A stretch of DNA of 40,966 nucleotides from Pseudomonadota bacterium (GCA_026388275.1 JAPLKB010000033.1:1-40966); one strand, 5' to 3'. Numbered from the stretch's first letter, positions 1 to 40,966 are shown. Numbers and translations are program-made. Notes: generated by a model from the sequence alone, not told the origin.

Positions 1-2
1 AA

Positions 3-77
3 AGCTTTATAGGTTTTTCACAGGAAGGGCAAAACGAATTGGGCAGGATTATTGACCTGTTCCGGGGAAGCCGGTAG
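3..77 (+). CDS. Possible C-terminal end of a PilZ-like protein (cut by window edge)
   Basis: Frame 3 is open from the window edge to a TAG at 75-77 and reads SFIGFSQEGQNELGRI followed by a short basic tail. The pattern of a short strand (FIGFS), an acidic turn and a closing helix is what the end of PilZ (c-di-GMP binding) domains looks like. Only 24 residues are visible, so the family call is weak. It could be any protein tail or a chance open frame. Confidence 0.35.
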   Translation, partial: SFIGFSQEGQNELGRIIDLFRGSR

Positions 78-182
78 ATGCATACATTAAGAAAACTGCC
101 AACAACAGAACCGAATATGAAAATAAGGATGTTTAATATATTCATTAGCATATCTCATTCTTGACTGCCGTTATAACCATAA

Positions 183-218
183 ATAAATATGGGGGCGTAC
201 TTACGCCCCCATATTTAT
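183..218 (-). terminator. Long perfect stem-loop after the pilin gene
   Basis: Bases 183-198 pair with 203-218 without mismatch. The core is GGGGGCGT/ACGCCCCC, extended by AT pairs. It begins 16 bases past the pilin stop codon, and on the minus strand the stem is followed by a T-rich run. It would also work for rightward transcripts coming from the left edge. Confidence 0.75.
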
Positions 219-233
219 ATTCACTATTAATTG

Positions 234-680
234 TTACTTTGGTAACAGAGGGGTAATGTTAGCATTGGCTGACCCGAATGTCCATGTCGGCGTTGTTGCA
301 ATATTGGTTGATACCAAATTCATAACACCACCATTAACGTCACTACCTATATTTGCCAGCGTCACATTGATGGTGACAATATCTGAAGCATTGGTAACAT
401 TTGCATCAGATACATATTGTGATGGAAGAGTAATGCCAAAGTTAGAATTAATTTCGGTAATGCTTGTAGGGTTGGATGGAATATTTCCTTTTTCTGTATA
501 GTATGCCGTTATGGCATTCTTAAGAGCACCCATTGCACTTGTTACACCCGATAACTTAGCCTTTTTTGTGTATCCAGTATAAGCAGGGATTGCAATTGCA
601 GCGAGGATACCGATGATCGCAATAACGATCAGCAACTCAATTAATGTAAAGCCCTTACTATTTCTGTGAACCTTAATCAT
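234..680 (-). CDS. pilA: Type IV major pilin-like prepilin
   Basis: A 148-residue prepilin. The leader [10 protein letters not shown] ends in the Gly that precedes prepilin peptidase cleavage. Mature Phe1 starts [20 protein letters not shown], with the conserved Glu5 needed for pilus assembly. The rest is a Thr/Asn/Val-rich globular domain ending in LLPK. The start at 680 is preferred over an upstream in-frame codon at 716 because AGGAGG lies 7 bases before this ATG. It would be inserted in the inner membrane, cleaved and N-methylated by PilD, and assembled into type IV pili or a pseudopilus. It has its own promoter and terminator, so it is probably monocistronic. A minor pilin is possible, but the simple N-terminus favours a major subunit. 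Confidence 0.92.
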
Positions 681-721
681 AAAAACACCTCCTGAAAGAT
701 TTAATATGTATTGCAATATAC

Positions 722-750
722 TTTATAGTATCAATACATTTTCTTGTCAA
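722..750 (-). promoter_or_regulatory. Sigma-70 type promoter of the pilin gene
   Basis: On the minus strand TTGACA (750-745) is followed after 17 bases by TATAAA (727-722). The predicted transcript start near 715 leaves a leader of about 35 bases carrying the AGGAGG site. No GG-N10-GC sigma-54 element, common before pilA in other species, was seen here. Confidence 0.7.
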
Positions 751-833
751 TGATATTCGTCACATTCCTTAGAGATTGGGTTGAAGGCGGCTAAACCGAG
801 GACTCAAGTTCAAAAAAAATATCAATCTTCCTT

Positions 834-3005
834 TTATTTGCTTACCATAAACATATCTGCAAGTTTGGCATACTTTTCGTTCCATTCCTTATTTTCAGTT
901 GGGACAAGCATATGTGCATATTTGAATAGGATTTCTGCATCTCTTCGGTTTCCCGACAAGATTGCAGCAAGACAAACATCATGCATAGATTTATAATCTG
1001 TTGTACTAGAAAATGGATCAGTAATCATCTTTAAGATTTTATACGCTTTAGCATACTTTTTCTGCTTCATATATATGTTGCCGATTTCTCTGTATATTTC
1101 GACCTTCTTTACTGCTCTGCTTAAGGCCTTTTTATACTCTAAAAGGGCATCATCATACTTTTCCATACCTTGCAATGCATCAGCTTTTAATTGATATCCG
1201 ACAGGAGATTCCGGGTAGTATTTTATAATGTTTTCGGTATATTGAATTGATTTGCTAAAATTTCTTTTTTTATTTTGCAAAAGCGCCATAAATTGATTTG
1301 TATAACCACATCCGGGATATATTTCGATCAGCCTTGATAATTCCTTCAAAATGTTTTCATATCTTTCTCCAGATACAATTACGTCAATATTTACAAAATT
1401 AATTACATAAGGGTCTATTTCTTTTAGTTCATATTCATTAACAATCTTTGGAAATTGTTCACTATTTGCATATAAAACGCCTGTTTCATCAAAAAATATG
1501 GCTTTGTAACCAGGGTGTTTTGCAATTAATAATTTAAATCCTGTTCTTTCGATAGGTGCTATAATAAATGAAGGATGATATTTTTCTACAATGTAGTTTA
1601 GCCCCTTTCCTGTAAAAAAGGCATTATTTGCAATAAAAATATCTTCATTAAGAAAGAGAAAAGGGATTTCCATGTCCATAAATATGTTATACTTCGGATA
1701 AAGCATCCATTGCAGATAACCGCCATGGTTTGGATAATTGAAAACCGTTCCTCCTACTGCTTGTATTTTGTTTAAAAAAGTACATATTCCTTCAGGAAGA
1801 TTTTTATGGGAAAACGGATACCTCGGAAGATTTGTAAACATGTCTTTTATGTTTAAAGAAGAAATAATCATAAAGATAACCAATAAAATTATGCTAAAAG
1901 GCTTCAATATATTTTCTTTTATTTTAAAATAATCCAGATCTGTCTTGTCTTTGATTCGTAAAGAAGATGTATCAAATTGCAAAATATCTTTAAAAATAGG
2001 CACTGAAAGCAACACATATTCATATACAAAGCGGTTTGCCTTTGTAAGCAGAGCAATCCCGCCTAAAAACATAATTAAATGACATATTCTCCTATAGTTT
2101 TTATTAAAAAGAGTTGTTATTGCAGCAATACACGAGATAAAAAACAAAATATTAAAAACCGCTCCATGAGAAAATTTCATTCTTATAATTTGAAACGTGA
2201 AAAATTCTTCCGGTTTTATATGTGCTATTTCATTGATATAAAGTGCTGCAAATCCAGTAGGGATAAAAGGTACCCACGTAAGTTGAGAACCATGGGGAGT
2301 ACAAAAAACAGCGCCTACTGTCAGGATTATTGGAACAACAAAATACAGGTCCTCCTTTCTGATATGTGTTTTGCTTATTGTATATCTGATAAAGAACTCT
2401 ATCAGATATGACAGCACAATCAAAAGCATGACAGGATACTCTATCCCGTGAAGATTAACCCACAATACTGCAATAAATGGCAAGGCCACTACGTATCTTG
2501 GTTTTAATTCAATGATGAAGATAAAAAGAATTATGAAGAAATATGTAAATATATGTGGTCTTATTAAATGAAAACGCGGTAGCAGCATAAGCATATACAG
2601 TGAAAAAACCAATACCGTATACAAATCAGGCTTATTCTTTATGCCTCTGTTTAAAATCAGATAAATAATAAATATCGTTGCGAGAAAAATAATTGCACGA
2701 AGAAAAATAAGGCCATAATAGCCTGAAAATGAATAGATTTTGTAAACTAGGACCTGAAATAACCAATAATAATCAACCCATTCGCGAGGAGGAGTAATGA
2801 AGGAGAAGAAACTGCTATCCCTTGGTATCATCCCATTCTGAAGGATATATCTGCCTCCGTTCAGGTGATACCAGAGGTCTGTATCTCCGGCATAAATTGG
2901 CCACTGGACAAGATAATATGAAACAAACGCAAAGAGAAAGAAGATGTAGAACAGGTAATAATTTTCTTGATTTTTAAAAAACTCTTTATAATTTAATTTT
3001 TCCAT
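834..3005 (-). CDS. Polytopic membrane protein with GT-C-like N-terminus and C-terminal TPR repeats
   Basis: A 723-residue protein. One hydrophobic segment (about residues 17-35) is followed by an extracytoplasmic loop with D41-T-D43-L-W-Y-H and NGMIPRD. This is the arrangement of acidic residues found in GT-C/PMT-like lipid-dependent glycosyltransferases. About ten further membrane segments run to near residue 390, then a soluble region, then several TPR-like helix pairs (about 555-700). The ATG at 3005 has no clear Shine-Dalgarno, so translation may be weak or the start may lie elsewhere. The gene lies directly upstream of the pilin on the same strand. A role in glycosylating pilin or other surface protein is inference from neighbourhood and fold only. 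Confidence 0.8.
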   Translation of the reverse strand: MEKLNYKEFFKNQENYYLFYIFFLFAFVSYYLVQWPIYAGDTDLWYHLNGGRYILQNGMIPRDSSFFSFITPPREWVDYYWLFQVLVYKIYSFSGYYGLIFLRAIIFLATIFIIYLILNRGIKNKPDLYTVLVFSLYMLMLLPRFHLIRPHIFTYFFIILFIFIIELKPRYVVALPFIAVLWVNLHGIEYPVMLLIVLSYLIEFFIRYTISKTHIRKEDLYFVVPIILTVGAVFCTPHGSQLTWVPFIPTGFAALYINEIAHIKPEEFFTFQIIRMKFSHGAVFNILFFISCIAAITTLFNKNYRRICHLIMFLGGIALLTKANRFVYEYVLLSVPIFKDILQFDTSSLRIKDKTDLDYFKIKENILKPFSIILLVIFMIISSLNIKDMFTNLPRYPFSHKNLPEGICTFLNKIQAVGGTVFNYPNHGGYLQWMLYPKYNIFMDMEIPFLFLNEDIFIANNAFFTGKGLNYIVEKYHPSFIIAPIERTGFKLLIAKHPGYKAIFFDETGVLYANSEQFPKIVNEYELKEIDPYVINFVNIDVIVSGERYENILKELSRLIEIYPGCGYTNQFMALLQNKKRNFSKSIQYTENIIKYYPESPVGYQLKADALQGMEKYDDALLEYKKALSRAVKKVEIYREIGNIYMKQKKYAKAYKILKMITDPFSSTTDYKSMHDVCLAAILSGNRRDAEILFKYAHMLVPTENKEWNEKYAKLADMFMVSK

Positions 3006-3285
3006 AGATGTAAAATTTATTAAACAGTACTATAATTTACCTTATTTATTCAAGGAGATTCAAAGGCAACAGATTGATAAAGAAGATAGACCTCGTTTCG
3101 GACGATATGGAAAAGCCGGGACTCAACAGGATCAGGTTACTGCCCCCGGAAAACCCGTCAATTGCCAAAGATGCCTCAATTTCGATCCCTGAGCCCTTGA
3201 AATCCTTCTTCCTTTATTTTTGAAATATTCTTTCAATATGCAAGGTTACACACGGTATTAAGAAATTCTGTAATAGAGCTTTTAC
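3006..3285. other. Intergenic stretch, no supported gene
   Basis: About 280 bases between the divergent membrane protein and the secreted protein. A roughly 50-codon open frame on the plus strand (ending near 3230) reads like protein (DLVSDDMEKPGLNRIRLL) but has no start codon with a ribosome site. It may be a decayed gene fragment. Nothing else was recognised. Confidence 0.4.
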
Positions 3286-3314
3286 TTGTAAATTAAATAA
3301 CATTGCAGTATAAT
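3286..3314 (+). promoter_or_regulatory. Candidate sigma-70 promoter for the secreted protein gene
   Basis: TTGTAA (3286-3291), 17 bases, TATAAT (3309-3314). It would give a leader of about 125 bases to the ATG at 3448. A 24-codon open frame in the leader (ATG 3329) has its AGGAG too close to the ATG to be convincing. Confidence 0.5.
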
Positions 3315-3447
3315 TAAGAAAAGGAGCATGAGGATCAAGGTTAAGTCTGTCCTTGAAAAACTTTACCTTCCTTCCATAAGACCCCCCTTGCAGTTACTTT
3401 AATACTTCAATGTACAGTGCAGGAGAAAACCCGGAGGAGATTCTTGT

Positions 3448-5001
3448 ATGGCAGTGAACAGTGCGCGTCTTGACGTCTGTCCAAGGATATCCGCAGCAAT
3501 ATTTATTATATACTTGATAGCAGCAACCATGCTCTTTTCTGTTGTTGATGCTTGGGCTGGAGCGCAGATTGATTGCCCAAGCTCCCTGAAAGCATATAGT
3601 ATCGATCCAAAGATGAATAACTACAATTGCAACTGTTCCAATGGCAATCGGAGCATGCCGGTATGCACACCTAAATCCGGATCATCAAAGAAATCACTTT
3701 CCGGCAGTAAGTCCAGCAGCCGCTCCATGAATAACGATATCAAGCTGCAGTTGTTCCAGGGTTTGCTGGATGGAATGATGCAGGGGCCAAAAAATAAAGC
3801 CCCATCCCGACAGCAACAGGAGGCGCAACAAGAGGCACAGCGGCAACAACAAATGCAAAGAGAGCAGAAGGAAAGGGAACTGGAGTTTGCGCGACAGAAG
3901 GATTTTGCTGAGAAAAAGGATCAGCTCCTGGGAACTCTCAAGGGGTCCAGTACGGGAGCCCTTGTAGATTTTAAAAATCTTGATGGAGATGCCGAAACAA
4001 TGAGAAAAGCAGCGGGCGATCCCTTCGATCAACCGTCTGCCACTAACGGCAAAATTGAAATTTCCACAGGAACTAATTTTTTTGGAACTACACTTACAGA
4101 ACCTGAAATATCTACGTTGATGGAGCCAGAAAATGACCCGATAATTGTTGATTTAAGGGATGCAAGTACTTTTGTTGTCCAGAGTTTAAAGCAAAATAAA
4201 GAAGCGATAAAAAAAGTAGAAAAACCTAAAAAAGAAGAAAAAAAACAGAAGACTGAAAGAGGAGAATGTAAGGAAATAATTGCTAAATACAATAAGCAAG
4301 TTGGTGACATGCAGAAATTTCAAAAACAAATTGAATTTACTAAAAGTCAACTTGATGAATGGAAACAGAAAAACGACGCCGCTTTCTGGAATGCAGTTAT
4401 TGATGGATCATCTTTTGCTGTTGGTGAATTTTTTGATTATTTAAAGGAAACCAGAAGCGGAGCGGAGAATGTTAAACGAAATTTGGAATTGATTGAAACT
4501 AAATTAATAAAAGGAAATGTATATACTCACGCACAAATTGAGAGCCTGAAAATGAAACTAAATTTAAGAATGGCTGAATACAAAATTGCCAAGTATACTT
4601 CGGAATTTAGCAATATAGCAGATTATTTTGATTATGTTAAAAATGTAATTCAGTCTTCTGTTGCAAAAATAGGCGAAACAGATGCAGATATAAAAGAATT
4701 ACTGTCAAATCCAAAGGTTAAAGAATATTTAAGCGAATATCCTACTATTGATACTGCACAGTTTTTATCTGGAAAATCAATAACCGCATTTTTAGCAAGA
4801 AAAGGATTTTCTAAATATTCTTATGTCGGTATTGCACAGTTGGTTGTGAACACAGCATACAACGCCACAGATATGTATTTAAGTTATAAAAACATTTGCA
4901 CTCTGCGCAATGCTTCTGGTAAAGAGTTGGAATCAGCCAAGTATATTCAAAATCAAATTACTAATACATATAATAAAATTGTTGAATGCAGAGCTCAGTA
5001 A
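3448..5001 (+). CDS. Secreted coiled-coil protein of unknown function, possibly chimeric
   Basis: A 517-residue protein with GGAGGA 9 bases before the ATG. A hydrophobic export signal (about residues 14-34) ends in AWAGA. A short Cys cluster follows (NCNCSNG ... PVC, about 58-72), then a Ser/Lys stretch and a Gln/Glu/Arg-rich coiled coil (about 119-160). From about residue 200 the protein is Lys/Glu-rich and helical, with a last Cys near the C-terminus. Base composition changes inside the gene: the row at 3781 is 57 percent GC, the row at 4561 is 30 percent GC, and the downstream gene (row 5281) is 62 percent. No catalytic motif was recognised. It precedes a secreted TPR/PDZ gene on the same strand. 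Likely periplasmic or surface-exposed. The function is unknown. Confidence 0.8.
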   Translation: MAVNSARLDVCPRISAAIFIIYLIAATMLFSVVDAWAGAQIDCPSSLKAYSIDPKMNNYNCNCSNGNRSMPVCTPKSGSSKKSLSGSKSSSRSMNNDIKLQLFQGLLDGMMQGPKNKAPSRQQQEAQQEAQRQQQMQREQKERELEFARQKDFAEKKDQLLGTLKGSSTGALVDFKNLDGDAETMRKAAGDPFDQPSATNGKIEISTGTNFFGTTLTEPEISTLMEPENDPIIVDLRDASTFVVQSLKQNKEAIKKVEKPKKEEKKQKTERGECKEIIAKYNKQVGDMQKFQKQIEFTKSQLDEWKQKNDAAFWNAVIDGSSFAVGEFFDYLKETRSGAENVKRNLELIETKLIKGNVYTHAQIESLKMKLNLRMAEYKIAKYTSEFSNIADYFDYVKNVIQSSVAKIGETDADIKELLSNPKVKEYLSEYPTIDTAQFLSGKSITAFLARKGFSKYSYVGIAQLVVNTAYNATDMYLSYKNICTLRNASGKELESAKYIQNQITNTYNKIVECRAQ

Positions 5002-5035
5002 CCCATTTTGATGGAGGCGCACCTGAAAGATTTTC

Positions 5036-5152
5036 ATGGACAGATTGATGTATCATGCCGAAAAAATCACTAAGTTGGATCAGGAAGTCAAACAACTTAA
5101 GAAAACAGTTACCGGAGAAGAGAACAGAGCGGCAATCGTCGGACCAGAATAA
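5036..5152 (+). CDS. Small open frame or orphan 3' fragment (38 residues)
   Basis: ATG at 5036 to TAA at 5150-5152. It encodes MDRLMYHAEKITKLDQEVKQ and a short polar tail with coiled-coil character. There is only a weak GAAAG before the ATG. Its base composition resembles the 5' half of the preceding gene and not its AT-rich 3' half, so it may be the leftover end of an older version of that gene. It shares the 12-mer GTCAAACAACTT with the end of the next gene. Confidence 0.3.
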   Translation: MDRLMYHAEKITKLDQEVKQLKKTVTGEENRAAIVGPE

Positions 5153-5170
5153 GAAAAAGGAGAAGGAATA

Positions 5171-6238
5171 ATGAGCAAATCTTATCACCGTTTAATAATA
5201 ATAGCATTGGTCATCATGGGGCTGACGGCACCTGTTTTCGGGCAGAACAGTGCTGACGAAGCCCGCAAACATCTTGTACGCGGGATGGTGGCAATCGAAA
5301 TGGCGAAAAGTGAGGGTGAGCTGGCAGCAGCGGCAGCCGAGTTTAAAAAAGCAACTGAGCTTGCACCAACCATGCCAGCAGCCTGGTACAACCTGGGATC
5401 AGTTCAGTCTAAAATGGGACTGCTGAAGGATGCAATAGCCAGCTATCGCCGCTATCTGATTGTGGCACCCAAAGCCAATGACGCACGGCTCGTCAACGAT
5501 GAGATCATCAAGCTTGAGTACAGGCTTGAGAGAATCGAGAAAGTGGCGGAATTAGCCGGTGTCTGGCTTGTCGGAACAACGACCTTTGCCGTTTCGGTAA
5601 ACAACGCAGAGTTCATCGCCAAAGGCAGTGTGGGGACCGACGGAGTAACGGTGATCAGTGACGGGGGTGCATTGGTAGGGAAACAAGGAAGGACGCCACG
5701 AGGCAATAGCGAGATGGTATTCAAGGGCAGAATAAATGGGTTTTCCATCAAAGGTATGCGTTACAGAGGCCCATTTACGGAGGGAGTCTCGGATTGCACG
5801 ATACCCGGTGATCAGAGTGAGTTTACAGGCACTGTCAGCGAAGATGGCAATAATATCACTCTTAATTTTCAAAAGGGCTTATATCAGGCAGACAGGGATG
5901 CGGGGATTTTCTTCGGTCTGGATTCATGCACCGGTGTAACGAAAACCGGCGATATGCCCCAGACATACGTCCTCACGAGACATGGCGGGGTTCCGGGCAA
6001 AACCGATTCGGCCGGGAAAAAGCTTAAAAATGACATTGGCCTCGTTGGGTTAAAAATATCGGAAACAGATCCTCAACTCATTGCGGATGTTTTGCAGGGC
6101 TTGCCGGCGGCCGAAGCGGGGATTAAAATTGGCGACCGTGTCCTGAAGGTAGACGGGAAAGATGCCAGGGGTTTGACCATCCAGCAATTGGTGGGATTGA
6201 TTAGAGGGCAGGTCAGAAAGTCAAACAACTTGCGATGA
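5171..6238 (+). CDS. Secreted TPR protein with a truncated C-terminal PDZ domain
   Basis: A 355-residue protein. GGAG precedes the ATG. Signal peptide of about 25 residues (MSKSYHRLIIIALVIMGL ... VFG). Residues 28-90 form two TPR-like helix pairs (PAAWYNLGSVQSKMGLLKDA). A middle beta-rich domain (about 110-270) is unassigned. From about 288 a PDZ domain of the HtrA/CtpA type begins (GLPAAEAGIKIGDRVLKVDG, then GLTIQQLVGLIRG), but the last strand is missing: the frame ends about eight residues after LIRG in VRKSNNLR. A +1 frame stays open to 6333, so a frameshift or small deletion near 6205-6220 is likely. Presumably periplasmic, binding protein C-termini. The gene follows the secreted coiled-coil gene and may act with it. 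Confidence 0.78.
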   Translation: MSKSYHRLIIIALVIMGLTAPVFGQNSADEARKHLVRGMVAIEMAKSEGELAAAAAEFKKATELAPTMPAAWYNLGSVQSKMGLLKDAIASYRRYLIVAPKANDARLVNDEIIKLEYRLERIEKVAELAGVWLVGTTTFAVSVNNAEFIAKGSVGTDGVTVISDGGALVGKQGRTPRGNSEMVFKGRINGFSIKGMRYRGPFTEGVSDCTIPGDQSEFTGTVSEDGNNITLNFQKGLYQADRDAGIFFGLDSCTGVTKTGDMPQTYVLTRHGGVPGKTDSAGKKLKNDIGLVGLKISETDPQLIADVLQGLPAAEAGIKIGDRVLKVDGKDARGLTIQQLVGLIRGQVRKSNNLR

Positions 6239-6445
6239 AACGGCTGAATGCCAACAAGGAAGAAAGTAGGCCTAAGGAGAGGTCAAACGAAAACCGTTGT
6301 CATGTTATTATTAACCTTATCCCGAAGAAATGACCGTAGCACATCGCTAATTTTGTGATCTGGAAACGAAGGGTTTACAAAAAACTGTAATGAAAATGTA
6401 ATGACTTTTAAGGGGGTGACTCTAATAATATCAAGTAGTTAAAAG

Positions 6446-6518
6446 CGTCCCCACGGGGATTCGAACCCCGGTTGCCGGCGTGAAAGGCCAGTGTCCTAGG
6501 CCTCTAGACGATGGGGAC
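6446..6518 (-). tRNA. tRNA-Glu (anticodon UUC)
   Basis: Reading the minus strand, a 7-bp acceptor stem GTCCCCA/TGGGGAC, the D-arm GTCTAGAGGCCTAGGAC, an anticodon arm with loop CTTTCAC (anticodon TTC) and a T-arm GGGGTTCGAATCCCC fold perfectly. Discriminator G is at 6446. CCA is not encoded. It lies 5 bases downstream of tRNA-Lys in the same transcript. Confidence 0.97.
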
Positions 6519-6523
6519 ATATA

Positions 6524-6597
6524 TGGGCCGTGCAAGACTTGAACTTGCGACTCTCTGCTTAAAAGGCAGATACTCTACCAGCCTGAGTTAACGGCCC
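6524..6597 (-). tRNA. tRNA-Lys (anticodon UUU)
   Basis: On the minus strand the acceptor stem GGGCCGT/ACGGCCC, D-arm ACTCAGGCTGGTAGAGT, anticodon stem TCTGC/GCAGA with loop CTTTTAA (anticodon TTT) and T-arm GCAAGTTCAAGTCTTGC are all intact. Discriminator A is at 6524 and no CCA is encoded. It is first in the Lys-Glu tRNA pair. Confidence 0.97.
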
Positions 6598-6610
6598 GCT
6601 GAAGTGTACT

Positions 6611-6639
6611 AACATATTAAAATTTTCACGCATTGTCAA
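6611..6639 (-). promoter_or_regulatory. Promoter of the tRNA pair
   Basis: On the minus strand TTGACA (6639-6634), 17 bases, TATGTT (6616-6611). The predicted start lies just before tRNA-Lys, as expected for a stable-RNA promoter. Confidence 0.65.
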
Positions 6640-6833
6640 GTCTAATAAACCCCCTTGCATTGCATCGATATTTTCTTCATGCACGAAAGCGATGCCCACC
6701 TATCCTTTCCGTAATATTCAATATGATTAGCTGAAATAATACAGGTAGTATTGTAGGGTACGCGAAAACCGAGAGAAACCTAATTTTAAAATGTAAAATA
6801 TTTCGTTAAATATGGAAGGCAAATATCAACGAT

Positions 6834-6858
6834 AAAAAGTTATCACGCACTAACTTTT
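6834..6858 (-). terminator. Possible AT-rich terminator of the PC4-like gene
   Basis: AAAAGTTA (6835-6842) pairs with TAACTTTT (6851-6858), which overlaps the stop codon. On the minus strand the second arm ends in a run of T. The stem has only two GC pairs, so it is weak. Confidence 0.35.
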
Positions 6859-7069
6859 ACTTATCGGAAACCTTCTGCTTAGCCTCATTCAGAAATTTTA
6901 TCAAATCATCAACACTGTCCGGCGTGAGTGAAATACCTTTTTTTGTCGGTATCCATTCTCCTTCCTGATTTTCAAAGTATGTTCTGATGTCAATATACTG
7001 CTTTCCTTTAAACTCCTTTAATGTAATGATAATTTTATCTTTACCTTTCGCCAGTTCTCCTATCTGCAT
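6857..7069 (-). CDS. PC4/p15-type single-stranded DNA-binding coactivator homologue
   Basis: A 70-residue protein. AGGAGGGAG lies directly before the ATG. The sequence is a full PC4 (YdbC-like) domain: a basic strand KIIITLKEFKGKQYIDIRTYF, a turn EGEWIPTKKGISL, and a C-terminal helix DDLIKFLNEAKQKV. Bacterial members dimerise and bind single-stranded DNA through the curved sheet. They are thought to act in transcription or repair. The gene is alone between the tRNAs and the permease remnant. Confidence 0.85.
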   Translation of the reverse strand: MQIGELAKGKDKIIITLKEFKGKQYIDIRTYFENQEGEWIPTKKGISLTPDSVDDLIKFLNEAKQKVSDK

Positions 7070-7287
7070 ACTCCCTCCTTATAGCTCCATTTTAGCAAAT
7101 TGCCATAAAAAAATATACATAGCAAATATTTTTTTAAGAAAAAATTTACTTTTATAATTTTATATTGACAAAGATTACATTTCATTGATAACTATACCCA
7201 AAATTATGGATACCCCCCACAAAATGAGTCACTTCTCGTTTTTTATTCAACAATTCACAATAAAAAGCGCTTATATGTTTTTTAACA

Positions 7288-7789
7288 GTGCATTACAATT
7301 CTACGCTGCAAGAACACACAACTAATGAAAAGGCTTTGACAGCCATTCTGCTTGTAAGAGGATTCAGCGGCTTTGGCCTCCATACGCTGCTTTCTATAGT
7401 CCGTAATTTTCCTAACGTATACAAAAACTTTATCTTTGTCTCAGTTGCAGAGGTTGATTCCGGCACGTTTAAAGATATTGCCGAGATAGCAGCTTTGAAA
7501 AAATCAGTTGAAGAAAATCTAATAAAATATGTAAAAATTACCCGTCAACACGGATTTCCTGCTGATTATAGAACGGATGTGGGAACAGATGTGATAGATG
7601 AAGCCTCGGATCTTGTTGAAGCAACAGTCAAAGAGTTTCCGAGATCAACTGTTTTTACAGGAAAATTAGAATTCCGTCACAACAACCCTTTCCAGAAGAT
7701 ATCACAATGAAACAGCACACGCTATTCAGCGCAGGCTGCAGTGGAACGGTATACCAACGGTCATTTTACCGATACGGGTAAGCATTTAG
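7288..7789 (+). pseudogene. Remnant of an APC-family permease: only the C-terminal cytoplasmic domain, frameshifted
   Basis: The first frame (7288-7710, 140 residues) reads AILLVRGFSGFGLHTLLSIV, then FVSVAEVDSGTFKDI, a GTDVIDEA block and FTGKLEFRHNNPFQKIS. This matches the soluble tail that follows the membrane domain in many amino-acid permeases of Deltaproteobacteria. A TGA at 7708 ends it. The +1 frame continues the family motif exactly from 7703 (HNETAHAIQRRLQWNGIPTV, then ILPIRV) to TAG at 7787-7789, so one base is in excess near 7702. No membrane segments are encoded upstream and no good ribosome site precedes 7288. A free-standing regulator is possible, but decay is simpler. Confidence 0.72.
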
Positions 7790-7918
7790 CTTTACTTTGC
7801 TACAAATGACAAATAACGGTGGATTATTAAGAGAAGTTTATTGGGTATGTAAATACGGGTGGACATGCTGAATACCACCAAGGTGACCCCGCATCCACAT
7901 ACCATAAATATATATAAT

Positions 7919-7942
7919 CTGATCAACCCGGAGGTTGATCAG
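7919..7942 (-). terminator. Stem-loop after the sigma-54-controlled small gene
   Basis: A perfect 10-bp stem, CTGATCAACC (7919-7928) with GGTTGATCAG (7933-7942), and loop CGGA. It starts 4 bases after the stop of the minus-strand 67-residue gene. The following minus-strand sequence is AT-rich without a long T run. Confidence 0.6.
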
Positions 7943-7945
7943 TAA

Positions 7946-8149
7946 TCAGGCATTAACGGACAAGGACATCATGTCCTGGTTATCTGTATAACAATCAACG
8001 CAGTGTACTTTGTTGATTCTCTTTCTTTCCCTGCCGGCCTCAAGTTTTATTACACTGCTATCCGGAGAACTGCACCCGAATACTTCTATAAGCATCTCTT
8101 CCATAGTTTTGTTAGTAATATCAGATTCCGGACTCCATTTCACTGCCAT
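7946..8149 (-). CDS. 67-residue protein of unknown function under sigma-54 control
   Basis: I do not recognise this protein. It begins MAVKWSPESDITNKTMEEML and carries Cys26 (FGCSSPDSS) and a C-terminal CVDC pair (Cys50, Cys53). There is no signal peptide or membrane segment. Reality is supported by AAGGAGG a few bases before the ATG, a canonical sigma-54 promoter about 30 bases further upstream, and a stem-loop just after the stop. The CxxC could bind a metal or serve redox chemistry. A short acidic N-terminus and conserved-looking C-terminus would also suit a modified peptide precursor, but nothing proves that. It diverges from a sigma-54 activator gene that probably controls it. Confidence 0.7.
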   Translation of the reverse strand: MAVKWSPESDITNKTMEEMLIEVFGCSSPDSSVIKLEAGRERKRINKVHCVDCYTDNQDMMSLSVNA

Positions 8150-8193
8150 GGCACCCTCCTTAAGCTCCGATTTAATTACCTTGTATTTTTAAA

Positions 8194-8208
8194 GCAAGGA
8201 CTGTGCCA
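8194..8208 (-). promoter_or_regulatory. Sigma-54 (-24/-12) promoter of the 67-residue gene
   Basis: On the minus strand TGGCAC (8208-8203), five bases, TTGC (8197-8194): a match to the RpoN consensus TGGCAC-N5-TTGC with exact GG-N10-GC spacing. The predicted start is near 8182, leaving a leader of about 32 bases before the ATG at 8149. Confidence 0.85.
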
Positions 8209-8234
8209 AATGCCAATTAACTGTATAATCAGTA

Positions 8235-8317
8235 TGTTATACATAACAGGCATTACGAGACTGTTATATTCAACAGATATTAACTGATACATATCTCAGT
8301 ACTGCTAATAACTGTTA
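8235..8317. promoter_or_regulatory. Cluster of inverted repeats, candidate activator binding sites
   Basis: TGTTAT-AC-ATAACA (8235-8248) is a perfect inverted repeat. CTGTT-N6-AACAG (8261-8276) and TAAC-T-GTTA (8309-8317) are related. They lie roughly 30 to 110 bases upstream of the sigma-54 promoter, which is the usual enhancer distance. They also lie ahead of the divergent activator gene, so autoregulation is possible. Confidence 0.5.
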
Positions 8318-8335
8318 AATATGACGGAATATTAT

Positions 8336-8364
8336 TTGCATAGTTATAGGAAATCCTGTAAACT
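8336..8364 (+). promoter_or_regulatory. Candidate sigma-70 promoter of the sigma-54 activator gene
   Basis: TTGCAT (8336-8341), 17 bases, TAAACT (8359-8364). It is a moderate match, placed 36 bases before the ATG at 8400. Confidence 0.4.
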
Positions 8365-8399
8365 ACTAAGCACGGTAGGATTGTTTTGGATAAAGCTCT

Positions 8400-9941
8400 A
8401 TGAATGTAGATGAAAATCAATTTTTCAGAGAGATTACCTTGCGCATATGCGGGAGTCTCGAAATCGAGAAGGCACTCTGGCACTGCTTCCTCTATCTCCG
8501 GAATATCATCCCCACTGATGAACTTATTCTAACCGAATATAACCATGGTACTGGAACGCTTGATGTCGTTGCAATCGCCGATGAACATGGCGGCATATCA
8601 AGCACTGATAAGATCCCTATGCCTTCACACCTTCAGAAGCAATTGGAAGATCCCTTCAAATTCCCACGTGTAAGAGCATCCGACGATGTGTACAAGGACG
8701 AAATACTTGCAATTGTTGCCGTGAATTATAATTGGGCCGACTCCTCAATTATCGTTGGACGTCTCACTGTTGAAAACAAATTTGTCGGTTCTTTGATTGT
8801 CCGGGCTAAAGGAAAAGGAAGATACACGGAAGATGACGCAAAACTATGGTCCCTCATAAACGAGCCTGCGGCTGTAGCCCTTGCCAACAGCCGCCGTTAT
8901 ATGGAGTTAATGAATTTAAAAGAGTTGCTTGCAGATGATAGTAAATACTTCCAGAACGAGTTAAGGCGTGGGTTCAGTGAAGAGATTGTAGGCGCTGAAT
9001 TCGGTTTGAAAGGGGTAATGGAACAAGTCCTTAAAGTAGCGCCTCAGTCAAGTCCTGTATTGCTTCATGGTGAAACAGGAACCGGTAAGGAACTCATTGC
9101 GAATGCAATCCACAATTTTTCTCCAATGAAAAATGGACCGCTTATAAAGGTCAACTGTGGAGCCATACCGGAATCTCTTATCGACAGCGAACTTTTCGGT
9201 CACGAAAAAGGTGCTTTTACCGGCGCCTTATCCCAGCAGAGAGGCAGATTTGAGCGTGCCCACGGAGGCACCATCTTTCTCGATGAAGTAAGCGAACTGC
9301 CGTTCCATGCACAGGTACGTCTACTCAGAGTCTTACAAGAAAAAGAGATAGAGCGCGTCGGCGGAACCCGATCCATAAAAATTGATATACGTATTATCTC
9401 TGCCACTAACAAGGATCTCAAGTCACTTGTGAAAGGAAACCTCTTCAGGGACGATCTGTATTACCGCTTGTGCGTATTCCCCATCTATATCCCGCCTCTC
9501 AGGGAACGAAGAATTGACATCCCGACTCTCGTTGACTATTTCATGCGAAGAAAGGCAAATGAAATCGGATTACATTTTAAGCCTGCACTTCTGCCCGGCA
9601 CTATGGAGCAATTGATTGATTATGACTGGCCAGGGAACGTAAGGGAGTTGAGCAATGTTCTGGAACGTGCAATGATCATCCACGGCGGAAGGTCGCTCAG
9701 TTTTAAAGATATTATTGGCATTCAGGTGCATAACAACGAACATCCAGAATACAGTCCCGACAACAATGATCTGACGCTCGGCAATATTGAAGCACTGCAT
9801 ATAAGGTTGGCTTTAAAAATGGCTGGAGGTAGAGTGGAAGGAGAAAAAGGTGCAGCGGCCATCCTGGGGATAAATCCGGGGACCCTGCGCCATAGGATGA
9901 GAAAACTTGGCGTCTCCTTCGGCAGGGCAGCAAAGAAGTAG
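8400..9941 (+). CDS. Sigma-54-dependent transcriptional activator (GAF, AAA+, Fis-type HTH)
   Basis: A 513-residue enhancer-binding protein of the FhlA/NorR layout. A GAF-type sensor domain occupies about residues 15-170. The AAA+ domain has Walker A GETGTGK (224-230), the sigma-54 contact loop GAFTGA (271-276), Walker B IFLDE (292-296) and an arginine-finger region around FRDDLYYRL. A Fis-type helix-turn-helix closes the protein (AAAILGINPGTLRHRMRKL). All catalytic motifs are intact, so it should remodel sigma-54 holoenzyme. The ligand of the GAF domain cannot be read from the sequence. It diverges from a gene with a consensus sigma-54 promoter and is followed 73 bases later by a DUF6765 gene, its likely targets. 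The ribosome site is weak (GGAT). Confidence 0.93.
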   Translation: MNVDENQFFREITLRICGSLEIEKALWHCFLYLRNIIPTDELILTEYNHGTGTLDVVAIADEHGGISSTDKIPMPSHLQKQLEDPFKFPRVRASDDVYKDEILAIVAVNYNWADSSIIVGRLTVENKFVGSLIVRAKGKGRYTEDDAKLWSLINEPAAVALANSRRYMELMNLKELLADDSKYFQNELRRGFSEEIVGAEFGLKGVMEQVLKVAPQSSPVLLHGETGTGKELIANAIHNFSPMKNGPLIKVNCGAIPESLIDSELFGHEKGAFTGALSQQRGRFERAHGGTIFLDEVSELPFHAQVRLLRVLQEKEIERVGGTRSIKIDIRIISATNKDLKSLVKGNLFRDDLYYRLCVFPIYIPPLRERRIDIPTLVDYFMRRKANEIGLHFKPALLPGTMEQLIDYDWPGNVRELSNVLERAMIIHGGRSLSFKDIIGIQVHNNEHPEYSPDNNDLTLGNIEALHIRLALKMAGGRVEGEKGAAAILGINPGTLRHRMRKLGVSFGRAAKK

Positions 9942-10014
9942 TTCGGAAAGTTTTATGTCAATTATTTGGAGACGTACAAGATGCTATGATTTCGACAAAT
10001 ATTGGGAGTAAATT

Positions 10015-11001
10015 ATGGATATAGAATTTCATTACTACATTACTTACATCATTGCATGCAGGGCAGGTTTTAAGCCGGAAGATGCCAGAATAATTGCATA
10101 TTCGTCACAATATACAGATGACAATGATACAATATATAGAATTCATGAAGGTCATCCGGATGAATATGCAAACTATATCAGCCAGACGATGGATATCTTC
10201 AACCCGCAGAAAGAATATATGAGAATCTACCCTGTTTTTCATTTTATGCCGGGCACATTAACGGAAATTACCGGCGATTCGGCCTGGCGTCGTGACGGCA
10301 AGTTTCATATAATGAATACCATACCCGATAATCTCAACAGCAGGCAGTTGCTTCAGGCTGCCCTTTATTCTCGCAACCTCTATAGCATAGGTATAGCCAC
10401 ACATATGTATGCAGACACATTTGCTCATCAGAATTTTGTCGGATTTAATGAGGGTTTTAATGAAATGAAAGGTCTTTTTGAAGGCCTTATTCCTAATATC
10501 GGGCATGCAGATGCCAAACATAAACCGGATGAACCGGATCTGATATGGGAAGATGAACGTCTTATTCCAAGTATTTCGCAAATAGACAATAAGAAACGTT
10601 TCCTTGAGGCTGCCAGATGCATTTATGAAAAATACATTCGTTATCTCAACGCTCCCGATGACAGTAATAATTTTATAACTCTGATAGATGAAGCGATAGG
10701 TCCATACTACGGCAACGAAGAAGACCGTATTGATCGTTATAAGGCTTTGATCGGCAATAATTTCATTGAGTATGATAAAAAACAGTGGTTTAAAGAGGCA
10801 ATTGATTTTGTGAATACAGAAATTCCATATTCCGGCGGCGGATACAACGTCCCCATAAGTGAAACAGAATGGATATGGAGGGGAAATTACAAAGAAACCG
10901 ACTGGTACAAATTTCAGGAATCCGTAAAAGCTTACCAATGGTTAGCGATGGATACGGTTATCGGCCCTATCTTCGAGAAAATGGAATTTAAAGGTGTGTA
11001 G
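10015..11001 (+). CDS. DUF6765 family protein (putative zinc phospholipase C-like fold)
   Basis: A 328-residue protein. GGGAGT precedes the ATG. The N-terminus MDIEFHYYITYIIACRAGF followed by IAYSSQYTDDND is typical of DUF6765. A central GIATHMYADTFAHQNFVGF resembles the His/Asp metal ligands of zinc-dependent phospholipase C and S1/P1 nuclease folds (for example H6, the D-D pair near 34-36, and the two His around residues 129-138). There is no signal peptide, so it is probably cytoplasmic. The substrate is unknown. It follows the sigma-54 activator on the same strand with a 73-base gap and may be co-transcribed. The metal-hydrolase role is inferred from motif layout. Confidence 0.75.
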   Translation: MDIEFHYYITYIIACRAGFKPEDARIIAYSSQYTDDNDTIYRIHEGHPDEYANYISQTMDIFNPQKEYMRIYPVFHFMPGTLTEITGDSAWRRDGKFHIMNTIPDNLNSRQLLQAALYSRNLYSIGIATHMYADTFAHQNFVGFNEGFNEMKGLFEGLIPNIGHADAKHKPDEPDLIWEDERLIPSISQIDNKKRFLEAARCIYEKYIRYLNAPDDSNNFITLIDEAIGPYYGNEEDRIDRYKALIGNNFIEYDKKQWFKEAIDFVNTEIPYSGGGYNVPISETEWIWRGNYKETDWYKFQESVKAYQWLAMDTVIGPIFEKMEFKGV

Positions 11002-11046
11002 ATAGGGATAATCCAGTATGCTCTGTTGTCTATGTGCCCCGGTCCA

Positions 11047-11898
11047 TCATTTGTACTGCACATCCCCAAGTCTCGGGTGCATCCTGTGTTGTAATTCGAA
11101 CTCAACAGGAACATTGCCGGATAAACCCTTTACAATCTCTTCAATCTTTTTTTTGTCGTCTATATTGTGAAAAACACCTCCCACAAATAAACCATATTCT
11201 ACAAGCCCTTCTTCTTTTAACCTGACCTCCAGCGTTGGCACCGACAAATCAGGATTTATCGCAATTTCAGCCTTTATTTTTGCTGCAAGGGCCTTTAACT
11301 GTAATATATTCTTTGCTTTTTCCGTGCAGAGCTTATCTCTTTTTTCAAGCTCATTCTTTATAATGTCTGTAATTTCATCATATGTCTGTATGCTTGTATC
11401 AAAAACAAAATCATATTGCTCAGGATCGTCCAATGCACTTCCGTAAATCAAATAAACAGCGCCCGCCATCTCACTGTCTACCTTCTCTATCAGCCATCGG
11501 GCATTCTCACTGTTGTCGATTTCCAGCCATTTCATTACATTCTCAATCCTCTTTTCAATCGGTGCTATTGTTCGTATCCTTAATGCATGAGGTATCCCTT
11601 TCAATAAAAAATTTCCGCCTCTACCCATAATTACAATCCTGTCATGCATGGCATAATTAAGAATATGGCTCTGGTTTAATGCCACAAAACCCCTGTAAGA
11701 CCATTCATATCTCTCTATGATAGTCGGTTGATTTTCGTCAAGATATTTTGTCAGCTCTTCCCAATTGACTCCTACCTTCTTCATATCCTCAAGTATTTGC
11801 TTTCTGTCAATATATGCATAATTCAACAACGTGGCAATGTTTTTGCCTATCTCTTTTCCTCCGCTTCCGTATTCCCTTGCTATCGTTAATATGGCCAT
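11047..11898 (-). CDS. Cytidylate kinase-like protein with C-terminal BON-like domain (paralogue A)
   Basis: A 283-residue protein with AAGGAGG before the ATG. The N-terminus MAILTIAREYGSGGKEIGK is the degenerate P-loop of the cytidylate-kinase-like family (PF13189 type), which lacks the classic GK[ST] ending. Shared blocks with the second copy at 16274 include ERYxWSxRGFVAL and VIMGRG. After a helical linker the last 70 residues (VPTLEVRL ... GGVFHNIDD ... VPVEFELQHR) resemble a BON-like fold. The normal family reaction is transfer of phosphate to CMP/dCMP, but this branch is not experimentally assigned. It starts 33 bases after an ion-transporter gene, probably in the same operon. A role in regulating that transporter is inference. 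Confidence 0.82.
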   Translation of the reverse strand: MAILTIAREYGSGGKEIGKNIATLLNYAYIDRKQILEDMKKVGVNWEELTKYLDENQPTIIERYEWSYRGFVALNQSHILNYAMHDRIVIMGRGGNFLLKGIPHALRIRTIAPIEKRIENVMKWLEIDNSENARWLIEKVDSEMAGAVYLIYGSALDDPEQYDFVFDTSIQTYDEITDIIKNELEKRDKLCTEKAKNILQLKALAAKIKAEIAINPDLSVPTLEVRLKEEGLVEYGLFVGGVFHNIDDKKKIEEIVKGLSGNVPVEFELQHRMHPRLGDVQYK

Positions 11899-11931
11899 AG
11901 CCCCTCCTTTTAAAAGTCTTTTTGGAAGAAT

Positions 11932-13266
11932 CTATTTCTGAAATGGAATTACCCAGATCAGCATAGCAGGAATATAACAAAAAATGAGTGATATAATAAC
12001 ATAGGGCACAGTAATGCCCAGAAATTCTTTCAGACCGACCTTTCTCTGGTCTTCTTTTTCACCCATGCTTTTTGCTACAAATAATGCAGGTGCACCGGCA
12101 ACGGTGAGGTTGCTTCCCAGCGTACCGGCCCATAACAGCATCCAGTACAGGGGCCAGGGGTTCATTCCTGTATCTTTACACAGGTCTCTGATAACATAGA
12201 GCATAGTAAGGATATAAGCATCGTGCTCCACAATGCCAACGATAGGGGCTGTTACCCAGTAAAGTGCTGTAGCACCCACAATAAGGCTCTTCTGGATTAA
12301 CGGCGTAATTGCATTGGATACAAGCTTTATCACTCCTGCATGTTCCAGTCCTCCAACCAAGGCAAATAGGGAGACATAAAAGAATACTGCCCTCCAGTCC
12401 AGTTCGGAAAACACTTGTTCAATATTGGGAATTTCCAGGGTAAAACGGTCCTTAAAAACTTCAAATATTAGCATGATTGCCATAGCGCCCCACATAGCAA
12501 TAAATCCGAGGGTATAACCAAAGACAGGACGAAAAGCCATGGCAATAATTGTAATGACAAAAATACTGCATGTAATTATGGCAAAAGGTTTATCCTTGAT
12601 ATGATCAAGGGGCTTTTCCTCAGACATGGATGCAACATCCATCCTGATATCTTTGTACTTTTTCGAAAATAACCAGTAAAAAAATCCGCAGGTAATGATA
12701 TATGAAATACAAAGGATAAAAAATGATGATGGCCGCCCCATATACCACAGAAAACCATTGAATTCTATGCCTGACACGCTATGGAGCATCTGCGGAGGCA
12801 AATCACCCAGCAGCATGGCAGTGCCCATAAAGTTTGCACAAAGACCAACAAACATCACAGGCGCAAATGCAGGAAATTTAAATCGTCGACATGCATGAAA
12901 AACAACGGGTGCAAACATAAGGACAACAACTACATTATCAATCAACATGGATACAAATCCGGCAAGCATACCAAGGACTGTTACAAATATTGCCACGTTC
13001 CCCTTAGACATCTTTAAGATTATGGCAGCCAAAAAATCAGGTACACCGGATTTACCAAAATAGCCTGATATTATCCAAATACTCAGGAGTATAGCTATAA
13101 CATTCCAATCAACAATCTTAAAGGCATCAATATCGCTGTATATGCCTACAAAAATCATCAGAATGATCCCTGAGAGCGCAGCGATGACGCTGTCAATCCA
13201 ACCGGTGATTACAAGGATGATACTGGCGAGGAAGATAACGCTTGCTGCAATTTGCATAAAATCCAT
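11932..13266 (-). CDS. NhaD/ArsB-type ion transporter (IT superfamily)
   Basis: A 444-residue inner-membrane protein with about 11-12 hydrophobic segments in two related halves. Typical family segments are SMLIDNVVVVLMFAPVVFHA in the first half and LGSNLTVAGAPALFVA in the second, the latter being the re-entrant motif conserved in NhaD Na+/H+ antiporters and ArsB. GGGGG lies 8 bases before the ATG. The gene follows the OadB gene on the same strand after a strong terminator-like hairpin and precedes the kinase-like gene. Given the sodium-pump neighbour, Na+ transport is more likely than arsenite, but the sequence does not decide it. Confidence 0.85.
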   Translation of the reverse strand: MDFMQIAASVIFLASIILVITGWIDSVIAALSGIILMIFVGIYSDIDAFKIVDWNVIAILLSIWIISGYFGKSGVPDFLAAIILKMSKGNVAIFVTVLGMLAGFVSMLIDNVVVVLMFAPVVFHACRRFKFPAFAPVMFVGLCANFMGTAMLLGDLPPQMLHSVSGIEFNGFLWYMGRPSSFFILCISYIITCGFFYWLFSKKYKDIRMDVASMSEEKPLDHIKDKPFAIITCSIFVITIIAMAFRPVFGYTLGFIAMWGAMAIMLIFEVFKDRFTLEIPNIEQVFSELDWRAVFFYVSLFALVGGLEHAGVIKLVSNAITPLIQKSLIVGATALYWVTAPIVGIVEHDAYILTMLYVIRDLCKDTGMNPWPLYWMLLWAGTLGSNLTVAGAPALFVAKSMGEKEDQRKVGLKEFLGITVPYVIISLIFCYIPAMLIWVIPFQK

Positions 13267-13299
13267 TTCTCATGACCCCCTGTTATTTAGTATACAAAA

Positions 13300-13330
13300 T
13301 ACAAAAAAGGCGGGAAATAATCCCGCCTTT
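13300..13330 (-). terminator. Rho-independent terminator after oadB
   Basis: AAAGGCGGGA (13306-13315) pairs perfectly with TCCCGCCTTT (13321-13330) across a 5-base loop. On the minus strand it is followed by TTTTGTATTTTG. It separates OadB from the transporter gene, so downstream genes may depend on read-through or another promoter. Confidence 0.85.
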
Positions 13331-13374
13331 AGTTTTATCAAATATTTTAAAAAATGTATACAATATTTTTTAAA

Positions 13375-14514
13375 TCATATTACTCCCATAGCTTTCAGCA
13401 CGGACAGCATAACTGCTGCTGCCATGACAGAACCTACCTGGCCGCCTGCATTTGCACCCATAGCGTGCATAAGGAGATAACTCTTTCTGTTGTATTTCTG
13501 GCCTTCCTTCTGTACTACTCTTGCAGACATAGGGAATGCTGAGATACCGGCTGCTCCGATCAGAGGATTCACTTTCCCGCCTGTCACGTAATACAGTATC
13601 TTTCCAAAAAGTACTCCACCTACTGTGTCAAGACATATAGCCAAAAGACCCAGTGCAAGAATAATCAAGGTTGTAGGTTTCACAAATAATGGTCCGTTCA
13701 TTGTAGCGCCGATTGATAATCCGAGAAACAAGGTAACGATGTTGGCTATCTCATTTTCAGATGCCTTCGTAAGTCTGGCAACTGCGCCTGACTCCTTCAT
13801 GAAATTGCCCAGCATAATCGTTGCAAGAAGCGGTAAGCCCATTGGAGCAATAAGTCCACCAACAACTGTGATGACAATAGGAAAAAGTAATGCTGTTGTG
13901 TCTGACACCGTCTTCTTGTGCGTCTTCATGATAGTCTCACGTTCTTTCTTTGTGGTAAGCATCCTCATAATCGGCGGCTGAAGCACCGGTACCAATGACA
14001 TGTACGAATATGCCGCAACCGTGCATGGACCAAGCAGTTCCTTTGCATATTTGGATGCCACAAAGATAACTGTCGGTCCGTCACATGCGCCTATGATTCC
14101 GATGGTGACAGCTTCGTTATAGGGAAAACCCATCCAAAGGGCAAGAAGAAGTACCAGGAATATACCGAGCTGCCCTGCTGCCCCCAGAAGAAAAGTATAT
14201 GGGCTTTCAAGGACAGGTCTGAAATCCGTCATGGCCCCGATACCGACAAAAATGAGCAAGGGGAACAATTCTGTTATAACACCCATGTCATAGAGAGTCC
14301 TGAGAAAGCCTTCTTTTTCCATAAGGTCTGCAAGGGGAACATTCACGATAATACAGCCGAAACCGATGGGAACAAGAAGTAATGGCTCAAAATCTTTTTT
14401 AATTCCCAGATAAAGGAGGATTCCACCTATTATCATCATCACCACATTTGACCAATGCAGGGCTGAAATGCCTGCAATAAGTCCTGATAAACCACCTAAT
14501 ATTGCTTCAGTCAT
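13375..14514 (-). CDS. oadB: Sodium-ion translocating decarboxylase beta subunit
   Basis: A 379-residue membrane subunit of the OadB/MmdB/GcdB family, which couples decarboxylation of a biotin-bound acyl group to Na+ export. The family motif GIIGACDGPTVIFVASKYA contains the essential Asp. ATMNGPLFVKP and SAFPMSARVVQKEGQ are also typical. GGAGG precedes the ATG. Length is normal. A 44-residue gamma-like gene lies just upstream (17 bases). No alpha (carboxyltransferase) or biotin subunit is encoded in the window, so substrate (oxaloacetate, methylmalonyl-CoA or glutaconyl-CoA) cannot be named. Confidence 0.93.
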   Translation of the reverse strand: MTEAILGGLSGLIAGISALHWSNVVMMIIGGILLYLGIKKDFEPLLLVPIGFGCIIVNVPLADLMEKEGFLRTLYDMGVITELFPLLIFVGIGAMTDFRPVLESPYTFLLGAAGQLGIFLVLLLALWMGFPYNEAVTIGIIGACDGPTVIFVASKYAKELLGPCTVAAYSYMSLVPVLQPPIMRMLTTKKERETIMKTHKKTVSDTTALLFPIVITVVGGLIAPMGLPLLATIMLGNFMKESGAVARLTKASENEIANIVTLFLGLSIGATMNGPLFVKPTTLIILALGLLAICLDTVGGVLFGKILYYVTGGKVNPLIGAAGISAFPMSARVVQKEGQKYNRKSYLLMHAMGANAGGQVGSVMAAAVMLSVLKAMGVI

Positions 14515-14531
14515 CTAATTTTCCTCCTTTC

Positions 14532-14666
14532 CTATTCTTCTTCTTTTTTGTACGGGAAAATCTTTTTCAAACCACTCATTATAAAACTGAATAAAATGAG
14601 TGTAGCAATTGTTCCGCCCATGCCTACTACAAGCAAGGTTAAACCGAATGTCCATTTATCCATCAT
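14532..14666 (-). CDS. Small gamma-like subunit of a sodium-pump decarboxylase (44 residues)
   Basis: Starts MMDKWTFGLTLLVVGMGGTI, then a single membrane helix ending FSFIMSGLKKIFPYKK and an acidic end EEE. This is the layout of OadG-type gamma subunits reduced to the membrane anchor. AGGAGG lies 7 bases before the ATG at 14666. The gene is 17 bases upstream of oadB and certainly in its operon. OadG normally holds the alpha and beta subunits together and binds zinc. The zinc-binding tail is absent here. Confidence 0.85.
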   Translation of the reverse strand: MMDKWTFGLTLLVVGMGGTIATLILFSFIMSGLKKIFPYKKEEE

Positions 14667-14704
14667 AAGCCTGCCTCCTTGGGGTTTGATATGTTAATGC
14701 TGTT

Positions 14705-14734
14705 ATTAAAAATGATTAACGGATACTTTGTCAA
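14705..14734 (-). promoter_or_regulatory. Promoter of the sodium-pump operon
   Basis: On the minus strand TTGACA (14734-14729), 18 bases, TTTAAT (14710-14705), giving a leader of about 30 bases before the small gamma-like gene. Confidence 0.5.
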
Positions 14735-15369
14735 GGGAATATTTTCACATATAGCCCTTTCTTTGACAATCTCCAAATATAGCCATTGCAGAATTAGCAA
14801 CATTATTTTAAATTTTATTAATCATGCTATATATCTAAAAAATTCTTTATAAGGCAGGCAGCAAAGGCTCAAGAATATTAGGGGGTTAAATAATAACATG
14901 AACCTGTGCTGCAAAATAAATTAAATCTGCCTTTTCATCCTTAAAGTATTACAACAGGCTCTTCATGCCAGGTTTCAAATATGTAAATTTCAACATCGTC
15001 TTGCACTTGTCAAAAAGTGCTGCATAAAACTTCAGAAATATATTCTCCATCGCTTGCCGCAGCGCAACTCACTAAATAAGAATTATTGTATTATGTGAAC
15101 GCATTCACATTCAATCAGGAAATCCCTGATTTTCAGATTCTATTTGTATGGTTGGAGATAAGGGAAAACCTTAGACGAAATAAAAAAAGCGCTTACCCCA
15201 ACTAAGTATAATAATTTTTTAGAATCTTCTGACAACTCAGGTTTTTCGAAGGGAAATATCAGGATTAACCTTATTGACAATAAAGGTTGCATGGGTTAAA
15301 AATACCATGTGATTTTTTATACAAGCATTATGAATGCGGTGATTGAAAATTGTTTTATAAATATGCCTT
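14735..15369. other. Long divergent intergenic region, no gene supported
   Basis: AT-rich sequence between the two transporter arms. No open frame with a ribosome site was found. A 71-codon minus-strand frame at 15237-15452 has no ribosome site or family resemblance. A second possible rightward promoter is TTGACA-17-TAAAAA at 15274-15302. The region may hold a small RNA or operators, but nothing specific was recognised. Confidence 0.4.
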
Positions 15370-15399
15370 TTGCATAAGCATTCCCATCTGCTGTATAAT
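15370..15399 (+). promoter_or_regulatory. Candidate promoter of terC with a folded leader
   Basis: TTGCAT (15370-15375), 18 bases, TATAAT (15394-15399). The leader of about 115 bases before terC has short complementary arms (GCAGG/CCTGC and GCCTG/CAGGC). I could not fit it to the yybP-ykoY manganese riboswitch that often precedes TerC-family genes. Confidence 0.5.
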
Positions 15400-15521
15400 G
15401 TAAGCAGGCACAAGGATTTTTCCTGCATCGCCTGACATCGTTTCACAGGCATGTCAAAAGGATATTTACAACAATTTTACAATAGATTAAAATATAAATA
15501 CTATTTTGTGAGGTGGACGTT

Positions 15522-16253
15522 ATGGATTTTGGAAGTTTCGGGCATTTTAGTTTCACATGGGAGTTTGTAAGCTCTTTTTTAATGATAATATTGATCGATC
15601 TGGTCCTGGCAGGTGACAATGCAGTTGTTATTGCAATGGCTGTCCGGAACCTTTCGCCCAAACAAAGATTGAAGGGCATTATGATGGGCGCAGGCGGAGC
15701 AATTATCTTGAGGGTTGGACTCACAATTGTTGTTGCCCAGCTTCTCGGCATAAAGGGACTGAAGTTCTGTGGCGGCGCCCTTATTTTTTGGATAGCTCTG
15801 AAACTTTTTATAGAGGGCGGACCTGAAGAGGGGATCAAGAAAGAGCCGAAGAGCATATGGGAGGCTATGATAACCATTGTAATTGCCGATATTGTCATGA
15901 GTCTCGATAACATGCTTGCCGTTGCCGGCGCGTCCCACGGCAATAATTTTCTGATCATCTTCGGACTCGTTTTGAGCATTCCATTTATTGTATTTACAAG
16001 CAACCTTCTTTCCATGTTGATGGATAAATATCCCATTATTGTATACCTTGGGGCCATGGTGCTTGGAAAAGTGTCAGGGGAGATGATAATTACAGATCCC
16101 TATGTCCAGTCATTCCTCCACACAGGCAAGGCTACCCAGTATATCGTAGAGGTTGCAGGCGCTGTTTTAGTTGTTGTTATAGGGAAACTCTGGATGAAGA
16201 TGAAGCGCGATAAGGCAGCTCAAGAAGAAAGCAAAGAAGCACACACAAACTGA
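15522..16253 (+). CDS. TerC family integral membrane protein
   Basis: A 243-residue protein. The ATG at 15522 is chosen over an in-frame GTG at 15513 because AGGTGG (15511-15516) is its ribosome site. About seven membrane helices. Family motifs with acidic residues inside the membrane are LIDLVLAGDNAVVIAMA near the N-terminus and IADIVMSLDNMLAVAGASHG in the middle. TerC/YceF relatives export Mn2+ or help load metals on exported enzymes, and others are linked to tellurite resistance. The gene is followed 20 bases later by a cytidylate-kinase-like gene, an obvious operon. Confidence 0.9.
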   Translation: MDFGSFGHFSFTWEFVSSFLMIILIDLVLAGDNAVVIAMAVRNLSPKQRLKGIMMGAGGAIILRVGLTIVVAQLLGIKGLKFCGGALIFWIALKLFIEGGPEEGIKKEPKSIWEAMITIVIADIVMSLDNMLAVAGASHGNNFLIIFGLVLSIPFIVFTSNLLSMLMDKYPIIVYLGAMVLGKVSGEMIITDPYVQSFLHTGKATQYIVEVAGAVLVVVIGKLWMKMKRDKAAQEESKEAHTN

Positions 16254-16273
16254 AATAAGGAGGTTTATTATTT

Positions 16274-17074
16274 ATGGCAACCTTAACCATATCAAGGCAG
16301 CACGGAAGCAGCGGCAGGTATATAGGACAGGAAATAGCACGTGAAATAGGGTATGAATACATTGACAGAGAAAAAATACTTACGGATATCAGAGCAAAGG
16401 GGCAGGATTGGGAAAAATGGGAAAAAGAATTTGCAGAACATAACCCCACCATATGGGAAAGATACGACTGGTCTTTCAGGGGATTTGTGGCGCTGCAGCA
16501 AAGCCTGATATTTGATTATGCATTAAAAGATAATGTTGTAATCATGGGCAGAGGTGCAAACTTTCTCCTTAAGGATGTCCCCTACGTTCTTAGAGTTCGT
16601 TTTGAAGCTCCTCTTGATAAAAGAATCGAGATGGTACAGGAACGTGAGGATATGGACAGCGCTACTGCTAAGTGGATGATAAACAAGCTTGATAAAGAAA
16701 GCAAGGGCTTTATTGGAACAGTATATGGCGCAGACTGGAATGTTCATACATATTATGACATCATATTCAATACGGCTGTCCAATCTGCAGATGTAATTAA
16801 GACATCTCTGAAAGCATCTATTGCTGAAAAAGATCAACTGAAAACAGAAGAAGCAATAAAAACACTTAAGATGAAGGCTGCTGCATTTTATGTAAAAGCC
16901 GGAATATTGACAAATTCAAAATTCTTTGTTCCAACTCTTAACGTGTTCTCGAGCAATGACACAATTGTTATTAAAGGAGTAGTTCATAATCCTAAAGAGT
17001 ATAAAAGTATTGAGGATGAGGCAAGGCGTCTTGCCGGTGACGTACCTTTAAAGTGCGAGCTAAAATACCGCTGA
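16274..17074 (+). CDS. Cytidylate kinase-like protein with C-terminal BON-like domain (paralogue B)
   Basis: A 266-residue paralogue of the protein at 11047. AAGGAGG lies about 10 bases before the ATG. P-loop region TISRQHGSSGRYIGQEIARE, even further from a classic Walker A than paralogue A (GSSGR against GSGGK). The blocks ERYDWSFRGFVALQQS and VVIMGRGANFLLKDVP match paralogue A nearly word for word. The C-terminus FVPTLNV ... IKGVVHNPKEY ... CELKYR is again BON-like. Probably cytoplasmic. It sits 20 bases after terC and is closed by a strong terminator, so TerC and this protein form a two-gene unit. Kinase activity is possible but unproven. A regulatory nucleotide-binding role is an alternative. 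Confidence 0.82.
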   Translation: MATLTISRQHGSSGRYIGQEIAREIGYEYIDREKILTDIRAKGQDWEKWEKEFAEHNPTIWERYDWSFRGFVALQQSLIFDYALKDNVVIMGRGANFLLKDVPYVLRVRFEAPLDKRIEMVQEREDMDSATAKWMINKLDKESKGFIGTVYGADWNVHTYYDIIFNTAVQSADVIKTSLKASIAEKDQLKTEEAIKTLKMKAAAFYVKAGILTNSKFFVPTLNVFSSNDTIVIKGVVHNPKEYKSIEDEARRLAGDVPLKCELKYR

Positions 17075-17103
17075 AAATTTGGATAAAAAAATATGTCAGA
17101 AGC

Positions 17104-17138
17104 ATAACGGCCAGGATTATCCTGGCCGTTATTTTTTT
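17104..17138 (+). terminator. Strong rho-independent terminator after the terC unit
   Basis: A perfect 13-bp stem, ATAACGGCCAGGA (17104-17116) with TCCTGGCCGTTAT (17120-17132), followed by a T run to 17138. It also lies between convergent genes and could serve the regulator gene on the other strand. Confidence 0.92.
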
Positions 17139-17153
17139 AATGTATGTGTTAAA

Positions 17154-17801
17154 CTACAATGATGTAAGCCCTTCCCTTATCGCATATTTTGTCAGTTCGG
17201 CGATACTGTGCATGTTCAGTTTCTCCATAACCTGCTGCCGGTGTGTTTCAATTGTCTTAATACTGATATTCAAATAAACTGCTATCTGTTTGGTTGTTTT
17301 GCCTTCTGCAAGCAGTTGGAGCACCTCCCGTTCCCTTGTAGTTAAAGCCGAAAAAGCCGTAGTTTCATTTGCAGGTATATTGTGAATATATTCCTTTATC
17401 ACCACATCCGTTATCTTCGGGCTTAAATATGGCTGGCCGGACATAACGGTCTGAATTGCCAGTTCAAGTTCTTCGAAGGCGCTATCCTTCAGAAGATATC
17501 CTGATGCCCCCGCTTTCAGCATCTGGAGCACAAACCTTCTGTCCGAATGCATTGAAAGGGCAATGACTCTGATATCCTTTGTTTCTGCGATAATCTGGCG
17601 CGTTGCATCAATGCCGTTCATATCGGGCATACCTATATCCATGATCACAATATCCGGTAAAAGCTTTTTTGCAAGACGTACAGTTGTTAATCCATCCTGT
17701 GCTTCTGCAACAACCTCCATGGCCTTATTCTTTTCAAGCAGTGCATGGAGGCCCTCCCTTATAATTTTATGATCATCTGCCAGAATAATTTTTATACTCA
17801 T
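17154..17801 (-). CDS. LuxR/NarL-family response regulator
   Basis: A 215-residue protein. The receiver domain has the acidic pair D9/D10, phospho-acceptor D55 (IVIMDIGMPDMNG), Ser83 (IALSMHS) and Lys105 (GYLLKD). The output is a LuxR-type helix-turn-helix from about residue 148 (LTTREREVLQLLAEGKTTKQ, then ISIKTIETHRQQVMEKL). It binds DNA as a dimer when phosphorylated. Its partner is very likely the HisKA_3 kinase encoded upstream on the same strand. The two genes are pulled apart by about 440 bases containing an IS3 remnant and repeats. Targets are unknown. Confidence 0.93.
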   Translation of the reverse strand: MSIKIILADDHKIIREGLHALLEKNKAMEVVAEAQDGLTTVRLAKKLLPDIVIMDIGMPDMNGIDATRQIIAETKDIRVIALSMHSDRRFVLQMLKAGASGYLLKDSAFEELELAIQTVMSGQPYLSPKITDVVIKEYIHNIPANETTAFSALTTREREVLQLLAEGKTTKQIAVYLNISIKTIETHRQQVMEKLNMHSIAELTKYAIREGLTSL

Positions 17802-17862
17802 TAAAATCTCCCCTTCTATTAATGGGGCTCACGTCGCCCCCTCCACCAGCAAAGCTGTCGGA

Positions 17863-17969
17863 GCCACCCCTTCTCGCTCAAGAATGAGCTAAGGGGTTGT
17901 TGTAAATTCAATTTTTCCGTCTTCACTATTCACTATATACTATTCACTATTCACTGTTGTGGGGCTCAC
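17863..17969. repeat. 107-base direct repeat, copy 1
   Basis: Nearly identical to 18131-18237. It begins GCCACCCCTTCTCGCTCA, contains a hairpin (CCCCTT/AAGGGG outside, GCTCA/TGAGC inside), then a low-complexity run of TTCACTA/TATACTA heptamers, and ends GGGGCTCAC. The last nine bases occur a third time at 17824-17832. Confidence 0.88.
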
Positions 17970-18130
17970 TGACCCCTGATGTCAATAGTGGACACCAATC
18001 ATATTCATGCTGCCTTCCTTCCTGCATAAAATTGCCGTTCATAAACAACGGGGGATAAATATCCAAGCCTTTTCTGCCGACGTTGCCGATTATAAAAGAC
18101 CTCAATGTCGACCCGCAAGCGGGTACCCCG
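17970..18130 (-). mobile_element. Truncated IS3-family element: right end and transposase tail
   Basis: On the minus strand 18112-18005 reads VDIEVFYNRQRRQKRLGYLS, then PVVYERQFYAGRKAA and a stop. This is the C-terminal end of an IS3-family OrfB transposase. After the stop comes the element tip, ending TGTCCACTATTGACATCAGG then GGTCA at 17970, a plausible terminal inverted repeat. The catalytic DDE core and the left end are missing. The remnant fits exactly between the two 107-base repeats. Confidence 0.8.
18005..18112 (-). pseudogene. C-terminal fragment of IS3-family transposase OrfB
   Basis: About 35 codons ending in TGA at 18005-18007. The YNRQRRxKRLGYLSPVxYE pattern is diagnostic of IS3-group integrases. 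Nothing of the upstream catalytic domain remains before the repeat copy at 18131. Confidence 0.8.
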
Positions 18131-18237
18131 GCCACCCCTTCTCGCTCAAGAATGAGCTAAGGGGTTGTTGTAAATTCAATCTTTCCGTCTTCACTATTCA
18201 CTATATACTATATACTATTCACTGTTGTGGGGCTCAC
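18131..18237. repeat. 107-base direct repeat, copy 2
   Basis: Same length and nearly the same sequence as 17863-17969. Differences seen are a T/C in the TCAATTTTT segment and one heptamer (TATACTA for TTCACTA). It ends 3 bases before the histidine kinase stop codon. Confidence 0.88.
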
Positions 18238-18240
18238 ATA

Positions 18241-19971
18241 TTAATGTTTTAGCGGTGCATATAGAATTACCCTTGTTCCACGATTTTTTTGCGACCTGAT
18301 TTCCATCTGACCTTCAAGATGGTGCAACCGTTCGCGGATACTGAAAAGTCCGAATCCCTTATTTTCATCAAAATAAAAATTCATCTTTGCAGCGTTAAAC
18401 CCGACACCGTTATCTGCAACATGAATAGATATATTGCTTTCTATTTTCCGCACAGTTACCTTTACTGTCCGTGCATGGGCATGTTTCGCAACATTTGCCA
18501 GAAGCTCTCGTACTGCCGTAAAAAGAAAAATACGTATCTCATCATTGACAGGTTTGAACTGATTATCGTTTTCAAACTCATAGTCAATTTTATGCTGTTC
18601 GTGAATCTGCTCTGTCAGCCATTCAAGCGCTGCCTCAAGACCGAGATCATAAAGGATTGGCGGGCTCAGTTCAAAAGTCAATGAACGGGTATAACGGATT
18701 GCCTGCTCAATATGTTCCCTGACTTCATTTAATTTTTCGATTAACGTGTTTGCTGTTTCATATTTCAGTAATGCGCCCAGCTTAATCTTGGAAACAGCGA
18801 GTACCTGACCGATATGATCATGGAGCATGTTAGCTATGCGCCGCCTCTCTTTCTCCTCTGTCAGCGAGAGGTCTGATGCCAGAGATCTGAGCTGCTTCTG
18901 GTAAGAGTGTATTTTTTCTTCAGCTTTTTTCTGCTCGCTTATGTCCTCTACGGTTCCCTCATAATACAGGACTGCGCCGTCCGCTCCCCTTATTGCCTTG
19001 GCATTCTCTCGCATAAAAACTACTGAATTTCCGCGCCTACTCCATTTTACCTCAAATCCTCTTACCCTTTCCTCTTTTTCAAGGCGCTTTTTGAGCCTCT
19101 TTTTAAGGTATGTAGGTTCGTAATCCCCTTTTTTCAATTGACTCGATGCCATTTCATTAAATGAGTTGTACCCGAGCATTCTGATCAGAGTGGGATTGGC
19201 CATCAGAATCCTTCCATCAGGATTTGTCCGGTAAATACCTATTGGAGAATTTTCAAAAAGATTCCTGTAGCGCTCCGCACCTTTGCGAAGCATCTCCTCG
19301 ATGCGTTTACGCCTGTTCAGCTCCAGAGTAAGACGTTCGTTTGTATCCAGCAATTCTGCTGTCCGTTCTTTTACCCTTTGTTCTAACTCGTCTTTAGCCT
19401 TCTGCAGCGCCTCCTCAACCTGTTTATGTTTCGTGATATCATTGTTTATCTCCATTATAGCTATTGGATCGCCTTTATTATTTCTCTTTAGAGCCCATCT
19501 ACTTCCTACAGCTATTCGCACACTGTCGCGCCTTGTATGGATAAGCTCACCATCCCAACGTCCATTAACGAATACATCTGCCTTAATCTCTTCAAACGGT
19601 TTGGAAAATTCTGTACGCAGGAGCGTATGTATATTTTTTCCTATGGCTTCTTCCTTTGTCCACCCGTAACGTTCTACCGCCCCGTTGTTCCAGAATGTAA
19701 TCATTCCATCAAGATCACCTACGATGATTGCATCTTCTGCAATTTCAAGAAGTTCTGCCTGGTCTCTCAGTTTATCCGACTGTTTCTGTAATTCTTCTTT
19801 TGCATGTTTTTGAGAAGATTGCTTCATTAAACGCCGGCATTGTTTCTCACTTTCCTTTAGAACCTTTTGAATATACTTTAATTTTGGCTGCAAACGTTCA
19901 AGCCGGGCAACTTTATTCCGCAACATAATAAGTTCTTTTTCCATACTGTTGCAGCTTTCTTTTTTATTCAT
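18241..19971 (-). CDS. Cytoplasmic PAS sensor histidine kinase (HisKA_3 / NarX-UhpB type)
   Basis: About 576 residues from the ATG at 19971, chosen because GGAG lies 6 bases upstream; an ATG at 19983 and a TTG at 19986 are alternatives. An N-terminal coiled coil is followed by one PAS domain (LEIAEDAIIVGDLDG ... FWNNGAVERYGWTKEEAIG), a coiled coil with ERTAEL, a second PAS (FENSPIGIYRTNPDG ... ANPTLIRMLGY), the dimerisation box with phospho-His (ERRRIANMLHDHIGQVLA) and the ATPase domain (RELLANVAKHAHA, VADNGVGF, GFGLFSIRERL). There are no membrane segments, so it should sense a cytoplasmic signal. It pairs with the LuxR-type regulator at 17154. Confidence 0.92.
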   Translation of the reverse strand: MNKKESCNSMEKELIMLRNKVARLERLQPKLKYIQKVLKESEKQCRRLMKQSSQKHAKEELQKQSDKLRDQAELLEIAEDAIIVGDLDGMITFWNNGAVERYGWTKEEAIGKNIHTLLRTEFSKPFEEIKADVFVNGRWDGELIHTRRDSVRIAVGSRWALKRNNKGDPIAIMEINNDITKHKQVEEALQKAKDELEQRVKERTAELLDTNERLTLELNRRKRIEEMLRKGAERYRNLFENSPIGIYRTNPDGRILMANPTLIRMLGYNSFNEMASSQLKKGDYEPTYLKKRLKKRLEKEERVRGFEVKWSRRGNSVVFMRENAKAIRGADGAVLYYEGTVEDISEQKKAEEKIHSYQKQLRSLASDLSLTEEKERRRIANMLHDHIGQVLAVSKIKLGALLKYETANTLIEKLNEVREHIEQAIRYTRSLTFELSPPILYDLGLEAALEWLTEQIHEQHKIDYEFENDNQFKPVNDEIRIFLFTAVRELLANVAKHAHARTVKVTVRKIESNISIHVADNGVGFNAAKMNFYFDENKGFGLFSIRERLHHLEGQMEIRSQKNRGTRVILYAPLKH

Positions 19972-20000
19972 CCGTTTCTCCATCAAATAACCTGTGATAA

Positions 20001-20028
20001 TTTATAATATGTCCGGTCTGATTGTCTA
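20001..20028 (-). promoter_or_regulatory. Candidate promoter of the histidine kinase gene
   Basis: On the minus strand TAGACA (20028-20023), 16 bases, TATAAA (20006-20001). It is a moderate match about 30 bases before the chosen start. Confidence 0.4.
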
Positions 20029-20068
20029 TAGATTAAGAAAATAACTTTAGTTTGAAGCTATTCTGCCA

Positions 20069-20096
20069 TTGACAAAAAGCAGGGGCAAAGTATAAA
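20069..20096 (+). promoter_or_regulatory. Candidate promoter of ispG
   Basis: TTGACA (20069-20074), 16 bases, TATAAA (20091-20096), followed by an AT-rich leader of about 70 bases to the ATG at 20173. Confidence 0.6.
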
Positions 20097-20172
20097 ATTG
20101 GACAAGCATTTAAAAAATAAAATAAATAAATGACTATCGGGTAAGATCATTAACTTATCGGCAGGGACAAAG

Positions 20173-21231
20173 ATGAAAAGGAAATTAACGAAAAAAATTA
20201 GTATTGGTAAAGTTCCTATTGGCGGCAATAGCCCGATAATTGTTCAATCAATGCTCAAAACTCATCCCGAAAACCCGCAGGAAACATTAGACCAGGCAAT
20301 GGCTCTCAAAAAAGCCGGATGTGAGCTGATAAGGATAGCATTACCACAGGAAGATACATGTAATATTATTCCTTTTCTAAAAAGAGAGATAGATACGCCC
20401 CTGATAGGAGATATTCACTTTAATTATAAGATTGCAATAAAAGCGATGGAACTCGGTATTGACGCAATACGCATAAATCCTGGAACAATCAATAACGTGC
20501 GAAAGGTAAAAGAGATTGTCCTTGTTGCAAAAGAAACAAAAACACCGATACGTATCGGTCTGAATACCGGCTCAATTGAGAAAAGAATACTTAAGAAATA
20601 CTCCAGACCATGTGCAGATGCAATGGTTGAAAGTGCGCTTTATTATGTAAAATTCTTTGAAGATCTTGGTTGGAGGGAGCTGAAGGTATCCCTGAAGGCT
20701 TCAGACATATACCAGACGATTGATGCATATAAAAAATTTTCAGAACAGTCGGATTACCCTCTTCACGTCGGTATCACAGAAGCCGGTCCAATATTCTCAG
20801 GCGCTATAAAATCTGCCATAGGCATAGGTATATTACTATATGAAGGCATAGGAGATACTATCAGAGTTTCCCTCACAGGGAACCCTGTTTATGAGGTTAC
20901 CGCTGCATATCATATTCTCAGGGACCTCGGCCTTAGAAAAAGGGGCATTAACATCATATCGTGCCCTACCTGTGGAAGGTGTAAAACCAGTATATTCGAT
21001 ATTGTGGCAGATTTCGAAAAAGAAGTTGACCATTTTGAGACAAATCTGAATGTAGCCATCATGGGCTGTGAAGTTAACGGACCGGGAGAGGCAAAAGAAG
21101 CTGATATCGGCATAGCATTCGGCGCCAATAAAGCTGTTCTGTTTTCCAGGGGGGTTATTATTAAAACAGGTATACCAAAAGAAATGGCAAAGAACATCCT
21201 CAAGGAAGAAATTTATAATATGACATCATAA
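20173..21231 (+). CDS. ispG: 4-hydroxy-3-methylbut-2-enyl diphosphate synthase (MEP pathway)
   Basis: A 352-residue IspG/GcpE of normal bacterial length. The enzyme reduces methylerythritol cyclodiphosphate to HMBPP with a 4Fe-4S cluster. The N-terminal TIM-barrel-like part has VQSMLKTHPENPQETLDQ and IRINPGTI. The cluster ligands are visible as Cys264 and Cys267 (SCPTCGRC) and Cys299 (MGCEVNGPGEAKEADIG), with the catalytic Glu306 in NGPGE. Ribosome site is weak (CAGGGAC). It shows the organism makes isoprenoids by the MEP route. Monocistronic from its own promoter; the next gene is convergent. Confidence 0.96.
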   Translation: MKRKLTKKISIGKVPIGGNSPIIVQSMLKTHPENPQETLDQAMALKKAGCELIRIALPQEDTCNIIPFLKREIDTPLIGDIHFNYKIAIKAMELGIDAIRINPGTINNVRKVKEIVLVAKETKTPIRIGLNTGSIEKRILKKYSRPCADAMVESALYYVKFFEDLGWRELKVSLKASDIYQTIDAYKKFSEQSDYPLHVGITEAGPIFSGAIKSAIGIGILLYEGIGDTIRVSLTGNPVYEVTAAYHILRDLGLRKRGINIISCPTCGRCKTSIFDIVADFEKEVDHFETNLNVAIMGCEVNGPGEAKEADIGIAFGANKAVLFSRGVIIKTGIPKEMAKNILKEEIYNMTS

Positions 21232-21262
21232 ATGCTGCCTGCCTTACAACCCCTTATCGGGT

Positions 21263-21619
21263 TTATGCCCTGCCGTAATCATCTTCAACCCTCACAATAT
21301 CATCCTCCCCAAAATATTCTCCTCTTTGAACTTCAATAAACACAAGCATTTCCTTCCCGACATTCTCAATCCTGTGAAGGGCCTCTTTATTTATACGAAT
21401 GCAATCACCGGCTGCTAAAGGATAATCTGTTCCATCTATTGTTACCCTACCCTCACCTCTTACAGCCTGCCAGTGCTCTTCCCGTTTAGAATGCTTCTGG
21501 TAGCTAAGCCTTTTTCCCGGAAACACATCTATTCTTTTTACCTTGAAATCCACCTCATCCTGAATTACAAACCATCTCCCCCAAGGCGGCGTACCTTTTT
21601 GCCCGGCATCAATTTCCAT
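21263..21619 (-). CDS. Cupin of the mannose-6-phosphate isomerase type II family
   Basis: A 118-residue stand-alone cupin. AGGAG lies 7 bases before the ATG. The core reads GKRLSYQKHSKREEHW, with metal ligands expected at Q41, H43, E48 and H82, followed by GEGRVTIDG, PLAAGD and LHRIENVG. In larger proteins this domain is fused to a mannose-1-phosphate guanylyltransferase; here only the isomerase-type domain is present. It probably interconverts fructose- and mannose-6-phosphate for GDP-mannose or surface polysaccharide synthesis, but other sugar-phosphate substrates are possible. It converges with ispG. Confidence 0.87.
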   Translation of the reverse strand: MEIDAGQKGTPPWGRWFVIQDEVDFKVKRIDVFPGKRLSYQKHSKREEHWQAVRGEGRVTIDGTDYPLAAGDCIRINKEALHRIENVGKEMLVFIEVQRGEYFGEDDIVRVEDDYGRA

Positions 21620-21743
21620 TAATATCTCCTATAGCTGTATTATTTGAGTCTGTTACCATTTTTATACTTCTTCATGCTCATATAGTCAACTGACTTTACC
21701 GCAGGCAACGGCAGTTTTATAAAGCATTATTAGCAAGACCTGA

Positions 21744-21772
21744 TTGAGTACCGGAAAAAAATATTGTATAGT
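21744..21772 (+). promoter_or_regulatory. Promoter of selB, giving an almost leaderless mRNA
   Basis: TTGAGT (21744-21749), 17 bases, TATAGT (21767-21772). The predicted start is near 21779, only about 7 bases before the ATG at 21786, and no Shine-Dalgarno is visible. An in-frame upstream start at 21744 would fall inside the -35 box and is rejected. Confidence 0.55.
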
Positions 21773-21785
21773 TAGAGTACTAATT

Positions 21786-23681
21786 ATGAAAAAAATAGTA
21801 ATCGGCACAGCCGGACACATAGATCACGGTAAAACATCCCTTATTAAAGCTATTACAGGCATCGACTGCGACAGGCTGAAGGAGGAAAAAGACAGAGGAA
21901 TTACAACTGAACTCGGCTTTGCACATTACAAGTTCGGTAATGATTTGCTCCTCGGCATAGTAGACGTACCGGGACATGAAAAGTTTATCAGACACATGGT
22001 CGCCGGTGCATGGGGTATTGATATGGTGCTTCTAATAGTTGCGGCTGATGAAGGAGTAATGCCCCAGACAAGAGAACATATAGATATATGCGAACTTCTC
22101 GGGCTATCAAAAGGCATCGTCGTGATTACCAAGAAAGACCTTGTTGATGATGATATGGTGGAGCTTGTTACCGAAGACGTACAGGATCTTCTCAAAGGGA
22201 GACTCCTTGAAGGCGCAACTATTATACCCGTATCTTCAACTACAGGTGAAAACCTTGAACAGTTGATGAAAACAATCAAAGAGATTGCTGCTGAGATACA
22301 GGAAAGGTCCGGCATGGGTATATTCAGATTGCCTGTGGACAGGGTTTTTACATTAAAAGGACTCGGCACAATAGTAACAGGGACATGCATTTCCGGCTCT
22401 ATAAAAACAGGTGAAGAAATTGAAATATATCCTCTCAACAAACGGGCAAAAATAAGGAATATTCAGACATACCATGAAGATACGGCAGAGGCAATTGCAG
22501 GTGAAAGGGTTGCCTTAAATCTGCAGGGCGTTGAAAAACAGGATATAGAAAGAGGAACCATCATAGGCAGGCCTGGTACTTTAATATTATCCAACAGGAT
22601 AGATGTGGCATTAAAATATTTGAAGCTTCCCTTTAAACCCATAAAAAACGACTCAATTTTAAGGTTTCATATAGCCACAACCCAGGAAGAAGGCAGATTG
22701 ATTTTATTCGGCAAAGACACTATAGAACCAGGGGAGGAGTTGTTCGCCCAGTTTGTCTTTTCAAACCCTGTTGTTGCATTGCCTGACGACAGATTTATTA
22801 TCCGCGGATCATACATGGTTCAAACCATAGGCGGCGGGAAAATTCTTGATATTACACCGACAAAACATAAAAGAAAAACCATAGAACTAGACTCCATATA
22901 CAACCTTTTGAAAGAAGGCACTTATGATGACAAAGCCGAATATCATATATTAAAAGGCGGATACAAAGGCATTGATAAGACATTACTTCCCGTACTCATA
23001 GGCAAAGATGCATTGTATGCATTAAAACTGGTGGATACGTTAATACAGCAAAGCAAGATAAAGCTTATTGGAAAAACAATAGTACATATGGACTATTTCA
23101 CAGTTTACAAAAAAACCCTTAAACAATTGCTGGCTGATTTCCACGAAAAAAACCCTTTAAAAATAGGCATATCAAAAGAAGAACTCCGCATGAGACTGCC
23201 TGCTGTTGAGCCCCTGATATTTCAAACAGCCCTGGATGAATGCATCAATGAAGGCGCGGTAGAAACCGAAAAAGATAAGGTAAGGGCAAAAAGCGCAGAA
23301 AAATCAATTGATAAAGACATTGAACTCCTTGAAAACAACATATTAAATACGCTCTTTAGCGCAGGCGCTACCCCCCCCACACTAAAAGAGCTCTCTTTGG
23401 AATTCAAAAAAAGCGAAAATCAGATAAAAGACATAATCGAAAAATTGATATATAAAGGCAAAGTAATAAAATTAAAAGGAGATATCTGTTTTCACCATGA
23501 CATCATGGACAGTATAAAAGAAAAGGTGGTCATGCATTTAAAAGAAAAAAAAGAGATGACACCAATAGACTTCAGATCATTTTTTGACATATCAAGAAAA
23601 TATATGATTCCCATACTTGAATATCTCGATGAAATTAAACTGACAATCAGAGTTGGGGATAAAAGGGTTTTAAGGAACTAA
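21786..23681 (+). CDS. selB: Selenocysteine-specific translation elongation factor
   Basis: About 631 residues, the usual SelB length. The GTPase domain starts MKKIVIGTAGHIDHGKTSL (G1), with GITTELGFAH, DVPGHEKFIRHMVAG (G3) and TKKD (G4). EF-Tu-like domains II/III follow (RVFTLKGLGTIVTGT). The C-terminal 250 residues hold the winged-helix repeats that read the SECIS hairpin (SAEKSIDKDIELLENNIL, TPPTLKELSLEF, TPIDFRSFFDISRKYMIPIL). It delivers selenocysteyl-tRNA to UGA codons, so the organism makes selenoproteins. No selA, selD or tRNA-Sec is in the window. Confidence 0.96.
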   Translation: MKKIVIGTAGHIDHGKTSLIKAITGIDCDRLKEEKDRGITTELGFAHYKFGNDLLLGIVDVPGHEKFIRHMVAGAWGIDMVLLIVAADEGVMPQTREHIDICELLGLSKGIVVITKKDLVDDDMVELVTEDVQDLLKGRLLEGATIIPVSSTTGENLEQLMKTIKEIAAEIQERSGMGIFRLPVDRVFTLKGLGTIVTGTCISGSIKTGEEIEIYPLNKRAKIRNIQTYHEDTAEAIAGERVALNLQGVEKQDIERGTIIGRPGTLILSNRIDVALKYLKLPFKPIKNDSILRFHIATTQEEGRLILFGKDTIEPGEELFAQFVFSNPVVALPDDRFIIRGSYMVQTIGGGKILDITPTKHKRKTIELDSIYNLLKEGTYDDKAEYHILKGGYKGIDKTLLPVLIGKDALYALKLVDTLIQQSKIKLIGKTIVHMDYFTVYKKTLKQLLADFHEKNPLKIGISKEELRMRLPAVEPLIFQTALDECINEGAVETEKDKVRAKSAEKSIDKDIELLENNILNTLFSAGATPPTLKELSLEFKKSENQIKDIIEKLIYKGKVIKLKGDICFHHDIMDSIKEKVVMHLKEKKEMTPIDFRSFFDISRKYMIPILEYLDEIKLTIRVGDKRVLRN

Positions 23682-23708
23682 GCGGTAGCCGGCCGAAACT
23701 GGTAGCTG

Positions 23709-23728
23709 CCCTCGGGTCTGCCCGTGGG
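23709..23728. terminator. Hairpin between convergent selB and ATPase genes
   Basis: CCC-T-CGGG (23709-23716) pairs with CCCG-T-GGG (23721-23728) around loop TCTG, with one T-T mismatch. It is GC-rich but has no T run on either side, so termination is only possible. Confidence 0.35.
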
Positions 23729-23731
23729 AAT

Positions 23732-25288
23732 CTATCTGAACGATAGTACGTCTTGTGATACCCAGCCTTCTCTGTTTCCGTATAAATTAAGTCTGAACCA
23801 CTTCTTGCCGGTAATATCTTTTTTTTCGTCCACTATTTTCACTGTTTCACCTTCGAAAATTAATGCAATTCTTGCAGCATTAATATCTGGCGCACTTCGT
23901 ACGTTTGCTCCACTTGCAATGATTAAGGCTTCTTTTTCATATTTCTTCGGGGTTTCAACCTGCACCGGTTCTTCACGCTTTGTCTGTTCCGGCTTTTGTG
24001 TATTGTTTTCCTGCACTTCTTGAGTTGGTTGAACATCAGCTTTAACCATAATTTCATTCTTTGCAGGAACCGTGCTGATGGCCTCAACTTCCTTTTTTGC
24101 AGGCATTATGCTGCTTACCTCTTTTACACCGAAAGTTATATAATAGCCCACAGCAAAACCAGCGATTATTGCAAATAAAACAGCCAACACAGCAAAAAAG
24201 GGCCTAACATGGTCTATTTTTGTCTCATATCTCACTTTTTCATTTGTGCTTACAGAAGCAACAGAAATGTTGGGTATCTTTTTTTCTATAATTTCTTTCC
24301 TTTCATTTATCCCGGACAAATTATCCGACATAGTTTCCTTTTTTGTCTTTTCCTCTTTAATATATGCAAGGCTGTCTCCCCTGCCTGACATAGCATTTAT
24401 AACTTTTGACATCTCCTTAAAACCGATCTTGCTTGAACGATCGGCAAAACCTATCAACAAAGAAAGGTCCGACATGGCAATTATTGTTCTTGGAGAACCC
24501 ATGGAATATCTCTGAATAATTTCCAGGGCATCATCCGTAAAAATTTCTTTTTTATCATTCAGGCCTGCTCTCATAAGCCTGTATTTTATAAGTTCCTTAG
24601 TTTCCTGAATCTGCAAAGGAACAAAATAATACCTCACAGGCAGCCTTTGCCAGAATTCCGGCATGGATTTAACTTCGTTCCATAACGGTCTCTGTCCGGA
24701 AAGAATGAATGTATGCAGATATTCATTTTTGAATGTAAGGTTAATAAGAATCCTCAACTCCTGCAAAATATCCTGTGCCCCGCATAACATCTGTCCTTCA
24801 TCTACAATGATAATACTTTTACCGCCTTGCTGCTTTACTTCAATGAGCGCTTCTTTTAAAATCATAAGATTCTTCAACTTATCCTCATTATGACTTAAAT
24901 CAGAAACGATCTGCATTCGGTTGTGGATAAAATCAATCGTAAGATTTCTTGGTTTGTTATCCTCGTTTGGCGTGGCATCAGTGAAACATCCTGCTATATA
25001 AGCTATCAACTGATTTGACGTTAAGGTCGGATGGTCAACAAAGGCATATTTAAAGGCATTGCCGTATATTTCCCTCATTTCGTTTATAAGTTTTAAAAGA
25101 ATCGTAGTCTTTCCGAGGCCTGCATCTTCCGATACTACAAGCGCCCCGCCCTTGTTTGTGTTTACGGCATATTTCAACCGTTCAAGGCATTCATAGTACT
25201 GCCCGGCCATATGCATCATATTGCTGTCAGGCGCTAAAAGGAATGGATGTTGTTTCAGTCCCCAATATTCTATGTATTCTTCACTCAT
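23732..25288 (-). CDS. ExeA/GspA-like AAA ATPase with membrane anchor and SH3 domain
   Basis: A 518-residue protein. The start at 25288 forms an ATGA overlap with the end of the nuclease gene. The ATPase domain has Walker A SEDAGLGKTT (53-62, with Glu in place of the first Gly), Walker B SIIIVDEGQM and a sensor LSGQRPLWNE. A single membrane helix lies at about 362-388 (RPFFAVLAVLFAIIAGFAVG). A charged linker follows, then a bacterial SH3 domain (NVRSAPDINAARIALI, GREGWVSQDVLSF). ExeA-type ATPases use a periplasmic part to remodel peptidoglycan for secretin or pilus assembly. SH3 instead of a classical peptidoglycan-binding domain is a variation. It is translationally coupled to a secreted nuclease. 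Confidence 0.85.
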   Translation of the reverse strand: MSEEYIEYWGLKQHPFLLAPDSNMMHMAGQYYECLERLKYAVNTNKGGALVVSEDAGLGKTTILLKLINEMREIYGNAFKYAFVDHPTLTSNQLIAYIAGCFTDATPNEDNKPRNLTIDFIHNRMQIVSDLSHNEDKLKNLMILKEALIEVKQQGGKSIIIVDEGQMLCGAQDILQELRILINLTFKNEYLHTFILSGQRPLWNEVKSMPEFWQRLPVRYYFVPLQIQETKELIKYRLMRAGLNDKKEIFTDDALEIIQRYSMGSPRTIIAMSDLSLLIGFADRSSKIGFKEMSKVINAMSGRGDSLAYIKEEKTKKETMSDNLSGINERKEIIEKKIPNISVASVSTNEKVRYETKIDHVRPFFAVLAVLFAIIAGFAVGYYITFGVKEVSSIMPAKKEVEAISTVPAKNEIMVKADVQPTQEVQENNTQKPEQTKREEPVQVETPKKYEKEALIIASGANVRSAPDINAARIALIFEGETVKIVDEKKDITGKKWFRLNLYGNREGWVSQDVLSFR

Positions 25289-25905
25289 GGTTTGCATTGT
25301 TTGCAGGGAGAATATCCCACTTTAATTGCATCAAAACGGCTTCGGAAAATGATTTTATTTTTGTCGGAAATTTTGTCCGTCATTGTACATGACGGCCTGT
25401 GCAAAGAGTATGTTCTTTTATTTCCTACATAAGAAACTTCCGTCTCACGCTTCTTCTCCTGCCACAGCCCTCTTTCCTCGTCCATTGCTGTCTTCTGATG
25501 ATTTAAAAGCATATCTTTATATTTTGCATTAGGCAACTTGACCATTACTTTTGCATATCCAAGTTTTACCAACTCGGCATTAACAAACAAATCCTTCACA
25601 AAAACATATGCAAGCAGCCTTCCGTACTGATCTTTTTTTTCAACATCAAATTCAAGCCTTACTTTTTTCATGTAAACAAGCTTTTTATTATATTTTGCAG
25701 CTTCTCTTGCATAAAATTCGGCCCCAATACCCTTTTTAGACAACTCCGGCGTATCTATCCCCAAATATCTGACAGTTTCACCTGTATCCAGCCGAACCGT
25801 GTCTCCGTCAATAATTTTATTAACCACGTATTCTTTGGCAAAGGAGTTTCCTGCTAAAACCATTATCAAGTAAAGCAATATCGCAAAGACTCCAGTTTTC
25901 TTCAT
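25285..25905 (-). CDS. Secreted thermonuclease-family protein with C-terminal Ada-like zinc motif
   Basis: About 206 residues from the ATG at 25905; an upstream TTG at 25947 is less likely because the export signal (MKKTGVFAILLYLIMVL ... SFA) starts at the ATG. The staphylococcal-nuclease domain has IDGDTVRLD, YLGIDTPE and DQYGRLLAYVFV with Asp35, Arg46 and Arg96 in catalytic positions. The C-terminus HRPSCTM ... RFDAIKVGYSPCKQCKP is the short Cys motif resembling the Ada zinc-binding domain, often found after such nucleases. Expected in the periplasm or outside, cutting DNA or RNA. No good ribosome site. Its stop overlaps the start of the ATPase gene by 4 bases. Confidence 0.87.
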   Translation of the reverse strand: MKKTGVFAILLYLIMVLAGNSFAKEYVVNKIIDGDTVRLDTGETVRYLGIDTPELSKKGIGAEFYAREAAKYNKKLVYMKKVRLEFDVEKKDQYGRLLAYVFVKDLFVNAELVKLGYAKVMVKLPNAKYKDMLLNHQKTAMDEERGLWQEKKRETEVSYVGNKRTYSLHRPSCTMTDKISDKNKIIFRSRFDAIKVGYSPCKQCKP

Positions 25906-26008
25906 AAGAACGATTTTACAATATTTTACCTTTATGTTAAACAACAAAAGTCTGTTTGATGCCTGTTTTTATGTGAAAATCCTTTTATCTTTGTTTTTGT
26001 TTCTGTAA

Positions 26009-26158
26009 AACATCTATTTGCTGAGCGGTTTTTCTGAAACAGACCTTGTGAAGGATGCCCTAAAACTGGGAGTCGGGGGATATGTCCAAAAACCCTATCA
26101 GATCGATAAAATCGGTATTGCAGTAAAAGCTGCGCTGAAAAAGTCTCCGGCAAATTAG
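26009..26158 (+). pseudogene. C-terminal fragment of a response-regulator receiver domain
   Basis: The frame after a TAA at 26006 reads NIYLLSGFSETDLVKDALKL, then GVGGYVQKPYQIDKIGIAVK and a short tail to TAG at 26156-26158. This is the second half of a receiver domain as found at the end of hybrid kinases: the LSG strand, the GVGGYVQKPY block with the conserved Lys, and the last helix. The phospho-acceptor half is missing, as is any start codon. It is a gene remnant lying between the nuclease and ArsA genes. Confidence 0.75.
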
Positions 26159-26208
26159 ATCACAGCGGCAAATGCTCTGTCGGTCTTAGAAGTTTGGGCA
26201 TAAAATCC

Positions 26209-27189
26209 TTATACAAACATTTGTCCCATCAGTCTGTTCAGCATTTCAGTCCCTTTTATTTCGGTTTCAAAAAGCGGTACAACACTCCTTACCCTGTCTC
26301 CAAAGACATTCCAGATAGTAGCCATATGTTCGTCCTGCATTTTAACACGATTATGCACAAACTCAGCAGCGCCTTCGGCTACCTGATCCTTCTGTATGAT
26401 ACCGTTAACAAGCACACCACCGACAGGTATGCCAAATTCGTAAAACCAGTTGATAAACCTCGTAATAACAGCTATGGGAAGCGCTTCAGGCAGAGTTGCA
26501 AAAAAGAAAGCAGTAAGATTATCGTCTGTGAGAAGACTCTGCGCTTTTGCCATTCTTTCTCTAAAGCTCAAGAGATAGTCCATAAGAGGGTCTTTTTCTT
26601 TTTTCTTTGAAAAAGAAAGGGCTTCCCTCAATGAAGTTGCTTCATCCCTGCTTTTCAGCATCTTTTCAACCCATAGCGAATAGACCTTCGACATACCCAG
26701 AAGCCTTCTTGCATTCGCAGTAGGCGCGGTATCAAAAACATAAAAGTCATATTCATCTTTGAACATAATATCAGTCATATTTTCAAACATGGCAGATTCT
26801 TCGAAGGCAGGATTCATAGTGGCAGATTCTACAAACTCATCCGCCTTTGTCGAAAGGTCTGCGAACCTTAAAAACCAGTTGATCTTTTCACGGATTTCAT
26901 TTTTTGACCGCTCAATTGTATCGTGTGTGTCAATCTCAAAGGCATAACAGAGTTTTTCATCACATACATTCACAGCCTTTCCGAAAACATCCTGTCCAAA
27001 AAGGTTTGAGAGACTGTGGACCGGATTGGTAGAGGCAAGGAGTGTCTTTTTCCCCTGCTTGGCTGCCCATATGGCGGCAGCACCGGCCATAACCGTTTTC
27101 CCTACCCCTCCTTTGCCGCCAAAAAATATGTATTTCAGCTTCGGGTGATCCTTCATATATTTTGTCATGCTCGTGGTTATCTGATCCAT
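26209..27189 (-). CDS. ArsA/GET3-family ATPase, copy 1 (Asn in switch I)
   Basis: A 326-residue single-domain ATPase. AAGGAG precedes the ATG. Deviant Walker A GGKGGVGKT (24-32), switch I LASTNPVHSL with Asn55 where ArsA/Get3 proteins have Asp (TDPAHS), and intact switch II FDTAPT (152-157). Cys76 and Cys81 are the only cysteines seen, so the arsenite site of ArsA is not present. Get3-type proteins target tail-anchored membrane proteins, and ArsA drives an arsenite pump; neither role is shown here. It is the last gene of the cstA operon, 33 bases after copy 2, and probably forms a heterodimer with it. Confidence 0.87.
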   Translation of the reverse strand: MDQITTSMTKYMKDHPKLKYIFFGGKGGVGKTVMAGAAAIWAAKQGKKTLLASTNPVHSLSNLFGQDVFGKAVNVCDEKLCYAFEIDTHDTIERSKNEIREKINWFLRFADLSTKADEFVESATMNPAFEESAMFENMTDIMFKDEYDFYVFDTAPTANARRLLGMSKVYSLWVEKMLKSRDEATSLREALSFSKKKEKDPLMDYLLSFRERMAKAQSLLTDDNLTAFFFATLPEALPIAVITRFINWFYEFGIPVGGVLVNGIIQKDQVAEGAAEFVHNRVKMQDEHMATIWNVFGDRVRSVVPLFETEIKGTEMLNRLMGQMFV

Positions 27190-27222
27190 TGCGGAACTCC
27201 TTTATTACTTCTTTGTTCGGGC

Positions 27223-28203
27223 TTAGTCAAACATGCGTTCTGCCAGCTTTTCAATCATCTGCAACCCTGTTACATCACGCTCCATCTCAGGAACATAGGC
27301 AAGTATCTGGTTTTTAAAGGTATCGTCAATAACCTTCAAATAATGATCTTGCATGGTGAGGCGGTTTTTCAGGTACTCAGGGATTTGCTGGTTTTTCAGT
27401 TCCTCCGGTAAAACACGGTTCACAATGTAACCGCTCAAAGGGACATCGAATTTTGCAAAAAGGCCTGCGGCCTTCAGGGTATCATTAATCACCATCTCCT
27501 CGGCAGTTACCACGAAAAAGAAGGCAGTCCGTTCTTTATCGGTGAGTATCCCGGATGATTTGTTAATACGGTCTTTGATATAGAGCAGTTCATTCAATAT
27601 GGCGTCTTCTTCTGCATTTTTCTCGTGACGCATCACGGCAGCCACCTGATCATATTCGCGCATCTGCTGGCGCAGACCGGTAATCTTGCCGATCCATTCA
27701 TCGTAAACGGATGCCATGCTCAAATAATATAAAGCATGTCCCAGGGGCACAAGATCATAGATGTAGTAGTCAAAACCGCCTTTTACCACGATATCAACAA
27801 CCTCGTCAAAAATGGCGCTCTCTTCCATGGCCGGCTCTGCCGCTGCTGCCTGTATATAGCTTTCAATCTCTTCAGGGATTTTGTCCATACCGTACATATC
27901 GAGTATTTTCTGCCTTATTTCCTGTTGATATTCCTTTACCCGCTGGTCAGCATCTATTTCCTGCGCATAGAGGTTCGGCATGATCTCTGTGGGACCTTTT
28001 CCAAAAATATCTTTCTTGAAAATATCGCTTAATGATGCCTGAGGATCAACGGAAAAAACAAGAACGCGCTTGCCCTGTTTTGCCAGATAATAGGCAGTTG
28101 CGGCAGAAAATGTTGTTTTGCCGAGACCGCCCTTGCCGCCGAACATGATGTAACGTCTGTCCGGGTACTGTTCAAATATCTTTGTTAGAGAAATGGGAAC
28201 CAC
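27223..28203 (-). CDS. ArsA/GET3-family ATPase, copy 2 (altered switch II)
   Basis: A 326-residue partner of copy 1. Walker A GGKGGLGKTT (22-31) is intact and switch I keeps Asp53 (SVDPQASLSD), but switch II is YDLVPLGHALYYL (149-161) instead of DTAPTGHTLRLL. There are no cysteines. The GTG at 28203 abuts the GGGGG ribosome site with no spacer, while an ATT three codons later is correctly spaced (8 bases), so the true start is uncertain. Same length as copy 1, from an old tandem duplication. It follows the 89-residue gene by 39 bases. Confidence 0.85.
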   Translation of the reverse strand: MVPISLTKIFEQYPDRRYIMFGGKGGLGKTTFSAATAYYLAKQGKRVLVFSVDPQASLSDIFKKDIFGKGPTEIMPNLYAQEIDADQRVKEYQQEIRQKILDMYGMDKIPEEIESYIQAAAAEPAMEESAIFDEVVDIVVKGGFDYYIYDLVPLGHALYYLSMASVYDEWIGKITGLRQQMREYDQVAAVMRHEKNAEEDAILNELLYIKDRINKSSGILTDKERTAFFFVVTAEEMVINDTLKAAGLFAKFDVPLSGYIVNRVLPEELKNQQIPEYLKNRLTMQDHYLKVIDDTFKNQILAYVPEMERDVTGLQMIEKLAERMFD

Positions 28204-28242
28204 CCCCTTTTATAAGAATTTCAAATTTAAGATTTCAAATTA

Positions 28243-28512
28243 TTAAGCCAATGCATCGGTTAAATCTTTTTCCCTCAACATTCTTCTCTTCCAGGTTGCA
28301 ATCTGGGGTACAACATATGGAAGCAGTCTCAAAGAATAATACGGCGGCAGAATAGGAACGCCAAGCATATCGCCCATAGTAATAAGAATGAAAAGATGCT
28401 CCATGCTTGCCCTTGTTTTCAGGGCAAATCTCGCCGAGTCATGCGCAGCCACACCGTATACAAATTCTTTAACAGCCTGAAAGAAACCGCCTTTTTTTTC
28501 TTCGTCTCCCAT
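28243..28512 (-). CDS. Small protein of unknown function in the cstA operon (89 residues)
   Basis: Not recognised by name. AGGAG lies 7 bases before the ATG. A charged N-terminus (MGDEEKKGGFFQAVKEFVYG) is followed by a helix with DSARFALKTRASMEH and a hydrophobic stretch LFILITMGDMLGVPILPPYY, then LLPYVVPQI and a basic end WKRRMLREKDL. One membrane-associated hairpin is likely. It sits between cstA (72 bases) and the ArsA pair (39 bases), so it may link the transporter to the ATPases. That is inference from position. Confidence 0.8.
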   Translation of the reverse strand: MGDEEKKGGFFQAVKEFVYGVAAHDSARFALKTRASMEHLFILITMGDMLGVPILPPYYSLRLLPYVVPQIATWKRRMLREKDLTDALA

Positions 28513-28584
28513 GATGTATCTCCTTTATTAATTTTGTATCGCTATCTTTTATAGCGCATTTCCAAATAAATTGCCTGCATTAAT

Positions 28585-30270
28585 TTAAGACTTTGCCGGC
28601 GATGCCTGTGCCTTCATTACTCTGTATCTGTTAAGCGCTTTAATGCCTTCCACGCCAAGAATAATGGCTGCAATAACAAGAAAAAAACCTACAAGCCCCA
28701 TGAGGGTATTGCCTATAAGAGCCTCTCCTTTTACCGTCCCTGAAATAACTTTATTCAGCAAACTGTAAGATGTATAAACAAGGGCTGCAATGGTTGTGAT
28801 AAACATAAAGATCATCGGGTAGAATGTCCAGGCAGCTGGTTTTCCTTCAGACATTAACCAGGCTGTTACCAGTAAAAGTGCAAGGGAAGCCATAAGCTGG
28901 TTTGCCCCTCCGAATAGCACCCACAGATATTGCCACCATCCTGTTAAGACAAGTACCATGCCGAGGACACACGCAATAAACGTTCCCACATGGGTGTTTC
29001 TGAAGACAGGGCTTATGTCGCTCAGCAATTCCGAAGTTGCCACCCTCATAAAACGAACCACAAGCTGCATAATAGTAATAGCCAGAACAACCATCATAAC
29101 GCTGCCGTAGGAATTACCCAGATTTAAAGGCAGGCCCAGGGCGCCCATAAATTTCGCGACTCCTCCTGCAAAGATGACACCGGGGCCCTTTGCAATTGCA
29201 GCCCCGTATTCGGCCGGGGATGCGTAAATTGTTCCGGCAATAATAAGTGCAAATAATGCGAGCATCATCTCGACAAACATAACCCCGGCGCCTACAGGCC
29301 GTGCATCCAATTCATTTTCCAGTTGCCTCGCTGTGCCGGAGCTTGATACAATGCTGTGCCATCCGGAAACAGCCCCACAGGCAATGGTAACAAACATGAT
29401 AGGCCATAAAGGACCGACCTTTATCGAAAAATCTGTATATGCAGGAAGGGTAAAATTCGGATGAATGATAAAAACACCGATCATCCCGAAAAACAATCCG
29501 AGAAAAACAATATATGACGCAACATAGTTCACGGGGAGCGCAAATCTCCAGATGGGCAATACCGCCGCAAAATAACAAAAAACAAAGGCCGCAATCGCCC
29601 ATAAAATTCTACTGTTGGAAAGGTCTGTACCAAGTATTTTATCAGAAGGCGCGATTGTGCCGAGATATATTCCAAGAAGGGCAATAATTACTGTAACAGC
29701 GGTTGTCAGGATAATATCGCTTCTCCACCGGTAGATCATCTGGCCTGCAAGGACGCCTGCAATAGTTAAAAAAAGCCAAGCCATAGGAGCTGCTTTAAGC
29801 CCGATGGCAGTACTTACCACAACATTTCCGAATGCTCCGGCGATGAGAAGCAGATAGAAATAAATAAACGCAAGGAGTATAACCCGGGCTCTCGGTGAAA
29901 TAAGCTTATGGCTTAACCCTCCGAAAGAAGCGCCTTCGTTTCTCATTGATATTGCTGCACTTGAATAATCCTGAACCCAGCCGATAAAAAATGCCCCGGC
30001 AAGTATCCATATCAACGCGGGAAGCCAGCCCCACTGAATTGCGATAATGGGACCGATAATCGGCGCTGCTCCGGCAATTGACTTGAACTGGTATCCGAAA
30101 AGAATATTTTTGCTGGTAGGCATAAATTCCACGCCGTCCATATACATTTTTGCAGGAGTAGTTCTTTTCGGATCAGCTTTGATAATCTTTGAATCAATAT
30201 ATTTTGCATAATAATGATAACCGACAAAGGCAACAACAAAACCAAGAATCAGGACAACAACTGCGTTCAT
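28585..30270 (-). CDS. cstA: Carbon starvation protein A family transporter
   Basis: A 561-residue inner-membrane protein with about 16 hydrophobic segments. GGGAGG precedes the ATG. Strong family blocks: VGYHYYAKYIDSKII at the N-terminus, GYQFKSIAGAAPIIGPIIAI, QDYSSAAISMRNEGASFGGL, ACGAVSGWHSIVSSSGTARQ and LFGGANQLMASLALLLVTAW. CstA/BtsT proteins import peptides or pyruvate when carbon is short. It is the first gene of a four-gene operon with the 89-residue protein and the two ArsA-type ATPases, which is not the arrangement known from enterobacteria. The leader is long and has a palindrome. Confidence 0.95.
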   Translation of the reverse strand: MNAVVVLILGFVVAFVGYHYYAKYIDSKIIKADPKRTTPAKMYMDGVEFMPTSKNILFGYQFKSIAGAAPIIGPIIAIQWGWLPALIWILAGAFFIGWVQDYSSAAISMRNEGASFGGLSHKLISPRARVILLAFIYFYLLLIAGAFGNVVVSTAIGLKAAPMAWLFLTIAGVLAGQMIYRWRSDIILTTAVTVIIALLGIYLGTIAPSDKILGTDLSNSRILWAIAAFVFCYFAAVLPIWRFALPVNYVASYIVFLGLFFGMIGVFIIHPNFTLPAYTDFSIKVGPLWPIMFVTIACGAVSGWHSIVSSSGTARQLENELDARPVGAGVMFVEMMLALFALIIAGTIYASPAEYGAAIAKGPGVIFAGGVAKFMGALGLPLNLGNSYGSVMMVVLAITIMQLVVRFMRVATSELLSDISPVFRNTHVGTFIACVLGMVLVLTGWWQYLWVLFGGANQLMASLALLLVTAWLMSEGKPAAWTFYPMIFMFITTIAALVYTSYSLLNKVISGTVKGEALIGNTLMGLVGFFLVIAAIILGVEGIKALNRYRVMKAQASPAKS

Positions 30271-30300
30271 AGCTACCTCCCCTTTTTAGCTTCATTTCAA

Positions 30301-30316
30301 TGTTTCTTCAGAAACA
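30301..30316. promoter_or_regulatory. Palindrome in the cstA leader
   Basis: TGTTTC-TTCA-GAAACA, about 30 bases before the cstA ATG and just downstream of a TATAAT box (30338-30333 on the minus strand, with TTGAGA 15 bases further upstream). It could be an operator or a small leader hairpin. Confidence 0.4.
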
Positions 30317-30448
30317 ATCCTGTTCTAACAACATTATAGGCAATTCAAAGCAATCTCAAGTTCTTCTTTGAATTTCAACCCTGATTGCTCTCTCAGGTTT
30401 ATTCATGAGAGGAACTACGAATTGTCTCTTAGGAGATTATTCTATATT

Positions 30449-30476
30449 TTTATAACCTTGAAGATTGTTAAGTCAA
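30449..30476 (-). promoter_or_regulatory. Candidate promoter of the cstA operon
   Basis: On the minus strand TTGACT (30476-30471), 16 bases, TATAAA (30454-30449). It implies a leader of about 170 bases with a further hairpin (CTCTCA/TGAGAG, about 30390-30413). Confidence 0.45.
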
Positions 30477-30936
30477 ACAAAAAATGGACATGTTCTGCAT
30501 AGATTTTAAAATACGGATTATTCGCCTTTTAAAATATACGTTTAAAAACGTTGTCTTATCAAATTTTCACATTCGTTAGTTTTATTTTTGTATTTTAACT
30601 TAATCGTTAAGCCCCCGACTCCATCTGAGAGTAAGTTACTGGTCAAAATCCGAGGGAACGATCATCATTTGAATTTATCTACCTTTATTGATAATCATAT
30701 GAATTGTAGTACTATCCAGTCAGGAGATTAGAAAAACTGCTTAGATTTGTCAATTATTTATTGAATAATTTTTTGAACATTGATATCATCCATAAAACCA
30801 TATAATAATTTTGTCTTCGAGGGCGCTTTGGATCCTCGACAATCGCGCGTATGCAGAGTATTCGCTTTTTTGGTGGAATATAATCGCTTACGATCCGGTT
30901 CCGTCTGACGCTGGTGATATGCAAAGAGGAAAGAGC
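30477..30936. other. Intergenic stretch between cstA and the beta-lactamase
   Basis: No supported gene. The last 126 bases are an in-frame extension of the beta-lactamase frame back to an ATG at 30811, but they encode no export signal and lie before a good ribosome site. Another minus-strand promoter-like pair (TTGACA-17-TAATCT) is at 30725-30753. Confidence 0.4.
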
Positions 30937-31737
30937 ATGAAGCATTTTCGGATCACATTCGGATTTCTTGTTGTATTGACACTAACTATTTTTATTACCG
31001 CAACTTCTCATGCCGATGATGCTGACTTGGCAAAATTGTTTCAAGATCGTGGGGTAGAGGGCACTATTATCATCTCGTCACTTGACGGCAAAATGAACTA
31101 TGTCCACAATAGTCGTCGTTCCGAAACCAGATTTATACCGGCATCAACATTCAAGATTCCCAACACGCTCATTGCCCTCGAAGAAGGAGCCGTCAAAAAC
31201 GAAAAGGAAGTCATCAAGTGGGACGGAAAAGACAAGGGATTAGATGCGTGGAACAAAGACCAGAGCCTTGAAACGGCCTTTCCTCTTTCGTGCGTCTGGT
31301 TTTATCAAGAGCTCGCCAAACGTGTCGGCAACGAGAATTACTTAATTCAGCTTAAGAAGCTGGAGTATGGCAATGAGAAGACCGGCCCTGATGTGACTAC
31401 TTTCTGGTTAGAAGGTGACCTGAAGATATCTGCCAGGGAGCAGATACATTTCCTCAAAAAACTCTATGAGGAGTCGCTCCCTTATAGCAAAGGCAATATA
31501 AAATTGCTGAAAAAAATCATGATAATCGAGGAAAACCCGCAATTTACCATCAGGGCTAAAACAGGTTGGGCTATGAGAACTGATCCCCAACAAGGCTGGT
31601 ATGCAGGATACGTGGAAACAAAAAGACAGGTATGGTTTTTTGCAACAAACCTTGAGATAAGAAAAAAAGGCGATGATTCATTCCGTAAAGAGATTACGAT
31701 GGCGGCTCTGAAAGCAAAAGGAATACTATACAGATAA
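30937..31737 (+). CDS. Class D (OXA-type) beta-lactamase
   Basis: A 266-residue protein from the ATG at 30937, preceded by GAGG. A signal peptide (MKHFRITFGFLVVLTLTIF) ends near SHA. All class D motifs are present: S70-T-F-K73 (nucleophile and carboxylatable Lys), S118-C-V120, Y144-G-N, Trp157 in FWLEG, and K208-T-G210. The protein should be a periplasmic serine hydrolase that opens beta-lactams; the spectrum cannot be predicted. SxV with Cys in the middle is less common. It stands alone, with no mobile element or integron site recognised next to it, so it may be an intrinsic gene. Confidence 0.93.
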   Translation: MKHFRITFGFLVVLTLTIFITATSHADDADLAKLFQDRGVEGTIIISSLDGKMNYVHNSRRSETRFIPASTFKIPNTLIALEEGAVKNEKEVIKWDGKDKGLDAWNKDQSLETAFPLSCVWFYQELAKRVGNENYLIQLKKLEYGNEKTGPDVTTFWLEGDLKISAREQIHFLKKLYEESLPYSKGNIKLLKKIMIIEENPQFTIRAKTGWAMRTDPQQGWYAGYVETKRQVWFFATNLEIRKKGDDSFRKEITMAALKAKGILYR

Positions 31738-31890
31738 TTCTCTCCACCAATAAATAAATGTTTCATTCGCCCTACCCTGCCCTCAATAATAGAATAAATC
31801 CCATTAGAATAGGCAACGGCGTAAACCTCTTTTACACTAATATCTTAAAAAAGGATTGAAAAGGATCGAAAAACAGAGCAGTATTTATAA

Positions 31891-34800
31891 GTGACTGAAA
31901 GCAACCGGGCATTGCCCCACATCCTCATTGTAAAATCCTCAGCCGGAGCAGGGAAAACATATAATCTTGCCCTCAGGTACCTGCAGCTCCTGCTTCTGGA
32001 TAAAATAGCAGACTTACCGATAAAAACACACATCTCAAATATTGTCGCCATTACCTTCACCAACAAGGCTGCCCACGAGATGCGTTCCCGCATCATAGAA
32101 TGGATGAAACGAATAATCCTCGATCTGCCCTTTGAAAACTCATCGGACCGACCCGTAGATGAAATATTGAAAAACATGTCAGGAGTAAGCGGCAATGGAA
32201 CAAGAGATTTAAAGTCTCTTGAAGATTCAATCAGAGAGACAATTGAGATAAATTTTGAGGCTTTGATTAAAAATTTCTATGATTTCAACGTAAGCACCAT
32301 CGACAGTTTTGTGAATCTCACTCTTAAGGCCTCTGCCTTTAAACTGAATCTCATGCCGGATTTTGACATCTCTCTTGATTCTGCCGTTTACATCGATATT
32401 GTTCTACAGGAGTGCCTCCAGAAGATACTTGAAGATAATGCCGTGCGTGAGAGGTTTGATCGTTTTTTAAGGAACTATATCGAACTGGAAGGCGAGAATG
32501 TAACCTGGATACCCAAGGACTTTCTCCGGGATATTATATCCGGCTTTTGGCGTGAGGAAGCCAAGGAGAACGCAAGCTTTATTTATAAGGCAAATATATC
32601 GCATATAGAGCACATCAAAAACCGCATAGAAGAGGAAGTTTCAGGCTTGGCTTCATATCTCAAAGCCACTGAGGGGATGAAACCTGACAAGAGGTTCATC
32701 AATGCCCTTGAACAATTCTCTATTTCAAAGAAATCCGAAATTAAACTGAGTAATTATTTTTTACGGCAGGCCCTCGGAGCATCTCTGAACAAAGGCAGTG
32801 CTCAACCTGATAGGGAGCATGAGGATTTGTGGAAAGATATACTCCTATCGCTTTCAATGTTTTTTGAGGCAGTCTCGGAATCAAAATTTTCTTCTTATGT
32901 GGATATATATCTGCTCTTTAAAAAAGTGCTCAGCAAAGAAATCACGCACGACAAAAGTCTTGTCCTGATAGAACAACTGAATACACTGTTGCAGCAGATA
33001 TTGGATAAAGAACATTTTATACCTGAAATATATTATGCACTTGCAGAGCGTTATTCCCATTTTCTCATAGATGAGTTTCAGGACACGAACCACCTCCAGT
33101 GGAAGAATGTGGAAATACTTGCAGAAGAAGCCTTAAGCAGAGGAGGCACTCTATTCCTTGTGGGCGATAAAAAACAGGCCATATACAGATGGCGAGGCGG
33201 CAAATCCGAACTGGTGGATGAAGTAGCTCTGAAGTACAGTGCCTATCCTGTTTACGAATTCAGGCTTACAGAAAACTATAGAAGTGATGAATACATAGTA
33301 AAATTCAATAATATTGTTTTTGACTCCGCTAACCTCAGGTCCCTTATAGAATCTGCTGCCCTGGAATATTCTGCTGAAAATATGATGAAGGTCATGGAAA
33401 CATATACCGATGCCGCCCAGAGATTCATCAGTTCCAAAGCAGACAAAGGATACATCCGCATTGAAAGGATTGTCGAACAAACAGACGTTCAAGAACAAGA
33501 ATCAGTAAATGATAATTTCAGTTCCCTCTCCAAGGATGAGAAAAATGAGATTATAGAAGACAGATTCCGGCAATTGATCCGGCGAATAAAGGACAACGGC
33601 ATTTTTCAGGAAAAGGACATTGCCGTTCTTGTGAGGAGAAAGGAAGAGGCACGTTTTATCGTCAGGACGCTCCTTGAAAACGGTTTCAGCGTCGAATCGG
33701 AATTTACCGTAAATGTAAAAAATAATCCTCTTATAAAAGAAATGATCAACTTCCTGGACTTTATCAATACCCCGGACAACGATCTTGCTTTTGCAGGTTT
33801 TCTGACGGGCAGCATCTTTCAGAACAGAATATCCCTGCCTGAAGGCGGGATCATCCAATGGATTGAGCGTATCAGGATAACAGGCAATCCAGGCTATCTC
33901 TATGAGGCATTTAAACAAGTCTATCAGGCTATCTGGAATGAATATTTTGAATATTTTTTTAAACGCGCGGGATATCTGCCGCTGTATGAACTCGTTGTAC
34001 TCTTCATGAAAAAGTGGCGGATACTGATAGACTATCCGGATGATGCGCCTTATTTTATGCATGTTTGCGAACTCATAAAGGCAAGAGAGGCACTTGAAGG
34101 CAATAACCTCAATAAATTTCTGCAATTCTGGAACGGAAATACAAGTATATTCTTCCGTGACAGCCAGGAAGTAGAAAAGCCCTTTCTTTTAAATACCTTT
34201 GAAGGAACAAATGCCGTTAAAGTTATGACAATTCACAAGGCAAAGGGCCTTCAATTTCCTGTCGTTATCCTGCCATTTTTTAAGCTCAATGCTTTTGGTG
34301 TTTCAGATTCGAGGGACAAGACAAAATATTTTGTAAGAGAAAAAGAAGATATGCATCTCCTGTATATAAAAAAGGACTTTACAAAATATTCACAAAAGCT
34401 TAAGGATATTTATCAGGAAAAAGAAGCCGAATACCTCCTTGATGAACTGAATAATATGTATGTCGCCTGCACACGTGCCCAGAAAGAACTCTATATATTT
34501 CTCGGAGACTCAAAAAGGCAGAAAAACTATTTAATTGATTACTTCTTTAACGTGGAAGATCTGAAGACATATGTAAATGGCGATGTCATTGAAATGGGGA
34601 GGCAAACAGACACAGTACCGGCAAGCGACAAGGATCAGGGGGCAATAAGCGAAATAAACTCAGATGCCTCAGAACCCTTATTCCATGACCTGGGAGATGA
34701 CATAAAATGGATGGAGAAAATCGGCACGAAGCTTGAAGCAGCGCCAGGTTTTTTTAAAGAGCAGTTGTTTGCAAAAAAGAAGGGCGATATCATTCACTAT

Positions 34801-35214
34801 ATACTTTCTCTGATTATAAGATTGCCCGATCAATGTGAAGAATTTTTAAACACATGCATATCTTCCGGCATAGCAAGATATACATTTCACCCTTATGCCG
34901 ATGAAATAAAGAAAATGATATTCAATATCTTTCTGAACCCTGAATTCAAGAGGTTCTTCCAGCCCGAAGAAGACACGCTGGTATACACGGAAAAGGAGAT
35001 CATAGACAGCCGCGGCAATACATATAAAGTCGACAGAATAACAATAACAGATGACTGCATCGAAATTGTAGATTTTAAGACAGGCGAAACTCGCTCAGAA
35101 GAACACGCCCGGCAGATCATGCAGTATGCCGGACTTATTGAAACAATACATCCGGACAAGGCGATAAAGAAATACATCCTCTATCTTGATGAGGGCAAAA
35201 TACAAGAAATATGA
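31891..35214 (+). CDS. addA: AddA/RecB-like UvrD-family helicase with C-terminal nuclease domain
   Basis: A 1107-residue protein starting at GTG without a clear ribosome site. Superfamily 1 motifs in order: Walker A SSAGAGKTYN (16-25), FTNKAAHEMRSRI (Ia), FLIDEFQDTNHLQW (II), VGDKKQAIYRWRGG (III), FRLTENYRS (IV), VMTIHKAKGLQFPVV (V) and YVACTRAQKELYI (VI). A RecB-type nuclease domain ends the protein (DIVDFKTGE ... QIMQYAGLI). It should unwind and degrade broken DNA ends ahead of RecA, as part of a RecBCD/AddAB-like complex with the next gene, whose start overlaps its stop by 4 bases. The gene symbol is by function; identity to Bacillus AddA is probably low. Confidence 0.88.
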   Translation: MTESNRALPHILIVKSSAGAGKTYNLALRYLQLLLLDKIADLPIKTHISNIVAITFTNKAAHEMRSRIIEWMKRIILDLPFENSSDRPVDEILKNMSGVSGNGTRDLKSLEDSIRETIEINFEALIKNFYDFNVSTIDSFVNLTLKASAFKLNLMPDFDISLDSAVYIDIVLQECLQKILEDNAVRERFDRFLRNYIELEGENVTWIPKDFLRDIISGFWREEAKENASFIYKANISHIEHIKNRIEEEVSGLASYLKATEGMKPDKRFINALEQFSISKKSEIKLSNYFLRQALGASLNKGSAQPDREHEDLWKDILLSLSMFFEAVSESKFSSYVDIYLLFKKVLSKEITHDKSLVLIEQLNTLLQQILDKEHFIPEIYYALAERYSHFLIDEFQDTNHLQWKNVEILAEEALSRGGTLFLVGDKKQAIYRWRGGKSELVDEVALKYSAYPVYEFRLTENYRSDEYIVKFNNIVFDSANLRSLIESAALEYSAENMMKVMETYTDAAQRFISSKADKGYIRIERIVEQTDVQEQESVNDNFSSLSKDEKNEIIEDRFRQLIRRIKDNGIFQEKDIAVLVRRKEEARFIVRTLLENGFSVESEFTVNVKNNPLIKEMINFLDFINTPDNDLAFAGFLTGSIFQNRISLPEGGIIQWIERIRITGNPGYLYEAFKQVYQAIWNEYFEYFFKRAGYLPLYELVVLFMKKWRILIDYPDDAPYFMHVCELIKAREALEGNNLNKFLQFWNGNTSIFFRDSQEVEKPFLLNTFEGTNAVKVMTIHKAKGLQFPVVILPFFKLNAFGVSDSRDKTKYFVREKEDMHLLYIKKDFTKYSQKLKDIYQEKEAEYLLDELNNMYVACTRAQKELYIFLGDSKRQKNYLIDYFFNVEDLKTYVNGDVIEMGRQTDTVPASDKDQGAISEINSDASEPLFHDLGDDIKWMEKIGTKLEAAPGFFKEQLFAKKKGDIIHYILSLIIRLPDQCEEFLNTCISSGIARYTFHPYADEIKKMIFNIFLNPEFKRFFQPEEDTLVYTEKEIIDSRGNTYKVDRITITDDCIEIVDFKTGETRSEEHARQIMQYAGLIETIHPDKAIKKYILYLDEGKIQEI

Positions 35215-38021
35215 AAAAGATATACTCCATACCATTCGGCTGTGATTTTATTGATGTACTGAAGGATTTTATCCTTGGGCGCAGTAAAGACATATCAAAT
35301 GTTGCCGTTGTTTTTCCCGGCAAAAGACCGTCTCTCTATCTTAAAAGAAGACTTGCGGAACACTTCCAAAAACCTTTTTACGGCCCGACATTCTTCTCCA
35401 TAGAGGAATTTATAGATTATATCGTGAAGCATAGATATGACGACTTTTCGGACATTGAATATTCCGATGCTATCTGGCTGCTTTATCAATCGGTTCGGTC
35501 ATTAAAGGCCTTCAACAACCATGCCTTGAAGAATAAAGGTTTCGGTGAATTCTTTTCCTGGGGACGATACATGCTCGACTTCATCAACCAGCTCGATATG
35601 GAAAATATCCCGAATACAAAGCTCCTTTCTCTGGAAAACAATGCAAAGATCGGATACGACATCCCTGAAAGCATAAACAAATTGCTGATGAACATCAGCA
35701 TTTTAAGGGAGGAATTTCACGCATCGCTTAAAGAGCAAAAATGCTTTACCACCGGGTTAAAACATCAGTGTTCGCTTGAGATTATTGAAGAGATTGATTT
35801 TAGTGAATTTGAAATGATCTGTTTTGCAGGACTTTTTGCAGCAGGAGAGGTGGAGAAAAAACTTATTAAGACTATCTGCGAGAAAGGCAAAGGGGAAATC
35901 ATCATAGAAGGCGTTCCCGAAGAATGGCCTGTATTAAAACAGTTTGTTTCATATCTCGGTGCGGACATCGAACAAATCGAGTGCCAGGCCGCAGAACCTT
36001 CGCAAATAGCAGTCTATGCCGGATTTGACACCCACTCTGAGATTATGAAAGCACATGAAATACTGAAGACAGTCAATTCAAAAAAAACTGCCCTTGTTCT
36101 TCCTTTGTCTGAATCACTTTTTCCTCTTCTTACCTTTGCAATTGACAGAATTGACACAAAATACAACATTTCCCTGGGATACCCCTTTTCGAGGACGTCG
36201 GTCTTTGATCTGATTTCAAACATGTTGAATGCCCAGCTCACAAAGCGAAAAGGAGGCCTGTATTCAACAGGCAGTTACCTCCAGTTAATTCTCCATCCCT
36301 TTATAAAAAACCTTGAATCATTGGAAAACGTGAGGTCACTCATCTACTATATTGAAAAATCGCTGACCGGCGATATCAGGAGTATCGTCTCAGGCAAACC
36401 CTTTATCAGGCTGGAAGAAGTTGATTCTATGCTGCAGGGGAAAGAATCAGTAACCGGCAATGAGCATAAAATCCTGAAAGAATTACATGAAATGTTTTTT
36501 CAAAATATTGAGAAAGCGGATAATTTATTCGAAATGTCCGAGGCACTGGAGAAGTCCCTTCAGTTCATTCTCGCATATACGCCCCTTCGCTCTTACGTGC
36601 TTTCAGGAGAGATATTCAAGCTTTTATACGAATCCCTTGAACACTTGAAACACGCTCGGTTCTGCAAAGAAACCCTGCACCCTGATCAAGAAGAAAATAA
36701 AAGAATACTATGTGACTTTATACTGCATCATCTGAAAACAATTAATCTGCCTTTTGAAACAAAACCGATTGAGGATCTGGAGATCATCGGCGTTCTCGAA
36801 TCGAGAAACATCGCCTTTGACACTGTCATTATGCTCGACGTGAATGAAGGGATCATGCCTCAGCCAAAAAAAATAGACCCTCTAATACCGCTTGGCATAT
36901 ACGAAAAACTCGGCATTCCGTCGCCGGAGTTCAACGAAGAGATATACCGTTATTACTTCTACCGTCTTATCAAATCGGCAAAAGATGTGCACATTCTCTA
37001 CATTGATGCGGAAGACAAACAGCGAAGCAGATACATTGAACAGATTATCTGGGAACATGAGAAACTAAAAAGACAACTTAACGTCATTCCCATAGAACAG
37101 GCAGTCAATAAAGTCAATCTGAGACCCGGCACATCCCTGCCTGAAATAAAAAAAACCGACATAGTGATGCAAAAACTTAAGAATATGGTCTGTTCACCCT
37201 CTGCAATAGACAATTATTTAAAATGTCCAACACTCTTTTACTATAACAACATCCTGAATTTTGAAGAAAAACGTGTTGTAACAGAGGATATAGACGTAAT
37301 GGACAGGGGCAATCTGATCCATCGGATTCTCTTTGATACTTTTAAGGTTTTTATGAATAGAGAGATCAATCCTTTGAATTACGACGATATACTCACTGAA
37401 ATGCAGGAGGAAATTGAAAATTCTTTTAAGGACAAAGTGGTTACGGGCGATTACTATCTTTTTAAAACACTGGCAGGCTACAAACTGGAGGGGTTTTTAA
37501 GGAAAAATATAAGGAATGCATCCGGGCCGTTCATCATTCGATACCTCGAAGAAACAGTGAGAGGCGATTTAAGCACAGGGGATGTACCCGTTCGGTTCAA
37601 AGGCAGGATTGACAGGGTCGATCTCTCCCCCTACAACAGGGAATACACGATAATTGACTACAAAACAGGAAATACAAAACAGTATTCGCAGAATATTCTG
37701 AAAAAAACAGATTTCAGTTCCATTGAAGATATCCATGAGAATGTTGCATCCTTCCAACTGCCTCTTTATGTTTATCTGTTTCAGAAGATGTTTTCAGTGC
37801 CGATTGAAAACATCAATGCAAAGCTGATACTTCTTAAAAACAATGAAGAGAACCTCTTGTTTGAAGACAACCGGGATGTTGACAGAGAATCTGTGCTTGA
37901 TATGTACATACATGGCGTTAAAACAGTTTTAACGGATTTGCTGGACAGCTCAAAACCCTTCAAACCCTTTGATGATGATCTATGCGGCACATGTCCATTT
38001 AATGGGCTCTGCCGTCAATAA
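35211..38021 (+). CDS. addB: AddB-like inactivated-helicase/nuclease subunit with Fe-S cysteine set
   Basis: A 936-residue protein with an ATGA overlap to addA, hence translational coupling. The N-terminal half resembles a degenerate helicase (VVFPGKRPSLYLKRRLAE, FFSIEEFIDYIV) without a working Walker A. The C-terminal PD-(D/E)XK nuclease has RGNLIHRILFDTF, FKGRIDRVDL and YTIIDYKTG. Cys672, Cys925, Cys928 and Cys934 give the C ... CxxC-x5-C pattern that holds a 4Fe-4S cluster in AddB and Cas4 nucleases. It acts with AddA in double-strand-break repair. Confidence 0.87.
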   Translation: MKKIYSIPFGCDFIDVLKDFILGRSKDISNVAVVFPGKRPSLYLKRRLAEHFQKPFYGPTFFSIEEFIDYIVKHRYDDFSDIEYSDAIWLLYQSVRSLKAFNNHALKNKGFGEFFSWGRYMLDFINQLDMENIPNTKLLSLENNAKIGYDIPESINKLLMNISILREEFHASLKEQKCFTTGLKHQCSLEIIEEIDFSEFEMICFAGLFAAGEVEKKLIKTICEKGKGEIIIEGVPEEWPVLKQFVSYLGADIEQIECQAAEPSQIAVYAGFDTHSEIMKAHEILKTVNSKKTALVLPLSESLFPLLTFAIDRIDTKYNISLGYPFSRTSVFDLISNMLNAQLTKRKGGLYSTGSYLQLILHPFIKNLESLENVRSLIYYIEKSLTGDIRSIVSGKPFIRLEEVDSMLQGKESVTGNEHKILKELHEMFFQNIEKADNLFEMSEALEKSLQFILAYTPLRSYVLSGEIFKLLYESLEHLKHARFCKETLHPDQEENKRILCDFILHHLKTINLPFETKPIEDLEIIGVLESRNIAFDTVIMLDVNEGIMPQPKKIDPLIPLGIYEKLGIPSPEFNEEIYRYYFYRLIKSAKDVHILYIDAEDKQRSRYIEQIIWEHEKLKRQLNVIPIEQAVNKVNLRPGTSLPEIKKTDIVMQKLKNMVCSPSAIDNYLKCPTLFYYNNILNFEEKRVVTEDIDVMDRGNLIHRILFDTFKVFMNREINPLNYDDILTEMQEEIENSFKDKVVTGDYYLFKTLAGYKLEGFLRKNIRNASGPFIIRYLEETVRGDLSTGDVPVRFKGRIDRVDLSPYNREYTIIDYKTGNTKQYSQNILKKTDFSSIEDIHENVASFQLPLYVYLFQKMFSVPIENINAKLILLKNNEENLLFEDNRDVDRESVLDMYIHGVKTVLTDLLDSSKPFKPFDDDLCGTCPFNGLCRQ

Positions 38022-38097
38022 ACCTCCCCGCAGCAAAAGCTGTGAGGAATCCATTGATTAAAACCATTGTAAAATTCTAAAATTCTCCTTCATTATA

Positions 38098-38126
38098 ATT
38101 GCAAAATTACCTTGTAATTTTGCAAT
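38098..38126. promoter_or_regulatory. Perfect palindrome overlapping the promoter of the DUF4143 gene
   Basis: ATTGCAAAATTAC (38098-38110), CTT, GTAATTTTGCAAT (38114-38126): 13 paired bases with a 3-base centre. It covers the -35 box, which suits a repressor or autoregulator site better than a terminator. Confidence 0.65.
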
Positions 38127-38140
38127 CCACTTGATAGTAT
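38112..38140 (+). promoter_or_regulatory. Promoter of the DUF4143 gene, probably leaderless
   Basis: TTGTAA (38112-38117), 17 bases, TAGTAT (38135-38140). The start would fall at or next to the ATG at 38147, and no Shine-Dalgarno is present. Confidence 0.55.
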
Positions 38141-38146
38141 GTTTTT

Positions 38147-39445
38147 ATGGAATACAAAAAAAGGAATATATCGGAAATTCTGTCGCTTAAAACAACGAAA
38201 GAACAAATAATTGTGCTTACCGGTGCACGACAAACCGGAAAAACCACTTTATGTGAAGGAATACTTCCCCGGCAGCTTAACATGCCGTACACGTATATAT
38301 CCTTTGATGACCCCGATGAACGATTGCGCTTTCAAAACACTGGTATAACCATTCTGGAGTCCATCAAAACTCCGCTGGTAATCCTTGATGAAGTACAGAA
38401 AATACCGGTTTTGTTTGACCAGCTAAAATATGTAGTCGATAAGCAAAAAAGGACTGCCGGCAGCCAAAGAAACATCTTCATACTGACGGGCTCATCGCAA
38501 CTCATTCTACTTAAGAATATAAAGGAGACTCTTGCAGGAAGAACCGCATTAATGCATCTTTACCCTTTTTCTCTATCAGAAGTTCTCGAATACAGTAATT
38601 TACCGCTACTTTCAAAAATATGGTCGGAACTAATTCTGACAGATCAGGATATAACACGGTGCAATACAATCTCTCCGGAGGAATCCAGAATTATACTAAA
38701 GAAAAGGGACGAACACCAGACATGGGGAGGGTACCCTCCTGTCTGGGAAAGATCAGAAGAAGCGGACAGGATAAACTGGCTCAAAAATTATAGAACCACC
38801 TACCTGGAAAGAGATATATCTGATGTGGGACAGGTGGCCAACCTGGACAATTTCGCAATGGTACAAAGATTATTGTGTGCCAGAACTGGTCAAATGCTTT
38901 CGCTCAGTGAAGTTGCCCGTGATCTGGCGCTGGCGGTGAACACCGTTAAACGTTACGTCAGTTTGCTGGAAATGACGTTTCAATGTTATCTTGTGCCTCC
39001 GTACTATACAAACATCGGGAAACGCTTTGTTAAAAGCCCCAAAATATATTTTCCTGATGCAGGTTTGAATAGAGCCATCCTGGGAGAAATGACCACATAT
39101 TCCGGGGCATCGTATGAGAGCTGGATTTTTTCTGAGCTGGTAAAATGGAAGCAACTTCAACCGGTGGAACCGGACATCTTTTTTTATCGCACCACAAGTG
39201 GAACAGAAGTGGATTTCCTGATAGCAGGTGAGGGTCTCATATTACCAGTAGAAGTAAAATCCTCAACCAAAGCAGCCTATGCTGACGGACGCAGCCTTGA
39301 GTCCTTCATGCATGACAACGATCAAATCGCCCCTCTCGGCCTTATAGCATATAAGGGGAAGACCATAATTGAAGTAAGAAAAAATATCTGGGCTGTTCCT
39401 GACTGGTTTTTGTTCGGGGGCCTGTCCTCTGCCAGGGGGGCGTGA
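38147..39445 (+). CDS. AAA_14 / DUF4143 ATP-binding protein
   Basis: A 432-residue protein with the complete family layout: AAA_14 domain with Walker A GARQTGKTT (26-34), Walker B VILDEVQK (78-85) and sensor ILTGSSQ, then YLERDIS, a winged-helix region (SEVARDLALAVNTVKRYVSL) and the C-terminal DUF4143 part with a nuclease-like strand pair EVDFLIAGEG ... LPVEVKSS. These proteins are abundant and often mobile; their function is not settled, with proposals including DNA or toxin-antitoxin related roles. It has its own promoter with a palindrome. The last residues (LSSARGA) run into the repeat element that follows. Confidence 0.88.
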   Translation: MEYKKRNISEILSLKTTKEQIIVLTGARQTGKTTLCEGILPRQLNMPYTYISFDDPDERLRFQNTGITILESIKTPLVILDEVQKIPVLFDQLKYVVDKQKRTAGSQRNIFILTGSSQLILLKNIKETLAGRTALMHLYPFSLSEVLEYSNLPLLSKIWSELILTDQDITRCNTISPEESRIILKKRDEHQTWGGYPPVWERSEEADRINWLKNYRTTYLERDISDVGQVANLDNFAMVQRLLCARTGQMLSLSEVARDLALAVNTVKRYVSLLEMTFQCYLVPPYYTNIGKRFVKSPKIYFPDAGLNRAILGEMTTYSGASYESWIFSELVKWKQLQPVEPDIFFYRTTSGTEVDFLIAGEGLILPVEVKSSTKAAYADGRSLESFMHDNDQIAPLGLIAYKGKTIIEVRKNIWAVPDWFLFGGLSSARGA

Positions 39446-39464
39446 GGAAAAAGAATCAAAAACA

Positions 39465-39505
39465 TTGTCTCTCGCAGAGACCGCAGGGTAAGCAGAGAAA
39501 GGCAG
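39465..39505. repeat. 41-base direct repeat, copy 1
   Basis: TTGTCTCTCGCAGAGACCGC and following bases, matching 39716-39756 with one mismatch. GGGCGTGAGG precedes both copies. A related segment in the opposite orientation (CTCTGCGATCTCTGCGTACT) lies at 39649-39668. Confidence 0.85.
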
Positions 39506-39512
39506 GTATACA

Positions 39513-39636
39513 TGTGAGCTGTATCCTGAGGCTAACTGATCCTGCTCACATTTCATGCCCCTTCGGGGCAAGAAGCAATTTTACCCGCAGGGTGTGCGGG
39601 TTTGCCGGAATGAATCATTCTCTCAATTCCGGCAAA
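39513..39636. other. Run of stem-loops between the repeats, possible structured RNA or MITE-like element
   Basis: Four arms in a row: TGTGAGC/GCTCACA (39513-39519 with 39544-39550), TGCCCC-TTC-GGGGCA (39556-39570), ACCCGCA/TGCGGGT (39583-39601) and TTTGCCGGAAT/ATTCCGGCAAA (39601-39611 with 39626-39636). All are perfect. No coding frame with a ribosome site covers them. Confidence 0.55.
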
Positions 39637-39715
39637 AATAAGTTTCAGCTCTGCGATCTCTGCGTACTCGAACGACCATATGGGAGTGGGCGTGAGGGTA
39701 AAATATTTTAAAGCT

Positions 39716-39756
39716 TTGTCTCTCGCAGAGACCGCAGGGTACGCAGAGAAAGGCAG
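39716..39756. repeat. 41-base direct repeat, copy 2
   Basis: Same as 39465-39505 except one base (ACGCAGAG for AAGCAGAG). It ends 37 bases before the ParB-family gene. Confidence 0.85.
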
Positions 39757-39792
39757 ATAGACTTAACGGAATTCAAATAAAGGGGGATTAAT

Positions 39793-40719
39793 ATGGCAAC
39801 AAAGAAAACAGTTGAAAGTCCGGAATTTATGTACCTGCCTCTGGAGAGCATTATAGTGGAAGAACAGGTTCGCTCAGGGATCGATACGGAGAGTGATTCC
39901 TTCAAGGCACTTATGGAATCGATTAAGGACCGGGGTGTTCTTGAGCCTGTCCTTGTAACTCCTAAAGACGGCAAGTATCTGCTGCTCTGCGGGGAACGCC
40001 GTTACCTTGCAACTCAGAGGCTGGGTTTAGAATCCATCCCTGCTCGTATCGTTAATATAATCACCCAGAAGGATGAGATACTGGCTTATCAACTTACGGA
40101 AAACCTTCAAAGAGAAGATCTGAATCCCACTGATCAGGCTAAAGGGATATTGGCGTATATTCAGGCAAAACTTCCCGATAAAAAGTATGATGTGGAAGGG
40201 GTTATGAACGAACTTATGAGCTATAACCGTAGACCAGATTCAGTATCTGAGGAAATTGCGGCAACATTTGCCGCAATTCTTGAAATCTCCGGAAAGTCAA
40301 TAAGGACGCTGTTTAACGGGCTATCACTTTTAAAACTTCCTCCTGATATTCAGGCCGAAATCAGGTCAGGAAATCCCCCTCTTTCCCAGGGATATCTCTT
40401 CGCTGCCAACCTCGATTGTCCTGATTTTATGGAAATATTTACCGACATTTTAAAAACGCCGGTGACCTATAAATCTTTAGAAAGCAGACTCACCGCATAC
40501 AAAAAAGTCAAACCTGCACCGACTAAAACAAAACCCATAACTGTAATGAAACAGGTTAAAAGTATTGCATCAATAAAAACAGATTTTGAAAAGGGTATTG
40601 GAACCTATATACGGGAAGATGTTGAAAAATATCTCTATGAACTTCAGGTTTTCTGTAATTATGTACAACAACAGATGTTTATAACCCCATACGGGAAGAA
40701 AAGACCGCCACAGTTGTGA
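39793..40719 (+). CDS. ParB/RepB/Spo0J family protein
   Basis: A 308-residue protein with GGGGG before the ATG. ParB N-terminal nuclease-like/CTPase domain: YLPLESIIVEEQVRSGI, LMESIKDRGVLEPVLVTP, the box LLCGERRYLATQRLG (GERR at 67-70) and the ENLQREDLNPTDQAKGILAY segment (from about 103). The KorB/ParB-type helix-turn-helix follows (ISGKSIRTLFNGLSLLKLP). There is no neighbouring parA, so a chromosome-segregation role is doubtful. An orphan ParB-like DNA-binding protein, perhaps of mobile-element origin, is more likely given the insertion sequence just downstream. Confidence 0.88.
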   Translation: MATKKTVESPEFMYLPLESIIVEEQVRSGIDTESDSFKALMESIKDRGVLEPVLVTPKDGKYLLLCGERRYLATQRLGLESIPARIVNIITQKDEILAYQLTENLQREDLNPTDQAKGILAYIQAKLPDKKYDVEGVMNELMSYNRRPDSVSEEIAATFAAILEISGKSIRTLFNGLSLLKLPPDIQAEIRSGNPPLSQGYLFAANLDCPDFMEIFTDILKTPVTYKSLESRLTAYKKVKPAPTKTKPITVMKQVKSIASIKTDFEKGIGTYIREDVEKYLYELQVFCNYVQQQMFITPYGKKRPPQL

Positions 40720-40829
40720 AGAGTAAAAAAAGTAAAAAGCAAAAGGCGAAAGGTAGCCGCGGCTTTAGCATGCGCAAGTAAAAAAGACAGGGTAAGGGTT
40801 GTGAAGGTGGCACGTATTATGCCGTTGGA

Positions 40830-40966
40830 GTAGCCCCCGTTTTAGCCGGACACTCATACAACCAAAATAAGTTGTAGTAATAGCCATAGAGTTATTACTA
40901 TAATCAGGAGGAAGGTGACGTATGAGTCCGATAGAGATCATTACATCAGTTGAGAGAAGAAGGTAT
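40830..40966 (+). mobile_element. Left end of an insertion sequence (continues past the window)
   Basis: GTAGCCCCCGTTTTAGCCGG at 40830 looks like a terminal inverted repeat, followed by about 70 AT-rich bases and a transposase-type first gene. The right end is outside the window, so the boundary is provisional. Confidence 0.5.
40922..40966 (+). CDS. Start of a transposase orfA (IS66/IS3 type), cut by window edge
   Basis: The frame starts MSPIEIITSVERRRY with AGGAGGAAGG about 6 bases before the ATG. A short lead ending in ERRR(R)W is the usual start of the IS66 TnpA or Transposase_8 helix-turn-helix proteins. Only 15 residues are visible. Confidence 0.55.
   Translation, partial: MSPIEIITSVERRRY

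Follow-up and report, generated by a model that had tools for sequence, protein, structure and literature searches.

A PF13189 kinase-fold subfamily with BON-type tails encoded directly behind TerC and PF03600 transporters

Introduction

Why would a genome carry two cytidylate-kinase-like genes a few kilobases apart, each directly behind the gene of a membrane transporter? This arrangement was examined in a window of 40,966 nucleotides (the whole stretch of DNA analysed; Pseudomonadota bacterium, GCA_026388275.1, JAPLKB010000033.1:1-40966). A first-pass annotation had proposed that the two proteins, here called KinA and KinB, are dedicated partners of ion transporters. To our knowledge, the regulation of TerC-type metal exporters is poorly known. 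For PF13189, the family to which KinA and KinB belong, structures have been solved, yet no assigned function was found in the literature.

Gene organization of the locus

The two divergent arms comprise the following genes:

11047–11898, minus strand: KinA, PF13189 kinase-fold domain (about residues 1–190) with a BON-type tail (Pfam 6.8e-36)
11932–13266, minus strand: PF03600 (CitMHS/ArsB-type) permease, called NhaD-like in the first-pass annotation (PF03600 3e-53)
13375–14514, minus strand: OAD_beta, membrane beta subunit of a Na+-translocating decarboxylase (PF03977 4e-144; TIGR01109 above its cut-off)
14532–14666, minus strand: OAD_gamma-like membrane peptide of 44 aa (PF04277 3.2e-5, 25.0 bits, below the cut-off of 27)
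15513–16253, plus strand: TerC, YjbE type (PF03741 4.5e-46; TIGR03717 213.8 bits, above the curated cut-off of 134.8 for the YjbE family)
16274–17074, plus strand: KinB, PF13189 kinase-fold domain with a BON tail (Pfam 6.8e-36)

The leftward arm runs from the OAD_gamma-like peptide through OAD_beta, its first large gene, and the PF03600 permease to KinA, and the rightward arm consists of TerC and KinB. On recheck, the originally described layout of a transporter followed by a kinase-like gene in each arm was exact in coordinates, gene order, and gaps (33 bases between the permease and KinA, 20 bases between TerC and KinB). Each transporter is the sole gene of its kind in the genome.

The label "NhaD-like" had to be dropped: the NhaD model TIGR00775 found no match anywhere in the genome at E 0.001, and the protein scores 181.5 bits against PF03600 CitMHS (Pfam cut-off 31.9) and is more weakly related to ArsB and MamN. 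A yybP-ykoY Mn2+ riboswitch was likewise looked for ahead of terC and not found; positions 6000–20200 gave no Rfam match of this type at E up to 5.

Three further features of the window were recorded. The OAD_beta gene and OAD_gamma-like peptide (13375–14666) have no alpha/carboxyltransferase gene directly beside them. Genes for a LuxR-type response regulator and a PAS histidine kinase lie convergent after KinB (17154–19986), and similar genes adjoin a run of TerC, OAD, permease, and kinase genes in genome G020 and locus L102. Two neighbouring tRNA genes are located on the minus strand at 6446–6597.

Domain architecture of KinA and KinB

KinA and KinB share 44% identity over 272 aligned positions (E 2e-80), which agrees with the long shared blocks noticed at first pass, and each scores 124.5 bits for PF13189 Cytidylate_kin2 (Pfam gathering cut-off 28). 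An AlphaFold2 model of KinB, built from 79 relatives, had a pLDDT of 93.1 and a pTM of 0.90. The solved structures nearest to its residues 1–190 were 3hdt (Z 21.1) and 3fdi (Z 20.6), with CMP kinases next.

The BON-like C-terminus that had been suspected is weak in single sequences and clear for the family by profile and element order. Searched singly with PF04972, KinB reached 14.0 bits (0.064), below the cut-off of 27, and KinA was not listed. By contrast, Pfam BON matched 7/18 family members (best 1.4e-6), and the family profile matched OsmY (8rjx) at 3.8e-10 over residues 183–266. The tail of the KinB model has the alpha-beta-beta-alpha-beta order of BON (helix 192–212, strands 223–227 and 230–237, helix 240–254, strand 259–265). 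The domain search listed no CBS or CorC_HlyC domain for KinA, KinB, or the TerC-kinase open frame of locus L075 described below.

Gapless alignment to the genome's own Cmk places Gly14 at the Walker-A lysine and Arg or Lys15 at the following Ser. The first Walker-A Gly is replaced by Arg8, invariant in 78/78 relatives, and the CMP-binding insert of the genome's Cmk is missing from both proteins. The non-classical P-loop read from the sequence was thus confirmed as an altered Walker-A motif. It is not peculiar to these two proteins: more distant PF13189 proteins (tier 2, below) and other copies have the same change, making it a trait of PF13189 overall.

A canonical cmk lies elsewhere in the genome between hisC-like and ispH-like genes, so that neither of the two genes is its sole cmk. 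Given this cmk and the altered P-loop, and since KinA and KinB carry neither the GxxGxGK[ST] Walker-A motif nor the CMP insert of metabolic Cmk, their sequences indicate that neither is the cell's CMP kinase. They also scored 30.6 and 41.5 bits for the archaeal-type (d)CMP kinase model TIGR02173, below its curated cut-off of 102.1. An unusual kinase activity may nevertheless exist, because the kinase fold and several conserved Arg and Asp residues (R8, R93, R117, D140, and D162) remain.

Gene neighborhoods of the subfamily

Scanning 84,980 species genomes yielded 80 relatives, from lineages of Nitrospirota and Desulfobacterota. One of these relatives lay at a contig edge, leaving 79 with readable upstream DNA. 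A transporter gene was directly upstream in 73 of the 79, and it always belonged to one of two families: TerC in 54 (once as a single open frame with the kinase) and a PF03600 permease in 19. Median transporter-kinase gaps were 32 nt for TerC and 11 nt for PF03600. As background, 22 of 141 soluble genes of 200–350 aa in the same loci had a same-strand polytopic membrane neighbour. The pairing that had seemed hard to ascribe to chance in the window lies well above this background.

The family profile split the PF13189 proteins of 395 genomes of the phylum into two separate tiers. TerC or a PF03600 permease was directly upstream in 17/20 tier-1 loci versus 0/20 tier-2 loci (Fisher p 2.6e-8; a few of the 395 genomes were also in the genome scan, which makes the two samples less than fully independent). 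Tier 2 comprises more distant PF13189 proteins, many of them likewise BON-tailed. Its frequency of polytopic same-strand neighbours (14/68) is near background, and a transporter link for all BON-tailed PF13189 proteins is thereby ruled out. The association is therefore a property of the tier-1 subfamily and not of PF13189 or BON in general, and the BON tail alone is no marker of the role, since BON-tailed PF13189 proteins without transporter neighbours exist. By sequence, the transporter-linked group is a well-separated PF13189 subfamily, and the dedicated partnership first proposed for KinA and KinB is well supported by genomics.

The specificity holds on the transporter side as well. In the TerC tree, the kinase is carried only by TerCs of the YjbE type; it is absent from 20 TerCs of other types and from seven YjbE-type TerCs.

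Pairing of tier-2 proteins with transporters is limited to small clades: SLC13-TrkA_C with tandem kinases, TauE, and one PF07399 antiporter. In L223, L227, L231, and L239, an SLC13-type permease bearing a TrkA_C domain is encoded 14–87 nt upstream of the kinase gene of one tier-2 clade, and each locus holds a second, divergent PF13189 kinase. L197:2563-5243 encodes a 520-aa PF13189 protein that carries an additional region at its C-terminus and has predicted transmembrane segments; a TauE/SafE permease gene comes 23 nt after it. TauE also lies near kinases in L224, L230, and L238. Another BON-tailed PF13189 group follows nicotinate phosphoribosyltransferase-like genes (L157, L159, and L163), and a link to NAD metabolism is possible from this gene context.

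Phylogeny and change of transporter

In the kinase tree (79 sequences), the 20 PF03600-linked members all fell into one clade (99/92; 100% of bootstraps) nested in the TerC-linked diversity. KinA sits in this clade, every member of which lies behind a PF03600 permease. Because the PF03600-linked kinases form one clade inside the TerC-linked ones, the kinase changed its transporter a single time. The simplest reading of the tree would be one duplication plus a transporter switch, in or near the Syntrophorhabdales line. The window genome keeps the TerC-linked and PF03600-linked versions side by side, and the related genomes G027 and G038 each combine a kinase-less TerC with a permease-linked kinase. 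In most PF03600-type loci the permease gene is preceded by OAD_beta. These loci share a much wider synteny by descent, many of them with the order IspG, OAD_beta, permease, kinase.

Exceptions and variant loci

Six of the 79 relatives departed from the pattern. The kinase is divergent from TerC in L085, lies behind a Ca-type P-type ATPase in L134 and ahead of one in L103, and has neither TerC, a PF03600 permease, nor a Ca-type ATPase beside it in L110, L127, and L133, the last of which falls in a different, tier-2 group. A phylum-sample locus, L183, also has the kinase divergent from TerC. Most exceptions thus still adjoin a cation transporter (L134, L103, L085, and L183). Kinases with a Ca-type P-type ATPase gene after them are also found in L091, L102, L107, L115, L187, and L188. 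L180 has the order TerC, kinase, PF03600, and in L186 a second, more distant PF03600 permease gene lies ahead of the kinase.

In L075, TerC and the kinase form one open frame on a single MAG contig. As a possible natural fusion it is weak evidence for partnership, because a ribosome-binding-like GGAGG is present at the junction together with an in-frame GTG; the two parts may be translated separately, or the single frame may be an assembly error. No second stop-free TerC-kinase fusion was found in the 395 genomes, where in-frame neighbours were parted by stops.

Two variants concern the wider gene order. In L102, TerC, OAD_beta, permease, kinase, and P-type ATPase genes form one same-strand run, which suggests that both arms of the window make up a single ion-homeostasis island. 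In many Nitrospirota loci (for example L057, L064, L128, and L132), a PF03601 (YeiH-like) membrane protein is encoded directly upstream of TerC.

Proposed function and alternative explanations

We propose that KinA and KinB act in the cytosol as dedicated partners, or regulatory subunits, that adjust ion export by the preceding transporter, a reading to which we assign a probability of roughly 0.55. A nucleotide is the most likely ligand of the N-terminal NMP-kinase fold, in which the canonical Walker-A lysine has been lost. For the C-terminal BON domain, cation binding or docking to the transporter or the membrane is most likely. KinB would tune ion export by TerC, and KinA that by the PF03600 permease, in step with the nucleotide or ion state of the cytosol, by analogy to the action proposed for CBS-pair/CorC_HlyC modules on TerC, CNNM, and Na+/H+ exchangers. 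Gene adjacency argues for shared function and not for contact; physical contact, ligand binding, regulation, and the direction of transport are what we infer for KinA and KinB.

The best-surviving alternative, which we consider unlikely, is that the proteins are active small-molecule kinases, with the transporter moving the kinase's substrate or product or a needed metal, so that each pair forms a short metabolic pathway. The confident kinase-fold model, whose nearest structures after those of PF13189 are CMP kinases, would suit an enzyme, and the five conserved Arg and Asp residues resemble a maintained site; against this, the Walker lysine and the next Ser/Thr are lost and the genome has a dedicated cmk. 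CDP-alcohol phosphatidyltransferase and inositol-phosphate synthase genes near some loci also count in its favour, but they lie on the opposite strand or 4–5 kb distant. A common substrate also explains poorly why one subfamily serves two unrelated transporter folds, and TerC relatives have been studied as metal exporters (PMC10550928).

Still less probable is a metal or nucleotide-metal chaperone that hands ions to the transporter and does not gate it. The Bacillus TerC proteins MeeF and MeeY act in metalation during secretion (PMC10550928, PMC12096827), and Kbp, which binds K+ in the cytosol, is a BON protein (as cited in PMC7806268). However, no conserved Cys/His metal site was seen in the family consensus, and the switch to a PF03600 permease is not readily explained by a chaperone.

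Co-expression alone, in which a common promoter or regulation without joint action yields the pattern as synteny by descent, finds some footing in the longer ancestral order of many PF03600-type loci, but it is the least probable of the three, as TerC and the kinase stay paired in two phyla despite changes in the flanking genes, the kinase moved to a second transporter with adjacency retained, and tier-2 relatives of the same phylum do not have the pattern.

Beyond regulatory partnership of KinA and KinB, a broader reading is offered tentatively, at slightly under even odds. The subfamily would constitute a new class of transporter subunit in which a Walker-lysine-less NMP-kinase fold joined to BON senses nucleotide and cation state and controls unrelated exporters (TerC, PF03600 permeases, and perhaps P-type ATPases), having been moved between them by gene duplication. 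A family locked to transporters across two phyla, even after a switch, offers a testable function for TerC regulation and for PF13189, and a genome that has the two versions together, each paired with the sole transporter of its kind, is a convenient natural comparison.

Comparison with known systems

The component families are known; what appears new is that they are combined and that the combination is tied to transporters, and no published account of the kinase-transporter pairing was found in the part of the literature covered. RCK/KTN subunits of TrkH-type transporters are likewise separate cytosolic nucleotide-binding proteins encoded beside the transporter. The likeness is one of logic only, as the Rossmann fold of RCK/KTN is unrelated and there is no homology.

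By family, fold, and altered P-loop, the PF13189 structures 3hdt and 3fdi correspond to KinA and KinB; their chains match KinB over the kinase part only and do not include the BON tail. BON occurs in cytosolic or membrane-linked ion biology in sensors and channels such as Kbp (BON and LysM), BON with MscS, and CBS-CBS-BON proteins (PMC7806268), whereas in KinA and KinB it is paired with a kinase fold. That paper mentions "PF13189" and "cytidylate kinase" once each, and the kinase-BON combination may be listed in it.

The TerC-CBS-CorC_HlyC proteins (MgpA/YoaE and YegH) and free CorC are alike in joining a TerC membrane domain to a cytosolic nucleotide-binding module, and TerC fused to CBS and CorC_HlyC also occurs in the same phylum (L198). 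In Salmonella, CorC domains are attached to TerC (with CBS), CNNM, and Na/H exchangers and are postulated to be cation sensors (PMC12421838). Like the kinase-BON proteins, the CBS/CorC_HlyC module is joined to several unrelated transporters. KinA and KinB differ in that they combine the PF13189 fold with BON, have no CBS or CorC_HlyC domain, and belong to a subfamily that is nearly always encoded as a separate gene. The CBS-pair/CorC_HlyC module is most likely the nearest working model for KinA and KinB, as an analogy and not as a family to which they belong.
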